A stretch of 64,000 nucleotides of DNA from Thermoleophilia bacterium (GTDB taxonomy: Bacteria > Actinomycetota > Thermoleophilia > Miltoncostaeales > Miltoncostaeaceae), in the NCBI GenBank assembly GCA_020848615.1, contig JADLHW010000086.1, positions 124,001 to 188,000 of the forward strand, in the 5' to 3' direction. How positions within the stretch are numbered: position 1 is the first letter of the stretch; the number at the start of each line of letters is the position of its first letter. Under the pieces are notes generated by a model, which was given only the letters and a program-made list of their open reading frames with translations, was not told the DNA's origin and did not search any database. The translations under genes were made by a program, and so were the position numbers. Positions 1 to 64,000 of this stretch are shown here, piece after piece.

Positions 1-785
1 ACCTCCAGGACGCCACCCGGCTCATCAACTACGACATCCACTGGAACCCTGTCCGGCTCATGCAGCGCATTGGTCGTGTCGATCGCCGCCTCAACCCCGA
101 CGTCGAGGCAAGGCTCGTAGCCGACCACCCCCAGGTGGCCGGGCAGCGGGGCCGAATAGCGTTCTGGAACTTCCTTCCCCCTGACGATCTCGACACGTTG
201 CTGCGCCTCTACGGCAAGGTCAGCCGCAAGACGCTTCTCATCTCCAAGACGCTCGGCATCGAGGGCAAGAAGCTGCTCAAGCCCGAGGACGACTACGAGG
301 CGCTTAAGGAGTTCAACTCGTCGTACGAGGGCGAGACGACCATTCAAGAGCAGCTGCACCTCGAGTACCAGGAGCTACTCGACCAGCACGATGGGCTTGA
401 GGAACGCCTCGCTGCACTGCCCAGGGCGATCTTCAGCGGACGGCAGCGGGCCTCCGAGGGCAGTCAAGGCGTGTTCTTCTGCTATCGGTTGCCTGCGCTC
501 GACACCGAGTTGGGTGAGTTTACCCTCGGAGCCGGCGTCACCCGCTGGTATCTCCACACCCTTGCCGCCGGCACGCTACTTGACGAAGCCCAGCAAATCG
601 CGGAGGCGATCCGATCGACCCCTGACACGCCGCGGCTTTGCGCGACCGAACGACCGCTACTGGTGAGCATCCGCGACGAGGTGGTCAGGCACATCAAGAA
701 CACCTACCTGAAACGGCTCGACGCACCAATCGGAGCACCCAAGCCGCAACTTGTGTGCTGGATGGAACTCAGCGCTGCGCCATGA
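1..785 (+). CDS. SNF2-type helicase, C-terminal part (truncated by window edge)
   Basis: The reading frame is open from base 3 to the stop at 783-785, giving about 260 residues without a start, so the N-terminus lies outside the window. The visible part begins in the second RecA-like domain: the sequence QRIGRVDRR at bases 60-86 is helicase motif VI of superfamily 2 SNF2-like enzymes, preceded by an INYDIHWNP stretch typical of motif V. About 220 residues follow with no domain I can name. The stop overlaps the ATG of the adenine methylase downstream by four bases (ATGA), so the two are almost certainly translated together. The helicase plus methylase arrangement fits restriction or DISARM/type ISP-like defence, where the helicase translocates on DNA; that role is inferred. 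The upstream gene content needed to name the system is not visible. Confidence 0.85.
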   Translation, partial: LQDATRLINYDIHWNPVRLMQRIGRVDRRLNPDVEARLVADHPQVAGQRGRIAFWNFLPPDDLDTLLRLYGKVSRKTLLISKTLGIEGKKLLKPEDDYEALKEFNSSYEGETTIQEQLHLEYQELLDQHDGLEERLAALPRAIFSGRQRASEGSQGVFFCYRLPALDTELGEFTLGAGVTRWYLHTLAAGTLLDEAQQIAEAIRSTPDTPRLCATERPLLVSIRDEVVRHIKNTYLKRLDAPIGAPKPQLVCWMELSAAP

Positions 786-3700
786 CGGCCCTCGACCCGA
801 ACCGCCTGCGAGATATCACATCCTTCGAGGACGTCATCCTATACCTCACCGACGAGCTCGACTGGCCCATCGACGCCGACGACCTCGAAGAAGCAACCTA
901 CGAATGGGACCCCGACGAGCTCGGCATCCCCGCCGACCGCGTGCCCCACCTCACCTCACTTCGCCAGCTCCGGCCACTCGAGACCAACCAGCCGTGGGGG
1001 ATCTTCTTCCTCGAGTTTGACGGGCCACGACTTCCACTCACCGCGCTGCGCCGACTGCTCGACAGGCTTGTGACCAAGAAGCGGGCGACGGGATCGGGCA
1101 CCCGCCGGACGTGGGATCTGAACGATCTGCTCTTCATCATCACGACGAGCACCGGCGACACCGTCGAGCTGCACTTCATCGCCTTCTTCGAGCAGCCCGG
1201 AAAGCCCGCCGAGATTCGCTCGATCCCGTGGCGACCTGGACAATCGCCCGCCCAGCACCTCAAGCGCCTCGCCACCGAGCTGCTTCCGCACCTCGCCTGG
1301 CCCGACGACCCAGAGGCGGTCGACGACTGGCGCTCTGAGTGGCGTGCCGCATTCACGCTGCGCCATGGTGAGGCCATCGCCTCCGCGATCCGTCTCGCCG
1401 AGCGTATGGCCGACACGGCCCAGGGGCTTCGCCGCGAGGTGGCCGCGGCATTGGCTGAGGAGAAGCCGAACGGTCCGTTCAACACCCTCATGGGGGAGGT
1501 GCGGGAGCAGCTCGTCGGCAGTGTTACCGCGGCGACCTTCGCTGACATGTGCGCGCAGACCCTGGTCTACGGGGTGCTCACGAGTCGCATCACCGACCCA
1601 GCCTCCTTTGGGGCGTCACCTACGCTCGCTGTCGTTCCGCTCTCGAACCCCTTCCTGGCGGCGTTCTTCGACGACGTGCACCACCAGGCCTCGGTGCTCG
1701 ATCTCGAAGGCATCGGCCTCGAGCAACTCGTCGCCGACCTTCGCGAGACGAACGTCGAGGCGATCCTTGATCAGTTCGGCGCCAGCGCCCGGGGCGGCGA
1801 TCCTGTCATCCACTTCTACGAGGAGTTCCTCCAACGCTACGACCGCAAGATGCGAGCCGATGCCGGCGCGTTCTATACGCCGCAGCCCGTCGTCGAGTTC
1901 ATGACCCGCACGGTGGACATCATCCTCCGGGACCGCTTCGGGCTCTCAGCGGGTGTCGCGGACGGCGCGTCCTGGGCTGAGGCCGCGGAGCGGAACGGCT
2001 TCGACGTGCCGAAGGGCGTCGAGCCATCGAGCCCGTTCGTGTCGATGGTGGACCCCGCAACGGGGACCGGTACCTTCGTCGTCGAATGGCTTCGCCGGGC
2101 ACGCGCTTCGTTCCTCCGCAGCGGGAAGGCGGCCGACTGGCCCGAGCACGCCCGCGAGGTGGTACTTCCCTCGCTGCACGCGTTCGAGCTGATGCTCGGC
2201 CCATACGCCATCGCACATCTCAAGGTCGCCCTCGAACTGCACGACGAGAACGTCGTCGACGAAGCCCCCAATCTCCTCCTCACCGATACGCTCGACCACG
2301 AGTCATACAAGCAGCTCCTGTTCGAAGACGATCCGGTGTCGGGGGAGGGCGAGCGGGCCGCCGCGCTGAAGGACGGCGCCCGGTTCACCGTGGTCATTGG
2401 CAACCCGCCTTATGACCGAGAGCAGAAGGACGTCGGCTCCACCGGCAAGCGCAAGGGAGGCATCGCCCGCTACGGGATGCCCGGGATTCCGCCGCTCATG
2501 AACGCCGTGCTCGGCCCACTCACTGCGGCGGGGCTCGGCAAGCACGCCAAGAACGCCTACAACGACTACGTCTACTTCTGGTGCTGGGCCGTTTGGCAGG
2601 CGGTCACCAAGCGCGAGGGACCCGGCGTTGTCGCGTTGATCACCGCCGCGTCCTACCTCGACGGCGTGTCACTCGGCGGGCTGCGCTCCCATCTGCGCGA
2701 CGTCTTCGACGAACTGTGGATCGTCGACCTCGGAGGCGAAGGCCGCGGTGCCCGGATTGACGAGAACGTCTTCGCCATCCGCACCCCGGTCGCAATCGCC
2801 TTCGGCATCCGCACCGGAGGGCAGCACAACGAGTGCGAGGTCCGGTACCTCGCGGTCGAGGGCACGCGGGACGAGAAGCTCGCTCAGCTCGGCAAGCTGG
2901 ACCTCATGGATGCTCCGACAGCAGAAATCGAGGGCGAAGGGCTGGCCCGGCTCACGCCGATCTCGGCAGCCAAGTATCACGAGTGGTCTGAGGTGACGGG
3001 CCTGTTCCCGTGGATCAACTCCGGGTGCCAGCTCAAACGGACCTGGCCCCTAGGGCCCGAAAAGTCGTTGGTTCGCAGGCGCTGGGACACCCTGCTGTCC
3101 GTTCCACCTTCCGAACGGCGCGAACTGATGCGGGAGACCCCTGACCGCAATACGACTGCGGGGGTGAAGTCTTTCCACAACGGAGCTGCCCTGAGGCAAC
3201 TGTCCAGTCTTCGCCACGGCTCCGAGCCAGACGGGCTGGAGAGGTACGCCTACCGCAGCTTTGATCGACAGTGGATCTTGTCCGACAACAGGCTGTCGGA
3301 TCGAGCCCGCCCGCCGCTTTGGAAGGCCAGGGGGCCACACCAGATCTACCTCACAATCCTCACCTCGACGAGGCTGGGCGCCGGACCTGCGGTCACCGCG
3401 ACGCCCTACGTTCCGGACCTCCATCACTTCAGGGGGTCCTACGGAGCGAGGGACGTGATGCCCCTCTACCGGGACCGACGAGGGAAGGAACCGAACGTCA
3501 CCAAAGGCCTCCTCGCGCTCCTTTCGGATGCCCTGGGCAGGGAGATCGAGCCCGAGCACCTCGTTGCCTACGTCTACGGGCTGACCGGAACATCGGCGTT
3601 CACTGCCCGGTTCTCACAAGAGCTCGGGGAGGCAGCCGGTCCGGTCCGGATCCCGATCACCGCGGATGCTCAGCTGTTCAACGCGGTGATCGGTGTCGGC

Positions 3701-4162
3701 AAAGAGCTCCTCTACCTCCACACGTGGGGAGAGCGCTTCGCTGATGGCCAAGAGATCCCGTCCCCGACCGCGAAGGAGATCACGCCGGTCGGCACGGTCT
3801 ACCCCGAGAAGTTCAAGTGGGACGCCGGTTCGCGGACCCTGACCGTCGGCAACGGTTCGTTCGGCCCGGTCAACCGCGAGATCTGGGAGTTTGAGGTCTC
3901 GGGCCTTCGGGCGCTCCAGTCATGGCTCGGCTACCGGATGAAGGGCGGCAAGGGGAAGAAGTCGAGCCCGCTCGACGAAATCCGCCCCGAGCGGTGGACG
4001 TTCACCCCCGAGCTGCTCACCCTGCTGGCCATCTTGGAGCAGACCGTCGCCCTCACGCCGCAAGCCGCCGAGTTGCTTGACCGAGTGGTGGCCGGCGACC
4101 TCATCGACCCCGCGATACTGCCTACCCCCACCGATGTCGAGCGCGAGCCCCCCAAGGCTTGA
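782..4162 (+). CDS. N6-adenine DNA methyltransferase with type ISP-like C-terminal domain
   Basis: This 1126-residue protein is an S-adenosylmethionine-dependent adenine methylase. The SAM-binding motif DPATGTGTF lies near residue 424 and the catalytic motif NPPY near residue 541, the order expected for gamma-class N6-adenine methylases. Residues of about 920-1126 (starting near LVAYVYGLTG, then RIPIT and ELLYLHTW) look like the C-terminal specificity domain of type ISP restriction enzymes. The first 350 residues are helical and unassigned. The ATG at 782 is chosen because it overlaps the helicase stop as ATGA; the frame is open further upstream but only as out-of-frame reading of the helicase gene. 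In single-chain type ISP enzymes, nuclease, helicase, methylase and recognition domain are one polypeptide; here helicase and methylase are separate chains. A class 1 DISARM DrmMI-like protein is the main alternative, but no drmA or drmB follows. Confidence 0.88.
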   Translation: MTALDPNRLRDITSFEDVILYLTDELDWPIDADDLEEATYEWDPDELGIPADRVPHLTSLRQLRPLETNQPWGIFFLEFDGPRLPLTALRRLLDRLVTKKRATGSGTRRTWDLNDLLFIITTSTGDTVELHFIAFFEQPGKPAEIRSIPWRPGQSPAQHLKRLATELLPHLAWPDDPEAVDDWRSEWRAAFTLRHGEAIASAIRLAERMADTAQGLRREVAAALAEEKPNGPFNTLMGEVREQLVGSVTAATFADMCAQTLVYGVLTSRITDPASFGASPTLAVVPLSNPFLAAFFDDVHHQASVLDLEGIGLEQLVADLRETNVEAILDQFGASARGGDPVIHFYEEFLQRYDRKMRADAGAFYTPQPVVEFMTRTVDIILRDRFGLSAGVADGASWAEAAERNGFDVPKGVEPSSPFVSMVDPATGTGTFVVEWLRRARASFLRSGKAADWPEHAREVVLPSLHAFELMLGPYAIAHLKVALELHDENVVDEAPNLLLTDTLDHESYKQLLFEDDPVSGEGERAAALKDGARFTVVIGNPPYDREQKDVGSTGKRKGGIARYGMPGIPPLMNAVLGPLTAAGLGKHAKNAYNDYVYFWCWAVWQAVTKREGPGVVALITAASYLDGVSLGGLRSHLRDVFDELWIVDLGGEGRGARIDENVFAIRTPVAIAFGIRTGGQHNECEVRYLAVEGTRDEKLAQLGKLDLMDAPTAEIEGEGLARLTPISAAKYHEWSEVTGLFPWINSGCQLKRTWPLGPEKSLVRRRWDTLLSVPPSERRELMRETPDRNTTAGVKSFHNGAALRQLSSLRHGSEPDGLERYAYRSFDRQWILSDNRLSDRARPPLWKARGPHQIYLTILTSTRLGAGPAVTATPYVPDLHHFRGSYGARDVMPLYRDRRGKEPNVTKGLLALLSDALGREIEPEHLVAYVYGLTGTSAFTARFSQELGEAAGPVRIPITADAQLFNAVIGVGKELLYLHTWGERFADGQEIPSPTAKEITPVGTVYPEKFKWDAGSRTLTVGNGSFGPVNREIWEFEVSGLRALQSWLGYRMKGGKGKKSSPLDEIRPERWTFTPELLTLLAILEQTVALTPQAAELLDRVVAGDLIDPAILPTPTDVEREPPKA

Positions 4163-4381
4163 CCGTGATGCACTGCGAACGACCGTCGCTCCGGGGCCAG
4201 TGCAAGCCGTCGCTCTCGTGCTTCGACGGCCCGCCGTTCCTGCTTCCAACGCCCGAGCCAGTGGGACCGCTCTCCTCGCGGGCGGCTGGCCGGTCGATCC
4301 CCCCGGACACTCGGGCGAACCACATCGGTTGCCGCGTACCCCGCCTCGCGGCGTGCGAGGTTCCCGGTACTGTTTCCTGGC

Positions 4382-4981
4382 ATGAGGACCGTGATATCCG
4401 AATCCGTTGCTGGGACCGTGCGCCGACGCGTCGAACGGGCGCGTCCGGGCACGTTCTTCCTGCGCCGTGACTTCGAGGGCAGCGACCGGGCGGTGGAGTC
4501 CGCCTTGAGCAGACTCGCCGCCGAGGGGCGGCTGGTCAGGGTGCGGCGTGGCCTCTACTGGCGAGGCAAGAAGACGCGGTTCGGGATGACGCATCCATCG
4601 GTGCTGCAGGCGGCGATCGCGGTCGGGGGGCCGGGATCCGGTCCATCGGGTGCCGCCGCAGCACACCTGCTCGGGCTGACCACGCAGGTCCCCAGCACGG
4701 TGGATGTCGCCGTGCCGGGCAAGACACCGGAGCCCATGCGAGGGGTCAGGTTCCGGTCACGGCCGTACTCGCGGCGTGAACGGCGTCTGACCCCGATCGA
4801 GGTGGCCGTGCTGGAGGTGCTGCGCGACCCGGGTGCCAGCGAGGCGCCGCCGTCACAGGTCGCCGCCCGAATCCAAGAGTTGATCGCCGACCGCGCTGTG
4901 CGAGCCGACGTGCTTGACGCCGTGGTTGCGGCTGAACCCCGCGTGACGGCCCGGAAGGCCTGGGCGGCGGCTGCGAGCTGA
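4382..4981 (+). CDS. AbiEi/DUF6088-like antitoxin-type winged-helix protein, orphan
   Basis: A 199-residue protein whose N-terminus (about 15-60) forms a winged-helix with the pattern F-L-R-R-D-F, then LSRLAAEGRLVRVRRGLYW, which is the hallmark of AbiEi-type antitoxins and the related DUF6088 family. The middle part (SGAAAAHLLGLTTQVP, then VDVAVPG) also matches that family. AbiEi proteins repress their own operon and neutralise an AbiEii nucleotidyltransferase in type IV toxin-antitoxin systems. No AbiEii-like gene lies next to it; the nearest nucleotidyltransferases are at 15.4 and 17.9 kb with their own HEPN partners. It may therefore be a stray regulator or the remnant of a split system. 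The 219 bases upstream and 160 bases downstream show no other gene. Confidence 0.75.
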   Translation: MRTVISESVAGTVRRRVERARPGTFFLRRDFEGSDRAVESALSRLAAEGRLVRVRRGLYWRGKKTRFGMTHPSVLQAAIAVGGPGSGPSGAAAAHLLGLTTQVPSTVDVAVPGKTPEPMRGVRFRSRPYSRRERRLTPIEVAVLEVLRDPGASEAPPSQVAARIQELIADRAVRADVLDAVVAAEPRVTARKAWAAAAS

Positions 4982-5143
4982 GGAACGACCGTCTCATCGA
5001 TGGTCGGGACGGCGTCGCCACGCTGGCGGGCGTCGGTCGCGCAACAGAGAGCGAGAACTAGGCTTCCGTCGTATGGCAGGGCGTGGGCGCACCATGAGAC
5101 GCTCCCAGACGGCATCAGCGACCGCGCCTCCGGGAGGTGACGA

Positions 5144-7450
5144 GTGAAGCCGGCGACGCATACCGTCAACGAGCTCTTCGAACGCGACGTGCGATATGTG
5201 GTCCCGCTCTTCCAGCGCCCCTACGTCTGGGATGCCGCGAGCCAATGGGAACCGCTCTGGAACGACGTCTGCGTGCTGCTGGAGCACCTCGAGGGCGGAT
5301 CGGAGGACCAGCCGCTTTCGCACTTCCTCGGCGCGATCGTTCTCGAGCAGGAGCTCACGCCCCCGGGTGCCATCCCAGTATTCACCGTCATCGACGGGCA
5401 GCAAAGACTCACCACCCTTCAGATCCTCCTGGCCGCCGCATCTGCGGCTCTCGCGGTGGCTGGAACGGACGATGACTCTCACCTGCTCAGCGAGCTGATC
5501 CGCAACAACCCTCGCAAGGCGACCGGCGACGACGTGTTCAAGGTCTGGCCGACGAACGCCAACAGGGGGGCGTTCGCGGCAGTGATGTCCCCTGGCGGGC
5601 CTCCCGTGAGCCGGGAAGACGACCCAGACAACAACATCGACGAGGCCTTCACATTCTTCTCGGAGCGCATCGTCGACTGGCTCGCCGACGGTGACGTCGA
5701 GCAGCGTGCACGAGCCCTCCGCATCACTCTGGTCGACTTGCTCAAGCTCGTCTCCATCACCTTGGAGCCCGGAGACAACGCTCAGGTCATCTTCGAGACC
5801 CTGAACGCCCGTGGAACGCCTCTCCTCGCCCTTGACCTGGTCAAGAACGCGCTGTTCCACGCGATGTCCCGTGAGGGTCTCGCAGCGGAAGAGCTGTACG
5901 AGTCGCGCTGGCGCCCTGAGCTGGACGACGACTACTGGCGCGAGCTCATCGTCCAAGGGCGACTCACGAGGCCGCGTGGGGAGCTGTTCCTCATGCATTG
6001 GTTGAGCATGAAACTCCGACGTGTGATCCCGGCGACCGAACTCTTCACGATGTTCCGTCGTGACATCCTGGACCGCACGCCGACGCGAGACGTTCCGGAC
6101 CTCATCGTCGAGATCTGCCGAGACGCCCGGATCATGCGGAGCTTCGACACGGCGGACCCCGCAAGCCTCGAGGGACGCTTCTTCCAGAGGCTTCAGATCC
6201 TCGACACCACCACCGTGCTCCCCCTGATCCTGCTGCTCTTCCGTGAGCCGGCAGTGACCGACGGGGAACGTCGACGCGCCCTCGCCATCATCGAGAGCTG
6301 GCTGGTCCGTCGCGGCCTGATGCGCCTCACGACTCGTGCGTACAACCGAGAGGTGCCGCGGATGCTGGCGCAGGTGGCGGCCCATCCCGAGTCGGCGGCG
6401 CGGCTTCTCCTGAACTACCTGCAGGGAAGCGAAGGCCTGGCCGCTCGGTGGCCCTCGGATACCGAGATTCACGGGTACCTCTCGGCCCAGCGCGTCTACG
6501 GTGTCGTCGCTCAGAAGCGCCTCGTGATGGCCCTCACTGCGATCGAACAGGCGATGCAGTCTGGCAAGAGCGACGCCGCCCCGGGCACCGACCTTTCGAT
6601 CGAGCACGTCATGCCACAGAAGTGGTCGACCGCATGGCCATTGCCCGCTGACACCGACGAAGCCGAGGCTGTGGCGCGTAGGAACGCGCTGGTCCACCGC
6701 CTCGGCAACCTCACGCTCGTCGCACAGCCCCTCAACGCTGCTCTCTCGAACGGCCGTTGGGAGAACAAGAAGAAGCAGCTGAACAGTCACACCCGCCTGT
6801 TCCTGAACGTCGACATCCTGGACCGCTACCCGGATGCGTTCGATGAGTCGGCGATCGAGGAGCGGTCGACGTGGCTGGCCGACGCAATCTGCCGGATCTG
6901 GCCGGGACCCGGGGATGGGTGCTGGACGGACGGCAGCGACGTGGAGCACCCCCGGGTGACCAGGCTCGCAGACGCCCCTGTCGCCCATCCGGCCGCCGGC
7001 TCGAAGGCGTCCCGGTCCATTCCGGTCGCGCATGTCGACGACGGGGAGGTGAGCCCGGAGATCATGGAACGAATTGTCCGGGCCTACCACGAGGAGGGGA
7101 TCGATCGCGGAGAAGTCCTTCGGGAGCGCTTCGGACTCGAGCGATCGGCCCATTACGACGCGCTCTACCGTGGAGAGCCGCTCGTCTACCCGCATATCCG
7201 GCTTGAGGCGACGGTCCATGACGTCGTGGCCGCCCGCGAGGGGACCCTCCCACCGGCCCGGCTCATCCCGGGTGAGCATCCACAACTGCGCTGGGAACGG
7301 ATCGCGGCCCGCGCCGAGGCCACCGTGACTGAAGTGAAGGCCGTCTTCGAGGCCGGGCGCGGCGACGGCGCCGCGAGACTCAGCTACACGGGCCGTGGTC
7401 GGCGATTCGAGGGCATGACGGATCGAGTTGGCGACGTCCCCGAAGACTGA
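5144..7450 (+). CDS. GmrSD-like DUF262/DUF1524 (HNH) defence protein with extra C-terminal domain
   Basis: The 768-residue product begins with a DUF262 (ParB/GmrS-like nucleotide-binding) domain: VPLFQRPYVW near residue 18 and IDGQQRLTT near residue 83. A DUF1524 HNH-type nuclease domain follows, with IEHVMPQ near residue 486, HRLGNLTL near 519 and NGRWENKK near 540. This is the single-chain architecture of GmrSD-type type IV restriction enzymes, which cleave DNA containing modified bases such as glucosylated hydroxymethylcytosine; the substrate here is unknown. Residues 600-768 are an additional region with no family I recognise. The start is a GTG at 5144 preceded by the strong ribosome site GGGAGGTGA at 5132-5140. 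It stands alone, with gaps on both sides. Confidence 0.88.
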   Translation: MKPATHTVNELFERDVRYVVPLFQRPYVWDAASQWEPLWNDVCVLLEHLEGGSEDQPLSHFLGAIVLEQELTPPGAIPVFTVIDGQQRLTTLQILLAAASAALAVAGTDDDSHLLSELIRNNPRKATGDDVFKVWPTNANRGAFAAVMSPGGPPVSREDDPDNNIDEAFTFFSERIVDWLADGDVEQRARALRITLVDLLKLVSITLEPGDNAQVIFETLNARGTPLLALDLVKNALFHAMSREGLAAEELYESRWRPELDDDYWRELIVQGRLTRPRGELFLMHWLSMKLRRVIPATELFTMFRRDILDRTPTRDVPDLIVEICRDARIMRSFDTADPASLEGRFFQRLQILDTTTVLPLILLLFREPAVTDGERRRALAIIESWLVRRGLMRLTTRAYNREVPRMLAQVAAHPESAARLLLNYLQGSEGLAARWPSDTEIHGYLSAQRVYGVVAQKRLVMALTAIEQAMQSGKSDAAPGTDLSIEHVMPQKWSTAWPLPADTDEAEAVARRNALVHRLGNLTLVAQPLNAALSNGRWENKKKQLNSHTRLFLNVDILDRYPDAFDESAIEERSTWLADAICRIWPGPGDGCWTDGSDVEHPRVTRLADAPVAHPAAGSKASRSIPVAHVDDGEVSPEIMERIVRAYHEEGIDRGEVLRERFGLERSAHYDALYRGEPLVYPHIRLEATVHDVVAAREGTLPPARLIPGEHPQLRWERIAARAEATVTEVKAVFEAGRGDGAARLSYTGRGRRFEGMTDRVGDVPED

Positions 7451-7791
7451 ATTCTTCCAGCCCGTCGGACATCCCCTTGAAGAGACGATTGGCAGAGGAT
7501 GCGTGCGATTCAGCATCATGAGATGGCGCACCTCACCGAGCGAATCCTCGCTCCGGCACGACGAGCGCCTTTTCCGACCTGGACGCCAGCGAGGACACCG
7601 TCGCCGTGGATCTCGAGCGACCTTCATGAGCTGACCGTCGGTGGGCAGTGTGCGGCAGACGTGCTGGGCCGTGGTGCAGCAAAGCCCGGTGACAGGCCCG
7701 AGCGGCGGAAGGGTGCGGGCAGCGGTCGGGCACTGATGCAGACCGTGCCCGCAGCGGAGACGCCGCCCGGGACGGCGGCGGGCGGGCGCCG
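7451..7791. other. 341-bp gap with no recognisable gene
   Basis: Short open frames exist on both strands but none has a family resemblance or a ribosome site. The right end (about 7759-7790) is a GC-rich inverted arrangement that could fold into a hairpin between the convergent genes. Confidence 0.4.
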
Positions 7792-8779
7792 CTACGCGAG
7801 CAGATCGCTCGTCTTCGTCACTCCCGGTCGGGAGAGCCTCGCCAGGCTTGTGTAGCGCTGGCCCATGGTCCATGCCCACGGACGTCCGCTGGCGGCCACG
7901 GTGTCGTTCACGACGACTGACTCGAGTACCACGGTGCCCGGGTCGTCCCGGTTGGACAGGACGAACACGCCGTAGTCGTTGCCCTCAGTTCGTCTCCCAC
8001 TGCTCAGGAACGCCACAATCGCGTCGGCGACTCGGGCGTCGACCCCGCCGCGCGCGCTCCGCTCCTCTGCCTCCTTGGCAGTGAATGGCACCGAATCAGC
8101 GTGGAGGAGGATGGCCGGTACCTCCCGTTGGATGGCCCCGTCGGCATAGAACCCCAGATGGGTGAGCCCTCTGCGAAATGCACGGTTGGGCTGACAGATG
8201 TAGACGCCGTGCTCGAGGTACTCCCGGTACGCCCCGCCTGCGGCGACAACCACGACATCGTCGTTGTCGACGAGTCCATCGTCCACGAGGAGGGCTTGGA
8301 ACTCCCTCAGCAGGAACCGCGCGTGCTCTGACACGAAGGCGGATGCGTCGCTCAGCACGGCGTCGACGGCGTCGTGGAGGGAGCGAAAGTTGAACCAAAC
8401 CACCCGTGGGTCGTTCAGGCGGTCGAGGAGGCTCGGCTTGACGGGGTCCGGTGTGACGATGAACAGCCGCTCCCCGGTTGCGGCCGGATTCAGGCACTTC
8501 AGGTGCTCGTCGATCTGATCGGCGCGCAGGGCGTCCCTGGCGGTCTTGGTTTCGAACCAATACGCGAAGTGCGCGGAGATGCGGGCGTCGGGGACCGATG
8601 CGCCTCTGCCTGCCGGCTGATTGACGAACGAGACCAGCTGGAGCGATGCCTCACCGGCGGCCGACCCCAGCAAACGTCTCCAAGAGGGAGAGGTCGATGC
8701 GCTCGAAAACGGCCACCATCGATGACGTGACGCGGTTCTCGCCCTGCCGATAGGTGGAGAACAGCGGGTTCTTCCCCAT
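7792..8779 (-). pseudogene. PD-(D/E)XK-like nuclease, interrupted by a one-base frameshift
   Basis: From the ATG at 8779 the protein reads MGKNPLFSTYRQGENRV and continues to LLET, then runs out of frame at a TTT (AAA on the plus strand) at 8672-8674. Dropping one T restores LLGSAAGEASLQLVSFVNQ and the remaining 290 or so residues to the stop at 7794-7792. The restored protein is about 328 residues. PDARIS followed ten residues later by FETKT fits the PD-(D/E)XK nuclease core, which makes a nuclease or nuclease-derived role likely; this is inference. The C-terminal two thirds are unassigned. The sequence shows either a real loss-of-function indel or a sequencing error. It diverges from the AddB-like gene, with 127 bp between them. 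Confidence 0.72.
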
Positions 8780-8906
8780 GGACGCTCCCTTTCCGGTCCC
8801 AATCGAATCGGGTGGGCTCCAGTCTTACGGAACGGGCGCCGAGGCGAAACTGGACGACCGCTCAGCTCGGTGGAGACGCCGGACCTCCGCGATATGACTC
8901 CGGTTC

Positions 8907-11714
8907 GTGCCCCTCACCGTCATCCATGGGACCACCATCACCGACCCCCGCGCCGGGCTGGCGGTGGTGCGAGATGCCGACGCTGCAGGGCAGCTCCAGC
9001 GACAGCTGATCCACGTCGGCGGTGCACCGGAAGGGCTGGAGGTCGTCACGATGGGTGCTCTGCGCGCCCGGGTTGCCGTGGCGGCCGGGATCGCGAACGA
9101 GACGGGCGGCGGCCCGCTGGCAACCCGGGTCGGGCTGCGCTCGGCCGCACGGCGGGTCGACCTCGCGCCGCTGGGCGCGTCCGCGTCGGCACCCGGCTTT
9201 CTGAGCGCGCTGGAGCGGGCGGTCGGGGAGCTGCGGGAGGCGGACGTCGACCCGGTGCGCCTCGCCGAAGCGGCGACCGAGGGAAGCACCAGGACGATCG
9301 CGCAGATCGCCCTGGCGGCGGGTGACGTTCCATTCCCGGTCGACGGGCGGTGGGCGACGGCCCGTGCCGCGGAGACGCTGACCGCGTTCCCAGCCGTGAC
9401 GCTCGTGGGCTTCGACGACATCCCACCCCCGGACTGGGCGCTGCTGCGGGCCCTGGGGCGGATCACGGACGTGACGGTGGTGATGCCGTACGCGGCGGGC
9501 CGACGGGCGTTCGAGGCCCGTCACGAACGGCACGCCCGATGGGCGGCGGACGCGGACGTCGTCCGGGTTGGGGAGCCCGTGGGCGACGGACGGGACGGCG
9601 GACTCGCCGCGTTGGCGGCGTGTCTGTTCGAGGACGTCCCCCCGCCGCAGGCCGCGGCGGGGGCGCCGGTGCGGCTGGTGGGGGCCGCGGGGACACGCGG
9701 GATGCACCGGGCCGCGCTGATGGAGGCGCTGACTGCGCACGAGGCGGGTGTGCCGCTGGCCGAGTGCGCGGTGGTGGTGCCGCGCCTCGCCGACGCGCGG
9801 GACGACCTGGACCGCCTCGCCGCGGAGTGGGGGATCCCGGTGCGGCGGGTGACGCGGCGACGGGTCGTGGAGACCCCGATCGGTGTGGCGCTGCTGGCGC
9901 TGCTGCGGCTCGGTGAGCTGAACGCGGGCGCGCCGGGTGCCCTGGACGAGCTGCTCCGGTGGCTGCGGAGTCCGTACTCCGGTGCGGACCCCGGGGAGGT
10001 CGACCGGTTCGAGGTCGACGCGCGACGCGCGGGCCTGGATGAGCGGCGGGAGCTGATCGGCCGGTGGGACGGGGAGGCCATCACGCCTGCCCGGCGGCTG
10101 GTGGCCGCCGCGCGTGACGGCGTGGGCGCGCAGATCGCGGCGATGGTCGACGTCGGGTGGGAGGGCCTGCGGCGCGCCGCCGGGGGACGGCTTCCCATCA
10201 CCGCGGACGTCCTGGACCGTGCCGCGCTGGCGGTGCTCGGCGGTGCCGGGGCCGATGTGGATGACGACCCGGAGGCGGCGCCGTCGGTGGAGCGGCCCCG
10301 AGGGCCGCTGCCGCCCGGTGAGCTGGGGCAGGTGCTCGCCGACCTCACGATCCGGGACGAGGCCGGCCCCATGAATGGGCTGCAGCTGCACGACTACGCG
10401 TCGGTGCGGGGCCGGCGGTTCCGGGTCGTGGTGCTGTGCGGCCTGGACGGCGACGGGGTCCCCGGCCGGCCGGCACCCGACCCGATCCTGGGGCCGCTGC
10501 GGGCGGCGCTTGCTGACCTGCCGCCGCCGCGGGCGCCCGGGACCTCCGAGCAGCGGCTGCGGTTCTGGCACGCCGTGAACGCGGCCACCGAGCGGCTGGT
10601 GCTGGTGCGGCGCCTGGTGGACGACGACGGCCGTGAGCTCGCGCCGTCGCCGTACTGGGTGGAGACCTGCCGCGTGACCGGCCGCGGCGTCGACGACCTG
10701 GATCGCCGCACCGGGTCGCGCGGTGAGGTCCTCGACGACGAGGAGGTGGTGCCGTGCGAGGCGGAGGTGCTGCGGCACCTCGCGGTGACCGGGCGGGTCA
10801 CGGCCGGGCCCTTGGCGGAGGCCGCCGGGCGGCGGGTGCGGCGCCGCGGCGTGCCGCCCGACGCGTTCGCGGGCGTGGACGCGATGCGGGTGACGGACCT
10901 GGAGACGTTCCTTCGCTGCCCGTACGGGTGGCTCATCGACCGGTACATCGGCCCGCGGGAGATGGAGCGGGCATTCGACGCGGCCGCCGAGGGGACCCTC
11001 GCTCACGAGGTGATGCAGCAGGTCTACGCCGCCATGCGCGACGGTGGGGTCGGGGCGTGCACCGCCGCGACTCTCGACGTGTACCTCGCCGAGCTTGAGC
11101 GGGTGCTTCCTTCGGTGGCGGACGCGCGGCGGCCCCGGCGGGCGGCGGCGAGCTACGAGGCGTTCATCCACCGCCTCGGCGTGTACCTGCGGCTGGTGCT
11201 CAGCCGGGAGGCGCAGCTGGGCATGCGGATGCGACCCCGCTGGCTTGAGCAGGGTCTTGAGGACCCGCGGCTGCTGGGCGTGAGCCCCGGGATCACGCTG
11301 CGCGGCACGGTCGACCGCATCGACGTCGACGACGACGGCAACCTGGTGGTCATCGACTACAAGCGCAGCGGTGCCCGCCTGCGGCCCGACGGGCCGCTGC
11401 TGGAGCGCCTGCAGCTGCCGCTGTACGGGCTGCTGGCGTCCCTGTCGCTGGACGGCGGGTCGCTGCGTCCCGCCGGCGGGTTCTACGTGGGGCTGCTGAA
11501 GGACGAGCGCGACGGGGCGATCCGCGACGACGTCCCCTATGCCGACGGGGTGCCGGCCCGGCAGCGGTACGCCCCCGCCGACTGGGACCGGCTGGTCGAT
11601 GAGGCCCGCCAGGCGGCGATGGGCGTGGCGCGCGACATCCGCGCCGGGGTGCTCGCCGCGCCGCCCACCCGGCCGTGTCCCCCCTGGTGCGGGTGCGGTG
11701 TGCTGTGGCGGTGA
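8907..11714 (+). CDS. AddB-like Fe-S PD-(D/E)XK nuclease with degenerate helicase domain
   Basis: A 935-residue AddB/RecB-nuclease relative. No Walker A motif is seen at the N-terminus, so the helicase-like part appears inactive, unlike canonical AddB which keeps an ATP site. The nuclease domain is at the C-terminus: the VIDYK motif places the catalytic Asp and Lys near residues 817 and 819. A cysteine in FLRCPYGW (residue 671) and three at the extreme C-terminus (924, 928, 930) encircle the nuclease domain, the layout of the iron-sulphur staple of AddB, AdnB and Cas4-type nucleases, although the C-terminal spacing here (CX3CXC) is unusual. GTG at 8907 is the start. The stop overlaps the start of the AddA-like gene, so the two form a complex for double-strand break resection. 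GC content is high, like the core genes to the right. Confidence 0.83.
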   Translation: MPLTVIHGTTITDPRAGLAVVRDADAAGQLQRQLIHVGGAPEGLEVVTMGALRARVAVAAGIANETGGGPLATRVGLRSAARRVDLAPLGASASAPGFLSALERAVGELREADVDPVRLAEAATEGSTRTIAQIALAAGDVPFPVDGRWATARAAETLTAFPAVTLVGFDDIPPPDWALLRALGRITDVTVVMPYAAGRRAFEARHERHARWAADADVVRVGEPVGDGRDGGLAALAACLFEDVPPPQAAAGAPVRLVGAAGTRGMHRAALMEALTAHEAGVPLAECAVVVPRLADARDDLDRLAAEWGIPVRRVTRRRVVETPIGVALLALLRLGELNAGAPGALDELLRWLRSPYSGADPGEVDRFEVDARRAGLDERRELIGRWDGEAITPARRLVAAARDGVGAQIAAMVDVGWEGLRRAAGGRLPITADVLDRAALAVLGGAGADVDDDPEAAPSVERPRGPLPPGELGQVLADLTIRDEAGPMNGLQLHDYASVRGRRFRVVVLCGLDGDGVPGRPAPDPILGPLRAALADLPPPRAPGTSEQRLRFWHAVNAATERLVLVRRLVDDDGRELAPSPYWVETCRVTGRGVDDLDRRTGSRGEVLDDEEVVPCEAEVLRHLAVTGRVTAGPLAEAAGRRVRRRGVPPDAFAGVDAMRVTDLETFLRCPYGWLIDRYIGPREMERAFDAAAEGTLAHEVMQQVYAAMRDGGVGACTAATLDVYLAELERVLPSVADARRPRRAAASYEAFIHRLGVYLRLVLSREAQLGMRMRPRWLEQGLEDPRLLGVSPGITLRGTVDRIDVDDDGNLVVIDYKRSGARLRPDGPLLERLQLPLYGLLASLSLDGGSLRPAGGFYVGLLKDERDGAIRDDVPYADGVPARQRYAPADWDRLVDEARQAAMGVARDIRAGVLAAPPTRPCPPWCGCGVLWR

Positions 11715-14700
11715 TGCGCCCCACACCCGAGCAGGCCCGTGTGCTGGGAGCCACCGGGGCACGCGTCCCCGTCGCCGCGGGGGCGGGCAGCGGCAAGACC
11801 ACCCTGCTGGTGGAGCGCATCTGGCGGGACCTCACCGAGGACGGCCTGCGGCTGGAGGACCTGTTCGTCGCGACCTACAACCGGGCGGCGGCCGCGCACA
11901 TCACGGCCCGCATCCAGGCGCGGTTCGCGGACCCCGACGGCGGCCTGCCCCGCGACCGGGCGTGCCTGGACCCCTCTGCCGGGTGGATCGGCACGTTCCA
12001 CTCCCTCTGCGCCCGCATCGTGCGGGAGCACCCGTTCACCGCCGGCGTCGACCCGCTGTTCGGTGAGCTCGACGACGCCGAGGCCGCCGCCCTGGTCGAG
12101 GAGGCCCTGGACCTCGCGATGGCGGAGGTCGACCACGACGGCCTGCACCACATGCTGAGCCACGCCGGGTCCACGGGCACGATCCGGGCCGCGGTCATCG
12201 GGGCGCACGACCGGCTGCGGGCCGCCGGGATGGCGCACCCGGCCATCCGTGTGCCCGCGCCGCGGGCCACCGACGACGACGCCCTGCAGCGGTTGCGCGA
12301 CCTGGTCGCGGCGATCGACGCCCACCCCGACCGCAACGACCGGCACGGGGCGGGCATCGACGCGATCCGGGCGATGCTCACCGGCGGGGCCTCCACCCCC
12401 ACCGCCCCGTGCATCAACCGGGTCGCCAGGGCCGCGGTGAAGGACCTGATCGTGGAGGCCGACGACCTGGCCGAGGCGATCTGGACGACGCTGGTGGAGC
12501 GGGAGTCCCACCCGCAGCTGGAGGGCTTCGCCCTGCTGCTGGACGCGTTCGCCGGCCACTATGCGCGGCTGAAGGCCGAGCGCGGCGCCCTCGACTATGA
12601 GGATCTGCAGCTCGCCGCCCTGCGGGTCCTGACCGCCGGCCACCCGTACCGGTTCGCGCGGGTGTACGTCGATGAGTTCCAGGACGCCAACGCCGTCCAG
12701 GACCGCATCATCGAGGCGCTTGGTGCCGAGCGCACCACTGTCGTCGGTGACGGGGCGCAGGCGATCTACGGGTTCCGGCACGCCAGCGCCGAGCACTTCA
12801 TGACTCGCATCGGCGAGGCCCCCGAGCTGACGCTGCGCGACAACCACCGCAGCCAGCCGCAGCTGATGACTGCCCTCAACGCGCTGCTGGGGGAGGTGAT
12901 GCGCGGCCAGCGGGCGTTCGCGCCCCTCACCCCCGGCGCCCGCCCCGACCCCGATGCGCCGCCGATGCTCGACCCGCCCGTCGAGCTGATCACCGTCGTC
13001 TCCACCGAGGGTGACGCGACGCGGGAGCAGGAGGCCAAGGTCGTCGCCGACCAGGTCAGGCGGTTCCTGGACCACGGGTACCGGCCGCGGGACATCGCCG
13101 TCCTGTTCCGGTCGCTGACGGCCGTCGAGCCGTACCGCGCCGCCCTCACCGCGCGCGATGTCCCGGTGCACCTGGTGGCGGGCGCCGGGTTCTTCACCCA
13201 CGAGCAGGTCGCCGACGTCCTCGCCCTGCTCGCGCTCGTCGAGAACCCCCACGACGAGCCCGCCCTGGTGCGGGTCCTCGCCGGCCCGCACATCGGCGGG
13301 AGCGACACCGACCTGGTCGACCTGCGACGGGCCGCGCCCGACGGTGGCCCGCTGTGGCCCGCCGCCGCCACCGTGCCCACCCTGGCGGGGATCGTCCCGC
13401 TGCGGGACGGGCTGCTGCCGGTGCTGCGCGAGCAAGGGCTGGCGGCGCTCGTGGAGGCCGCCATCGGGTGCGCCGGGTACGACCTGGCGGTGCTGGGGTG
13501 GCCCGACGGGCCCCGCCGGTACGCGAACCTGCGGCGCCTGGCGCGGATGGCCGAGCGGTTCGCCGCGGTCCGGGGGCCGGACCTGCGCGGCTTCCTGTCG
13601 GCGATGGACACCCTCGCCGCCGACCCGCGCCTCGACCCCGGCGAGGCGGTGCTCGTCGACCCCGACCTCGACGCCGTGAGGCTCGCCACGATCCACTCGG
13701 TGAAGGGCCAGCAGTTCCCCGTCGTGATCCTCGCCGACGCGTCCCACGGCACCCCCGGCCAGTACCCGGCGGTGCTCGTCGACCAGGACGGCAACGCCGG
13801 TCTGCGCGCCCAGCGCGCCGACGGCGACAACGCCGACGTCCTCGGCTACGCCCAGCTGAAGGACGCCGCCAACCGCGCGGCATCCGACGAGGAGCGACGG
13901 GTGCTCTACGTCGCCCTGACCCGCGCGATGCGGCACGCCCAGGTCATCGGCCGGGCGGAGCGCAAGGGCGGCGGCGTCAGCACGATGTACACCCTCGCCG
14001 CCGAGGCCGCCGGCACCGGCCTGCCCGGCGTCGCCGTTGAGCGGCGTGAGGTGCCCGCCGTCGAGGTGCCCGACCGCAAGCCGCCGCCCGTCGCGCCCCC
14101 CGCGGTGGAGGTGCCGGCGCCCGTGATCCCGCCCGCGCCGGTCGTCGACCCGATCGGCGGGATGCGGTTGTCGTTCAGCGCCCTCGCCACGTTCGCCACG
14201 TGCCCGCGGCGGTTCCACCTGGAGGTCGAGCGCGGGTTGCCGCAATCCCGGGAACACATCGGCGTGCCGGGCGCCGGCGACGGCTCGGGCACGGCTGTCG
14301 GCACCCTGGTGCACGCCGCCCTCGCGGAGCACGCGTGGGGCGGGTCACCGCCCTCGGCCGGATGGGCCCGTGCACGCGCAGCGGGTCTGGGCCTCGAGGT
14401 GCCGGAGGCCGGTCTCGCGCGTGCGGAGCGGCTGGTCGACGCGGTCCTCGCCGACCCCCTCGCGGAACGGATCGCCAACGGCGTCGAGGTGCTGGCGGAG
14501 CAGCCGTTCGCGATCGAGGTGGACGGCGTCGTCCAGACCGGAGCCATCGATCTTCAGGTTCGCGAGGCGGACGGGACCCTGCTGGTCATCGACTGGAAGA
14601 CCCACACGCTGGTCGAGCGCACCGCCGAGCAGGTGATGGACGCGTACCGGCTGCAGCAGTCCGTCTACGGCCTCGCGGCGCTGCGGGGCGGCGCCGAGCC

Positions 14701-14947
14701 CGTGGAGTTGCGGTGGGTGTTCCCCGAGGCCCTCAACGAGCCGCAGGTCCGGCTCGTCAGCCATGCCGACACCCCCGCTCTCGAACGGGAAATCGGTGAT
14801 CGGCTTCAGGCGATTCGCGGCGTGGAGCGCAACCCCATCGTGGATACCATCTCGGTCGTGTGCGCGGCATGCCCCGGGCTCGATGCGTTCTGTCCCGTGG
14901 GTACCGCCGCCCTGCGTGCCCCGGAAGGAATGCCCGATGTCGGCTGA
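11714..14947 (+). CDS. AddA-like UvrD helicase-nuclease with Fe-S-type cysteines
   Basis: The 1077-residue product is a superfamily 1A helicase fused to a PD-(D/E)XK nuclease. Walker A AGAGSGKTT is at residues of about 22-30, the DEXX-box equivalent VDEFQD near 319, and the late helicase motif containing TIHSVKGQQF lies near 660. The nuclease core VIDWK is near residue 959. Cysteine 830 (CPRRF) and cysteines 1050, 1053 and 1060 match the C, CX2C, X6, C iron-sulphur pattern known for AddB/AdnB nucleases. With its partner it should unwind and trim broken DNA ends for recombination, as AddAB or mycobacterial AdnAB do. ATG 11714 overlaps the upstream stop by one base; a GTG at 11711 (GTGA overlap) is an alternative. 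A frame-broken small gene begins inside its 3' end. Confidence 0.88.
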   Translation: MRPTPEQARVLGATGARVPVAAGAGSGKTTLLVERIWRDLTEDGLRLEDLFVATYNRAAAAHITARIQARFADPDGGLPRDRACLDPSAGWIGTFHSLCARIVREHPFTAGVDPLFGELDDAEAAALVEEALDLAMAEVDHDGLHHMLSHAGSTGTIRAAVIGAHDRLRAAGMAHPAIRVPAPRATDDDALQRLRDLVAAIDAHPDRNDRHGAGIDAIRAMLTGGASTPTAPCINRVARAAVKDLIVEADDLAEAIWTTLVERESHPQLEGFALLLDAFAGHYARLKAERGALDYEDLQLAALRVLTAGHPYRFARVYVDEFQDANAVQDRIIEALGAERTTVVGDGAQAIYGFRHASAEHFMTRIGEAPELTLRDNHRSQPQLMTALNALLGEVMRGQRAFAPLTPGARPDPDAPPMLDPPVELITVVSTEGDATREQEAKVVADQVRRFLDHGYRPRDIAVLFRSLTAVEPYRAALTARDVPVHLVAGAGFFTHEQVADVLALLALVENPHDEPALVRVLAGPHIGGSDTDLVDLRRAAPDGGPLWPAAATVPTLAGIVPLRDGLLPVLREQGLAALVEAAIGCAGYDLAVLGWPDGPRRYANLRRLARMAERFAAVRGPDLRGFLSAMDTLAADPRLDPGEAVLVDPDLDAVRLATIHSVKGQQFPVVILADASHGTPGQYPAVLVDQDGNAGLRAQRADGDNADVLGYAQLKDAANRAASDEERRVLYVALTRAMRHAQVIGRAERKGGGVSTMYTLAAEAAGTGLPGVAVERREVPAVEVPDRKPPPVAPPAVEVPAPVIPPAPVVDPIGGMRLSFSALATFATCPRRFHLEVERGLPQSREHIGVPGAGDGSGTAVGTLVHAALAEHAWGGSPPSAGWARARAAGLGLEVPEAGLARAERLVDAVLADPLAERIANGVEVLAEQPFAIEVDGVVQTGAIDLQVREADGTLLVIDWKTHTLVERTAEQVMDAYRLQQSVYGLAALRGGAEPVELRWVFPEALNEPQVRLVSHADTPALEREIGDRLQAIRGVERNPIVDTISVVCAACPGLDAFCPVGTAALRAPEGMPDVG

Positions 14948-15384
14948 GCGGCTGTTCACCGTGGACAGCAGCGACAGGCACCGACCCGGGCGATCGTGGA
15001 CGCGTGGATGACCCTGCCCGGCGCCCAGATCGGACACAACGCGCGTCGGGCCATCGCTCTGCGCCTGCCGAAACTCGCGGGGGTGGCACGGTCGCGGTCA
15101 TCACCCTCTCTGCCGAGGGTGGTGCGTGGATCAACCGGGGCTACATCACGGAGTCACTCGGCGACCTCCGGACCGACGACCGGCAGACCCGGCTGGACGC
15201 GGAGATCCGCACGCGATTCCCGACGGCCGTCTGGCGGGACAAGGAGCACTACCTGACGATCGCCGAGCCGGAGGCCTCAACCATCCTGGAGTTCGGACGG
15301 TGGGTCCTGCGCGAGCGCGACGTCCTGCGGGAAGAGGCCGAGCAATCTCCCAGTTATGGGAGAAATCTCCCACCTGTGGGATAA
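14937..15384 (+). pseudogene. Small unknown gene coupled to addA, broken by two one-base losses
   Basis: An ATG at 14937, six bases after GGAAGGAA (14923-14930), starts MSAERLFTVDSSDRH within the last codons of the AddA-like gene and stops at 15011. Two later segments in other frames continue what looks like one protein: PTRAIVDAWMTLPGAQIGHNA (about 14981-15077) and GGGTVAVITLSAEGGAWINR to the stop at 15382-15384. Adding one base near the CC at 14981 and one in the G run at 15078-15082 joins all three into about 150 residues. The family is unknown to me. Position and ribosome site suggest it was once translated together with addA. The two indels are both in short homopolymers, so a sequencing error cannot be excluded. 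Confidence 0.55.
15346..15383. promoter_or_regulatory. Two phased inverted repeats, probable operator of the HTH-nucleotidyltransferase gene
   Basis: TCTCCCA-GTTA-TGGGAGA (15346-15363) is a perfect 7-bp inverted repeat and TCTCCCA-CCTG-TGGGATA (15366-15383) a near copy exactly 20 bp further on, about two helical turns. A TAAGAT box at 15382-15387 overlaps the second site and the ATG at 15394 follows six bases later. The arrangement fits autorepression by the winged-helix domain of the downstream protein. Confidence 0.6.
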
Positions 15385-15393
15385 GATGGTGGC

Positions 15394-16029
15394 ATGGACG
15401 TCTCCGCTCCGCACCACATCATCACCCTTCCCGTCGACGCGGACGTGCTGCGGGCGCTCGCCGGCGTGGACGCTGAACTCACGGGGAGGCAGGTCACCGA
15501 ACTCACCCGGGGTGGCCACTCCGGAACCGTGTACCGCTCCCTGGAGCGCCTCACGCGCCTGGGATTGCTGCATTCCCGGAAGGCGGGACGCGCCAGCCTC
15601 TACCGATTCAACCGGGAGCACCTCGCCGGCGACGCGGTGATGGCGCTCGTCTCCCTCCGGTCGGCCATGCTCACCGAACTTCGCGACGCGATCGCCCGGC
15701 TCGACCCGCCGCCGGTGTCCGCGGCGCTATTCGGCTCCGCCGCCCGGGGCGATGGGGGGCCCGACAGCGACCTGGACATCGCCATCATCGGCGGTCCGGG
15801 TGACGCCGACCCCGCCACGCGACGCGCATGGGACGCGCAGATCGATGCCATGACCACGACGCTGGAACGGCGCCTGGGAAACCGGATCGGCGTCCACGAG
15901 ATCGGCCCCGCGGACGCCATCCGCCTGGCCGCATCCCGCCCGCCGGTTGTCGCCGAGATCCTGGCGGACCAGGTGCCGTTGTTCGGCCGGCCCATCGCGG
16001 AGATCCTCGGGGACGGGAGCGGACGCTGA
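15394..16029 (+). CDS. Winged-helix plus MNT-type nucleotidyltransferase
   Basis: A 211-residue two-domain protein. Residues of about 15-80 form a winged-helix DNA-binding domain (GTVYRSLERLTRLGLL, then RASLYRFNREHL). Residues 105-200 are a minimal nucleotidyltransferase: GSAARG at 114-119, then S125-D126 and D128 supply the GS and DXD signature needed for metal and nucleotide binding. Such proteins pair with HEPN-like partners in toxin-antitoxin modules, where the nucleotidyltransferase adds nucleotides to, and silences, the HEPN RNase. The next gene overlaps its stop by four bases. The paired palindromes just upstream are the likely target of its DNA-binding domain. No classical ribosome site is seen, so the message may be leaderless from the ATG at 15394. 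Confidence 0.85.
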   Translation: MDVSAPHHIITLPVDADVLRALAGVDAELTGRQVTELTRGGHSGTVYRSLERLTRLGLLHSRKAGRASLYRFNREHLAGDAVMALVSLRSAMLTELRDAIARLDPPPVSAALFGSAARGDGGPDSDLDIAIIGGPGDADPATRRAWDAQIDAMTTTLERRLGNRIGVHEIGPADAIRLAASRPPVVAEILADQVPLFGRPIAEILGDGSGR

Positions 16030-16448
16030 GCCCACCTCGGCAGCGCACCGCCCCCTGCACCGTCGCGGACGCGCGATTCCGTCTCGCCCAGGCGCGCAAG
16101 TTCCACGAGGTCGCCCTGGTCGCGGCCGCCGAGGAGGAGATCCACGAGTCCATCGGGTGCGCGGCCGCACTCGAGGTGCTCGCCGGGATCGCCGCGTCCG
16201 ACGCCGCCTGCTGCGCCGCGCTCGGGCAACGCTCCCGCACGGACAACCACATGGATGCGGCCAAGCTCTTGGAGCAGATCGTGATTCCCGACGAGGCACC
16301 CGCCGCGAACGCGCTGCGACGCATGCCGCGCGGAAAGGACAACGCGCACTACGGCCTCGATCGGATCTCCAAGAGGACGCTTCTGCCGCTGCAGCGGCAG
16401 GCGGCCACGCTCATCGCGTTTGCGAACGAGGTTCTCGCGGGTCGCTGA
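16026..16448 (+). CDS. HEPN-like partner of the HTH-nucleotidyltransferase, possible CTG start
   Basis: About 140 residues, almost all alpha-helical. ADARFRLAQARKFHEVA, SDAACCAALGQRSRTDNH and ANALRRMPRGKDNAHY resemble small actinobacterial proteins encoded next to HTH-nucleotidyltransferases. RSRTDNH satisfies the R-X4-6-H pattern of HEPN RNases, so it is probably the toxin or regulated partner; that is inference. No ATG or GTG exists in frame between the preceding gene's interior and residue 75. A CTG at 16026 overlaps the upstream stop as CTGA and lies eight bases after GGGAG, which makes it the best start candidate; a lost start codon or a further indel are alternatives. Confidence 0.65.
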   Translation: MSPPRQRTAPCTVADARFRLAQARKFHEVALVAAAEEEIHESIGCAAALEVLAGIAASDAACCAALGQRSRTDNHMDAAKLLEQIVIPDEAPAANALRRMPRGKDNAHYGLDRISKRTLLPLQRQAATLIAFANEVLAGR

Positions 16449-16817
16449 CGACGGCGACCGTTGGACCATCACCCGAGATGCTCAGGGGCCTCCGATCCGT
16501 CCTCTGCCACCCGGCAACCGCCGGCGCCGGCGGCCGGTCACGAGCTCGGCTGCCGCACGCCTCGGATCAGGGCTGCGGGCCGAGCTCCCAGGTTGTGGAG
16601 TCGCCAGCGCAGCGTCGGCCGACACGCCGAACGCATGGGGCAGGGGCTCCCACGCCGGCAGTCTGAATTCGAAGACGTGCAACCGCCGCGGAATCGCTCG
16701 CGGGAAGCGTGACCGCTTCGGTCAGCGTCGAGCGGCGGCCGCTGGTTCAGACTAACCCGTCGCCTGCGGCTCGACCTCGCAGTCGCCGCGCCAACCACCC
16801 CGAACGGAGCCGTGCCC
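16449..16817. other. 369-bp gap, no convincing gene
   Basis: A minus-strand frame near 16500-16680 reads HVFEFRLPAWEPLP in a protein-like way, but it lacks a proper start and shifts frame near 16590, so it may be a gene remnant. The last 50 bases hold the leader and GGAG ribosome site of the next gene. Confidence 0.35.
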
Positions 16818-17549
16818 ATGTCGCTTCGCTGTGTCGTCTGGAATGCCGAGTGGGCCAGGCCAGACTCCCTGAAGGGCAGGCGGTTCGCCGCGAAACTCGC
16901 CGCGCTCGCGCCGGATGTCGTCTGCCTCACCGAGGGCTTCGCCGGTCTGATGCCCGCCGGTGGAGTCACCGAGACCGGTCCCGTCCCGGGCAACGCCCCG
17001 CGCTCCGACGCCCGGCGGGTGCTGCTGTGGAGTCGCTTCCCGATGCGCGATGTGGACGGTGTTGGACACCCCGACCTGCCGCACGAGGCGTGGGTTTCGG
17101 CGACGCTCGACACGCCGCTCGGCGATGTCTCCGTCGCGTGCGTCTGCATCCCGTGGTGGGACGCCGAGGTCGCCCGTTTCGGGGGGACGAAGGACCGCTG
17201 GCAGGTGCACATGGAGTACCTGGCGCTGCTCCCCGAGGTGATGGCGCCGCTTCGTGATCGCGGGCCGCTCGTGGTGGCGGGCGACTACAACCAGTTCCTG
17301 CCGCCCGCCTGGGCCCCGAAGGTCGCCGCTCAGGCGCTCGCAGACGCGTTCACCGGCATGCCGATCGCCACCACGGGCGCGACGGACCCTGGTGGACGGG
17401 GGCTCATCGACCACCTCGCGCACACGCCGAATCTCACAGCAGACGTTGTGGAGACTTGGGGCGGCTGGGGCGACTCGGGCCCGATGAGCGACCACTCGGG
17501 CGTCCTTCTCGACATCCGACGCGGTGAGACTAGTCGTCCACCGCGATGA
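16818..17549 (+). CDS. Endonuclease/exonuclease/phosphatase family protein
   Basis: A 243-residue member of the EEP fold. The expected motifs appear in order: WNAEWA near the N-terminus, LTEGF near residue 37 supplying the catalytic Glu, GDYNQF near 153 and SDHSGV near 230 with the catalytic His. It therefore hydrolyses phosphodiester or phosphomonoester bonds; nucleic acid or a small phosphate could be the substrate. ATG 16818 is preferred over GTG 16812 because GGAG at 16806-16809 is then eight bases away. It lies between two nucleotidyltransferase/HEPN modules, and its 3' end overlaps the convergent HepT gene by 20 bases. A defence role is possible from context only. Confidence 0.85.
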   Translation: MSLRCVVWNAEWARPDSLKGRRFAAKLAALAPDVVCLTEGFAGLMPAGGVTETGPVPGNAPRSDARRVLLWSRFPMRDVDGVGHPDLPHEAWVSATLDTPLGDVSVACVCIPWWDAEVARFGGTKDRWQVHMEYLALLPEVMAPLRDRGPLVVAGDYNQFLPPAWAPKVAAQALADAFTGMPIATTGATDPGGRGLIDHLAHTPNLTADVVETWGGWGDSGPMSDHSGVLLDIRRGETSRPPR

Positions 17550-17868
17550 TTGATGCGATGGCCGCCCTGAGCGGCTCGATGTCCTCGGTCACCACTCGCC
17601 AGACGAGCCCGAGGATGAGGCGCCGGTAGTCGTGGATAAGCACATTGCGGTGCGCAACGAGCGACGACCAGGGCACCTCGTCGTGGCTCGTTCGGAGTTC
17701 CGGCGACAGTCGGCCCGCGGCCTCGCCGAGGATCTCGAGGTTCCGGATGACGGCGTCCTGCCGCATGGTCTCCGCCATGAACGCCGCCTCACCGGCCGCG
17801 GCGTACTCGGTGATCCGGTCGATCGCCTCCGCCATGTGCTGGAGGCGGTCACGGTCCTCCGGAGTCAC
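17530..17868 (-). CDS. hepT: HepT-like HEPN RNase toxin
   Basis: A 112-residue DUF86/HepT-family protein. The catalytic motif R-X4-H-X-Y is intact as RNVLIHDY with Arg74, His79 and Tyr81. HepT cleaves RNA, and the MntA partner inactivates it by transferring AMP groups to the tyrosine of this motif; the tyrosine is present here, so that mechanism is possible. GTG 17868 overlaps the MntA stop as GTGA. The length is normal for the family. The 3' end overlaps the convergent endonuclease/exonuclease/phosphatase gene by 20 bp. Confidence 0.9.
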   Translation of the reverse strand: MTPEDRDRLQHMAEAIDRITEYAAAGEAAFMAETMRQDAVIRNLEILGEAAGRLSPELRTSHDEVPWSSLVAHRNVLIHDYRRLILGLVWRVVTEDIEPLRAAIASIIAVDD

Positions 17869-18269
17869 AGGGCCACGGCGTCCACGCTCAGACGCTCCCG
17901 CAGCCCCATTTCACGGGGAGACTCGCCGGTGGGCGGCGGGCCCGCGAACTCGGGGATCACATCGACCGAGCAGCCGAGCAGCGATTCCAGCTCCGCCTGC
18001 AGCAACGCGAGGTCGGTGAGACGGGCGCTGGACGGGAAACGCACCAGGAAGTCCACGTCCGAGGTGACAGACGCCGTCGCCCGCGCGACCGATCCCACCA
18101 CGCGGACGTCGCTCGCGCCATATCCGTTCGCGAGCCGGAGAATGTCCTCACGGCGCTGCTTGAGTGACTCCAGGGACGGCGGCGGACCGCTGGGCGCAGC
18201 CGCGGGCGCGATTCGCTCGAGCAGTTCGGCGAGGGCGCGTGTGGCAGCGAAGGGTGGGGCCGTGGCCAT
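17865..18269 (-). CDS. mntA: MntA-like nucleotidyltransferase antitoxin
   Basis: A 134-residue minimal nucleotidyltransferase. GSVAR (59-63) followed by SDVDF (70-74) gives the GSX(10)DXD signature with both carboxylates intact. It is the first gene of a two-gene minus-strand operon with HepT, overlapping it by four bases, and would silence HepT by AMPylation. ATG 18269 is the first methionine giving a normal length; the frame extends further upstream but into the opposite-strand phospholipase D gene. No strong ribosome site precedes the ATG. It is divergent from the phospholipase D gene, with about 90 bp between them. Confidence 0.88.
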   Translation of the reverse strand: MATAPPFAATRALAELLERIAPAAAPSGPPPSLESLKQRREDILRLANGYGASDVRVVGSVARATASVTSDVDFLVRFPSSARLTDLALLQAELESLLGCSVDVIPEFAGPPPTGESPREMGLRERLSVDAVAL

Positions 18270-18356
18270 GCGCCGATGGTCCCAGAGCCATCGGTCGGCG
18301 CCAAGCCCTCGATGCCCACGAGCTACGGTCCAGGTGCCCGCGATACGGTTGCGATC

Positions 18357-19333
18357 GTGACGGACCTGCCTCTTGGCCTCTGCGAGACGCTCATCACCGA
18401 GAGGCTGCTCGCCCAACTGGAAGGCCTGGGCGATGCCTCGGTCCCCGACCACCGCGACCTCCGGACGGCGGTGGCCGCCGACCGGATCGCATGGCACCTC
18501 GCGCGGCAGGTGGAGCGGGCGATCAACGACGTCGGTGAGGACCGCCGCGTCGCCCTCGGCGTGCAGGTCGCCCGTGCGCTGCTGGCGCGGCTCGGGGACC
18601 TCGCGACGGTGGACGGCTCGGAGACACCCACGGAACCCGGACGCGTGCTGCACGCCGTCAACGGCCGACGGCCGGACGGCGGCACCGACGCGCTGGAAGT
18701 GCCGCTCATCCCGCTGCTCGACACGACGCTGCTCACCAACGCGCCCGGCGAGCCGAGCCTGTGGAACCAGCTGCGCAGCGAGATCGCCTCCGCGGACCGC
18801 ATCGACGTGGTGATGGCGTTCATCCGACGCACCGGCATCAGACCGCTGCTCGACGCCCTTCGACGGCACTGCGAACAGGGCCGGGAACTGCGGGTGCTCA
18901 CCACCACCTACATGGGGTCAACCGAGCAACGGGCGCTTGAGGAGCTGGCGGCGCTGGGCGCGAAGGTGCGCGTCTCGAACGACCGCACCACCACGCGCCT
19001 CCATGCAAAGGCGTGGATCTCCAGCGGGACACCGGCTTCGGCACCGCGTACGTGGGGTCGTCGAACCTCACGCACTCCGCCCAGGTGACGGGCCTGGAGT
19101 GGAACGTCCGGGTCTCCGCGGCCCGTAACCCGGACGTGGTCGCCAAGTTCGACGCCGTGTTCGACAGCTACTGGCGCGGCGGTGACTTCCGGCCATACCG
19201 GGCGGAGGAGTTCGCGAAGGACGCCGCCCAACAGGGCCGTGTGGACACCGGGCCGCACGTGATGCTGAGCCCCATCGAGATCCAGCCACGGCCGTTCCAG
19301 GAACGCCTGCTGGAACTGCTCACCCCACCGTGA
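18357..19333 (+). pseudogene. Phospholipase D-domain N-terminus of a PLD-helicase, frameshifted and truncated
   Basis: From GTG 18357 (MTDLPLGLCETLITERLL) the protein shows a phospholipase D-like domain: an active-site histidine in RLHAKAW at about 18997-19017, then GSSNLTHSAQ. Between these the frame is lost at 19019-19021, where an ATCTCC reads as if one T were missing from an ATCTTCC giving IFQR; the second frame then runs to 19333. The final residues (IQPRPFQERLLELL) are the lead-in to the superfamily 2 helicase domain in DUF3427-type PLD-helicase proteins, but the gene stops there, inside the first of three 23-bp repeats. Helicase and DUF3427 parts are absent. It is therefore a remnant, most simply cut by an insertion sequence and later deletion. 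Confidence 0.72.
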
Positions 19334-19400
19334 ACGATACATCTGGACCACGTTCAACGATACATCTGGACCAGTTCGAACGATCCATTCGGACCGAACC
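19332..19400. repeat. Three 23-bp tandem repeats, possible insertion-sequence terminus
   Basis: Units begin at 19332, 19355 and 19378; the first two share CAACGATACATCTGGACCA almost completely and the third is diverged (ACGATCCATTCGGACC). Repeated ACGAT-containing blocks of about this length are typical of the transposase-binding ends of IS21- and IS481-like elements. The first repeat supplies the stop codon that ends the truncated phospholipase D gene. No transposase is present nearby. Confidence 0.6.
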
Positions 19401-19422
19401 AAACTCAGGCCCACCCGCGAGC

Positions 19423-19449
19423 GGGGTGATGGGAATCGCTTCATCCCCC
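19423..19449. terminator. Hairpin between the truncated PLD gene and the HNH gene
   Basis: GGGG-T-GATG at 19423-19431 pairs with CATCCCCC at 19442-19449 around a ten-base loop, with one bulged T. It lies just downstream of the minus-strand HNH gene. Confidence 0.4.
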
Positions 19450-19470
19450 AGCGCAGACCCTCAGCCCAGC

Positions 19471-19824
19471 TCAGTCCGGGAACTCCGCGGCCAGCCGCCT
19501 GGTGATCGCCACATGACGTTCCAGGAAGGCCCGCTCGTCGAGGCGGCGGCGTCGCAGCCAGGTGGTGACCTCGGCGTTGCACTTGCTGGCGTTGCACGAC
19601 CGGCACACCGGGACCACGTTGGCGAGCGTGTACCGGCCGCCGCGTGAGATCGCCAGCACACAGTCGCGCTGGAGCGGCACGCCCTGGGCGCCGCAGTAGG
19701 CGCACCCGCCCCACGCCGCGCACAGGGCCTCCCATTGGGCGTCGGTGAGGTCGTGCTCCATCCGGTCGAGCCGGCGTTTGCGTTTGCGGGCGGCCCTGGC
19801 CCGGCGGCTGCGGTTCACGGTCAT
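19471..19824 (-). CDS. Small HNH endonuclease-like protein
   Basis: A 117-residue protein with a very basic N-terminus (RSRRARAARKRKRR) and an HNH/zinc-finger core: CAYCG at 41-45, RDCVLAISRGG near 53-63 and NVVPVCRSCNASK at 69-81. The two CX2C pairs would bind zinc. The first catalytic His of HNH is replaced by an RDCVLA arrangement, so nuclease activity is not assured. The ATG at 19824 lies 46 bases downstream of the S1-domain gene on the same strand, suggesting co-transcription. Confidence 0.75.
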   Translation of the reverse strand: MTVNRSRRARAARKRKRRLDRMEHDLTDAQWEALCAAWGGCAYCGAQGVPLQRDCVLAISRGGRYTLANVVPVCRSCNASKCNAEVTTWLRRRRLDERAFLERHVAITRRLAAEFPD

Positions 19825-19870
19825 GGGTGAGGAGGGTAGGAGCCGCCCCAGACCGCACGGACCGACGTCG

Positions 19871-21397
19871 TCAGATGTGCTCGTCGTGGACGCCGACCTC
19901 GTCGAGCTCGATGATGCGGCCGGCCGAGGTGGGGATGACCCAGTAGTGCAGGCGGCGCGCGGAGGGGGTGCCCACCTGCAGGGCGGCACGCCACCCACGG
20001 GCCCCGTCGGGGCGCTCGCGTTGCGGGGCGCCGCCGTCGCCGGTGCGCCACGGGTGGGCCTGGACGCCGGGGATCTCATGGGCGCGGTTCGCGGCGACGT
20101 GGGCGACGACCTCGACGATCTTGCCGGCATCGACGCCCTGCAGGCGGCGCACCGAGTCGAGGAACCCGTCTCCCAGGCGCACCTCGCCCAGGGGGTACCG
20201 CTCGCGGTCACCCTGCAGGTACAGCCGCTCATACGCCTCGTGCACGGCGGTGAGGAACGCCTCGGGGCTGTCGGCGGGGGAGTCGTCGCGGGCCGCCCGG
20301 GGCCGCGCCTCACGGGCCCGGTCGCGTGAGGCGCGCAGCTCCGCCCGCAGCCGCAGCCGCTCCTCCTCCAGCTGGGCGACCTGATCGCGGGAGGACGCCA
20401 GCTCGTCCTCCAGCCGCTCGACCTCCGCGCGCAGCCGGTCGACCTCCGACGCGGCGGCCTCGGCGTCCGCGTCCCGCTCGGCGAGGAACACCGGCCCGCC
20501 GATCATGAGCCGCAGGGGCACCGCGCCGTCGGTGCTCTCGGGGGCGTCGCGCAGCGACAGCGTCGCCTTCCTGGCGCGTGCATCGACGCTCACCAGGCGG
20601 GCCGCCACCACGTCGTCCACCTCGGGTGCGTCGCCGTCGCGCAGCAGGTGCACGGGCACGAGGCCCGTCACGCCGGGGAGCACCTCCACCAGCCGGCCGC
20701 CCCCGTGGAAGACGCGCACCACCCGTGCGCGGACCACGTCGCCGACCTTGGCGTCGTCGGTGAGGATCGCCCACCCGTCGCCCTGGCGGTCACGGAGATC
20801 CAGCTGCACGTCCCCGCTGGCGGTCACGCGCCCCACGCGCGCCCTCACGGACTGCCCGACCCGCAGGACGTCGTGCGGGTCGTCGACGCCCTCGCGGGTG
20901 AGGTACCGCCGGTGCGCGTAGGCGGGGCGGGGGGTGCCGATGTCGATGGTCGCGCCGGTCGGGTCGATCGCGACGACGGTGCCCTCCACGTCCTCGCCCT
21001 CCCCGGGGGCCCGTGACGGCAGCGGCGACCAGGCGTTCAGCTCCGCGGTGATGCGCCGGATCGCCGCGTCGGCGTTCGCGGGCCGCACCCACACCAGCGG
21101 CTGCGCCAGGGGGTCGGCGTCGCGGGTGAGGCCGGGCCACCAGATGCGGCACGCCCCGCCGAACACCCCCAGGCGGTCGGGCAGGGCCTCCACCAGGGCG
21201 TCGGTGGCGGCACCCTCGGTGAGGACCACCACGCGGCCGCGGCCGCCGACGGCTTCCACCAGCGCCGCGACGTCCACGAGGGGCTCCCGGTACCGCGTGG
21301 TCACGGCGATCACCGGCGCGGCCCTGGTGAGGTCGAACAGCTCGTCCACCAGGGCGGGCACCGCCCCTTCCTCGATCACCTCGGCCTGATGGGCCAT
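19871..21397 (-). CDS. Two-S1-domain coiled-coil protein with unknown N- and C-terminal domains
   Basis: A 508-residue protein. Residues 1-130 form an alpha/beta domain (VVVLTEGAATDALV, GGACRIWWPGL) of unknown function. Two S1/OB-fold RNA-binding repeats follow (about 140-205, VEGTVVAIDPTGATIDI; and 210-285, VGDVVRARVVRVF). A coiled coil runs from about 310 to 365 (EVDRLRAEVERLEDELASS). The C-terminal 130 residues end in ARRLHYWVIP and RIIELDEVGVHDEH, which looks like a RelE/ParE-type strand pattern seen at the ends of defence-linked proteins; this is a weak inference. ATG 21397 sits six bases after AAGGAG (21404-21409 on this strand). It probably forms an operon with the HNH gene. Confidence 0.72.
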   Translation of the reverse strand: MAHQAEVIEEGAVPALVDELFDLTRAAPVIAVTTRYREPLVDVAALVEAVGGRGRVVVLTEGAATDALVEALPDRLGVFGGACRIWWPGLTRDADPLAQPLVWVRPANADAAIRRITAELNAWSPLPSRAPGEGEDVEGTVVAIDPTGATIDIGTPRPAYAHRRYLTREGVDDPHDVLRVGQSVRARVGRVTASGDVQLDLRDRQGDGWAILTDDAKVGDVVRARVVRVFHGGGRLVEVLPGVTGLVPVHLLRDGDAPEVDDVVAARLVSVDARARKATLSLRDAPESTDGAVPLRLMIGGPVFLAERDADAEAAASEVDRLRAEVERLEDELASSRDQVAQLEEERLRLRAELRASRDRAREARPRAARDDSPADSPEAFLTAVHEAYERLYLQGDRERYPLGEVRLGDGFLDSVRRLQGVDAGKIVEVVAHVAANRAHEIPGVQAHPWRTGDGGAPQRERPDGARGWRAALQVGTPSARRLHYWVIPTSAGRIIELDEVGVHDEHI

Positions 21398-21608
21398 CAC
21401 ACGCTCCTTCACCGGGGGTACGCGGGATCGTAAGCAAATCGATGGGTGTGCGGCCGGCCGCCCGGTGTCCGGCCTGGCGTGGAGGCGCCGAATCCCTCAC
21501 CTGAGGGCTCACGCCGGCGAATCCGGCGCCGATGGGCCCGGGGAGTGGACCAACCGACCCTGACTCGCCCACAATGCGGGCGAGGTGTCCGCGAAGGGAG
21601 CCGCGACC

Positions 21609-22025
21609 ATGCCGTTTCCGTTCCCCGACCCCGATCCCCACGGCATCGCCGCCACGCGGACGGCGCGTGCGCAGGCCGCCGCCACCGCCCAGGCGGAGAC
21701 CCGGACGGAGGTGCCCGCGCTCGCGCGGTGGGAGTTGCGGCACACGCGGGGGATGACGGGACGGACCCGGCGCATGACCATCACCGCGAAGGCCCTCGAC
21801 GAGGACGCCGCCACCCGCATCGGAGCGCTGATGGCCGCCGCCCGGTTCACCGAGCGGCCCGGGCAGATGGGCCAGGCCCTGCTCGACGGCGACCGGTACC
21901 AGCTCATCGCCGGTGACGCCACGTGGTCGCACACCGTGCGGTGGACCAACCGCAGCGCCACCCCGGAGCTCACCCGCCTGTTCCGGGCGCTCGAGGCCCT
22001 GGGAACCTGGATCCCGCAGGACTGA
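21609..22025 (+). CDS. Conserved-looking small protein of unknown function
   Basis: A 138-residue soluble protein without signal peptide or membrane segment. The N-terminus is proline/aspartate-rich, followed by an alanine-rich helix and a compact second half with YQLIAGDATWSHTVRW. I do not recognise the family. ATG 21609 follows GGGAG at 21596-21600 with eight bases between. A strong hairpin directly downstream supports a monocistronic unit. Confidence 0.65.
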   Translation: MPFPFPDPDPHGIAATRTARAQAAATAQAETRTEVPALARWELRHTRGMTGRTRRMTITAKALDEDAATRIGALMAAARFTERPGQMGQALLDGDRYQLIAGDATWSHTVRWTNRSATPELTRLFRALEALGTWIPQD

Positions 22026-22030
22026 AAACG

Positions 22031-22074
22031 CCCGCGCGGGGCGGCGGGCACACCACCGCCGCCCCGCCCGCGGG
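22031..22074. terminator. GC-rich hairpin terminator
   Basis: CGGGGCGGCGG at 22037-22047 pairs with CCGCCGCCCCG at 22056-22066, and CCCG at 22031-22034 pairs with CGGG at 22071-22074. No U-tract follows. Confidence 0.6.
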
Positions 22075-22131
22075 ACTCCCCGGGCGACGGGGGAGTGACC
22101 CGGGAAACGGCTGCTAGCGTCGGGCGCCGGC

Positions 22132-23250
22132 ATGAACCCGACCGACACCAGCGACCGCCCCCAGCAGCGCCGGCACCCCGGGGCCCTCGCATGGGGACGC
22201 CGAGTCCTGCATCCCGGTGCCGACGGCGCCGCGGCGCGGACCCGGGGGCCGCTGGGCCGGCTGCTCGCACCACCCAACGACCGGCACGGCGCCACGCGGG
22301 CGATGGCCGTGATGCTGCTGTGCGGCGCGGCGTTCATGGCGGTGCTGTCGGCCGCGGTGCCGTCGTTCGCCAACGGGCAGATGCCGCTGACCTTCGCGAT
22401 CGTCGCGGTCCTCGGGATCTGCGGCCTGGCGGTGTGGTGGCGACCCCAGGGGGTGCCGGGGTGGGCCTACGGGCTGGCGCCCTATCCCGCGGCCGCGACC
22501 GTGATGGCCTCCAACCTCGCGACATCCGACGCCAGCGCCGGCGCGCAGCTGTTCCTGCTGTGGCCCGTGCTGTACGCGGCGATGTTCCTGTCCGGGACGC
22601 AGACCGCGCTGGTGCTGGGCACGGTCGTCGCCGGTGACGCGGTGGTGGTCGCGAGCCTGCTGGAGTCCTCGGTGGCGGTCACCGACACCGCCGGCCTCGC
22701 CACCGCCCTGACCATCGCCTGCGCGGTGATCTTCGCCCTGCGCCGGCGGGTCGCCCACCTCATGGGCGCCCTGGAACGGCAGGCCCTGGAGGACCAGCTG
22801 ACCGGCCTGCTGAACCGCCGGGCCCTCGACGCCGCCCTCGCCGCGGCCCTCGCGACCCACCGCCGCAGCGCCGTCCCCGTGGCCCTGCTCACCGTGGACC
22901 TCGACAACTTCAAGACCGTCAACGACCGCAACGGCCACGCCGCGGGCGACACCGCCCTGCGGCGCGTCGCCGACGTCCTGCGCGCCTGCATCCGCGCCGG
23001 TGACGTCCTTGGGCGGATGGGCGGCGACGAGTTCGTCGTGATCCTCGCCGACTGCGACCGCGACGGCGCCCGCCGGGTCGCCGAGGAGATCCGCGCCGCC
23101 GTCCAGGACGCCGACGCCGGCCTCACCGTGAGCGTCGGCGTCGCCGCCGCGCCCGGCGACGGGGCGGACGCCGACTCCCTGTCACGCGCGTCCGACGCCG
23201 CCCTCTACGGCGCCAAGCTCGGCGGTCGCAACCGGGTGGTCACGGCGTAG
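22132..23250 (+). CDS. Membrane-bound diguanylate cyclase
   Basis: A 372-residue protein that makes cyclic di-GMP from two GTP. About five or six hydrophobic segments lie between residues 60 and 205. The C-terminal GGDEF domain (about 215-370) contains LTGLLNRRAL, DLDNFKTVND and an intact GGDEFVV active site. RXXD (RAGD) lies five residues before GGDEF, so the inhibitory I-site for product feedback is also present. ATG 22132 begins 11 bases after a TAGCGT box. The neighbouring degenerate EAL protein at 24.4 kb could be a receptor of its product. Confidence 0.92.
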   Translation: MNPTDTSDRPQQRRHPGALAWGRRVLHPGADGAAARTRGPLGRLLAPPNDRHGATRAMAVMLLCGAAFMAVLSAAVPSFANGQMPLTFAIVAVLGICGLAVWWRPQGVPGWAYGLAPYPAAATVMASNLATSDASAGAQLFLLWPVLYAAMFLSGTQTALVLGTVVAGDAVVVASLLESSVAVTDTAGLATALTIACAVIFALRRRVAHLMGALERQALEDQLTGLLNRRALDAALAAALATHRRSAVPVALLTVDLDNFKTVNDRNGHAAGDTALRRVADVLRACIRAGDVLGRMGGDEFVVILADCDRDGARRVAEEIRAAVQDADAGLTVSVGVAAAPGDGADADSLSRASDAALYGAKLGGRNRVVTA

Positions 23251-23323
23251 AGAAAGGGCACGGTCAATGCAACGCCAGGGCGCTTCAGGCGCCGGCCAAC
23301 CGTGACGCTGCGGCGCTGCGTCT

Positions 23324-24238
23324 TCAGTCCTCGATCGCCCCGATCGCGCCGCCGGCCCGCACCCCGGTCCACAGCTGGTCCCCGAACGTCTCGAGCAGGT
23401 CGCGCAGCGGGGTGGGGGGACGCCCCACGATGCGCTGGAAGTCATCGGTCACCACGTCGTGCTCACCCACGGCGATGCCGTCGTAGAAGGTGAGGCCGCC
23501 CTCCGCCGACCACCGCTGGCGGCCCAGGGCGACGCGGTACTCGAGCCAGTCCTCCCGTGAGAGCGGCTCGTACCGCAGCTCGTGGCGGCCGCTCACCTCG
23601 CGGCACATCGCGGCGAGCTCGGCGAGGGTGACGGCCTCCGTTGTGGTGATCGAGCACACGTCCCGGTCGTCCCTGGCGGGGAACGCCAGCAGGTGCGCGA
23701 CGGCCTCGCCCATCTCCTCCCGGGAGGTCAGGGAGATGCGCCCGTCGCCGCCGGGCCCGGTGATGCGGCCGTCCGGGTCGAACCAGTCGCCGATCTGCTC
23801 CGCCCACATCGCCATCCGAACGGCGCCACAACGCAGGCCCGTGTCGGTGAGCATGCGCTCGGTCTCGCCGTGCGACCGGGCGTGGCGGAAGACCGCGCCG
23901 GGGCTCGCGTTGATGCTCGACAGGTACAGCACGCGGCTCACGTCACGCAGGCGGGCGGCGTCGATGAAGTTCGTGTGCAGCCGCAGGCGCGTGCCGATGG
24001 ACGCGTGCAGGCTGAGCATGAGCACGCGGTCACCGGGGTGCATGGCGGCGCGAAGGGACGCCGGGTCGTCGTAGTCGCCCACCACGGCGGTGGCGCCGGG
24101 CAGCCGCGGGGCACGGGAGGCGTCGCGCACCAGCATCCGGAACGGGACGCCGAGCCGGGACAGGTGCCGGGCCACCGACCCGCCGAGGCCACCGGTGGCG
24201 CCGGTGACCAGGATCCCGGGCTGCGGGGAATGGGACAT
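23324..24238 (-). CDS. NmrA-like NAD(P)-binding reductase
   Basis: A 304-residue atypical short-chain reductase. The Rossmann nucleotide-binding loop GATGGLGGSVARHL is at residues of about 12-25; VVGDYDDPASLRAA and VLYLSSINAS are typical of NmrA/NAD(P)H-binding quinone oxidoreductase-like proteins. The usual SDR catalytic YXXXK is not evident, in keeping with that group. Substrate unknown. ATG 24238 is chosen because it places the Rossmann motif at the N-terminus; a GATACT box lies seven bases upstream on this strand, compatible with a leaderless message. Confidence 0.83.
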   Translation of the reverse strand: MSHSPQPGILVTGATGGLGGSVARHLSRLGVPFRMLVRDASRAPRLPGATAVVGDYDDPASLRAAMHPGDRVLMLSLHASIGTRLRLHTNFIDAARLRDVSRVLYLSSINASPGAVFRHARSHGETERMLTDTGLRCGAVRMAMWAEQIGDWFDPDGRITGPGGDGRISLTSREEMGEAVAHLLAFPARDDRDVCSITTTEAVTLAELAAMCREVSGRHELRYEPLSREDWLEYRVALGRQRWSAEGGLTFYDGIAVGEHDVVTDDFQRIVGRPPTPLRDLLETFGDQLWTGVRAGGAIGAIED

Positions 24239-24394
24239 GGCGGGAAGTATCCCGGGGGCGGACGGCGTGCGCCCGCGACATCCGAGCGCCGGAATCCACG
24301 GCACGTGACCGCACCAATCCGGCGAAACCACAGAAGCGCCGGAACACCCGAAGGGCCTGCTGGCAGCCGGTTTCGGGCCGTCCGCCAATGGCAC

Positions 24395-24400
24395 TACATT
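24395..24400 (+). promoter_or_regulatory. Possible -10 box before the degenerate EAL gene
   Basis: TACATT with eight bases to the ATG at 24409 and no ribosome site between, suggesting a leaderless or nearly leaderless transcript. Confidence 0.35.
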
Positions 24401-24408
24401 CGTTGTGG

Positions 24409-25890
24409 ATGGGCGCTGAGCGGGACACCGACCCGGGATGGACCCCGGACCGCGACGCCGCGGCCCGCGCGCTGGCGCGGCCCATCGAGCGGCTGCGCAA
24501 CGCCCTCGAGTGGCAGCTGCCCGCGAAGCCCGGGCGGACCGACCGCTGGCTGCTGAACGGCGTCGTCGAGATGCTGGGCGCCGAGCTGGCGTTCACGTGC
24601 CGCAACCACAGCCGCGACCGGTGGGAGCTGCACGCCCACAGCGACGTCGCGGACCCCGAGACGCTGGAGGACGCCGCCGGCCGGGCGCTGCTGCGGCTGG
24701 GCGACCTGGTGCGCGGGGAGGACGCCCCGGCGGGCGGGTGGCGGGCCACCGCGCCGGACGGCACCGAGACCATGGCCGTGCGCCTCACCCCGGGCACCGG
24801 CGGCGACTGGCTGTTCCTGGTGGGCGGGGCGATCCGCGGGGACGCGCCCGCGGAACCCGTCGGGGTGGTCGCCCGGGCGGTGGTGCTGTCGCACGCCGGC
24901 GGCCGGCACCCCAGCCCCGTGCGGGCCCAGGGCGCGGCGTGGGACGCCCTGCTGGGGCACCTGGGGACGGTGCCCACCGAGATGTACGAGGCCCGGCGGG
25001 CGGCGTACGTGGAGCAGCTGTCGGGTCTGGTGCCGGTGTTCATGCCCGTGCTGTACGTGCACCGGGAGCGTCCCGGCATCGACGGCTGGGAGGCCGTCCC
25101 GCACGGCGCCCGCGGGGACGCGGCCGACCTGTACGCGGCGGCGCGCCTGTGGGGACCGGAGTTCCTGCGCCTGCTGGACCGCCGCCTCCTGCACTGCGCG
25201 ATCCGCGACTACCTGGCGCAGGTGCGCGACGCACCGCACACCACCGGGCACGGCCTGCCGATGCCGCGCGGCCTCACCGTGGACGTCCACGCCGCGTCCC
25301 TGCTGGCCGACGAGGTGACCGGCCAGCTGGAGGGGCTCATCCGGCGGCCCGGCGGCATCCGCGGCACCGAGCTCGCCCTGGAGGTGACCGGGCTGTGCGG
25401 CCCCGAGGACCAGGCGGACATGCGGCGCCGCATCACCGGCCTGCGCGACCGCCTGGGCGTGGGGATCGTGGTGGACGCCGTGCGCACCCGCGAGGAGCTC
25501 GCCTCCCCGCCCGGCGACCTGGACCCCACCTACGTGAAGCTCGACGAGTGGCTCACCGGTCGTCACCGCCACGACGCCGTCACCGCCATGGTGCAGACCG
25601 CGATGGCCACGCCGTGGGCCGGCCCGGAGCGCACCGTGGTGACCGGGTTCGCCGACCAGCCGCCGTTCCAGCTGGAGGACGCCTTCGCCCTGGGCGTGCG
25701 CTTGGTGCAGGGCGAGTTCGTGGGGGAAGCCACCCGCGAGTTGCGCCTGGAGCCCACCGACAGCCAGCTCGCCCGCATCCAGCGGGCCGCCGACCGCGTG
25801 CGCCTGCGCCCCGCATCCGGAGGGCCCGGCGCCCCGGACATCACCGGTCACACCGACCGCATCCCCGGCTTCGGCCGCGCCGGGGCCTGA
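24409..25890 (+). CDS. Degenerate EAL-domain protein
   Basis: A 493-residue soluble protein. Residues 30-175 look like a GAF-type sensor region. Residues of about 205-470 follow the EAL fold: a WEAVPHGAR equivalent of the EAL signature, an LALEVTG strand where active enzymes have E-X-T-E, and DPTYVKLDEW where active enzymes have a metal-binding KID loop. Several metal- and water-binding acidic residues are missing, so it is probably not a cyclic di-GMP phosphodiesterase; it may bind the nucleotide or act by protein contacts. ATG 24409 is preferred to 24388. Confidence 0.72.
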   Translation: MGAERDTDPGWTPDRDAAARALARPIERLRNALEWQLPAKPGRTDRWLLNGVVEMLGAELAFTCRNHSRDRWELHAHSDVADPETLEDAAGRALLRLGDLVRGEDAPAGGWRATAPDGTETMAVRLTPGTGGDWLFLVGGAIRGDAPAEPVGVVARAVVLSHAGGRHPSPVRAQGAAWDALLGHLGTVPTEMYEARRAAYVEQLSGLVPVFMPVLYVHRERPGIDGWEAVPHGARGDAADLYAAARLWGPEFLRLLDRRLLHCAIRDYLAQVRDAPHTTGHGLPMPRGLTVDVHAASLLADEVTGQLEGLIRRPGGIRGTELALEVTGLCGPEDQADMRRRITGLRDRLGVGIVVDAVRTREELASPPGDLDPTYVKLDEWLTGRHRHDAVTAMVQTAMATPWAGPERTVVTGFADQPPFQLEDAFALGVRLVQGEFVGEATRELRLEPTDSQLARIQRAADRVRLRPASGGPGAPDITGHTDRIPGFGRAGA

Positions 25891-25996
25891 CGAACCGCCG
25901 GAACCGCCCGCGCCGCCCCGGCCCGCACCCCGCGTTTCCCGCCATCGGACGGCGGGTCTATCGTCGGTCGCACTCCCCGACCTCCCGGAGGCGCTC

Positions 25997-26371
25997 GTGC
26001 CCGCGCGCGACCCGCAGTCACCGCCCATCGCCCGCATCCGCGGCGGGTTCGGCCGGCCGGTGGCCGACGACCTGGTGCGCGAGCTCACCCGTGCCGGCTG
26101 GGACCACACCGCCCTGCGCCACCCGGTGCGCGGCACCCCCGAGGTGGTGGTGGCCCTCACCGGCCACACCATCGCCCTCACCGGCCTGCTGTGCGTGCTG
26201 CCACCCACCCTGCGCGACTGGAGCCGCCGCAACGGCCTCGCCGAGTACGAGATCGTGGTGGAGCGCGGCGGACGGCGGGTGCTGTCGATCCCCGTGATCA
26301 CCGCCGCCGGGACCGGGCACGTGGAGGACGCGCTCGCCGGCGCGGTCCCCGTGACCGGCACGCACGCCTGA
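25997..26371 (+). CDS. Small protein of unknown function
   Basis: A 124-residue protein. A central hydrophobic stretch (EVVVALTGHTIALTGLLCVLPP) could be a membrane-associated hairpin; the rest is mixed alpha/beta. I do not recognise the family. GTG 25997 follows a clear GGAGG at 25987-25991 with five bases between, and a TATCGT box lies further upstream, so translation is well supported. Confidence 0.65.
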   Translation: MPARDPQSPPIARIRGGFGRPVADDLVRELTRAGWDHTALRHPVRGTPEVVVALTGHTIALTGLLCVLPPTLRDWSRRNGLAEYEIVVERGGRRVLSIPVITAAGTGHVEDALAGAVPVTGTHA

Positions 26372-26456
26372 ACGCGTCCCGCGGGCCCCGCGGGATGGCG
26401 GCCGCACCCGCCGGCATGTGAGCATCGGGATGCACCCACCCGCAAGGAGGCCCCCC

Positions 26457-26846
26457 ATGCCCAGACCCATGACCGTCGAGCGCACCGACTTCATCTCGGT
26501 GCCCGTCACCGACATCGCCCGCAGCATCCGCTTCTACGAGGAGACCCTCGGGGTGCCGAAGGTCGGGTCGGGGGCGTGGCCGGAGTTCACCCTCGGCAAC
26601 GTGAGCCTCTACCTGCTGGACCCCACGATGGTGGGGCGCACGTTCACCGGGCCGCACACCGCGCACATCGCCCTGCGGGTGCCGGACGTCGCCGCCGCCC
26701 GCGCCGAGCTGGAGTCCCGCGGCGTGACGTTCGAGGGGGACATCTTCGACACCGGCGTGTGCCACATGGCGTTCTTCACCGACCCCGACGGCAACGCCCT
26801 CATGCTGCACCGCCGGTACGCGCCGCCCGAGGCGGACGCGGCGTGA
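26457..26846 (+). CDS. Glyoxalase/VOC-superfamily protein
   Basis: A 129-residue vicinal-oxygen-chelate fold protein: two beta-alpha-beta-beta-beta units, SVPVTDIARSIRFYEETLG at the N-terminus and FFTDPDGNALMLHRR at the C-terminus, with HIALRV between. Members are glyoxalases, dioxygenases or antibiotic-binding proteins; the substrate is unknown. ATG 26457 follows AAGGAGG at 26444-26450, a strong ribosome site, which excludes earlier in-frame starts. Confidence 0.85.
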   Translation: MPRPMTVERTDFISVPVTDIARSIRFYEETLGVPKVGSGAWPEFTLGNVSLYLLDPTMVGRTFTGPHTAHIALRVPDVAAARAELESRGVTFEGDIFDTGVCHMAFFTDPDGNALMLHRRYAPPEADAA

Positions 26847-26991
26847 GGATCACCGTCACCAGCGCTCTGACGATCGTGCCACCCGTCGTCGGATCGTTCG
26901 ATGAACGACGACGACCGTCGCCGACGCTGATGCGGATGGTGCGAAGGTCTTCGCCCGGCGTGATGCTCCGGGACCCCACCCTCACCGTTCG

Positions 26992-27585
26992 TCATGCGGT
27001 GGGCAGCAGCCCGTCCAGGACGCCGGAGACCACGCGTTCCTCCCATCCGCGGGGGAACGGGCCGCCCGCCATGTACCGGGCGTGGTGGGCACCCATGAGC
27101 AGGTCCACGGCGGTGTCGAGGTCGGCGCCGTCGCGCAGCTCGCCGCGGTCGCGCGCGGCGTCCAGCAGGGCCCGCAGCTCCGCCCGGCGCGGCGCGATGG
27201 ACCGCTCCCGGAACAGGGCCAAGAGCTCCGGGGCGGCCCGCTCCTCGGCGAGGCACATCCCGATGATCCCCGTCGCCGACAGGCGCCGGATGTTGCGGCG
27301 CATCGCGCCGAGGATCGCCGCGAGGTCACGTCGCAGGTCGCCGGTGACGCGGGTGCCGCCGGTCTCGCGCACATGGGCGAGGGCGGCGGTCGCCAGGTCG
27401 GCCTTGGTGGGCCAGCGCAGGTACACCGTGGCCTTGCTCACCCCGGCCTCGGCGGCCACCGCGTCGATGGTCATGCCGCCGTACCCCGCGGTCGCCAGCA
27501 ACCGCAACGCGGCGTCGAGGATCGCCCCGTCATGGGCGGCCACGCGGGGCCGCCCGGCCCTGCGCTCGGTGCCGGATGAGGTCAC
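26992..27585 (-). CDS. TetR-family repressor
   Basis: A 197-residue TetR regulator. The N-terminal helix-turn-helix is clear (ILDAALRLLATAGYGGMTID, then AGVSKATVYLRW). The C-terminal ligand-binding domain is of the AcrR-like C-terminal type. It is divergent from the MFS gene at 27695, and the shared intergenic region contains promoter and inverted-repeat elements, so it most likely represses that exporter and itself. GTG 27585 is chosen because it gives the usual short basic leader before the HTH. Confidence 0.9.
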   Translation of the reverse strand: MTSSGTERRAGRPRVAAHDGAILDAALRLLATAGYGGMTIDAVAAEAGVSKATVYLRWPTKADLATAALAHVRETGGTRVTGDLRRDLAAILGAMRRNIRRLSATGIIGMCLAEERAAPELLALFRERSIAPRRAELRALLDAARDRGELRDGADLDTAVDLLMGAHHARYMAGGPFPRGWEERVVSGVLDGLLPTA

Positions 27586-27615
27586 GCCGCGACCGTAGCC
27601 CCCCGCGCGGGCTGG

Positions 27616-27646
27616 TTTCAATACTGAGACGGCTGGTATAGATACC
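27616..27646 (+). promoter_or_regulatory. Divergent promoter/operator for TetR and MFS genes
   Basis: TTTCAA at 27616-27621 and TAGATA at 27639-27644 are spaced 17 bp, giving a plausible sigma-70-type promoter toward the transporter. GGTAT-AG-ATACC at 27635-27646 is an inverted repeat across the -10 box, and ATAC/GTAT half-sites at 27621 and 27636 form a wider one. TetR binding here would block transcription. Confidence 0.55.
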
Positions 27647-27694
27647 CGCTACATCCCGCCGGGCGGGCGGACGCTGACCGGGAGCCGTGCGCGG

Positions 27695-28906
27695 ATGACC
27701 TCAGGATCGTGGAAGGCGCTGATCGGGCTGATGGTGCTGACCATGGGCACCAGCATCATCACGCCGCTGCTGCCGCTGTACCGCAGTCACTTCGGCATCA
27801 GCAACGCCACCGCCACGGCGCTGTTCGTGACCTACACCGTCACCGTGGTGCCGAGCATGCTCATCGCCGGCAACCTCGCCGACCGCCTGGGCCGCAAGTG
27901 GATGATGCTGCCCGCCATGGCGATCATGGCGATGGCCTCACTCACGTTCGCCCTCGCCGAGAACGTGCCCCTGCTGTTCGTGGGCCGCGTGTTCCAGGGC
28001 CTGGCGATCGGCGGTTTCCTGGGCGTGGGCGCCGCCTTCGTGGTGGACCACGCCCGCGGCGACAGCAAGGCACTGGCCGCGGCCCTGGCCGGCGTGTTCT
28101 TCCGGGTGGGCTTCGGGCTGGGCCCGGGCCTGGGCGGCCTCATCGCCCAGTACGGCGCGAACCCCCGCCACACGCCCTTCTGGGGGCACATCGTCCTCAT
28201 GGTCGCCGGCATCCTCGTGGTCTCCACCGCCGCCGAGACGCTGCTGAAGAGCAACCGGCACCCCGGCCCGTTCCGCATCCGGCTGGGCGTCCCCAAGGGG
28301 CAGGAGGCGGGCTTCATGACCTTCGTCGCGCCCGCCACGTTCCTGATGAGCTTCGTGGAGGGCACGATCCTGTCGGTCGTGCCGCTGTTCATGGTGGAGG
28401 AACTCCACGTGACGAACCTGGCGGTGGTGGGCAGCATCGGGTTCCTGGTGCTGTCCCTGGGCGGCCTGGCGCCGTTCATCGCCCGCGGCCTGGACCCCCG
28501 CAGGTCGATGGCGTTCGGCGCGATCACCAGCGCGAGCCTGTCGTTCCTGGTGGTGGCGAGCTCCGCGGTGGACACCGCGGCGCTGGTGGTGTTCGCCGCC
28601 GGGATCATCGGCCTCGTCAACGGGTTCATCCTGTACGGCGGCACCGTGATCTGCGGCACCATCGTCCCGCTGCAGGAGCGCGGCAAGCTGATGAGCGTGC
28701 TCTACATGTGCGCCTACGCCGGCACCGTCCCCACCGTCGGGCTCGGGTACCTCAGCGACTGGATCGGCCTCACCCCGACGCTCGCCATCTTCAGCTGCGT
28801 CGCCCTCGCCATCGCCCTGTTCGTCATCACCGTGGGCTGGCGGCTGTTCCGCGAGGTCATCCCGCACGTGGAGGAGATCGAGGAGCCCGCGCCCGCGCCC
28901 GCCTGA
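27695..28906 (+). CDS. MFS transporter, probable drug exporter
   Basis: A 403-residue major facilitator protein with about 12 membrane segments. The conserved loop 2-3 motif is present as [13 protein letters not shown], and a second copy is degenerate. Proteins of this length controlled by a divergent TetR repressor usually export toxic compounds. ATG 27695 follows GGGAG by about ten bases. A GC hairpin lies just after the stop. Confidence 0.9.
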
Positions 28907-28922
28907 GGGTTCTCATCCCGCC

Positions 28923-28941
28923 GGCGCCCGACGCGGGCGCC
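28923..28941. terminator. GC hairpin after MFS gene
   Basis: GGCGCCCG and CGGGCGCC form an 8-bp perfect stem around an ACG loop, 17 bases after the MFS stop codon. Confidence 0.5.
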
Positions 28942-28970
28942 GCGCACCTGGGAGGATGCGCCCGCCGCCC

Positions 28971-29225
28971 ATGACCGGTCAGCTCATCCAGATCCTCGGT
29001 TCCCTCCTGATCCTGGCGGCCTTCGCAGCGGCCCAGGGCGGGCGGATGTCACCGCATTCCCGCGTCTACCTGCTGCTCAACCTCGTCGGGTCGGCGGTGC
29101 TGGCGGTGCTCGCCGCGCGTGAACGGCAGTTCGGGTTCCTGCTGCTGGAGGCGGTCTGGGCGCTGGTCTCCGCGTGGGGGCTCGCGCGGGCCATCCGGAG
29201 CCCCGGGCCCGCGCGACCCGGCTGA
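28971..29225 (+). CDS. CBU_0592-like small membrane protein
   Basis: An 84-residue protein with three hydrophobic segments. The sequence [16 protein letters not shown], then [16 protein letters not shown] and [17 protein letters not shown] matches the small CBU_0592-type membrane family of unknown function. ATG 28971 gives the family's typical length; ATG 28956 is possible but overlaps the only GGGAGG. Confidence 0.75.
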
Positions 29226-29242
29226 CGCGCGCCGCGCGGGGG

Positions 29243-29521
29243 CTACAGCACGAACCCCGTGAACCGCACCTCGGTGTCGTCTCCGTGGCGCACCACCACA
29301 CGCGCGGGACCGAACGCGCCCTGGTGCACCTCCGCCAGCAGCGGGCTGCCGTCCGGCAGGGTGCCGCGCAGCACCAGGTCCCCGCGGGCGGTCTCGCCGA
29401 CATCCGCGGCATCCCCGTCGATGCGCAGGGTCCAGCGGGCGCGGACCACGCCGCTCTCACCCACCACGGCGACATCGTGCCCCGCGAGGCGGAGGGTGTG
29501 CTCAGTCCTGGTCACCGACAT
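29243..29521 (-). CDS. Small protein of unknown function
   Basis: A 92-residue protein predicted to be mostly beta-strand (GDLVLRGTLPDGSPLLAEVHQ, VVVRHGDDTEVRFTGFVL). No family recognised. Its start overlaps the 3' end of the MFS gene by 20 bases on the same strand, so it is probably translated from the same message. Confidence 0.55.
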   Translation of the reverse strand: MSVTRTEHTLRLAGHDVAVVGESGVVRARWTLRIDGDAADVGETARGDLVLRGTLPDGSPLLAEVHQGAFGPARVVVRHGDDTEVRFTGFVL

Positions 29522-30785
29522 GCACGAGGGGTTCCCGGTCTCCGGCGGCTGAATCCCGCGCCGGATGTCTCCGCACCGCGAGGAGGAGCGGCAACAGGGC
29601 CAGGCCCACCGCGCCGCCCAGCACGGACAGGGCCGCGAAGCTCGTGCCCGCGACCACCACGCCGCTGCCCAGGCCGCCGGTCGCCCCGGCGAGGGCCAGC
29701 GCCACGTCCGCGCCGCCCTGCGTGCGGGCCCGGCGCGCCAGGGGCACCGCGTCGGTGAGCAGGGCCGTGCCGCCCACCACGCCCAGGTTCCAGCCCAGCC
29801 CCAGCAGCATGAGCGCCACCGCGACGGCGGGGAGGGACTCCGCCGGGGCGATCGCCGCGACCATGCCGGCCGCGCACAGGGCCATGGCGCCGGCGGCGAT
29901 GAGCGGCCGCCGCCCCACGCGGTCGACGAGCCTCCCCGTGATCGGCGACGGCAGGAACATCGCGGCGATGTGCAGGGAGATCACCAGGCCCGCCGCCGAC
30001 AGGGACTGCCCGTGCTCCCGCATGTGGACGGGCGTCATGGTCATGATCGCCAGCATCACCATCTGGCTCACCACCATCACGGTGGCGGCCAGGCGGACGG
30101 TGCGCGGGTCGTGCACCACGTCCGCGGCGGGGGCCACGCCGTCGGCCCCGGTGATCTCGGTGAGGTGCTCCGCGCGGGCCAGCAGCAGCGGATCGGGACG
30201 GAGGAACACGGCGACGATCACCGCGCCGCAGGCGTACGCGGCGCTGGAGAGGATGAACGGCCCGGCGAGCTCGCGGATCCCCAGGTCCCGGGCGAGCCCG
30301 CCCATCACGTCCACCAGGTTCGGCCCGACGACCGCGCCGACGGTGGTGCCCACCAGCACCAGGCTGATCGCCGTGGCCCGGCGGTCGGGGTGGGCGAGGT
30401 CGGCCCCGGCGTACCGCGCCTGCAGGTTCGTCGCGGTGCCGGAGCCGTACAGGAACAGGCACACCAGCAGCAGCGGCACGCTGTCGATCGCGGCGGCCGC
30501 GACCGTGCCCGCGCCGCCCAGGGCACCCGCGGCCAGGCCCAACGCGAGGCCGGGGCGCCGCCCGGCGCGCTGCGACACGACCCCCACCACGTACGCGGCC
30601 AGGGCCGACCCGCCGGTGAACAACGCGGCGGGCACGCCGGCGAAGCCCGTGCCGCCGATCATGTCCTCGGCCAGCAGGGCGCCGACCGACACCCCCGCAC
30701 CGAGACCCGCGCCGCTGAGCACCTGGGCGGCGAACAGCACGCGGAGGGTCCGGCGCTGCACCGCCTCGCGATCCACGCCCGGCAT
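29502..30785 (-). CDS. MFS transporter
   Basis: A 427-residue major facilitator protein with about 12 membrane segments. The motif after helix 2 is GVVSQRAGRRPGLALG and a second repeat after helix 8 is GRLVDRVGRRPLIAAG. Substrate unknown; DHA1-like drug efflux is likely from the motif pair. ATG 30785 is chosen as the first methionine giving a normal N-terminal tail. It is divergent from the PAS sensor gene, with about 100 bp between. Confidence 0.88.
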   Translation of the reverse strand: MPGVDREAVQRRTLRVLFAAQVLSGAGLGAGVSVGALLAEDMIGGTGFAGVPAALFTGGSALAAYVVGVVSQRAGRRPGLALGLAAGALGGAGTVAAAAIDSVPLLLVCLFLYGSGTATNLQARYAGADLAHPDRRATAISLVLVGTTVGAVVGPNLVDVMGGLARDLGIRELAGPFILSSAAYACGAVIVAVFLRPDPLLLARAEHLTEITGADGVAPAADVVHDPRTVRLAATVMVVSQMVMLAIMTMTPVHMREHGQSLSAAGLVISLHIAAMFLPSPITGRLVDRVGRRPLIAAGAMALCAAGMVAAIAPAESLPAVAVALMLLGLGWNLGVVGGTALLTDAVPLARRARTQGGADVALALAGATGGLGSGVVVAGTSFAALSVLGGAVGLALLPLLLAVRRHPARDSAAGDREPLVHVGDQD

Positions 30786-30888
30786 CGTAGCCGGGGCGTG
30801 AGCACGGAATTGTCCACGATGTTCAAGACAAAACGCATGCACGCCGAGTGAGTCCATAGGGTTTTCCACGGACACGGAGGTCCGCAGC

Positions 30889-32268
30889 ATGGGTGTCCCA
30901 CAAGACGGGCGCGTGGGAGAGGCCTCGTTCGGCATGGACGAGCTGTTCTTCTCCACGACCGACGCGAAGGGCCACATCACCGCGTGCAACCCGGTGTTCA
31001 TCCGGATCGCCGGCTACCCGCCGGACGAGATGATGGGCCGCGCCCACAACATCGTGCGGCATCCCGACATGCCGCGCGTGGTGTTCCGCATCCTGTGGGA
31101 ACACCTGCAGGCCGGTGAGACCGTGGCGGCCTACGTCAAGAACCGCACCGCCGACGGCCGGCCCTACTGGGTGCTCGCCACCGCATCGCCCATCACCGGC
31201 GGCCACCTGTCCGTACGGTTCAAGCCGTCCGGCCCGCATTTCCCGGTGGTCGAGGAGCTGTACCGCGAGCTGCTCGCCGCCGAGCGCGCCGTGGAGGACG
31301 CCGGCGGCAAGCGGGCGGAGGCGATCGACGTGTCCGCGGCGCTGCTGCAGGAGCGCCTCACCGGCCTGGGCCTCCCCGACTACGGGGCGTTCATGCGCGC
31401 CTTCCTGCCGGTCGAGCTGCAGAGCCGGGAACGCGCCCTGGACGGATCCCCGTACTGGGAACGGCTGTGGGGCCCGCCGCAGCGCGCCCTCCGCGTGGGC
31501 CGCGGGGCCGACGTCCCGGTGCTCCTCGACGCGTTCCGCGAGGCGTACCGGCGCATGCGGCGGCTGTTCGACGGCCTGCGGGAGTACGAGGCCCTCGGCG
31601 CCACGCTCGCCGGGCGGTCCCGGGACCTCACCGGCGACACGCGGCTGCTGTCGCTGAACGCCATGCTCGGCGCCAGCCGACTGGGGGACGCGGGTGCGGC
31701 CCTCGCGGTCGTCGCCGGCCTCATCGGCGCCGAGGCCGAGCGCACCGGTTCGGTGAGCGAGGACCTCAACCGCAACGCCGACGCCCTCGCCGGGCTCATC
31801 GCCGACCAGTCCTTCCGCGTGTCGGTGGGCAGGCTGCAGGCCGAGATGGCCGTGTTCTTCGGGCTCGAGGCGATCGCCGGCGGCGTGGACGCCGACCGTG
31901 AGATCCGGCTGCTCGCCGACGCCCTGGCCCGCAGCGTCGGGACCATCGCGGCGGTCACGACCACCCTCACCGAGGGCCTGGCGGCGGTGACCACCCAGCT
32001 GGAGTCCGTCGCCGACCTGCTGAAGACCCTCGCGGTGCTCCAGCTGAACGGCACCATCGAGGCGTCCCGCCTGGAGAGCGCCGGCGCCCTGCGGCAGCTG
32101 TTCTCCGAGATGCGGGAGCGCCTGGACGAGGTGCGCGGGGAGATCGACAGCCTGGCCGTGGTCGCCAGCGGGTCGGACCTGCGGCGCACCGGTGACGACG
32201 CCGCGGCCACCCAGGCGGCGATCGGCCGCATCGCGGAGCACCTCGACGAGTCCGCCCTGGCGGCGTAG
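30889..32268 (+). CDS. Soluble PAS sensor with methyl-accepting-like C-terminus
   Basis: A 459-residue cytoplasmic protein without membrane segments. The N-terminal PAS domain (about 15-110) is of the Aer type: NPVFIRIAGYPPDEMMGR, then NIVRHPDMPRVVF and GRPYWVLATASPI; such domains bind FAD and sense redox state. The C-terminal half is helical and contains LLSLNAMLGASRLGDAGAAL, which resembles the hairpin tip of methyl-accepting chemotaxis proteins (LALNAAIEAARAGE). No chemotaxis gene is nearby. ATG 30889 lies eight bases after GGAGG at 30876-30880. Confidence 0.8.
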   Translation: MGVPQDGRVGEASFGMDELFFSTTDAKGHITACNPVFIRIAGYPPDEMMGRAHNIVRHPDMPRVVFRILWEHLQAGETVAAYVKNRTADGRPYWVLATASPITGGHLSVRFKPSGPHFPVVEELYRELLAAERAVEDAGGKRAEAIDVSAALLQERLTGLGLPDYGAFMRAFLPVELQSRERALDGSPYWERLWGPPQRALRVGRGADVPVLLDAFREAYRRMRRLFDGLREYEALGATLAGRSRDLTGDTRLLSLNAMLGASRLGDAGAALAVVAGLIGAEAERTGSVSEDLNRNADALAGLIADQSFRVSVGRLQAEMAVFFGLEAIAGGVDADREIRLLADALARSVGTIAAVTTTLTEGLAAVTTQLESVADLLKTLAVLQLNGTIEASRLESAGALRQLFSEMRERLDEVRGEIDSLAVVASGSDLRRTGDDAAATQAAIGRIAEHLDESALAA

Positions 32269-32326
32269 CACGGCGCGGATGTGACGGCATGCGGCGCGGC
32301 GGCGGATGGGTGATATGACGCCGTCC

Positions 32327-33100
32327 ATGCCGCGCCCGCTCGTCCTCGCACTGCTCATCGTCGTCGCGCTCGCCCTCACGGCCTGCGGGAACGACGACAC
32401 CCCGGCCGCCTCGGGCGGCGGCGCGACCACCGCGGGCACCCTCCTGCGGTACACGCTGTGGCCGGAGGGCAAGGACACCACCGTCGACGGCTCCCGCACC
32501 GCCGTCATCACCTGCGACGAGGCCGCCGCCGACGCGGACTGCGCGGCGCTGTTCGCGCTGGGCGACGACGTGTGGGCGCCGGCTTCCGGCACCACGACGT
32601 GCACTCAACCCGTCGGCGGGCCGGAGGTGATGGAGGTCGCGGGGACCCTGCGCGGCCGGGCCGTGAACGCCGCCTTCTCCAGGGACGGCGGCTGCGAGAT
32701 CGAGCGCTGGGACGCGGCATACCCGGTGCTGCAGCGCCTCGCCACCCGGCAGGGCGGCTGGTCGGCGTTCGGGGCGACCGACCTGCGGGTGACCCACCGG
32801 CCGAAAGGACCGGCGAACCCGGCGGGCGAGCGCGGCCTCACGATCACCTGCCCGGAGGTGCCCGAGGACACCGACAAGGACTGCCAGGAGCTCCTCGGCC
32901 TCGCCGGGGGCGACCTGTTCGACGCCGAGCTCCCGCCCGGCACGGTGTGCACCGAGATCTACGGCGGCCCCCAGGCCGTGCTGGTGCAGGGCGTCCTGGC
33001 GGGACGCAACGTGGACACCGTCTTCACGCGCACCGACGGCTGCCGCATCGAGCGCTGGGACCGCGCCGTGCCGCTCCTGCTGCGCATGGGACGCCGCTGA
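32327..33100 (+). CDS. Lipoprotein with two subtilisin-inhibitor-like units
   Basis: A 257-residue exported lipoprotein: basic start, hydrophobic core and lipobox LTAC-G around residues 16-20. The mature part contains two homologous units. Each has an early cysteine (VITCDEA; TITCPEV), a CAALF or CQELLG helix, a mid cysteine (TTTCTQPVGGPE; GTVCTEIYGGPQ), a VAGTLRGRAV or VQGVLAGRNV strand, and GGCEIERWD or DGCRIERWD at the end. This cysteine plan matches subtilisin-inhibitor-like (SSI) domains, so a double-headed protease inhibitor on the outer membrane-facing side of the cytoplasmic membrane is the best guess. Starts at 32306 or 32315 are possible; 32327 gives the cleanest signal peptide. Confidence 0.75.
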   Translation: MPRPLVLALLIVVALALTACGNDDTPAASGGGATTAGTLLRYTLWPEGKDTTVDGSRTAVITCDEAAADADCAALFALGDDVWAPASGTTTCTQPVGGPEVMEVAGTLRGRAVNAAFSRDGGCEIERWDAAYPVLQRLATRQGGWSAFGATDLRVTHRPKGPANPAGERGLTITCPEVPEDTDKDCQELLGLAGGDLFDAELPPGTVCTEIYGGPQAVLVQGVLAGRNVDTVFTRTDGCRIERWDRAVPLLLRMGRR

Positions 33101-33187
33101 CCATCACCTCCCCGGCCGCGGCGCTCATGTCCGCGGCGCCGCCGCCGATGCGGGCCCCAGCACGGCAACCTGCGTCGCGGAGACTCG

Positions 33188-33685
33188 GTGGGACGCCTCA
33201 CGAGCGTCACCGTTGCGGGAGTGGGGCTGGCGACCAGCCGGATCCCTGACGCCCCGGACTCGGCGCACGAGGTGGTCGAGGGCCGTGCGTACGTCCACCC
33301 CGCCCCGCACGCCGAGGAACCCGGCTGGTGCGGGTACCTGGTGAGCGACGGCGTCCTGCACCTCAACGTGCCCGCGGCCATGGACTGGCTGCCCGTCGCC
33401 GACGTCGCCTGCCTGCCCGGGGGACGGTGGATGCGCGTGACCACCGGCGACCGGCTCCTGCTGGTGCCGTTCGAGCTGCGCCGCCGCGAGGAGCGGGTGG
33501 AGGGGCGCTGGCTGGACGCTGACGGGGCGCTTCTGGACCCGCACGCCGCCGCGCCGATGCGCAGCGGCCTGCAGCGCGTGACCGTCCGCCGCTACGCGCC
33601 GCCGCAGCGCATGGAGCGGTGGCTCGCGATGGGCGGGTGGTACCGCCTGGCCGGCTGGAACGCCGGGTGGGAGACCACCGCCTGA
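33188..33685 (+). CDS. Unknown protein, first of two tandem paralogues
   Basis: A 165-residue soluble protein. It shares AAMDWLPVADV, GRWMRVT, PFELRRR, RWLDADGALL and a final MERWLAMGGWYRL with the product of the next gene, so the two arose by tandem duplication. The pattern of alternating strands suggests a beta-rich fold. No known family recognised. GTG 33188 is the most likely start, with a GGAG-like stretch about seven bases before. Confidence 0.7.
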   Translation: MGRLTSVTVAGVGLATSRIPDAPDSAHEVVEGRAYVHPAPHAEEPGWCGYLVSDGVLHLNVPAAMDWLPVADVACLPGGRWMRVTTGDRLLLVPFELRRREERVEGRWLDADGALLDPHAAAPMRSGLQRVTVRRYAPPQRMERWLAMGGWYRLAGWNAGWETTA

Positions 33686-33801
33686 CACCCCGCCGTTGCG
33701 GAGGTGTTGCGCCGACCGGGGGCTCCACCGGATGCTCGCGGAACGCGGGGAGACGATGATCCCCGCGGGGGACGCGTTCACACGAGCAAAGCGAGCCCAT
33801 C

Positions 33802-34263
33802 ATGAGCACGAGCATCGTCACGGACGCCGGTGTCGGCCTCGCCGCGAGCCCGTTGCCGCACGCCGCGGGCATGGCCCACCCGGTACGCGAGCACCACGCC
33901 TACCTGCATCCCCAGCCACGGTTCGACCGCTCCGGGTGGGCGGGGTTCCACGTGACCGGGGACGTCCTGCACGTGCATGACCCCGCCGCCATGGCATGGC
34001 TGCCGGTGGGGGACCTGCGCGACCTGCCGGAGGGCCGGTGGGTGCGCCTCACCGACCACGACGGGCGCCTGGCCGCGCCGTTCGAGCTGCGCCGCCACCT
34101 GGGGGAGCTGGAGGCCCGGTGGCTGGGCGGCGACGGGGCGCTCCTGCCGGCCGACACCGAGCTGAGCGCCGAGATCGCACCCCACCCCGGCGTGTACGCG
34201 ACCCCCGAGGTGATGGAGCGGTGGCTCGCGTTCGGGAGCTGGCAGCGCCTGCCGGTGTGGTGA
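33802..34263 (+). CDS. Unknown protein, second of two tandem paralogues
   Basis: A 153-residue paralogue of the preceding product, sharing AAMAWLPVGDL, GRWVRLT, PFELRRH, RWLGGDGALL and VMERWLAFGSWQRL. The first 40 residues differ most. No ribosome site of normal strength precedes ATG 33802. A long hairpin follows the stop. Confidence 0.7.
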   Translation: MSTSIVTDAGVGLAASPLPHAAGMAHPVREHHAYLHPQPRFDRSGWAGFHVTGDVLHVHDPAAMAWLPVGDLRDLPEGRWVRLTDHDGRLAAPFELRRHLGELEARWLGGDGALLPADTELSAEIAPHPGVYATPEVMERWLAFGSWQRLPVW

Positions 34264-34273
34264 CCGGTTTGGA

Positions 34274-34316
34274 CCGCCCCCGGCGCCGGGTACTGAGGTT
34301 CAGCGCCCGGGGGCGG
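34274..34316. terminator. Long GC hairpin
   Basis: A 13-bp stem (34274-34286 with 34303-34316, one bulged C) closes a 16-base loop just after the second paralogue. Confidence 0.55.
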
Positions 34317-34364
34317 CCCACACTCCCCCGCGGCGCGCCCCCCGAGACCCCTGAGGAGATGGGA

Positions 34365-34487
34365 TTGGGCAAGTTCCTGCGCAGGTTGATCGTCGTCGCG
34401 GCCCCCGTGGTGTGGAGCCAGTACCGCAAGCGCAGGCAGAAGCAGCGCGCGGCACGCGCTCCGGCGGAGCCCGCCCCGCGCGGGTAG
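34365..34487 (+). CDS. 40-residue basic membrane-anchored peptide, TTG start
   Basis: MGKFLRRLIVVAAPVVWSQY followed by a highly basic tail (RKRRQKQR) would be a single membrane anchor with cytoplasmic tail. TTG 34365 lies six bases after GAGGAG (34353-34358); the ATG at 34359 directly abuts that ribosome site and is less likely. It is too short to assign, but start context and composition support a real gene. Confidence 0.5.
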   Translation: MGKFLRRLIVVAAPVVWSQYRKRRQKQRAARAPAEPAPRG

Positions 34488-34609
34488 GCGCCCGCCGCCG
34501 GCGCGGGCGTGTCGCGCCGGTGACACGACGGGCGTCGCGTGCGTGACGGACCGCCGCGGGCGCCGGGAGGAGGCTGAGCCGACGAGCCACCGTCCCGAAG
34601 GAGCGTCCG

Positions 34610-36703
34610 ATGTCCGGCTCACGCCCACCCGTCCCCACGACCCGCGCCGTCCGCGCGCGCAGGGGCGGCATCCTGCTCGCGGCAGGCGTCCTGGCCCTTC
34701 CGGGGGTGGCCGCCGCCGACCAGGCGGGAAGCGCCACCCGCGGCCTGCAGGCCGGAGCCCTCGACGCCGGGTGGCGGCACACCTGCGCGGTCACCGATGA
34801 GGGCGCGGCGTACTGCTGGGGCGATGACTTCTACGGCCAGCTCGGCGACGGCGCCCCCCAGACCGGCGCCGCGGCCCCGTCCCGGGTGCCCCTCCCGGAC
34901 GGCCGGGAAGCCGTCGCGGTGACCGCCGGCGACCTCCACACCTGCGCCCTCCTGGATGACACGTCGGTGTGGTGCTGGGGCCACGGGATCTCCGGGCAGC
35001 GCGGTGACGGCACGACCACGAGCGCGACGCCCCGTCCCGTGCGGGTGCTCCTGCCCCAGGGGGCGGGCGCACGGTCGATCTCGGCGGGGGGCACACACAC
35101 CTGCGCCGTCCTCGCGGACGGCGGCCTGTGGTGCTGGGGCGATGACCTGTACGGGCAGCTCGGGGACGGGCCGCCCTCCGAGAACCGCACCACCCCCGTC
35201 CGTGTCGCCTTCGGCGCGGGCCGGCGCACCGTGGCGGTGTCCGCCGGCGCGTCGCACACATGCGCGATCCTCGACGACGGCTCGGCATGGTGCTGGGGCC
35301 TCAACACATCCGGTCAGCTGGGCGACAACGACCTCCCCAACGCCCATGCGCCGGTGGCGGTGGCCCTGCCGGCGTCGACCCGGGTGGTCGCCGTCGCCGC
35401 CGGGGCGGCGCATACGTGCGCCACGTTCGCCACCGGGGCCAGCGCGTGCTGGGGCGACGACTCGCAGGGCACCGTCGGCGACGGGCCGCCGTTCGCCGCC
35501 ACCCGGGTGCCGGTGGACATCGGGCTGCCGGCCGCCTCGGTCATCGCGGCCGCCGGCCATGCGTGCCTGGGCGCCCCGTACGCGACGCTGTGCTGGGGCG
35601 ACGACTTCCACGGGCAGCTGGGCAACGGGCCGGACACCATCGCCGACCAGTCGCTGCCGGGCGCGGTGCTCGGCATCCCGTCCAGCCGGAGCGTCGTGGC
35701 GCTCACGGCGGGTGGCTACGGCAACGGCGTCACCCAGGGCGGCCACACGTGCGCCGCGTACGACGACGGCAGCGTGGTGTGCTGGGGTGACGACGCCGTC
35801 GGGCAGCTGGGCAACGGCCCGGGCCTCACCGGCAGCATCACCCGGCCCGACCTGAGCACGGCGGCGCTCCCGCCCGGTTCGCTCGCCGGCATCCTGGCGG
35901 ACCTCTCGCTGGACGCCGAGGTCCCGCCCGCCCTGGTGACCGGGCGCTCCGCGCAGGCGGTCCTGCGCGTGCGCAACGCCGGCCCCGACCCGGCCGACGG
36001 TGTCCGGGTGACGCTCGCGCCGGCGGCGCTGGCGCTCGGCACGCCCGAGCAGGGCACCGTGACCGGCGGGGTGTGGGACGCCGGCACCATCCCCGCCGGC
36101 GGCGAGGCGGTGCTGCGGATCCCCGTCACCGGCAACGCCCCCGGCGCCGCGTCCCTCACGGCGGAGATCACCGCCGTGGGCGCCCCGGCGGGGTCCCCGG
36201 CCGCCGCGACGGCCGACCCCGACTCCACCCCCGGCAACGCCGCCCAGGACGAGGACGACCGGGCGGTCGCCGCGGTGACCGTCACGGCGCCGCCGGCCCC
36301 CGGCGCACCGGGCGCGGGCACGACGCGGGTGCGGTGCGCGACCGTCATCCGCGGCACCGCCCGCGGCGAGCGGCTCACGGGCACCCCCCGGGCCGACCGC
36401 ATCACGGGGCGGGGCGGCGCCGACCGGATCCTGGGGCGCGGCGGCGCGGACTGCCTGTCCGGCGGGCCGGGCCGTGACCGCCTGGAGGGCGGCGCCGGCG
36501 ACGACACGCTGGGTGGCGACGCCGGCGGCGACCTGCTCATCGGTGGCACCGGACGCGACCTGCTGGCCGGCGGGGCCGGTGCCGACGTCATCCGGACGAG
36601 GGACGGCGTGCGCGACGTCGTGCGCTGTGGCCCCGGCCGCGACACGGCGGTCGTCGACCGCCGCGACGCGGTCACCGGCTGCGAGATCGTCGTGCGACGC
36701 TGA
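34610..36703 (+). CDS. Secreted RCC1-repeat protein with RTX-like C-terminus
   Basis: A 697-residue exported protein. A signal peptide (about 1-37, ending LPGVAAADQ) is followed by six to seven RCC1-type blades (residues 45-420), each with the HTCAV ... WCWGDDFYGQLGDG signature. A DUF11/CARDB-like beta-sandwich (about 440-560) follows (VLRVRNAGPDPADGVRV). The last 110 residues carry RTX-type calcium-binding nonapeptides (GGAGDDTLGGDAGGDLLIGG). It probably acts at the cell surface or outside. ATG 34610 follows AAGGAG at 34598-34603. Confidence 0.9.
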   Translation: MSGSRPPVPTTRAVRARRGGILLAAGVLALPGVAAADQAGSATRGLQAGALDAGWRHTCAVTDEGAAYCWGDDFYGQLGDGAPQTGAAAPSRVPLPDGREAVAVTAGDLHTCALLDDTSVWCWGHGISGQRGDGTTTSATPRPVRVLLPQGAGARSISAGGTHTCAVLADGGLWCWGDDLYGQLGDGPPSENRTTPVRVAFGAGRRTVAVSAGASHTCAILDDGSAWCWGLNTSGQLGDNDLPNAHAPVAVALPASTRVVAVAAGAAHTCATFATGASACWGDDSQGTVGDGPPFAATRVPVDIGLPAASVIAAAGHACLGAPYATLCWGDDFHGQLGNGPDTIADQSLPGAVLGIPSSRSVVALTAGGYGNGVTQGGHTCAAYDDGSVVCWGDDAVGQLGNGPGLTGSITRPDLSTAALPPGSLAGILADLSLDAEVPPALVTGRSAQAVLRVRNAGPDPADGVRVTLAPAALALGTPEQGTVTGGVWDAGTIPAGGEAVLRIPVTGNAPGAASLTAEITAVGAPAGSPAAATADPDSTPGNAAQDEDDRAVAAVTVTAPPAPGAPGAGTTRVRCATVIRGTARGERLTGTPRADRITGRGGADRILGRGGADCLSGGPGRDRLEGGAGDDTLGGDAGGDLLIGGTGRDLLAGGAGADVIRTRDGVRDVVRCGPGRDTAVVDRRDAVTGCEIVVRR

Positions 36704-36730
36704 CGGCTCCTCAGCGATCCACGCGACGAC

Positions 36731-36768
36731 CACGGCGCGTCCCCGGTCCCATCCGGGGGCGCGCCGTG
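36731..36768. terminator. Perfect 16-bp hairpin terminator
   Basis: 36731-36746 pairs with 36753-36768 around a TCCCAT loop with one G-T pair. No U-tract. Confidence 0.7.
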
Positions 36769-36870
36769 TCATGCCGGTGACAGAACGGGCGTCGCGGCGT
36801 GAACGGAACCGGCGGGGCGTTCCGCGGACCATGGGGCCAGTTAAGTCACCCCGGTCCCAAGGAGCCAGCC

Positions 36871-38199
36871 ATGACCGCCGCCCACACCTCCCGCCGCATC
36901 CGCCGCACCCTCCTCGCAACCGCCGCAGTCGCCGGCGCCGTCGGCATCGCCGGCCAGGCCGGCGCCCTGCCGCCCCCGCCGCCGCCCCCCCGGAACGACC
37001 CGCCGGTCGCGGCGCTCACCGTGAGCCCCAACCCGGCGGCCGTGCAGCCGTCGATCGTCCTCGCGCCCATCACCACCCGGGAGCTCCAGGTGCTCCGCGG
37101 CGGCGTGCTGGTGAGCTTCGACGCCTCCGCGTCGAACGACCCCGACGGGACGATCGTCCGGTACGAGTGGGACCTCGACGGCGACGGCACGTTCGAGAAG
37201 ACCACCACCACGCCCACCATCAGCCGCCGGTACACGCAGCCCGGCACCATCAGGACCCGCGTCCGCGTGACCGACGACTTCAACGCCATGACCACCAAGC
37301 CGGTGGACCTGCTCCTGCACCGCGCCCCGACCCCGAAGATCACCGCCAGCCGCACCGTGGTGCTGCCGGGCGACACCATCGTCCTCAACGGCAACGGGTC
37401 GACCGACGACAGCGGCCCCATCGCCAAGTACGAGTGGGACCTGGACGGCGACGGGACGTTCGAGAAGACCGGCCCCGAGGCCACCACCAGCTACGGCGCG
37501 GCCGGCGCCCACACCGTCCGCCTGCGCGTGACCGACGCCCTGGGCGCCCCGGCCACCAGCGCCATCTCCCTCCGCGTGCACCGGCAGCCCACCGCGTCGT
37601 TCGCGGTGCGCCCCGTGACGCCCGGCGTGGGCCAGCTCGCCACCCTCGACGGCGCGCCGTCCGAGGACGACGGGTCCATCGCCCGCTACCAGTGGGACCT
37701 GGACGGCAACGGCACGTACGAGACCGACGGCGGCGGCGCCGCCACCGTGGGCACGCGCTTCGCCGTCCCGGGCCCCGCCAGGGTGGGCCTGCGCGTGACC
37801 GACAACGACGGCGCGACCGCCGAGACCACCCGCACCATCCAGGTGTCGCAGCAGGTCGTCACCACCGACGTGACCGCCCCGTCGCTGCGGCCCGCCCGCA
37901 CCAGGGTGCGCATCGCGAAGGGCCGGGTCGCCGTGGCCCTCACCTGCCCGTCCAGCGAGGGCACCTGCCGCATCGGCGTCCGCCTGCGCGGCACCGGCCC
38001 CCTCGCCGGCCGGGTCCTGGGCAGCGGCTCCGCCACCGTCCGCGGCGGCCGCTCCGTGACCCTCCGGATCGCCCTCTCGAAGGCCGGCAAGACCCGCCTG
38101 CGGCGCGCCGGCGCCATCCGGACCACCGCGGTGGTGTCCGTCACCGACGGCGCCGGGAACCGGTCCGTCACCCGCACCACGGTGCGCGTGTCCCGCTGA
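36871..38199 (+). CDS. Secreted protein with three PKD domains
   Basis: A 442-residue exported protein with a signal peptide (about 1-34), a proline run (PPPPPPP) and three PKD-type beta-sandwiches. Each carries the hallmark YEWDLDGDGTF or YQWDLDGNGTY, near residues 115, 190 and 275. The C-terminal 110 residues are an unassigned strand-rich region (SSEGTCRIGVRLRG, then RIALSKAGKTRLRRAG) common at the end of secreted Thermoleophilia-like proteins. ATG 36871 follows AAGGAG at 36859-36864. Surface adhesion or polysaccharide contact is plausible. Confidence 0.87.
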   Translation: MTAAHTSRRIRRTLLATAAVAGAVGIAGQAGALPPPPPPPRNDPPVAALTVSPNPAAVQPSIVLAPITTRELQVLRGGVLVSFDASASNDPDGTIVRYEWDLDGDGTFEKTTTTPTISRRYTQPGTIRTRVRVTDDFNAMTTKPVDLLLHRAPTPKITASRTVVLPGDTIVLNGNGSTDDSGPIAKYEWDLDGDGTFEKTGPEATTSYGAAGAHTVRLRVTDALGAPATSAISLRVHRQPTASFAVRPVTPGVGQLATLDGAPSEDDGSIARYQWDLDGNGTYETDGGGAATVGTRFAVPGPARVGLRVTDNDGATAETTRTIQVSQQVVTTDVTAPSLRPARTRVRIAKGRVAVALTCPSSEGTCRIGVRLRGTGPLAGRVLGSGSATVRGGRSVTLRIALSKAGKTRLRRAGAIRTTAVVSVTDGAGNRSVTRTTVRVSR

Positions 38200-38219
38200 C
38201 CCGCCCCGAGCAGCGCCAC

Positions 38220-38247
38220 GCGGCGGCCGGCACATGCCGGCCGCCGC
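38220..38247. terminator. GC hairpin after PKD gene
   Basis: A 12-bp perfect stem (38220-38231 with 38236-38247) with an ACAT loop lies 21 bases after the stop. Confidence 0.65.
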
Positions 38248-38328
38248 CGTGCGTTCCCGCGCGACACCGCCCCCGTCTCCTCCCGCGCCACCGGGTACCG
38301 CACGGTGAACCCACCCGAAGGAGGCGAG

Positions 38329-38880
38329 ATGGCGAACGGAACGATCCGCCGCGGGCCGCTGGACACCCTGCGCGGCCCGGACCTGGTGATGGTGCGCGAC
38401 GCCCACGTCATCGACGCGGACGCCCACACGGTGGGCACCCTGTCGGACGTGTGGATCGACGGGACCGAGGCGGCCCGGGTGATCGCCGTGGACGACGGCG
38501 GGCGCGAGGCCTTGATGCTGGACGCCGCCGCCGCCGACGTGATCGCCGACGAGGCCGGGGTGCTGGTCATCCTCACGTATGAGGCCGGCCGGCTCGGCGA
38601 CCGGCGCGGCGCAGGATCCGCGGAGCCCGGCCCCGGGCTCTTCCGGGCGTGGGACGCGGAGGACCTGGTGGACGAGCTGCAGACCCCGCCCGCCCCCACG
38701 CGGGGCATCGCGGCGGCCGACGACGCCGACGGCACCCCGGACGCCCTGCGGGCCGGCGACCCCGCCACGCGGCAGGCGCCGCCGGCGCCCACCCCGCGGA
38801 TCGCCCTGGCGGAGGTGGAGGACGCCATGCGGCGCGGCGAGGACCCGCGGGGCATCCGGGCCCGGCGCGCCCGGAGCTGA
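38329..38880 (+). CDS. PRC-barrel-like protein
   Basis: A 183-residue soluble protein. Residues 25-80 (MVRDAHVIDADAHTVGTLSD, ARVIAVDDG) resemble a PRC-barrel beta domain. The second half is proline/alanine-rich, with a short C-terminal helix (RIALAEVEDAMRRGEDPRGI). Function unknown. ATG 38329 follows AAGGAGG at 38318-38324. Confidence 0.65.
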   Translation: MANGTIRRGPLDTLRGPDLVMVRDAHVIDADAHTVGTLSDVWIDGTEAARVIAVDDGGREALMLDAAAADVIADEAGVLVILTYEAGRLGDRRGAGSAEPGPGLFRAWDAEDLVDELQTPPAPTRGIAAADDADGTPDALRAGDPATRQAPPAPTPRIALAEVEDAMRRGEDPRGIRARRARS

Positions 38881-38886
38881 CGACCC

Positions 38887-38915
38887 GCGCCCGGCACCCG
38901 GCGGGTGCCGGGCGC
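38887..38915. terminator. Perfect 13-bp hairpin
   Basis: 38887-38899 pairs perfectly with 38903-38915 around a GGC loop, six bases after the stop. Confidence 0.7.
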
Positions 38916-39012
38916 ATTCGCCCGCTCAGCGCGGGCCGATCACTCCCCCGTCGGCCAGTTGAACGCCGGCCCGTTTCGCGCTTTGTTTCCGCGGGTGTCC
39001 GCCGGTATCGCG

Positions 39013-41304
39013 ATGACCCTGGTCCTCGGCCTCAGCGCCATCGCCGCTGGGGGCATGTGCGTGATGCTCGTGCGGATGCGCGCGGAGCCCGGGGCGTCGC
39101 TGCTGGCGGTGTGCACCGCGGCCGCCGCCGTCTGGCTCGTGGCGGGCGCGGTGCAGATCAACACCGCCGACGTGGACCTGCGCCGGCTGACGATCACCGT
39201 GGGGTTCTCCTGCGCCGTCGCGATCGTCTACACCGCATGGCGGGCGGTGGTGCTGCGGGCACCGTGGCCGTGGCGCGTGCCGGCCGTGGTCGCCCGCGCC
39301 GTGGCGGTGCCGATGATCGGCACGGTGGTGCTGGCCGCCGCGACGGACGCCGGCGGGCCGTTCTACCGCACCCTGGACATCACGGCCGACACCCAGCCCA
39401 TCCACGCGGACCCCGGTCCGTGGATGGTGGCGTACCTCATCTGGGCGTACGGCCTGGTGGTATGGGGCGTGGCCGGCCTCATCTGGCTGGTGCTGCACGC
39501 CCCGCACGGCCGCCGCCGGCACCGGTGGATGTCGATCGCGGCGGTGGCCGTCCCGGTGTGCGTCAACCTCACGGTCACGGCCTGGCGGCCGGGCGGGCAG
39601 GACCTCACGCCCGTCGCGGCCCTGCTGGCGATCGCCGGCCTGCTGTGGCTGGTGTGGCGCATGAAGCTCCTGGACATCGACGTGGGCCTGCTGCCGGTGG
39701 CGCGGGACGTGGTGGTGGAGTCCATGAGCGAGGGCGTCGTGGTGGTGGACCGCCACGGCCGCGTGGCCGACCTGAACCCCGCGGCGGCGGGCCTGCTGGG
39801 CGTGGTGCCCGGCGCCGTGGTCGCGGCCGCGGTGGACCGGGTGGTGCCGGGCTGGCGGGACGACGACGACCGGCGCAGCTGGGAGTTCACGACCCCCGGC
39901 CGCCTGCCCGCCCGCACCGTCGAGGTGCGCGCCGGCACCCTGCGGGACGGCGGGTCCGGGCGGCTGGTGCTGCTGCGCGACGTCACCGAGCAGCGCACGG
40001 CCCGGGCGGCCCTGGAGCTGAGCCTCGCCCGGCATGAGCACGCCTCCCGGCACGACGCCCTCACCGGGCTGCCGAACCGCGTGCCGCTGTTCTCCCGACT
40101 GCGCCTCGCCCTGGCCGACCCGCGCGGGGTGACGCTGCTCATCCTCGACCTGGACGGCTTCAAGGCGCTGAACGACACGTTCGGCCACCGGTCCGGCGAC
40201 CGGGTGCTGCGCGAGCTCGCGACCCGCCTGCAGCACGTCATGGACCGCGACGCGATGGTCGCCCGGCTCGCCGGCGACGAGTTCGCCGTGGTGCTCGGCG
40301 GCGGCGACCCGGTGGCGGCGGGCGCCGCCGCGCAGCGCCTGCTGGGCGCGATGTACGCCCCGTTCACCGTCGGGGAGACCGAGGTGTCGCTGGCCGCGAG
40401 CATCGGCGTGGCGTTCGGCCCGCGGCACGGCGCGGACGCCGACGAGCTGGTGCACGCCGCGGACGTGGCGATGTACCACGCCAAGCGCACCGCGGCCCGG
40501 TGGGCGGTGTACGAGCCGGACCTCGACGGCCGCCGGCCGGAGCGCCTCATCCTGCGGCACGAGCTGCGCCGCGCCCTGTCCGAGCACGAGCTGGCCCTGC
40601 ACTACCAGCCGCAGGCCACGCCCGACGGCCGGGTGACCGCCGTGGAGGCACTGGTGCGGTGGCACCACCCGCAGCGCGGGCTGCTGGCGCCCGGTGCGTT
40701 CCTGCCGGTCACCGAGGACACCGAGCTCATCTGCCGCCTCACCGACGAGGTCCTGGACATCGCGCTGGGCGACGTCGCCGCGTGGACCGCCGACGCCCCC
40801 GGCCTGAGCGTGTCCGTGAACCTGTCCAGCCTGGACATCCGGGACCCGGCCCTCCCGGACCGCATCGCCGCCGCCATCGGGCGGCACGGCGTGGACCCGC
40901 GGCGGCTCACCCTGGAGGTCACCGAGAACGCCCTGGTCGCCGCCGGGGACGGCCTCACCCGCCTGGAGCAGGTGCGGGACCTGGGGGTGCGCGTCTCCCT
41001 GGACGACTTCGGGACCGGCGTGGGGCCGCTGGCCACCCTGCGTGAGCTGCCCGTCGACGAGCTGAAGATCGACCGGTCGTTCGTGGCCTCGATGGACCGG
41101 CCGCGGGAGGCGGCCCTGGTGGGGGGCCTCATCCGCCTGGGCCACGACCTGGGCCTCACGGTGGTGGCGGAGGGCGTGGAGACCCCGGAGTGCATGATCG
41201 CGCTGCGGGACATGGGGTGCGATCTGCTGCAGGGCCACCACCTGGGCCACCCCGAGCCCCTCGCGCCGGGGACCCGCACCCCCGCGGGCCTCGCGACCGC
41301 GTAG
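39013..41304 (+). CDS. Membrane PAS-GGDEF-EAL cyclic di-GMP enzyme
   Basis: A 763-residue protein. About seven membrane helices (1-220) form a 7TM sensor of the histidine-kinase N-terminal type. A PAS domain follows (SMSEGVVVVDRHGRVADLNP). The GGDEF domain (about 345-510) has LTGLPNR and DLDGFKALND but AGDEF instead of GGDEF, which may still work. The EAL domain (about 525-760) is complete: EALVRW, VSVNLSS, LEVTENAL, DDFGTGVGPLATL, KIDRSFV and AEGVET. It is therefore at least a cyclic di-GMP phosphodiesterase. ATG 39013 is preferred; GTG 38995 is an alternative. Confidence 0.9.
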   Translation: MTLVLGLSAIAAGGMCVMLVRMRAEPGASLLAVCTAAAAVWLVAGAVQINTADVDLRRLTITVGFSCAVAIVYTAWRAVVLRAPWPWRVPAVVARAVAVPMIGTVVLAAATDAGGPFYRTLDITADTQPIHADPGPWMVAYLIWAYGLVVWGVAGLIWLVLHAPHGRRRHRWMSIAAVAVPVCVNLTVTAWRPGGQDLTPVAALLAIAGLLWLVWRMKLLDIDVGLLPVARDVVVESMSEGVVVVDRHGRVADLNPAAAGLLGVVPGAVVAAAVDRVVPGWRDDDDRRSWEFTTPGRLPARTVEVRAGTLRDGGSGRLVLLRDVTEQRTARAALELSLARHEHASRHDALTGLPNRVPLFSRLRLALADPRGVTLLILDLDGFKALNDTFGHRSGDRVLRELATRLQHVMDRDAMVARLAGDEFAVVLGGGDPVAAGAAAQRLLGAMYAPFTVGETEVSLAASIGVAFGPRHGADADELVHAADVAMYHAKRTAARWAVYEPDLDGRRPERLILRHELRRALSEHELALHYQPQATPDGRVTAVEALVRWHHPQRGLLAPGAFLPVTEDTELICRLTDEVLDIALGDVAAWTADAPGLSVSVNLSSLDIRDPALPDRIAAAIGRHGVDPRRLTLEVTENALVAAGDGLTRLEQVRDLGVRVSLDDFGTGVGPLATLRELPVDELKIDRSFVASMDRPREAALVGGLIRLGHDLGLTVVAEGVETPECMIALRDMGCDLLQGHHLGHPEPLAPGTRTPAGLATA

Positions 41305-41454
41305 CGGCCACGCCCCCATGCGGTGGCGGTGCCCGCCCGGCGGGCCGGCACCGGCCGATCCGTCGCCGTCCCGGCGGTGCAGCGGCGCGGCCGGCGCGAC
41401 GGCGATGAGGGCACCGCCCGCGACGAGCACGATCCGGTCCGGTGCCGGTGCGGA

Positions 41455-41499
41455 CCTCGGTGACGGTGTGCGCGTCGAGGATGTCCCCCTTGAACACCT
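41455..41499. repeat. 45-bp partial duplicate of an internal asparaginase segment
   Basis: The stretch directly after the asparaginase stop matches 42017-42061 inside the same gene in the same orientation, with six or so mismatches. Read on the minus strand it gives FKGDILDAHTVTEV, against FGGDIFDAHTVTKV in the gene. It starts with a GTG abutting the stop and is followed in another frame by a hydrophobic stretch, so it looks like a relic. Confidence 0.6.
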
Positions 41500-42541
41500 A
41501 CGCCTCGGGCGCCCCGATGCGGTGGCGGTGCTCGCTGGCGAAGAACCCCGCGATCCGGTCGTTGTCGTACCCCAGGGCGAGCAGCACGATGAGCTTGATG
41601 CGGGCCTTGAAGGCGTTCAGGAACGAGGCGGGGATCGCCCCGGCCTCCGCGAGGGTCTTGCCGCCCCCGTCGTAGCCGTACACCGGCAGGATCGCCCCGA
41701 TGTCGGTGCGGGTCGCGAGCACCACCGGCTTGGCGGTCCCGGCGATGAGCGGCACCAGGCCGGGCGGCAGGTTGCCCACGCCGAGCGCGGCGATGACCAC
41801 GCCGTCGCTGCGGCGCACCGCCTCCTCGAAGCCCTCGCCGCGCCACCCGGCGTACGCCGTGAGGATCTCCACCCGCGGCGAGGCGTTCGGGGGGTTCAGC
41901 GCCAGGCGGTTCTCGGGGCGGGCGAAGTACCGCAGCACCGGTTCCCCCTCCAGGGTGTCGATGCGGCCGATGGGCCCCGGGTACCCGCCGAACGCCTCCA
42001 GGGCGGTGGTGTGGACCTTGGTGACGGTGTGCGCGTCGAAGATGTCCCCGCCGAACACCACCAGGGCGCCGCGGCCCCGGGACTGCGGGTCGACGGCGAC
42101 GTTCGCGGACGCCCACACGTTGAACGGCCCGTCCCAGCTGGGCTCCCTGGCGTGGCGCATGCTCCCGGTGATGACCACCGGCACCTCGGTGTCGAGGGTG
42201 AGGTGCAGGTAGAAGGCCGTCTCCTCCAGGGTGTCGGTGCCGTGGGTGATGACGATGCCGTCCACCTCGCCGGCGAGCTCGTGCACCAGGTCCCGCAGCC
42301 GGTGCATGTGCTCGGGGGTGACGTGCGGGCTGGGCAGCGTGAACGGCTGGTGGAGCTGCAGGTCCATCCGCGACAGGTCGCTGATGCGGTCCGTCAGCAG
42401 GCTGGGGTCGGGGGTGAGCTTGCCGGACAGGTCCGGCCGGCTGCCGATGGTCCCGCCGGTCTGGACGATGGCGAGCCGCGGGCGATGTGGGGGAGGACCG
42501 GGGATGCGGTCCAAACTAGCGGGGGGACCCGCCCGGCGCAT
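41498..42541 (-). CDS. L-asparaginase
   Basis: A 347-residue asparaginase/glutaminase-family amidase. QTGGTIGS near residue 28 supplies the first catalytic threonine and VITHGTDTLEETAFY near 98-112 the second Thr-Asp pair; TGSMR follows. It converts L-asparagine to aspartate and ammonia. No signal peptide is seen, so the enzyme appears cytoplasmic. The N-terminal 20 residues are proline-rich and poorly conserved-looking; TTG 42514 is a possible later start. It follows the beta-helix gene by about 20 bp on the same strand. A relic of the same gene lies at its 3' end. Confidence 0.9.
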   Translation of the reverse strand: MRRAGPPASLDRIPGPPPHRPRLAIVQTGGTIGSRPDLSGKLTPDPSLLTDRISDLSRMDLQLHQPFTLPSPHVTPEHMHRLRDLVHELAGEVDGIVITHGTDTLEETAFYLHLTLDTEVPVVITGSMRHAREPSWDGPFNVWASANVAVDPQSRGRGALVVFGGDIFDAHTVTKVHTTALEAFGGYPGPIGRIDTLEGEPVLRYFARPENRLALNPPNASPRVEILTAYAGWRGEGFEEAVRRSDGVVIAALGVGNLPPGLVPLIAGTAKPVVLATRTDIGAILPVYGYDGGGKTLAEAGAIPASFLNAFKARIKLIVLLALGYDNDRIAGFFASEHRHRIGAPEA

Positions 42542-42562
42542 CACGCCCGCGGGCGCTCCCGC

Positions 42563-44329
42563 CTACCGGGACGTCACCCGGAAGGGACGGGCCGTGGCCG
42601 TCCCGCCCACCGGGCGGGCCGTGAGCACGGAGCGGCCCGGGCCGAGGACACCCAGTCGCACGGCGCCGGTCGTGCCGGGGACGGCGCGCACGAACGCCCG
42701 GGCCGCGCCCGGGCGCGAGCAGGACCGGGCGGCGCGCGGGGCGGATCGCGGGGGGACGCACCGCCCGCCCAGCCGCCGGCCGGGCAGCATGCGCCGCACC
42801 GTGAGCCGCACGCGGCCCGGGGCGGTGAGGCGGAAGCTCACCAGGGGACGGGTGCCGGCGCGGACGATCCCCGGGGTGATGCGCAGCCGGCTGAGCACCG
42901 GCGCGGACGCCGGGACCCCGCCCGTGGGGGACGGCCCGGCAGGCGTGCCGCCGCCCGGCGCGGGCGGCGTGCCGGGCGGCGGGGGCTGCACCTCGACCGC
43001 CCCGGCGTCGCATCCGGCGCGCTGGATGCGCGGCACGCCGCGCTGATCGACGTCGCCCAGCGGGAAGGAGACCTGGCACAGCGGGACGATGTCGATGGCC
43101 GCACCGCCCTCGCCGGGCAGCATCGTCCGGGTGGGGCCGCCGTTGTCGGCGAGGGGCCCCAGCCGCGCATCGCCCTGCACGGCGCCGGCTCCGCACGACG
43201 TGTCGCCCACCGGGACGAGGCTCGTCCGGACGATCGGGGCGAAGCTGCACACGGGCGCGGCGTCGGCGAGCAGCACCCCGCCCAGCAGCGCCCCGGTGAC
43301 GGCGTTGCCGTCCGTGGAGCCCGTGCCGCGCATGTTCCCGGCGAAGGTCACGTACGCCGCGGAGGTGCTGGCGGTGGGCCCCAGGCCCCCGGCGATGGCG
43401 CCGCCGCCGCCACCGCCCGCGCTGCCGTTGCCCGCCCCGGGTTCACCCGCCCGGTTCGCGCCGAACGTGCTGTTCGCGATCCCCACGTTGCCGCCGAACA
43501 CCGCGACGGCGCCGCCGTTTCCGCCCTGACCGCCCGGCGTGGACGGCGCGCCGCCCGGTCCTCCTGCGCCCGCGAGGTTCCCGGTGAAGGTGCTGCCGTG
43601 GACGCTGGCCGTGCCCGACAGCACCAGGATCGCACCGCCGTCGCCGCCCCGCCCGCCCGGCCCCGGGGTCGCCATCGACGGACCGCCCTGGCCGCCGTCC
43701 GACGCACGGTTCCCGTCGAAGGTGCTGTCGAGGACCGCCAGCTCGGCCGTGGCGCCGGAGCTGGAGACCGCCCCGCCCCCGGGCCCGGTGTCGCCCAGGG
43801 CTCCCGGCGGCACCGGCATCGCGGCGCCGGAGCGGTTGTCGGTGAACGTCGCGCGCAGGGCCACGAGCCTCCCGGCGTTGCGGACGCCGCCGCCGAACCC
43901 GCCGGGCTGGGCACGGCCCCCGCGCACCGTGAGGCCGTCCAGGGTGAGCGCGGCCGTGGCGGGCACGTCGAGCACCCGGTCGACGCCGCCGCCGTCGATG
44001 ACGGTCGCGCCGGGGCCGGCGCCGAGGATGCGGACGTCGCCGCCGGCGCCGACGTCCAGGTCGCCGGTGGCATTGGCGTCGTCGAAACCCGGGAGGGCGA
44101 TCGCATAGGTCGCGGCGCCGAGCACCACGGTGTCCGGGCCCGCGGTGCCGGACGCGCACCCCAGGAACGCGGTGCCGAGCTGCGCCGCCGTGACCGCCTC
44201 ACGGAGCGAGCAGAGGCCGTCCGCCGTGAGCCCGTCCGCCGTGGTGGTGACGGTGATGTCCGCGGCGGCCGCCGGGACGGCGGCGACCAGGAATGTCGTG
44301 AGCACCAGCCGGATGTGGGCGGCGGGCAT
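42563..44329 (-). CDS. Secreted CSLREA/beta-helix protein
   Basis: A 588-residue exported protein. A signal peptide (1-22, ending AAAAD) leads into a CSLREA-type module (GLCSLREAVTAAQ, residues 40-52). A right-handed beta-helix follows to about residue 430 (TVIDGGGVDRVLDVP, GGGVRNAG, SGTASVHGSTFTGN), rich in glycine. An AVSS/choice-of-anchor Q-like end (PLADNGGPTRTMLPG, DQRGVPRIQ) and a strand-rich basic tail with two cysteines complete it. It is probably wall-associated or released; ligand unknown. Confidence 0.85.
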   Translation of the reverse strand: MPAAHIRLVLTTFLVAAVPAAAADITVTTTADGLTADGLCSLREAVTAAQLGTAFLGCASGTAGPDTVVLGAATYAIALPGFDDANATGDLDVGAGGDVRILGAGPGATVIDGGGVDRVLDVPATAALTLDGLTVRGGRAQPGGFGGGVRNAGRLVALRATFTDNRSGAAMPVPPGALGDTGPGGGAVSSSGATAELAVLDSTFDGNRASDGGQGGPSMATPGPGGRGGDGGAILVLSGTASVHGSTFTGNLAGAGGPGGAPSTPGGQGGNGGAVAVFGGNVGIANSTFGANRAGEPGAGNGSAGGGGGGAIAGGLGPTASTSAAYVTFAGNMRGTGSTDGNAVTGALLGGVLLADAAPVCSFAPIVRTSLVPVGDTSCGAGAVQGDARLGPLADNGGPTRTMLPGEGGAAIDIVPLCQVSFPLGDVDQRGVPRIQRAGCDAGAVEVQPPPPGTPPAPGGGTPAGPSPTGGVPASAPVLSRLRITPGIVRAGTRPLVSFRLTAPGRVRLTVRRMLPGRRLGGRCVPPRSAPRAARSCSRPGAARAFVRAVPGTTGAVRLGVLGPGRSVLTARPVGGTATARPFRVTSR

Positions 44330-44375
44330 GCGGCGAGCCTATGCCGGTTGCCGCGCACGGGCCACCCCATGCGGG

Positions 44376-44381
44376 TACCTT
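44376..44381 (+). promoter_or_regulatory. Possible -10 box before threonine aldolase
   Basis: TACCTT with seven bases to the ATG at 44389 and no ribosome site between, compatible with a leaderless message. Confidence 0.4.
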
Positions 44382-44388
44382 TGCGGCC

Positions 44389-45402
<1,014 letters not shown>

Positions 45403-45435
45403 CCCGCCCACCCGGCCCGGGCGGGCCCGGACCGC

Positions 45436-45441
45436 TACCAT
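45436..45441 (+). promoter_or_regulatory. Possible -10 box before typA
   Basis: TACCAT with eight bases to the GTG at 45450; no ribosome site lies between. Confidence 0.4.
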
Positions 45442-45449
45442 CCCCCGCC

Positions 45450-47294
45450 GTGGCTCACCGAGACGACCTCAGGAACATCGCCATCGTCGCGCACGTCGAC
45501 CATGGCAAGACCACCCTCGTCGACGCGATGCTCTGGCAGACCGGCGCATTCCGGGAGAACCAGGACGTCGCCGACCGGGTGATGGACTCCAACGACCTGG
45601 AGCGCGAGAAGGGCATCACCATCCTCGCCAAGAACACCGCCGTGCGGTACGGGGACGTGACGATCAACGTCATCGACACCCCCGGCCACGCGGACTTCGG
45701 CGGTGAGGTCGAGCGCGGCCTGTTCATGGTGGACGGCGTCGCCCTGCTGGTCGACGCCAGCGAGGGCCCCCTGCCGCAGACCCGCTTCGTGCTGGGCAAG
45801 GCGCTCGCCCACGGCCTGCCCGTGGTGCTGGTGGTGAACAAGGTGGACCGTCCCGACGCCCGCATCGCGGAGGTCGTCGACGAGGTGTATGAGCTGTTCC
45901 TGGACCTCGACGCCGACGAGCACCAGATCGACTTCCCCATCGTCTACTGCAACGCGAAGGCCGGCCAGGCATCGCTGGCCCAGGGCGAGCCGGGCACCGA
46001 CCTCACCCCGCTGTTCGAGACGCTGCTGCAGCACGTGCCGCCGCCGGACCACGACCCCGAGCACCCCCTGCAGGCCCTGGTCACGAACCTGGACGCGTCC
46101 CCGTACGTGGGGCGCCTGGCCCTGTGCCGCGTGCGCCACGGGAACATCCGCAAGGGGCAGCAGATCGCCTGGTGCAAGGCCGACGGCACCGTCGAGCGGG
46201 CCCGCATCACCGAGCTGTACCTCACCCGGGCGCTGGATCGGGTGGATGCCGACACCGCCGGGCCGGGCGACATCATCGCCGTCGCGGGGCTCCCGGAGGT
46301 CACCATCGGCGACACCCTCGCGGACCCGGAGGACGTGCGTCCCCTCAGCGTCCTGAGCGTCGACGAGCCCAGCATGTCGGTCGTGATCGGCACGAACACC
46401 TCGCCGCTCGCCGGCCGGGAGGGCAGCAAGCTCACCGCCCGCATGCTCAAGGGCCGGCTCGACCAGGAGCTGGTCGGCAACGTGAGCCTGCGCGTGCTGG
46501 ACACCGAGCGCCCCGACGCCTGGGAGGTGCAGGGCCGCGGCGAGCTGCAGCTGGCGGTGCTGGTGGAGACCATGCGCCGCGAGGGCTTCGAGCTCACCGT
46601 CGGCCGCCCGCAGGTGGTGACCCGGGAGATCGACGGCCGTCTGTGCGAGCCGGTGGAGCGCCTGATGGTGGACGTGCCGGAGGAGCACATGGGCGCCGTC
46701 ACCCAGCTGCTCGCCGCCCGCAAGGGCCGCATGGTGGACGTCGCGAACCACGGGGCGGGCTGGGTGCGCATGACCTACCTGGTGCCCACGCGCGGCCTCA
46801 TCGGCATGCGCACCGAGATGCTCACCGAGACGCGCGGCACCGCGGTGCTGCACCAGCTGTTCGAGGGCTGGGAGCCGTGGCAGGGGCCGCTGAAGACCCG
46901 CGCCAACGGCAGCCTGGTCTCGGACCGCACCGGTGTGACCACCACGTTCGCGCTGATGGGCCTCCAGGACCGCGGCCAGCTGTACGTGGGCCCGGGTGAG
47001 GACGTCTACGAGGGTGCCGTGATCGGGGAGCACAACCGCGGCGAGGACCTGGATGTGAACCCCACCCGCGAGAAGAAGCTCACGAACATGCGGTCCTCGA
47101 CGGCCGACGAGCTGGTGCGCCTGGACGCCCACCGGTCGATGTCGCTCGATGAGGCCCTGGAGACCGTCGCCGACGACGAGTGCGTGGAGGTCACGCCCAC
47201 CAGCGTCCGGCTGCGCAAGGCGGAGCTGTCGGCGACCCAGCGGGCCAAGCTGGCGAAGAACCGCAAGACCGCGAAGGCCTCCACCGCAAACTAG
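45450..47294 (+). CDS. typA: Ribosome-associated GTPase TypA/BipA
   Basis: A 614-residue translational GTPase. G1 is AHVDHGKTT, G2 lies in EREKGITI, G3 is DTPGHADFGGEVER and G4 NKVDRPDA, all as in BipA. The EF-G-like domains II-III and the C-terminal TypA-specific domain (VPTRGLIGMRTEMLTETRGT) are complete, followed by a lysine-rich tail. It acts on the ribosome in 50S assembly and stress adaptation. GTG 45450 is chosen because the product then starts VAHRDDLRNIAIVAH at the usual place. Confidence 0.96.
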   Translation: MAHRDDLRNIAIVAHVDHGKTTLVDAMLWQTGAFRENQDVADRVMDSNDLEREKGITILAKNTAVRYGDVTINVIDTPGHADFGGEVERGLFMVDGVALLVDASEGPLPQTRFVLGKALAHGLPVVLVVNKVDRPDARIAEVVDEVYELFLDLDADEHQIDFPIVYCNAKAGQASLAQGEPGTDLTPLFETLLQHVPPPDHDPEHPLQALVTNLDASPYVGRLALCRVRHGNIRKGQQIAWCKADGTVERARITELYLTRALDRVDADTAGPGDIIAVAGLPEVTIGDTLADPEDVRPLSVLSVDEPSMSVVIGTNTSPLAGREGSKLTARMLKGRLDQELVGNVSLRVLDTERPDAWEVQGRGELQLAVLVETMRREGFELTVGRPQVVTREIDGRLCEPVERLMVDVPEEHMGAVTQLLAARKGRMVDVANHGAGWVRMTYLVPTRGLIGMRTEMLTETRGTAVLHQLFEGWEPWQGPLKTRANGSLVSDRTGVTTTFALMGLQDRGQLYVGPGEDVYEGAVIGEHNRGEDLDVNPTREKKLTNMRSSTADELVRLDAHRSMSLDEALETVADDECVEVTPTSVRLRKAELSATQRAKLAKNRKTAKASTAN

Positions 47295-47302
47295 ATAATC
47301 CT

Positions 47303-47317
47303 CGCCCCGCTGGGGCG
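47303..47317. terminator. Short GC hairpin after typA
   Basis: CGCCCC and GGGGCG pair around GCT, eight bases after the stop. Confidence 0.5.
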
Positions 47318-47373
47318 GGACGACGCGTGGTCCGATGTCCAGTGTGACGGTTCACCCCGACCCAAGAGGACCC

Positions 47374-48039
47374 GTGACCATTCCCCGCCGTGCCCTGACC
47401 GCCACCGTCGTGGCCGCCGCCGCCCTGGCCACCGGCGCGTCCGGCGCGTCCGGCGCCGTCCTCGCCCTTCCGGCGGGCCTGTGCGACAGGCAGGCGTTCA
47501 GCACGCCGTTCGCCGCACTGGGCGACACGGCCGCCTACGCGCCCGTCCCGGGAGGCGACTTCGAGGGCAAGCTCACCGGCTGGACCCTCACCGGCGGCGC
47601 GGCGACCGTCACGGACCGCGTGGACAACCTGGGCAAGGGCGGCGACACGCGCGCCCTGTCCCTGCCGGTGGGCGCCACCGCGACGTCCGCGCTGATGTGC
47701 GTGACCACCGACTACCCGTACTTCCGGTTCTTCACCCGGTCGAAGTCCACGTCGATCCTGTCGAACCTGCGCGTCGACGTGATCTACGAGGCCACGACCC
47801 CCGTCACCGTGATCCCCGTCGCCCTCCTGAACGGCTCGAAGATGGGGGCGTGGCAGGCCACCCCGCAGCTCACCACGGGCGTGGTCCTCGCCACGATCGC
47901 CGCGAACCTCTCGGCGGCCCAGCAGATCCTCGCGGGAACCAAGCCCATCGTCGGGGCCGGTCCGATGCGCGTGCGCGTCACGGCCATCGGCGGCGTGTGG
48001 GAGGCCGACAGCCTGTACGTGGACCCCCGCATGCGCTGA
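47374..48039 (+). CDS. Secreted protein of unknown function, first of a tandem pair
   Basis: A 221-residue exported protein with a signal peptide (about 1-33). It shares the unit FAALGDTAAYAPVPGGDFE, CVTTDYPYFRFF, a gap, then WEADSLYVDPRMR with the next product. The plan of beta-strands suggests a carbohydrate-binding-like sandwich, but no known family is certain. Two cysteines are conserved between the pair. GTG 47374 follows AAGAGGA at 47362-47368. Confidence 0.75.
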   Translation: MTIPRRALTATVVAAAALATGASGASGAVLALPAGLCDRQAFSTPFAALGDTAAYAPVPGGDFEGKLTGWTLTGGAATVTDRVDNLGKGGDTRALSLPVGATATSALMCVTTDYPYFRFFTRSKSTSILSNLRVDVIYEATTPVTVIPVALLNGSKMGAWQATPQLTTGVVLATIAANLSAAQQILAGTKPIVGAGPMRVRVTAIGGVWEADSLYVDPRMR

Positions 48040-48124
48040 CCGTGAGTTTCCTCCAGGCGCCGTGGGCCGGGCGGGCCGCGGCGCCGATACCTCGGGCACC
48101 CACACCCGACCCCGGAGGCCCCAC

Positions 48125-48760
48125 GTGAACGCCCGCCCCCGTCGTCTCGCCCTCGCCGCCGCGTTCGCCGGCGTCGCCGTCGCCGTCCCGTCCGCCCAGG
48201 CCGCGCCGCTGCTCGGCATCTGCCCGGGGCAGCAGTTCTCCCAGCCGTTCGCCGCCCTCGGCGACACCGCCCCGTACACCCTCGTCCCGGGCGGGGACTT
48301 CGAGTCCGGTGCCATCGGCTGGCGGGGCACGGGCGCCGCGGTGACCGCCGACGCCGGTCACACCCTCGGCATGGCCGCCGACGGGTACGCCCTTTCCCTG
48401 CCCGCCGGGGCATCGGTGGTGAGCCCGGCGGTGTGCGTGACCGCCGACTACCCGTACATGCGGTTCGTGGCGCGGTCGGCGTCGGCGAGCGCCGCCTCGC
48501 GCCTCAGCGTCGAGGTGCTGTACGACAACGGCGGGCCCATCCAGGTGGTGCCCGTCGCCGAGCTCACCGGCGCCCGGATGAGCGACTGGGGGGCGACCCC
48601 GCGGCTGCGCACCGGTGTGCTGCTCGGCACCGTGAGCGGTGCCCTGGGCGGGCTCACCAGGCTGCGGCTGTCCGGCGCCGGCGAGCTGCGGCTGCGGATC
48701 ACCGCCACCGGCGGCGCCTGGCGGATCGACGACGTCCACGTGGACCCGAAGATGCGCTGA
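48125..48760 (+). CDS. Secreted protein of unknown function, second of a tandem pair
   Basis: A 211-residue paralogue of the preceding product: signal peptide 1-25 (ending SAQAA), FAALGDTAPYTLVPGGDFE, CVTADYPYMRFV and WRIDDVHVDPKMR at the end. GTG 48125 follows GGAGG at 48113-48117. The two genes are 85 bp apart and may be co-transcribed. A hairpin follows. Confidence 0.75.
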   Translation: MNARPRRLALAAAFAGVAVAVPSAQAAPLLGICPGQQFSQPFAALGDTAPYTLVPGGDFESGAIGWRGTGAAVTADAGHTLGMAADGYALSLPAGASVVSPAVCVTADYPYMRFVARSASASAASRLSVEVLYDNGGPIQVVPVAELTGARMSDWGATPRLRTGVLLGTVSGALGGLTRLRLSGAGELRLRITATGGAWRIDDVHVDPKMR

Positions 48761-48774
48761 CGGGCTCGCGCGCA

Positions 48775-48803
48775 CTCCCCGTCCGGCGGGGCCGGGCGGG
48801 GAG
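48775..48803. terminator. GC hairpin after the secreted pair
   Basis: CTCCCCG-T-CCG (48775-48785) pairs with CGG-G-CGGGGAG (48793-48803) around a seven-base loop, including one G-T pair. Confidence 0.55.
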
Positions 48804-48849
48804 CGGGGCCGACTATCATCGTGTTCCCGGTCAGCCGCGAAAGGCGCGA

Positions 48850-49407
48850 ATGCATCCCTGGCACGACGTGTACGTCGACGACAAGATCGTCCAGACCACG
48901 TTCCCCGTGGTCATCGAGGTCCCCAAGGGCAGCAAGAACAAGTACGAGATCGACAAGGCCACGGGCCTGCTGCGCCTGGACCGGGTCCTGTACTCGGCGG
49001 TGCACTACCCCGCCGACTACGGGTTCATCCCGCGGACCTTCTGCGACGACGGCGACGCCCTCGACGTGCTCGTGCTGGGCCAGGAGCCGGTGGTGCCGCT
49101 GGCGATCGTGGAGGCCCACGCGATCGGCGTGATGCGGATGCGCGACGAGAAGGGCGTCGACGACAAGATCATCGCCGTCTCCACCCGCGACCCCGCGTAC
49201 AACAGCTACAACAGCCACGAGGAGCTGCCGGGTCACGTGATGCGCGAGATGGCCCGGTTCTTCCAGGACTACAAGGCCCTGGAGCACAAGGAGGTCGTGG
49301 TGGACGACCCGCTGGGACCGGACGAGGCCACCACCACCATCCTCGACGCCCTCGACCTGTACCGCCGCCTGCGCCGCGGCGACCTGCCGGACAAGACGCT
49401 CCTCTGA
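48850..49407 (+). CDS. ppa: Inorganic pyrophosphatase, family I
   Basis: A 185-residue soluble enzyme that splits pyrophosphate to two phosphates. IEVPKGSKNKYEID near 22-35, YPADYGFIP near 55-63 and the metal-binding DDGDALDVLVL near 68-78 are family signatures. ATG 48850 follows GAAAGG by about nine bases, and a TATCAT box lies at about 48814, so a short leader is likely. Confidence 0.96.
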   Translation: MHPWHDVYVDDKIVQTTFPVVIEVPKGSKNKYEIDKATGLLRLDRVLYSAVHYPADYGFIPRTFCDDGDALDVLVLGQEPVVPLAIVEAHAIGVMRMRDEKGVDDKIIAVSTRDPAYNSYNSHEELPGHVMREMARFFQDYKALEHKEVVVDDPLGPDEATTTILDALDLYRRLRRGDLPDKTLL

Positions 49408-49414
49408 CGCGCGC

Positions 49415-51193
49415 TCAGCGCGCCGGCGGGACCGCCTCCACCGGGGCGGCCGCCGGCGCGTCGTAGCCCAGCTCCTCGTACAGCCGGGGCACGATGCGGG
49501 AGAACGCCTCCACCAGCGCCGGGTCGAAGTGCGTGCCGGCATGCTGCCGGATCTCGTCCACGGCGGACGTGAGCGACCACGCCGTCTTGTACGACCGCGA
49601 CGACACCAGCGCGTCGAACACGTCGGCGATGGCGGTGATGCGCCCGGCGACGGGGATCGCCTGGCCCGCGACGCCCTCCGGGTACCCCGATCCGTCCCAC
49701 CACTCGTGGTGTGTGAGGGCGATGGTCTCCGCCATCCGCACCAGGGGCGACGCCGACCCGGACAGGATCCGCGCGCCGATGGTGGTGTGGGCCCGCATGA
49801 GCGCCCACTCGTCGTCGTCCAGGGCGCCGTCCTTCAGCAGCACGCTGTCGGGGATGCCGATCTTGCCGATGTCGTGCAGGGCCGCGCCCAGCCGCAGGAT
49901 CTCCGCGTCGCGCGTCGGGATGCCGACCTCCAGGGCCAGTGCCTCCGCCAGCCGGCTCACGCGCTCCACGTGCCGTCCCGTCTCGACCTCGCGCAGCTCC
50001 ACCGCCTGGCCCAGGCGCTCCAGGATCTCCCGCTGCGCGGTGCGCAGCTCCTCGGTGCGCGCCGCCACCTGATCCTCCAGCACGCGGCTGTACCGGGCGT
50101 AGAACCTGCGTGCCCGGGTCTCGCCGAGGTACTGCGCCACGATCGTCGCCGCCATCCCGGTCGCGAGGGTGAGCAGCGGCACGGCCACGACCAGCACGGT
50201 CCCGCGGTCGAACGCCAGCACCGACGCCAGGGCATAGGCGGCGCCCGCGAGCACCGCGAACGTCAGGGCCGGGACCAGCCGCAGCCGCCACGCCAGCAGC
50301 GGCGCCAGGGCGGAGGCGACCAGCACCGCCAGCAGACCGCCCCAGCCCGGCGCGGACCGCAGCGGCAGGCCGTGCAGCGCGGTGGCCACGGCGTTCGCCT
50401 GCACCTCGGGGCCGGACATGGGGTCGTTGCCCGCCACCGGGGTGGGGTGGATGTCCTGCAGGCTCGGTGACGTCGCGCCGACCACCACGATCTTCCCGCG
50501 GAAGGCGTCGTCCGGGAACGCGCCGTCCAGGACGCGCGAGAACGAGTGGGTGGGGACGGTGCCCGGCGGGCCCGCGTAGTCGATCCAGGCGCCCTCCGCG
50601 GGGAACGCCGACGCGGCGATCTCCCGTCCCGACGCCCGTTCGGCGCCGGCCACCGCCAGCGACTCCAGGCCCCCAACCGAGTGGGGGAACCGGCGGATCA
50701 CGTCGTGCGGGTCGGTGGGCATGTGCGCCGCGCCGGCCCGCGCCCCGGCGGCCGCCAGGTTCCGGTCGCCCCCCATCACGTTCGTGCGGCCCTCCTCGTC
50801 GACCTCGGTGGTGGCCAGCACCACCCTGCGCGACCGGTCGAGCGCGTCGTACAGGGCGAGGTCCTCCTCGGCCTCGGTCTGCTCGGTGAACTGGATGTCG
50901 TAGACGATGGTCTTCGCGCCGGCGGCGGTGAGCGCGTCCACCATCCGCCCGTGCAGGCTGCGCGGGAACGGCCACTGCAGCTCGAGGTCGTCGAAGGTGA
51001 CGTCGTCGATGGCGACCAGGGCCACCTCGGGAGGCGTCACGGGCGCGCGCAGCTGGAACCGCGCGTCGACCGCGTCCTGCTCGAGCCGTCCCGCGGCCCC
51101 GCTGAAGTGCAGGGCGAGGCCCGCCCCGAGCGTGACGAGCACGGCGAGGACCAGCGCGAACGAACGGCGGCTCTCGGCGCCGGCGCGCGTCAC
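49415..51193 (-). CDS. CHASE2-HD-GYP cyclic di-GMP phosphodiesterase
   Basis: A 592-residue membrane sensor. After one N-terminal membrane helix, an extracellular CHASE2 domain (about 40-300) contains IDDVTFDDLELQWPFPR and FRGKIVVVGATSP. Three membrane helices (about 315-385) and a coiled segment lead to an HD-GYP domain (about 425-580) with HDIGKIGIPD, HHEWWDGSGYP and DVFDAL intact, so it should hydrolyse cyclic di-GMP. GTG 51193 lies five bases after GGAGG. The upstream propeller/FecR-like gene ends 37 bp before, so the two form an operon; FecR-CHASE2 partnerships are known. Confidence 0.9.
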   Translation of the reverse strand: MTRAGAESRRSFALVLAVLVTLGAGLALHFSGAAGRLEQDAVDARFQLRAPVTPPEVALVAIDDVTFDDLELQWPFPRSLHGRMVDALTAAGAKTIVYDIQFTEQTEAEEDLALYDALDRSRRVVLATTEVDEEGRTNVMGGDRNLAAAGARAGAAHMPTDPHDVIRRFPHSVGGLESLAVAGAERASGREIAASAFPAEGAWIDYAGPPGTVPTHSFSRVLDGAFPDDAFRGKIVVVGATSPSLQDIHPTPVAGNDPMSGPEVQANAVATALHGLPLRSAPGWGGLLAVLVASALAPLLAWRLRLVPALTFAVLAGAAYALASVLAFDRGTVLVVAVPLLTLATGMAATIVAQYLGETRARRFYARYSRVLEDQVAARTEELRTAQREILERLGQAVELREVETGRHVERVSRLAEALALEVGIPTRDAEILRLGAALHDIGKIGIPDSVLLKDGALDDDEWALMRAHTTIGARILSGSASPLVRMAETIALTHHEWWDGSGYPEGVAGQAIPVAGRITAIADVFDALVSSRSYKTAWSLTSAVDEIRQHAGTHFDPALVEAFSRIVPRLYEELGYDAPAAAPVEAVPPAR

Positions 51194-51230
51194 CACGTCC
51201 TCCGGGGGCGCGTGGCGGGCCACCGCCCGG

Positions 51231-53171
51231 CTACTTCTTGCGGCGCGCCAGGTAGCTCTGCCCGGCGCGGACCAGCACGGTGCGCTTGGCCGTGAGGTCC
51301 CGCACGGACACCGCGCCCTGGACGACCTTGGTGACCGTGCCCGTGCAGGTCTCGATGGTCGCCCACTTGGTGCCCCGCACCGTGGCGACGCTGTCGTGCC
51401 CCTGGGTGCGGAACTTGCCCTTGTTGTCCTTGCCCCACAGGATGCGCCGCGGCTTCTTCTTCGCCGCGATCGTGCCGAGGGACCGCGCGGCGGCGCCGAT
51501 CTCCGCGGGCCCGCGGTAGATCGTGGGCCCGCAGGTGAGGGGGGTGGTGTCGGTGACGATGGTGACGACGCCCGCGCCCTTGGCCTGGCGCACGGTGAAC
51601 CGGCCGCCCCAGAAGTCACCGGTCTGGGTGCCGCCCTTCACGGCGGTCCTCAGGCGCACGGTGCCGCGGCGGGCGTCGATCTTGGTGCCCACCGGCAGCT
51701 GGCCGCCCAGCGACCCCAGGGGCAGGTCGCTCGCGGATCCCGGCAGGCGGAAGCTCACCTTGCCGGCGATGGGGTCGGCGACGACCGCCCGGCCGATCAC
51801 CGGCCGCTCCTTGGTCCCCACCGGGTCGTCGGACCCCCCGCCGGTGCCGGGCTGGCCGGGGTCGGCGCCCGCCTTGGTGGTGAAGGTGACCGTGGCGCCC
51901 AGGTCCGTGCCCGCGCCGTTGGTGGCGGTCAGGCGGAACTTGTAGCTGGTGTCGGCCCGCAGGCCCTCCAGGCGCACGGTCACCGCCTCCGGGGCGCTGG
52001 AGGTTGCGGGGAGCGTGCCGAAGCCGCCGACGGAGGTGAACGCGGTGCGGCCGTACTGCAGGTACCAGTTGGTGGTCTGGCCGTTCGGGTTCACAGGGAT
52101 CGACAGCGTCGCGTCGGTGGCGTTCCGGGCGGTCACCGTCGCGGTTCCGACCTTGGGCTGCAGGATCCCGATGCGCGACACGCGGGCCGGGTGGTCGCGG
52201 CCCACGAACCACACGTTGCCGTCCGGGCCGGTGGTCATGCCGTTCGGCTTCGTGCCGGGGGTGAGCGGCGGCATCATGTCGATGTCACCGTTCGACGGGT
52301 CGAGCGATCCCAGCCGCTCACCGTCGCGCACGGTGAACCAGATGCGCCCGTTCGCGGACGTGATGCCCGTGGGCTTCGCGTTCGACGGCAGCGAGCTGTC
52401 GAACTTGGTGATCGCCCCCGTCGCGGGGTTGATGCGGGCGATGTGCCCGGGGTCGCCCTGCAGGGTCGCCCACATGTTGCCGTCCGGGCCCTGGATGATC
52501 TGCTCCGGGGCGTCGCCGGGGGACAGGCCCGCCGTGAACTCGGTGATCCCGATGGTCGCGCCGTTGGTCACGCGGCCGATGGCGGGACGGTCCTTGAGCG
52601 TGTACCACAGCTTGCCGTCCGGCCCCGCGACGATGTCGGTGGGGGTCTTGAACAGCGTGAGGCCCACCGCCTGGATGTCGACCACGCCGTTGGGCAGGAT
52701 GCGGCCGATGCCGCCGCCCCAGGCCGTGTAGGTGTACCAGATCGAGCCGTCGGGGAGCGCGGCGATCCCGGTGGGCGCGGTCCCGCCCAGCGGCGGTGTG
52801 AACGTCGTGACCGCCCCGCTGACGGGGTTCACGCGCAGGATCACGCCGGTGTCGTGCGCGGTCGTCCAGATGTTCCCGTCGGCGCCCGTGACCAGGTCCC
52901 ACAGCCCGGAGTTGCCGGGGATGCCGGCGGTCACGTTCGTGACCGTGCCCTGAGGCGTGACGCGGCCGAGCTTGCCGCCGTCCTTGCCGTAGGTGAACCA
53001 CACGTTGCCGTCCGGGCCGGCGGCGACGTTGCGCGGCTCGCCGGACGCAACCACCCCGGAGGTGAAGTGCACGACCGTGGCGGCGGGGGACGAGGCGACG
53101 GCGGCGGGCGCCGACAGCGCCAGGGCCGCGAGGGTCCCGGCGCACGCGAGGGTGCGGAGGCGAGGGTTCAC
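51231..53171 (-). CDS. Secreted virginiamycin B lyase-like propeller with FecR-like tail
   Basis: A 646-residue exported protein. A signal peptide (1-27) precedes a six- to seven-bladed propeller (about 30-315) built of repeats such as VAAGPDGNVWFTYGKDGGKLGRV. A fibronectin III-like domain (about 320-430) follows, then a FecR-like beta-rich tail (LPVGTKIDARRGTVRLRT, TVRGTKWATIETC, VSVRDLTAKRTVLVRAGQSY). The propeller resembles Vgb/streptogramin lyase, but the domain context argues for a structural or sensing role. GTG 53171 is the start. It is the first gene of the operon with the CHASE2-HD-GYP gene. Confidence 0.85.
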   Translation of the reverse strand: MNPRLRTLACAGTLAALALSAPAAVASSPAATVVHFTSGVVASGEPRNVAAGPDGNVWFTYGKDGGKLGRVTPQGTVTNVTAGIPGNSGLWDLVTGADGNIWTTAHDTGVILRVNPVSGAVTTFTPPLGGTAPTGIAALPDGSIWYTYTAWGGGIGRILPNGVVDIQAVGLTLFKTPTDIVAGPDGKLWYTLKDRPAIGRVTNGATIGITEFTAGLSPGDAPEQIIQGPDGNMWATLQGDPGHIARINPATGAITKFDSSLPSNAKPTGITSANGRIWFTVRDGERLGSLDPSNGDIDMMPPLTPGTKPNGMTTGPDGNVWFVGRDHPARVSRIGILQPKVGTATVTARNATDATLSIPVNPNGQTTNWYLQYGRTAFTSVGGFGTLPATSSAPEAVTVRLEGLRADTSYKFRLTATNGAGTDLGATVTFTTKAGADPGQPGTGGGSDDPVGTKERPVIGRAVVADPIAGKVSFRLPGSASDLPLGSLGGQLPVGTKIDARRGTVRLRTAVKGGTQTGDFWGGRFTVRQAKGAGVVTIVTDTTPLTCGPTIYRGPAEIGAAARSLGTIAAKKKPRRILWGKDNKGKFRTQGHDSVATVRGTKWATIETCTGTVTKVVQGAVSVRDLTAKRTVLVRAGQSYLARRKK

Positions 53172-53280
53172 AGCTCCTGTTTCGGCAGGTCGGCCCGGTC
53201 GCATGAGGTCCGTGTGCGATGCCCGTCCGGCCGCGACCGGGCGTGGAGGACCGCGGCACGCGACGTCGTAGGTTCAGCGG

Positions 53281-53934
53281 ATGCGCCGACTCCTCGCCGC
53301 GGCGGTCGCGGCCACCGCCCTCGTCGCCGCCGGACCGGCGGCCGCCGCCGCGCCCGCCCCGCCCTTCGTGGGCGGTGTCACGCCCCTGTCGAAGGCCGCC
53401 CGGCAGCGGATGACCCCGTCGGTGTGGCGTCCCGGATGCCCGGTGGGCCTGGGGCAGCTGCGCGCCGTGCTCGTCACGCACCGGGACCTCCGGGGCCGCG
53501 TGCGTCGCGGTGTGATCGTGGTGCACCGCGACGTCGCCCGTGACGTGCTCGGGGTGTTCCGCACCATGTACGAGGGGGGCGTCCGCATCCGGCGCGTCCG
53601 GCCCATCGAGGCGTACGGCGGCGATGACTTCGCCTCGATCGAGGCGGACAACACCAGCGCCTTCAACTGCCGGGCCGCGACGGGCTCCACCCGCTGGTCG
53701 CAGCACGCCTACGGGCGGGCGATCGACATCAACCCCATCGAGAACCCGTACATCTCCCACGGCGCCACCTCGCACCGCGCGAGCGAGCCGTACCTCGACC
53801 GGCGGCGCGCGCGACCCGGCATGGCGGTGGAGGGGGGCGCCATGGTGCGGGCCTTCGACGCCATCGGGTGGGGCTGGGGCGGCCGGTGGGGCGAGCCGAA
53901 GGACACCCAGCACTTCTCCGCCTCCGGGGGCTGA
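53281..53934 (+). CDS. Secreted M15-family peptidase
   Basis: A 217-residue exported protein; signal peptide 1-24 (ending AAAAA). The zinc-binding residues of M15C/VanY-like D-Ala-D-Ala carboxypeptidases are present: SQHAYGRAIDINP near 139-151 and DTQHFS near the C-terminus. It should cut peptidoglycan peptides outside the membrane. ATG 53281 is the first Met before the signal. Confidence 0.88.
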   Translation: MRRLLAAAVAATALVAAGPAAAAAPAPPFVGGVTPLSKAARQRMTPSVWRPGCPVGLGQLRAVLVTHRDLRGRVRRGVIVVHRDVARDVLGVFRTMYEGGVRIRRVRPIEAYGGDDFASIEADNTSAFNCRAATGSTRWSQHAYGRAIDINPIENPYISHGATSHRASEPYLDRRRARPGMAVEGGAMVRAFDAIGWGWGGRWGEPKDTQHFSASGG

Positions 53935-54485
53935 ACGACCCCGGAAACAGCGTGAGCCCCGCGTCCGTCCCCTTACGGGGCCGAGCCGCGAGGCTCACTG
54001 TTCATGGAAGTTCACTCCACCTCAGTCCGGTGTTGTCTCCCATTGGCAGGGACCTGCCGGTCACCGATGAGAACCGTTGGCCGTCGATCGCTCCAGAGCC
54101 CTCGGCCCGCGACGTTCGGAATACCGCGCGGGGTTCAGTGCCCCGCCTGCCGTCCGTCCACGAAGGGATTCGAACGCTGTGTGCATTGCGGTCCGGCGTC
54201 GCCTACGAGTGCTGGTCGCCGATGGCGGCTCGTCGGTGATGTCGTCAAGGTCCGTTACTGCACCGCCCACGCTACGCCGGGTGGGGGGCCCGTCCATCGG
54301 GGTTTAATGCGGATGAGGGTTGCCACCGGGTGGCAGGGACGTCCCGCATACCGCATCGTGCGTGTTCGGCGGGAGCGTCGGCGAGCCGATGACCGCTTCG
54401 TGGGGGGCGCCGGACGAACGGGCCCGGCACCCCCGAAGGATTCGCGAGGGGGTCGCGAAGGGGAGTCGGTAGGCTCGTCACCAGC
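53935..54485. other. 551-bp gap of lower GC, no certain gene
   Basis: GTGAGCC (53952-53958) and GGCTCAC (53992-53998) enclose an inner CCCC-TTAC-GGGG hairpin, so the first part can fold as a terminator or structured RNA. One plus-strand frame near 54130-54190 has two CX2C pairs separated by 11 residues (CPACR, CVHCG), like a degenerate zinc ribbon. Neither is enough to call a gene. Confidence 0.4.
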
Positions 54486-55199
54486 ATGGCGAGCCCGCCT
54501 TCCTCCCGCACTCCCGAGATGCACCTCGTGCACCGTGCCCGCTGGCTGCGCGCCGCGGTGCTGGGCGCGAACGACGGCATCGTGTCCACCGCCAGCCTCG
54601 TGCTGGGCGTCGCCAGCGCGGGCGGTTCCCGCTCCGCGATCGTGACGGCCGGGGTCGCGGGCCTGGTCGCCGGCGCCATGTCCATGGCCGCCGGCGAGTA
54701 CGTGTCGGTGAGCAGCCAGCGGGACGTGGAGCGCGCCGACCTGGAACGTGAACGCCAGGAGCTCGCCGACGAACCGGAGGCCGAGCTGGCGGAGCTCGCC
54801 GCGATCTACCGGGCGCGGGGCCTGTCGGAGGAGCTGTCCTGGAGGGTCGCCGAGGAGCTCACCTCCGGCAACGCCCTCGCGGTGCACGCCCGGGACGAGC
54901 TGGGCATCGACACCGAGGAGCTGGCGGACCCGCTGCAGGCGGCGTGGGCCTCCGCCGTTGCGTTCAGCATCGGGGCCGCCGTCCCGCTGCTCACGATCTC
55001 GCTGATGCCGTCGAGCGCGCGGGTCGTGGCGGCCATCATCATCACGCTCGTCGCGCTCGCCGCGCTGGGGGTGGCGGGCGCGGTGATGGGCGGGGCGCCG
55101 CGCGTGCGCGCCGCGACGCGCGTGGTCCTGTGGGGTGCCCTGGCGATGGGCATCACGATGGCCATCGGCGCCCTGGTGGGCACCGCGGTCTCGCTGTGA
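54486..55199 (+). CDS. VIT1/CCC1-family Fe/Mn transporter
   Basis: A 237-residue membrane protein with five helices. The family signatures LGANDGIVSTASLVLGV near residue 27 and GAMSMAAGEYVSVSSQRD near 60-77 are intact, followed by a charged cytoplasmic helical part and three C-terminal helices. Members move Fe2+ or Mn2+ out of the cytosol. A TAGGCT box lies ten bases before the ATG at 54486. Confidence 0.92.
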   Translation: MASPPSSRTPEMHLVHRARWLRAAVLGANDGIVSTASLVLGVASAGGSRSAIVTAGVAGLVAGAMSMAAGEYVSVSSQRDVERADLERERQELADEPEAELAELAAIYRARGLSEELSWRVAEELTSGNALAVHARDELGIDTEELADPLQAAWASAVAFSIGAAVPLLTISLMPSSARVVAAIIITLVALAALGVAGAVMGGAPRVRAATRVVLWGALAMGITMAIGALVGTAVSL

Positions 55200-55212
55200 C
55201 CGCCGGAGCCCC

Positions 55213-56331
55213 TCAGCGCCGCAGCATGGTGAACGCCGCCGTCGCGACGTCCCGCAGGCCGTCGCCCAGCAGCACGGCGCGCAGGGTGTAGCGGCCCGGG
55301 CGCACGTCGAGCGGCAGCCGCACCGCGGCGTTCGCGGGTCCCGTGATCGCCCGGATGCGCCGGGCCGCTCCCCCGGCGCGGGTGAGCACCACCGTCGCCC
55401 GTCCGGGACGGCCCACCGTGACCCGCACCGTCGCGCCGGGACGCAGCCGCGAGGAGGGCAGGGCGATGGCGAGCCCGCCGCCGGTGGGCACGCGGGCCTC
55501 GCCGCCGGCGGGTGTCGCGGTGGGCGCCGTCAGGAACGCGCGGTACTGGGCGAGCCATCGCAGGCCCTCGCCGCCCGACCGCAGGCCCCACACGGCGGGG
55601 CCGCTGGCGAGCAGCGCCCGCCCCGCCGGGGTGGCGCGCACCCGGTCCCAGATCTCCGCCTGCCCGGTGGTGCGCTCGGGGCCGGTCATCACGTGCAGCC
55701 GGTCCGCGCGGGCGGCGGGCCAGCGGGCCTGCCAGCCGGTGAGGTCCCGCGCCATCTCGTCGCGGGTGAAGGGGTTCCCGTCACCGTGGTAGAGCAGGAG
55801 GTAGGCGTGGCCGCCGCGGGCCAGCACCTGCACGAGCCGGGCGTACCGGTCGGGCAGGGGCGAGCGCCGGTCCACGCGGCCCACCTGCGACACCGTGCCG
55901 GGCGACACGTAGAACACCAGCCGCTCGGCGTCCGGTCCCAGAAGGGAGAGGGCCCGGTCGAGCTCCGCGAGGCGGTCGGGGGTGGCGCGGGCGGCCTCGA
56001 TCTCGTCCACGGCGACCAGGTCCCCCACGTCGCGCCGGCGCAGCTCGGCCCGCACGCGGGCCGCCATCGCGGCGGCGTCCAGGGCCACCAGCTCCCGGCC
56101 GCCGATCTTCCCGACGCGGCGGGCCGTGGGGTACCGCGGATCCTCCTCGGCGGGGGCCTGGCGGTACGCGTCGCGGATGCCGGCGAGGCCCGCGGCCCCG
56201 TCGTGGACGGCGTTCGCGGGGGCGGAGGCGCTGTAGACGATCACGGGGCCGGCGGCCGCGGCGGAGCCGGCCGCGAGCGCGGCGAGAAGGCCCCCGAGGG
56301 CGGCTCCCCGGAGCGGTGCGGACACGGGCAT
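55213..56331 (-). CDS. Secreted protein of unknown function
   Basis: A 372-residue exported protein with signal peptide 1-27. A mixed alpha/beta domain fills 30-270 (RLVFYVSPGTVSQVGRVDRR, AYLLLYHGDGNPF), and a beta-sandwich-like tail (ATVRVTVGRPGRATVVLTRAG) ends the protein. No family recognised. It is convergent with the VIT-family gene, 13 bp apart. Confidence 0.7.
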   Translation of the reverse strand: MPVSAPLRGAALGGLLAALAAGSAAAAGPVIVYSASAPANAVHDGAAGLAGIRDAYRQAPAEEDPRYPTARRVGKIGGRELVALDAAAMAARVRAELRRRDVGDLVAVDEIEAARATPDRLAELDRALSLLGPDAERLVFYVSPGTVSQVGRVDRRSPLPDRYARLVQVLARGGHAYLLLYHGDGNPFTRDEMARDLTGWQARWPAARADRLHVMTGPERTTGQAEIWDRVRATPAGRALLASGPAVWGLRSGGEGLRWLAQYRAFLTAPTATPAGGEARVPTGGGLAIALPSSRLRPGATVRVTVGRPGRATVVLTRAGGAARRIRAITGPANAAVRLPLDVRPGRYTLRAVLLGDGLRDVATAAFTMLRR

Positions 56332-56485
56332 CGCCGAGGACGCTAACCGGCGTGCCGTGGGGCCCGCGACCCGGACGGGTCCCGCAGACCGCGACCTGTG
56401 TCGTGGTGCGTTGCGTTCCGCCGATTCCGGTGGAATCTGCCCGCCCGCTTGCGCGGGCCCCCGGTGTGTGGCAAATGCTGGGGGC

Positions 56486-56695
56486 ATGGCCTCGCTCGAC
56501 CCCCTCGCCTTCGTCCGGCCCGATCCCCCGGCGGTGGCCGCCATGGCCTCGGACGGCGCGAACATGCGGTTCGCGCGCCACCGCCAGCTGCTGGCCCGCT
56601 GGCCCGTCCAGCCCGAGGCCTGGGCGCGGGCCGTGGAGGACAAGCGCCTGGCCTCGGTCGACCGCACGCCCGGGGCCGCGACCTTCGGGCGGTGA
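56486..56695 (+). CDS. Small protein of unknown function
   Basis: A 69-residue protein, MASLDPLAFVRPDPPAVAAM, with a basic middle (RFARHRQLLARWP). It has no known domain, and no ribosome site is seen before ATG 56486. Codon usage follows the core genes and it sits 34 bp before the MMPL gene, so it may be real. Confidence 0.45.
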   Translation: MASLDPLAFVRPDPPAVAAMASDGANMRFARHRQLLARWPVQPEAWARAVEDKRLASVDRTPGAATFGR

Positions 56696-56717
56696 GGCCC
56701 CGCGCGTGGGGCGCCCG

Positions 56718-56723
56718 TAGGAT
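56718..56723 (+). promoter_or_regulatory. Possible -10 box before MMPL gene
   Basis: TAGGAT with six bases to the ATG at 56730, again without a ribosome site. Confidence 0.4.
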
Positions 56724-56729
56724 CCGCCG

Positions 56730-58949
56730 ATGAGCACACCAACGCATCGGCCCGCCGGGTGGGTCCCGGACGGCCCGTTCGCACGCCTGGGACGCTGGAG
56801 CGGGCGGAGGCGCCGTCTGGTCATCACGGTCTGGGTCGTCCTCCTCGCGGCGATGGCCGCGTTCGCCGGCCGGCTGGAGCATCAGCTCAAGCCGGGCGGG
56901 TTCGAGATCCAGGGCGCGACGTCGGAGGAGGCGCGCCTCATCGTGAAGCGCGACTTCACGGACGCGTATCCCACGGCGGTCACGCTCGTCGTCTCCAGCG
57001 GCACGCTCGAGCCGGGTGACGCGGCATTCGATGCCGTCGTCGCGCGGGCGGCGCGCGCGGTCCTCGCCGACAAGCCCCTGGTGGGCGGCGTGGTGACGCC
57101 GCGGGAGAACCCGTCGCTGGCGTTCCCGCAGGGAGGCGTCGCCCTCGTGCAGGTCGGGATGACCAAGAACGTCGACGAGGCCCTGAAGGACGTGAAGGGC
57201 GTGATCGACGCGGCCCAATCGGCCGCCACACCCGAGGTGCGGGTGGAGGTCACGGGCGGCCCGGCGGTGTTCGAGGACTTCAACCAGGTCAACAAGGAGG
57301 ACCTGCAGGTCTCCGAGGCCATCCAGGTCCCGTTCCTGCTGCTCATCCTCGTGATCTTCTTCGGCTCGGTGATCGCCGCCGGGGTGCCGATCGGGGCGAC
57401 CCTGATCGCGATCGTGACGACGATGGGCGGCCTGTACTTCCTCGCCCAGGTGCTGGACCTCTCGATCTACGTCCAGAACGTGGTGCTGCTCATCGGGATC
57501 GGCGTGGGGATCGACTACTCGCTGTTCGTCGCGAGCCGTTTCCGTGACGAGATCCGGGAGGGCCGCGACCCGCTGGACGCGGCCGCGGTGACCGGCAGCA
57601 CGGCGGGCAAGGCCATCTTCTTCTCGGGCCTCACGGTCGCGGTGGCGCTCGCCGGGATGTTCGCGGTGGGGGTGCCGCTGTTCACCGGGTTCGCCGTCGG
57701 GACCATCGCGGTGGTGTTCATGGCCGTCGCGGTGGGCCTCACGTTCACCCCGGCGCTGCTGGTGGCCATCGGCCCGCGGCTGTTCAAGTGGGACCTCAGG
57801 CGGTGGTTGGTGCGGAGGATCGGCCGGACGCCGCGGCCGCCCGTCGCGGACGTGGTGGGCCAGGGCTTCTGGGTGCGCTGGGCGAACTGGGTGATGCGGC
57901 GGCCGTGGCCGGTGCTCATCGCGACCTCCGTGGTGCTGCTGGTGCTCGCCGCGCCGGCGCTGGACATGAAGGTCGGTTCCAGCGGCATCACGGCCCTGCC
58001 GTCGGACGCGCCGTCACGCGAGGCGCTCGCCACGATCGAGACGGTCGCGGGGCCCGGGGCCGCATCCGCCCTGCAGGTGGTGGTGACGGACCTCCCGGCC
58101 GGCGCGGCGGCGCGCGACGTCCCGCTCGGCGAGCTCCGGCGGCTCATCGGCCAGGACCCGTCCGTGGTCTCGGTGGGCGGCACCCCGCAGGTCTCCGGTG
58201 ACGGGCGGACGGCCATCATCACCGTCATCCCCAGGAGCGGCGACGACAGCGACGACGCCCAGGACCTGGTGGGCCGGATCCTCGACGAGTACGTGCCCCG
58301 GGTGCCCGCCCTCACGCATGTGGAGGTGGGCGGCGGTGCGAGCCAGAACCGGGACTTCACCGACAAGACCGCCGGGAACCTGCCCCTGGTCATCGGCCTG
58401 GTGATGGTCCTGACGTTCCTCGTGCTCGTGGTGCTGTTCCGCAGCATCATCCTGCCGCTGAAGGCGGTGGTGATGACGCTGCTCAGCGTGCTCGCGTCCT
58501 ACGGGGTGCTGACGCTGGTGTTCCAGCACGGATGGCTGGACGCGCTGCTCGGGTTCGACCACCTGGGGCACGTCACCAGCTGGGTCCCCGCGTTCCTGTT
58601 CTCGATCCTGTTCGGGCTCTCGATGGACTACGAGGTGTTCCTGCTGTCGCGCATCCGGGAGCACCGCGACCGCGGGGCGGACGACACCGAGGCGGTCGCC
58701 GCCGGCCTGGCGCGCACCGGCCGCATCATCAGCGCGGCCGCGACGATCATGGTCGTCGTGTTCCTGTCGTTCCTCACCAACCGGCTCATCCCCATCAAGG
58801 AGCTGGCGCTGGGGCTCGCGGTGGCGGTCTTCCTGGACGCCACGCTGGTGCGGCTCCTGCTGGTGCCGGCGTTCATGCGGCTCGCCGGGCGGTGGAACTG
58901 GTGGCTGCCGGGGTCCCTCGACCGGATCCTGCCCCGCATCGAGGAGTAG
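56730..58949 (+). CDS. MMPL-family RND transporter
   Basis: A 739-residue membrane protein with the two-fold RND layout: one helix (about 30-50), a soluble loop, five helices (about 200-350), a further helix, a second loop and five more helices (about 550-720). GIDYSLFVASRFRDEI and its counterpart GLSMDYEVFLLSRIREH are the MMPL hallmark, each with the proton-relay D-Y pair. Such proteins export lipids or hydrophobic compounds by proton motive force; the substrate is unknown. Confidence 0.93.
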   Translation: MSTPTHRPAGWVPDGPFARLGRWSGRRRRLVITVWVVLLAAMAAFAGRLEHQLKPGGFEIQGATSEEARLIVKRDFTDAYPTAVTLVVSSGTLEPGDAAFDAVVARAARAVLADKPLVGGVVTPRENPSLAFPQGGVALVQVGMTKNVDEALKDVKGVIDAAQSAATPEVRVEVTGGPAVFEDFNQVNKEDLQVSEAIQVPFLLLILVIFFGSVIAAGVPIGATLIAIVTTMGGLYFLAQVLDLSIYVQNVVLLIGIGVGIDYSLFVASRFRDEIREGRDPLDAAAVTGSTAGKAIFFSGLTVAVALAGMFAVGVPLFTGFAVGTIAVVFMAVAVGLTFTPALLVAIGPRLFKWDLRRWLVRRIGRTPRPPVADVVGQGFWVRWANWVMRRPWPVLIATSVVLLVLAAPALDMKVGSSGITALPSDAPSREALATIETVAGPGAASALQVVVTDLPAGAAARDVPLGELRRLIGQDPSVVSVGGTPQVSGDGRTAIITVIPRSGDDSDDAQDLVGRILDEYVPRVPALTHVEVGGGASQNRDFTDKTAGNLPLVIGLVMVLTFLVLVVLFRSIILPLKAVVMTLLSVLASYGVLTLVFQHGWLDALLGFDHLGHVTSWVPAFLFSILFGLSMDYEVFLLSRIREHRDRGADDTEAVAAGLARTGRIISAAATIMVVVFLSFLTNRLIPIKELALGLAVAVFLDATLVRLLLVPAFMRLAGRWNWWLPGSLDRILPRIEE

Positions 58950-58961
58950 GCGCGGGACACG

Positions 58962-58996
58962 GCGGGTGGGGCCGGCACCGGCGCCGCCCCACCCGC
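58962..58996. terminator. GC hairpin after MMPL gene
   Basis: An 11-bp perfect stem (58962-58972 with 58986-58996) lies 12 bases after the stop, between convergent genes. Confidence 0.6.
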
Positions 58997-59065
58997 GGCG
59001 ACAACGCGGGTCCCGACCGGCGGGCCGGGAGCGGTCGTGACCGCCCCCCGGCGCGCGCGTGCCGG

Positions 59066-59662
59066 CTACGCCGTCTTGGTCGTCCCCGTCGTGGTGGTCG
59101 TGCCGTCGGTCGTGGTGCCGTTGGTCGTCGTGCCGTTGGTCGTCGTGCCGTTCTTCCGCGTCTTCGACGGCCTGGGGCACGCGGCGGCCAGCGCGGCGCG
59201 GGCGGCCTTGCGGCCGTCCCTGAGGGCCTGCCGGAGCTGGTCCCGGGTGACGCCCTTCTCCTCGATGATCTCCCGGAGGGAGTCACCGGCCTCCACGGCG
59301 TCCTTCAGCTCCTGCTCGGTCATCCCGATGAGCTTCAGCAGCGGGGCGATCTGCGCGTCGCGGACGACCTTGCGCAGCGACACCTGCAGCTGCAGCCGGC
59401 TGAAGCGCTTGTCGGCCTGCGCCTGGGTGATGCGCCCGGCGGCGACGGCGGCGTCCAGGCGGGTCTTCTTGGCGGCGAGCACGGGGCTGTTCGCGGTGGT
59501 CAGCAGCTGCGCGTCGGTGAGCTGGCACCTCGCGACGGCGGAGCGCTTCTCGGCGTGGCGGCCGCGGTCGCCGTGACCACCGTGGCCGAGGGCGACGCCG
59601 GTCACACCGCTGAGCGTGGCGACGCCCGCCACGGCGAGGACGGCGAGTCTGTTCTTGGGCAC
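59066..59662 (-). CDS. Secreted helical repeat protein with threonine-rich tail
   Basis: A 198-residue exported protein. Signal peptide 1-26 is followed by a helical region with DUF2680-like units: LDAAVAAGRITQAQADKRF and GMTEQELKDAVEAGDSLREI. The last 30 residues are four NGTTT-type units encoded by a 15-bp tandem repeat. Function unknown. GTG 59662 follows GGGAGA by eight bases, and excludes the upstream frame extension. Confidence 0.8.
   Translation of the reverse strand: MPKNRLAVLAVAGVATLSGVTGVALGHGGHGDRGRHAEKRSAVARCQLTDAQLLTTANSPVLAAKKTRLDAAVAAGRITQAQADKRFSRLQLQVSLRKVVRDAQIAPLLKLIGMTEQELKDAVEAGDSLREIIEEKGVTRDQLRQALRDGRKAARAALAAACPRPSKTRKNGTTTNGTTTNGTTTDGTTTTTGTTKTA
59095..59154. repeat. 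Four 15-bp tandem repeats in coding sequence
   Basis: Units begin at 59095, 59110, 59125 and 59140; the middle two differ by one base (TCGTCGTGCCGTTGG type). They encode the threonine-rich tail on the minus strand. Confidence 0.85.
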
Positions 59663-59826
59663 GTGGTTCTCTCCCGGTCGTTTGACGGTCGCGTGGGGAG
59701 GTGCGCTGGAGTATCGGCAGCGACGTTTGGGCACTCCACGATGGAGCTGTTCGGGTTTCGTCAAGACCCGTCCCCGGAATGCACACAATTGGTCCGCTCC
59801 CGCCCCGTCGGGTCCGGGCCCGTCAC

Positions 59827-59832
59827 TACGCT
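59827..59832 (+). promoter_or_regulatory. Possible -10 box before UvrD2-like gene
   Basis: TACGCT with six bases to the ATG at 59839; no ribosome site. Confidence 0.4.
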
Positions 59833-59838
59833 CACCGG

Positions 59839-62499
59839 ATGCGCAATCCCCCTCCGGCAGCCCTCGGCCGCGGCGTGGTCGTCGCCACCGGCGACCCCGT
59901 GCCGCATCCCTGGGCGGGCGCCCGCGAGGTCACCGTCGACGAGGCGGCGCTGGCGGCCCCCGGGCAGGTGGTCGCCGGCCTGCACGCCGCGTGGGCCGCC
60001 CGGGAACCGGTGGTCGTGCGCCTGGCCGTCGACCCCGCGCGGTTCCGGGAACCCCGGTCGCACCCCACCGAGCCGTGGCGCCTGGACGCCGCGTTCGAGG
60101 TGTGGGGCGACCGCCTGCACTTCCTGGTGTGGGCGAACACCTACGACGCCCGGGACGGCCGCGAACCGGTGTGGTGGTGGGCGCGCAAGGCGGAGCGCCT
60201 GGGCGCCGCGCCCGTGGCGGACGGACCCGGCGACGTCCTCCTGCCCGGCGGGCGCGCCGCATGGGTGGACGGCGGTCCGCGCGGCCCGCTGCCGGACCTG
60301 GGCGCCGCGGTGGTGCACCGGGAGTCGGTGGACGGGGGCTCCCTCGCGGTGGCGCCCGGCGATCCCGGCGTTGCGCCCGCCGACCTGGCCCCCGACCAGG
60401 CGGCGGCGGTCCTGCACGGGGCCGGCCCGGCCCGGGTCATCGCGCCGGCCGGTTCCGGCAAGACCCGGGTGCTGGCGGAGCGGCTGCGGCACCTGCTGGG
60501 CGTGCGCGGCGTGGAGCCGGGCCTCACGCTGGCCGTCGCGTACAACCGCCGGGCGCAGGCCGAGCTCGAGTCGCGCTGCGCCGCGTTCCGGCCGCGGGTG
60601 GAGACGCTGAACGCCCTGGGGTACGCGCTGGTGGCGCGTCACCGCGGCGCCCGGCCCCCCGTGATGGACGACCGCGAGGTGCGCCGGCTGGTGGAGTCCC
60701 TGGTGCCACGGCAGCGCCGGCGGGCGAACACCGACCCCATCGCCCCCTACCTGGAGGCGCTGTCGGAGATCCGGCTGGGCCTGCGCGACCCGGCCGAGGT
60801 GGAGACCTCTCGCGACGACGTGGACGGGCTGGCGGAGGCGTTCGGCCCGTACCGGGAGGCCCTGAGCGACCGCGGGGTGGTGGACTTCGACGAGCAGGTG
60901 TACGCCGCCGTCGAGGCACTGCTCGCCGACGGGCCGTTCCGGCGCGTCGAGCAGGCCCGCCACCGGCACCTGCTGGTCGACGAGTTCCAGGACCTCACGC
61001 CCGCCCACCTGCTGCTGGTGCGGCTGCTGGCCGCCCCCGAGCTCGAGGTGTTCGGGGTGGGCGACGACGACCAGGTGATCTACGGGCACGCGGGGGCCGA
61101 CCCCGCCTTCCTGGTGGACTTCGGCCGGTACTTCCCGGGGGCCGCCGACCACCCGCTCACCGTGAACTACCGGTGCCCGGCGGCCGTGGTGGCGGGCGCG
61201 GTGCGCCTGCTCGCCCACAACCGGCGGCGCGTGCCGAAGGACATCCACGCGGGGCCGGATGCCGAGACCTCGCCGGAGGCGCTGCGCATCCGCACCGTGC
61301 CGTCCGAGCGGGCCGCCGAGACGTTGCTCGCCCAGGTGCGGGCGTGGGTGGACGCCGGCCACCCGCCGTCGGGCATCGCGGTGCTCACCCGCGTGAACTC
61401 CCTGCTGCTCGCCCCGCAGGTGGTGCTCGCCACCGCCGGCATCCCGGTGGACTCCCGTCTGGAGGCCGGGGTGCTGCAGCGCACCGGGGTGCGTGCCGCC
61501 CTCGCCTACCTGCGCATCGCCACCGCCTCCGACGGCTTCCCGGCGGCGGACGTCATCGAGGTGCTGCGGCGCCCGTCCCGTGGCCTGCCCATCTGGGTGG
61601 AGCGCTGGTTCCGGGGCACTCGCATGCACGTGCGCGACGTCCGGGCGGCGGCGTCCCGGATGGACGACGAACGGGTGGGGAAGAAGGTGGAGGGCCTCGC
61701 GGACGACCTGCAGGTGGTCATCGACGCCGCGCGCGGCGGCACCACCCGCGACGTGCTGCGCACCGTGAAGGACCGCGTGGGGCTGGGCAGCGCGATGGCG
61801 CTGCTGGACTCCTCGGGGGCGGCCGCCGCCAGCCACCTGGACGACCTGGAGGCCCTGGAGCAGGTGGCCGACCTCCACCCCGACCCGGCGGGCTTCGAGC
61901 CGTGGCTGCGCGACGTGCTCGCCACCGCCGCCTCCGGGGACGGGGTCACCCTCTCGACGGTCCACCGCGTGAAGGGCATGGAATGGGACCGGGTGGTGGT
62001 GGCCGGCGTGACCGACGGGATCGTCCCGCACCGGCTCGCCGAGGACACCGAGGAGGAACGCCGCGTGCTGCACGTCGCGATCACCCGGGCGCGGCGCGAG
62101 GCAGTGGTGCTGGGCGACGCCGGGCGGGTGTCGCCGTTCCTCGGGGAGCTCGACGGGTCGGTGGCCCCGCGCCCCGCCGGCGCCCCGGAGCCGCCCCGCG
62201 CCACGGACCGCCCGCGCCACCGCGCGCCCGCCCCCGCCGCGGTCACCGCCCAGGAGCCGCTCACCGGGCGGTCCGCGGCGGCGGAGGCGGCGCTGCGCGC
62301 GTGGCGCGGCGAACGGGCGAAGCGGGACCGGGTGCCGCCCTACGTGGTGCTGCACGACAAGCACATCGTGGGCATCGCCCGGCGCCTGCCGACGTCCATG
62401 GCCGAGCTCGCGCGCTGTGACGGGATGGGGCCCGCCCGCCTGGACCGCTACGGGGACGAGATCCTCGGCGCGCTTCCCGGCCCGGACGCCGCCGCCTGA
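59839..62499 (+). CDS. UvrD2-like helicase with HRDC domain and unusual N-terminal extension
   Basis: An 886-residue superfamily 1A helicase. Residues 1-190 are an extension without known family (VWGDRLHFLVWANTYD, EPVWWWARKAERLGA). Walker A APAGSGKTRVL is near residue 205, VDEFQDLTP near 380, GVGDDDQVIYG near 405 and the HRVKGMEWDRV motif near 710. The last 60 residues (PPYVVLHDKHIVGIARRLP, DGMGPARLDRYG) form an HRDC domain, as in mycobacterial UvrD2. It should unwind DNA 3' to 5' in repair or replication. Confidence 0.88.
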   Translation: MRNPPPAALGRGVVVATGDPVPHPWAGAREVTVDEAALAAPGQVVAGLHAAWAAREPVVVRLAVDPARFREPRSHPTEPWRLDAAFEVWGDRLHFLVWANTYDARDGREPVWWWARKAERLGAAPVADGPGDVLLPGGRAAWVDGGPRGPLPDLGAAVVHRESVDGGSLAVAPGDPGVAPADLAPDQAAAVLHGAGPARVIAPAGSGKTRVLAERLRHLLGVRGVEPGLTLAVAYNRRAQAELESRCAAFRPRVETLNALGYALVARHRGARPPVMDDREVRRLVESLVPRQRRRANTDPIAPYLEALSEIRLGLRDPAEVETSRDDVDGLAEAFGPYREALSDRGVVDFDEQVYAAVEALLADGPFRRVEQARHRHLLVDEFQDLTPAHLLLVRLLAAPELEVFGVGDDDQVIYGHAGADPAFLVDFGRYFPGAADHPLTVNYRCPAAVVAGAVRLLAHNRRRVPKDIHAGPDAETSPEALRIRTVPSERAAETLLAQVRAWVDAGHPPSGIAVLTRVNSLLLAPQVVLATAGIPVDSRLEAGVLQRTGVRAALAYLRIATASDGFPAADVIEVLRRPSRGLPIWVERWFRGTRMHVRDVRAAASRMDDERVGKKVEGLADDLQVVIDAARGGTTRDVLRTVKDRVGLGSAMALLDSSGAAAASHLDDLEALEQVADLHPDPAGFEPWLRDVLATAASGDGVTLSTVHRVKGMEWDRVVVAGVTDGIVPHRLAEDTEEERRVLHVAITRARREAVVLGDAGRVSPFLGELDGSVAPRPAGAPEPPRATDRPRHRAPAPAAVTAQEPLTGRSAAAEAALRAWRGERAKRDRVPPYVVLHDKHIVGIARRLPTSMAELARCDGMGPARLDRYGDEILGALPGPDAAA

Positions 62500-62502
62500 A
62501 TC

Positions 62503-62521
62503 CACGCACCCGCGGTGCGTG
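62503..62521. terminator. Hairpin after helicase gene
   Basis: CACGCACC and GGTGCGTG form an 8-bp perfect stem around CGC, three bases after the stop. Confidence 0.6.
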
Positions 62522-62587
62522 CGGGCCGCGATGGGCGGAGGGCACGCCCGGATGCCCGCCACCGCCCTTCCGCGGGACGCTGGTCAC

Positions 62588-63577
62588 ATGCGCGTGGTCC
62601 CCGACGTCATCCCCGGCCCCGAGCGGCTCACCGGCCTCGTCTCGCAGGCGGTGCGGGCGCCCAGCAGCCACAACACCCAGCCATGGCACTTCGCCGTGGG
62701 GGACGACGCCATCGACGTGTTCGCGGACCGGACCCGGTCGCTGCCCGTCACGGACCCGTGGGACCGGGAGCTCACCATCAGCTGCGGGGCGGCGGTGCTG
62801 ACCCTGCGCACCGCCGCCCGCGGCGCGGGCCTGCGGGCCGAGACCGTGGTGCTCCCGGACGGGCCGGACGGGGACCGCATCGCGGAGCTGCGCCTCACCA
62901 CGGCCGAGGACGCCACGATCGGCGAGCGTCAGCGGGCCGCGGCGATCGAGATGCGCCGCACCCTGCGCGGCCCGTTCTCGGACGCCCCCATGCCGGCGGG
63001 CCTCACCGCCGCCATGGCCGACGCGGCCGGCCGTGAGGGGGCGACCGCCGTCCCCGTGGACGACGGCGAGCAGCGCGCCGCGCTGGGGGAGCTGGTGCGC
63101 GAGGGCGACGCCGTGCAGTTCCACGACCCGCACTGGCGGCGCGAGCTGGCGTCGTGGCTCCACCCGCGCCGCCGCGGCGACGGCCTGGTGGTCCCGCCCG
63201 GCACGGGCGTCCTCACGCGGGCGGTCGTGGGCGGGGCGAACCTCGGCGGGTTCGTCGCCGCGCGCGACGCGAGCCTGGTGGAGGCGGCACAGCACGTGGT
63301 GATGGTGTGCACCGTCGACGACGAGCCGCTGGACTGGGTTCGGGCCGGCATGGCCGTGCAGCGAATGCTGCTGGTGGCCGCCGCCGACGGCGTCCAGGCC
63401 GGGTTCCTCAACCAGCCGTGCCAGGTCGCGGTCCTGCGCCCGCGGCTGCGCCTGCTGGCCGGCGGCCTCACCCCGCAGCTGGTGCTGCGGTTCGGGGTGC
63501 CCCAAAGCGCCCACGCCGAGCCGACGCCGCGCCGGCCGGTGGCGGACGTGGTGGAGCGCCGCCCCGCGCGGATCTAG
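62588..63577 (+). CDS. Acg-like nitroreductase-fold protein
   Basis: A 329-residue protein of the Acg/Tp nitroreductase family. AVRAPSSHNTQPWHF near residues 20-34, SCGAAVLTLRTAARGAG near 65-80 and the later GMAVQRMLLVAAADG helix are typical. In mycobacterial Acg the FMN is buried and classic reductase activity is absent, so flavin storage or sequestration is a possible role. The stop overlaps the stop of kynureninase on the other strand in a CTAG palindrome. Confidence 0.87.
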   Translation: MRVVPDVIPGPERLTGLVSQAVRAPSSHNTQPWHFAVGDDAIDVFADRTRSLPVTDPWDRELTISCGAAVLTLRTAARGAGLRAETVVLPDGPDGDRIAELRLTTAEDATIGERQRAAAIEMRRTLRGPFSDAPMPAGLTAAMADAAGREGATAVPVDDGEQRAALGELVREGDAVQFHDPHWRRELASWLHPRRRGDGLVVPPGTGVLTRAVVGGANLGGFVAARDASLVEAAQHVVMVCTVDDEPLDWVRAGMAVQRMLLVAAADGVQAGFLNQPCQVAVLRPRLRLLAGGLTPQLVLRFGVPQSAHAEPTPRRPVADVVERRPARI

Positions 63578-64000
63578 GCGAGCAGCCCCGCGAGCTCGCG
63601 CACGAGGCGCACCACCTCGACGCGGGTGGTGTACAGCGGCGCCAGGCCGAACCGCAGGCCGTCCGGTGGCCGGAAGTCGCCCACCACGCCGCCGGCCGCC
63701 AGCGCGCCCACCAGCTCCTGCGCCCGGGGGTGGCCCAGCATCACGTGCCCGCCGCGCTCGGCGGCCTCACGGGGTGACCGCAGGGCCACGCCCAGCGGGG
63801 CCAGGTGCGCGTCGGTGAGGTCCACCATGCGCGAGGTGAGCTCCATCCCGCGGCGCCGCAGACCGGTGATCGGGACCCCGTCGAAGGCGGTGAGCGCCGC
63901 GTGCAGGGCCGTCATGCCCAGCACGGGGGTCGTGCCGGCCTCGAACCGCCGCGCCCCCGCGGCCGGCGCATAGGCCTCGCCGAACGCGAACGGGTCGGCG
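63574..64000 (-). CDS. kynU: Kynureninase, C-terminal part (truncated by window edge)
   Basis: About 141 residues are visible; the 5' part lies beyond the window. DPFAFGEAYAPAAGARRFEAG and TTPVLGMTALHAALTAF, then LRRRGMELTSRM and GDFRPPDGLRFGLAPLY match the small domain of pyridoxal-phosphate kynureninases, which release anthranilate and alanine from kynurenine in tryptophan degradation. The catalytic lysine lies outside the window. Confidence 0.88.
   Translation of the reverse strand, partial: ADPFAFGEAYAPAAGARRFEAGTTPVLGMTALHAALTAFDGVPITGLRRRGMELTSRMVDLTDAHLAPLGVALRSPREAAERGGHVMLGHPRAQELVGALAAGGVVGDFRPPDGLRFGLAPLYTTRVEVVRLVRELAGLLA

Follow-up and report, generated by a model that had tools for sequence, protein, structure and literature searches.

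A Thermoleophilia AddAB-Type Helicase-Nuclease with Cysteine Staples in Both Nuclease Domains and a Putatively Displaced Fourth Ligand in AddB

The Gene Pair and Its Domains

Two adjacent genes, encoding an AddB-like and an AddA-like chain, lie on the forward strand of the window, the 64,000-nt stretch of contig JADLHW010000086.1 of a Thermoleophilia bacterium (assembly GCA_020848615.1) that was analysed here (Table 1). They meet in a TGATG junction, in which the AddB stop overlaps the likely AddA start, and the same B-then-A gene order was found in the class relatives. The open frame of the A chain begins further upstream, at GTG 11675 (11675-14947), and residue numbers of this chain (C843, H880, etc.) are counted from that codon, not from ATG 11714.

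Pfam searches located a PD-(D/E)XK nuclease domain (PF12705, PDDEXK_1) in both chains, at residues 662-928 of the B chain (5e-31) and residues 831-1067 of the A chain (7.4e-22). Together with the positions of the cysteines, these matches bore out the preliminary description, in which both nucleases were said to be bracketed by cysteines. The UvrD-helicase and UvrD_C domains were matched in the A chain only; with a Walker A motif and the helicase motifs all present, this chain is an intact SF1A helicase, and the B chain resembles a helicase but has no motor, in keeping with the initial claim of a single motor chain. Such a combination of two nucleases with a single active motor is the usual layout of AddAB enzymes.

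Table 1. Features of the gene pair and neighboring genes, in window coordinates.
Feature	Position	Strand	Remarks
Type IIG/ISP restriction-modification enzyme	638-4162		
AbiEi-like gene	4382-4981		
GmrSD-like enzyme	5144-7450		
AddB-like chain	8907..11714	+	935 aa, GTG start; inactivated helicase fold, C-terminal PD-(D/E)XK nuclease
AddB N-terminus	8907..8972	+	P-loop (mostly degenerate in relatives) and following helix missing
AddB nuclease domain, aa 662-928	10890..11690	+	H700, D803, D817, K819, Q836, Y840 present
AddB C671	10917..10919	+	First staple Cys; invariant
AddB C-terminal motif CPPWCGCGVLWR	11676..11711	+	C924, C928, C930 (+2); W934 at canonical fourth-Cys position (+6)
AddA-like chain	11714..14947	+	1077 aa, counted from likely start ATG 11714
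AddA Walker A GAGSGKT	11780..11800	+	Sole P-loop of the pair
AddA nuclease domain, aa 831-1067	14165..14875	+	H880, D959, D973, K975, Q994, Y998 invariant among relatives
AddA C843	14201..14203	+	First staple Cys
AddA CX2CX6C triad	14861..14893	+	C1063, C1066, C1073; putative metal site
MNT-type nucleotidyltransferase with HTH	15394-16029		Just after AddA
HepT-like gene	17530-17868	-	

Family Assignment and Genomic Setting

Profile comparison, in which the chains were profiled together with their class relatives, gave the B chain 222 bits against AddB versus 110 bits against AdnA, and the A chain 520 bits against AddA versus 318 bits against AdnB. RecB scored far below AddA with the A-chain profile, and nucleases are present in both chains of the pair. 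The top fold match of an AF2 model of the B chain (pLDDT 77) was AddB (4cei_B, 5.5e-27), with AdnA (7sjr_A) at 8.3e-21, and AdnB-type chains formed a separate 100/100 clade in the A-chain tree. Neither chain reached the NCBIfam equivalog cut-offs for AddA and AddB. By profile, fold, and tree, the pair is AddAB-type; of the original label, "AddAB/AdnAB-like", the first half stood, and the second was overturned by the same profiles, fold match, and tree.

By PF12705, the pair is the sole two-chain helicase-nuclease of the genome. The one other match is a UvrD helicase fused to a Cys-bracketed, Cas4-like nuclease on contig C44 (L148:1057-4011, - strand); related fusions occur widely across the family, also in a sister species (G001), which shows no AddAB. 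A single-protein scan of genome contigs with the B chain gave no match, and an alignment-based scan returned mainly generic UvrD/AddA relatives. According to the B-chain profile, the pair is patchy in the family (2/12 genera).

Upstream of AddB lies a defence-island-like run (window 1-7450 and upstream L149:5985-12783), which includes an AAA ATPase, subtilase genes, and a PLD-SNF2 helicase, and whose G+C content, about 65-68% in the window part, is below that of the rest. The MNT-type and HepT-like genes that follow AddA (window 15394-18319) are probably of the toxin-antitoxin type. The pairs of the class relatives, as well as that of genome G393 (see below), are situated among metabolic and repair genes. 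Elsewhere, the window encodes a UvrD helicase that ends in an HRDC domain (59701-62499), and a single protein that combines RCC1 repeats with RTX-type calcium-binding nonapeptides (34610-36703).

Two other views of the locus were weighed against these data. An AdnAB-type identity would be in line with the frequency of AdnAB among Actinomycetota, with the four cysteines carried by AdnA, and with the occurrence of the A-chain cysteines in two AdnAB-type loci (L182 and L183). However, AddAB outscores AdnAB for both chains, the AdnB-type chains sit apart in their 100/100 clade, and a P-loop-like motif is retained in AdnA-type chains but missing from the window's B chain. AdnAB membership was rejected on the profile scores and the separate AdnB-type clade, and is regarded as highly improbable. 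A pair that serves mainly in anti-phage defence, rather than in housekeeping recombination, might be suspected from its type IIG restriction enzyme, GmrSD-like, AbiEi-like, and MNT/HepT-type neighbors and from its patchy distribution. This role appears improbable, given the metabolic and repair gene surroundings in the class relatives and G393, and given that PF12705 revealed no other two-chain helicase-nuclease in the genome. A role in housekeeping repair is favoured over one in defence.

Cysteine Staples in the AddA Nucleases

The A chain carries one cysteine before (C843) and three cysteines after (C1063, C1066, and C1073) its PD-(D/E)XK core, which is the iron-staple pattern. Three or more cysteines in the terminal stretch would be expected with p of about 3e-4 for either chain, given its own cysteine rate. 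The four A-chain cysteines were found to be invariant in 17/17 class relatives, and a pair with four cysteines in each chain was observed in all fully readable class relatives that were first examined. In a wider set, both parts of the A-chain pattern were present in 33 chains, the N-terminal cysteine only in two, the triad only in none, and neither part in 26. The co-occurrence (Fisher p 3e-15) is descriptive, the relatives not being independent of each other; this nearly all-or-none behavior suggests a single metal site.

The A-chain cysteines also occur in another group of the same phylum (family f25). Outside this phylum, they were seen in single loci of Bacillota (L057 and L061), Planctomycetota (L058), Ignavibacteriota (L062 and L065), and Myxococcota (L064). 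They are missing from many other chains, among them L150-L152 and the mycobacterial-type AdnB chains (L177-L181). The tree requires seven gains or losses, at least four of them on supported branches. The loci L150-L152 (G012, G025, and G010) belong to other genera of the window's family and encode a conventional AddAB with an A chain that has none of the staple cysteines, so that this family holds two kinds of AddAB; most of its sampled genomes show neither. In the AdnAB-type loci L182 and L183, a real P-loop is present in the B-type chain, and the four staple cysteines are present in the A-type (AdnB) chain; these loci possibly represent a dual-staple AdnAB.

The premise that AddA normally lacks these cysteines proved sound for the canonical B. 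subtilis AddA, in a partial PDB alignment; the same is true of AdnB, both in M. smegmatis (again a partial PDB alignment) and in the AdnB-type chains mentioned above. The proposal that two Fe-S nucleases with one motor would make a distinct variant did not survive, as the pairing of two cysteine-stapled chains is general in the class, is found in a second group of its phylum, and turns up again in four other phyla. The dual staple is common, and is not private to the window locus. No earlier mention of an AddA staple surfaced in the literature searched, whose reach stopped short of Yeeles 2009 (AddB Fe-S) and Sinha 2009 (AdnAB). The characterised AddAB and AdnAB enzymes have one stapled chain each, and many AddAB turn out to have two; this, and the changes of the A-chain staple on supported branches of the sampled tree, should be weighed before results from B. 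subtilis or mycobacteria are generalised.

The Displaced Fourth Cysteine of AddB

The B-chain cysteines are C671, C924, C928, and C930. The class-norm AddB end is C..CX3CX5C-R or close to it, whereas the window's AddB has CX3CXC. With positions counted from C928, the canonical +6 cysteine is absent: Trp934 occupies this place, and C930 lies at +2. The C-terminal cluster, flagged as unusual from the outset, is indeed so, and can be described more precisely: since the normal fourth cysteine is Trp934, CX3CXC represents a displaced fourth cysteine, not just an odd spacing. The missing +6 cysteine is a motif variant rather than a defining loss, and the other features keep the pair AddAB-type.

Similar ends were found in relatives. 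The AddB of the nearest relative, G289 (L192), whose A chain is 42% identical to that of the window, ends in CPPYCNHKFVWR, that of G393 (L213) ends in CPRYCLHGLVWR, and that of a sister genus of the same family (g9) ends in CX4CGH, with Ser at +6. In canonical chains, the +2 residue is neither Cys nor His in 45/47, and is mostly Phe, Leu, or Tyr. In families f7/f47 (L200, L206, and L208), a +2 His stands beside a retained +6 Cys, which is a plausible intermediate state; this coexistence also means that the +2 residue need not be a ligand.

The B-chain tree was computed with a mixture model, with the motif columns omitted and L192 included; G393 was found after the trees. This tree placed the sister genus in one clade with the window and L192 (99/94), within which the latter two were grouped (99/98); the A-chain tree grouped the window with the sister genus (95/98). 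G393 is linked to the lineage through its 49% identity to L192. An earlier B-chain tree, in which the sister genus was drawn to AdnA by a long branch, was discarded; the artifact vanished when L192 was added, the motif columns were dropped, and the mixture model was used. Equivalents of C671, C924, and C928 are kept across the clade, and +2 holds a Cys or a His wherever that end has been sequenced. In the AddA of G393 (L215:8094-12119, - strand), all four staple cysteines were lost together, and the AddB of this genome keeps CX3CXH. A sequencing error at Trp934 was considered and rejected: the same Trp, paired with a His at +2, is present in each of two independent genomes, and the clade that joins L192 and g9 to the window indicates that the change is real. 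The swapping of Cys and His at +2 suggests that a metal ligand has been displaced, and a single origin of this putative Cys-or-His ligand is the simplest reading of the sequences.

Loss of the AddB Nucleotide Site

The AddB chains of relatives have a GPANAGK-like loop or a true GPTGSGKT, whereas the window's AddB has neither the loop nor the helix that follows. No Walker A motif was found in the B chain, whose frame opens just three codons upstream of the start, and a hidden upstream P-loop or a frameshift was rejected, as no P-loop is present in any frame. In the AF2 model, the strand formed by residues 3-7 leads straight to that of residues 17-21, with no P-loop helix between them. The preliminary description had stated that the AddB-like chain lacks Walker A, and had named an ATP site in its N-terminus as evidence that would speak against its reading; the upstream frames and the model agree with the statement, and neither revealed such a site. 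In L192, L213, and the sister genus, the P-loop is not canonical.

A nucleotide is bound at the equivalent site of B. subtilis AddB, where mutations that should prevent ATP binding make the Chi complex weaker but leave the efficiency of recognition unchanged; Chi recognition by AddB and the ionic latch residues of AddAB have been described (PMC4824097). By analogy with these results, the P-loop-less AddB is predicted to work without nucleotide.

Proposed Mechanism and the Nature of the Metal Sites

Taken together, the data favor a coupled AddAB with two stapled nucleases, in which the fourth AddB ligand moved from +6 to +2 and the vestigial ATP site was lost (rough probability, 0.65). The chain identities, the catalytic residues of both nucleases, the A-chain motor, and the cysteine pattern with its phylogenetic distribution can be read directly from the sequences, and the remainder is put conditionally. 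The pair would be an AddAB-type enzyme for the resection of double-strand breaks, with translational coupling between its genes, and its chains presumably form a complex. AddA would provide one nuclease and the sole ATP-driven motor, of 3'-5' polarity going by its family, and AddB, an inactivated helicase fold, would act as a scanner or scaffold and contribute the second nuclease. Each nuclease domain would be held together by its cysteine staple, for which an Fe-S cluster is the likeliest identity, with the fourth AddB ligand of this small lineage probably provided by Cys or His at +2 rather than by Cys at +6. Each nuclease may cut one strand, by analogy with AddAB, and the pair may respond to Chi. 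With the vestigial site lost, AddB should neither bind nor need nucleotide.

The content of the AddB site may be questioned. In the window lineage, the site might hold structural zinc (Cys4 or Cys3His), with AddA keeping Fe-S. Interchange of Cys and His, as seen here at +2, is a common trait of zinc sites. The same nuclease fold can bind zinc, as reported for the four-Cys RecB-fold nuclease 3L0A (PMC3466216), which the fold search with the A-chain nuclease also matched, and the Fe-S assignment is for this reason kept conditional. However, C671, C924, and C928 preserve the staple pattern, and the characterised AddB and Cas4 members contain Fe-S (PMC3466216), making zinc possible but unlikely. 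Alternatively, the AddB staple might be decaying, with the fourth cysteine lost, C930 incidental, no metal site in AddB, and the AddA staple compensating. Decay would accommodate the replacement of the fourth cysteine by Trp or Ser, the low confidence of the C-terminal tail in the AF2 model, unreliable around the motif (residues 918-922 and 931-935 are below 50), and the complete loss of the AddB cysteines in the alphaproteobacterial loci L073, L086, and L127. It appears rather improbable, as the clade keeps the C671/C924/C928 equivalents and always has Cys or His at +2 where the end is sequenced, and as G393 retains the AddB motif despite losing the entire A-chain staple.

A stapled AddB with a displaced ligand remains the preferred reading. 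A more specific proposal stands at about even odds: in one lineage of AddAB enzymes, an AddB independent of nucleotide would have a staple of new geometry, CX3CX[C/H], and its AddA would have a second, canonical one. If true, nature would offer a series for studying cluster function, consisting of the canonical dual staple, the displaced dual staple, and the displaced AddB staple only (G393). With its displaced ligand and P-loop-less AddB, the lineage would also lend itself to asking whether the staple plays a structural or a redox role, and whether AddB must bind ATP to hold Chi.

Comparison with Known Systems

B. subtilis AddAB (PDB 3U44 and 4CEJ), which gave the top profile and fold matches, shares with the window pair a motor-plus-nuclease chain and an inactivated-helicase chain with an Fe-S-stapled nuclease. 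However, its AddA has no staple, and its AddB contains both a nucleotide site and the fourth cysteine at the canonical position. M. smegmatis AdnAB (PDB 6PPJ and 7SJR) likewise has two nuclease chains, with four cysteines in the AdnA nuclease, but its AdnB is unstapled, both of its chains are motor-like, and it differs in its lower scores and separate clade. The Cas4-family nucleases and UvrD-Cas4 fusions (Hudaiberdiev 2017, PMC5704561) share a PD-(D/E)XK nuclease flanked by one cysteine on one side and three on the other; these proteins, in contrast, are stand-alone or single-chain.

The true close relatives are the dual four-Cys AddAB of the class (e.g., L029-L046 and L193-L209), with the same B-A gene order and the four AddA cysteines. 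Their AddB differs: it has CX3CX5C or a similar spacing, includes the +6 Cys, and shows a P-loop-like motif, which is mostly degenerate. G289, G393, and the sister genus share with the window an AddB without a canonical P-loop, with Cys or His at +2, and with no +6 Cys. Their +2 residue is His, whereas that of the window is Cys; in addition, the AddA of G393 has no staple, and the AddB of the sister genus has the CX4C spacing and Ser at +6.
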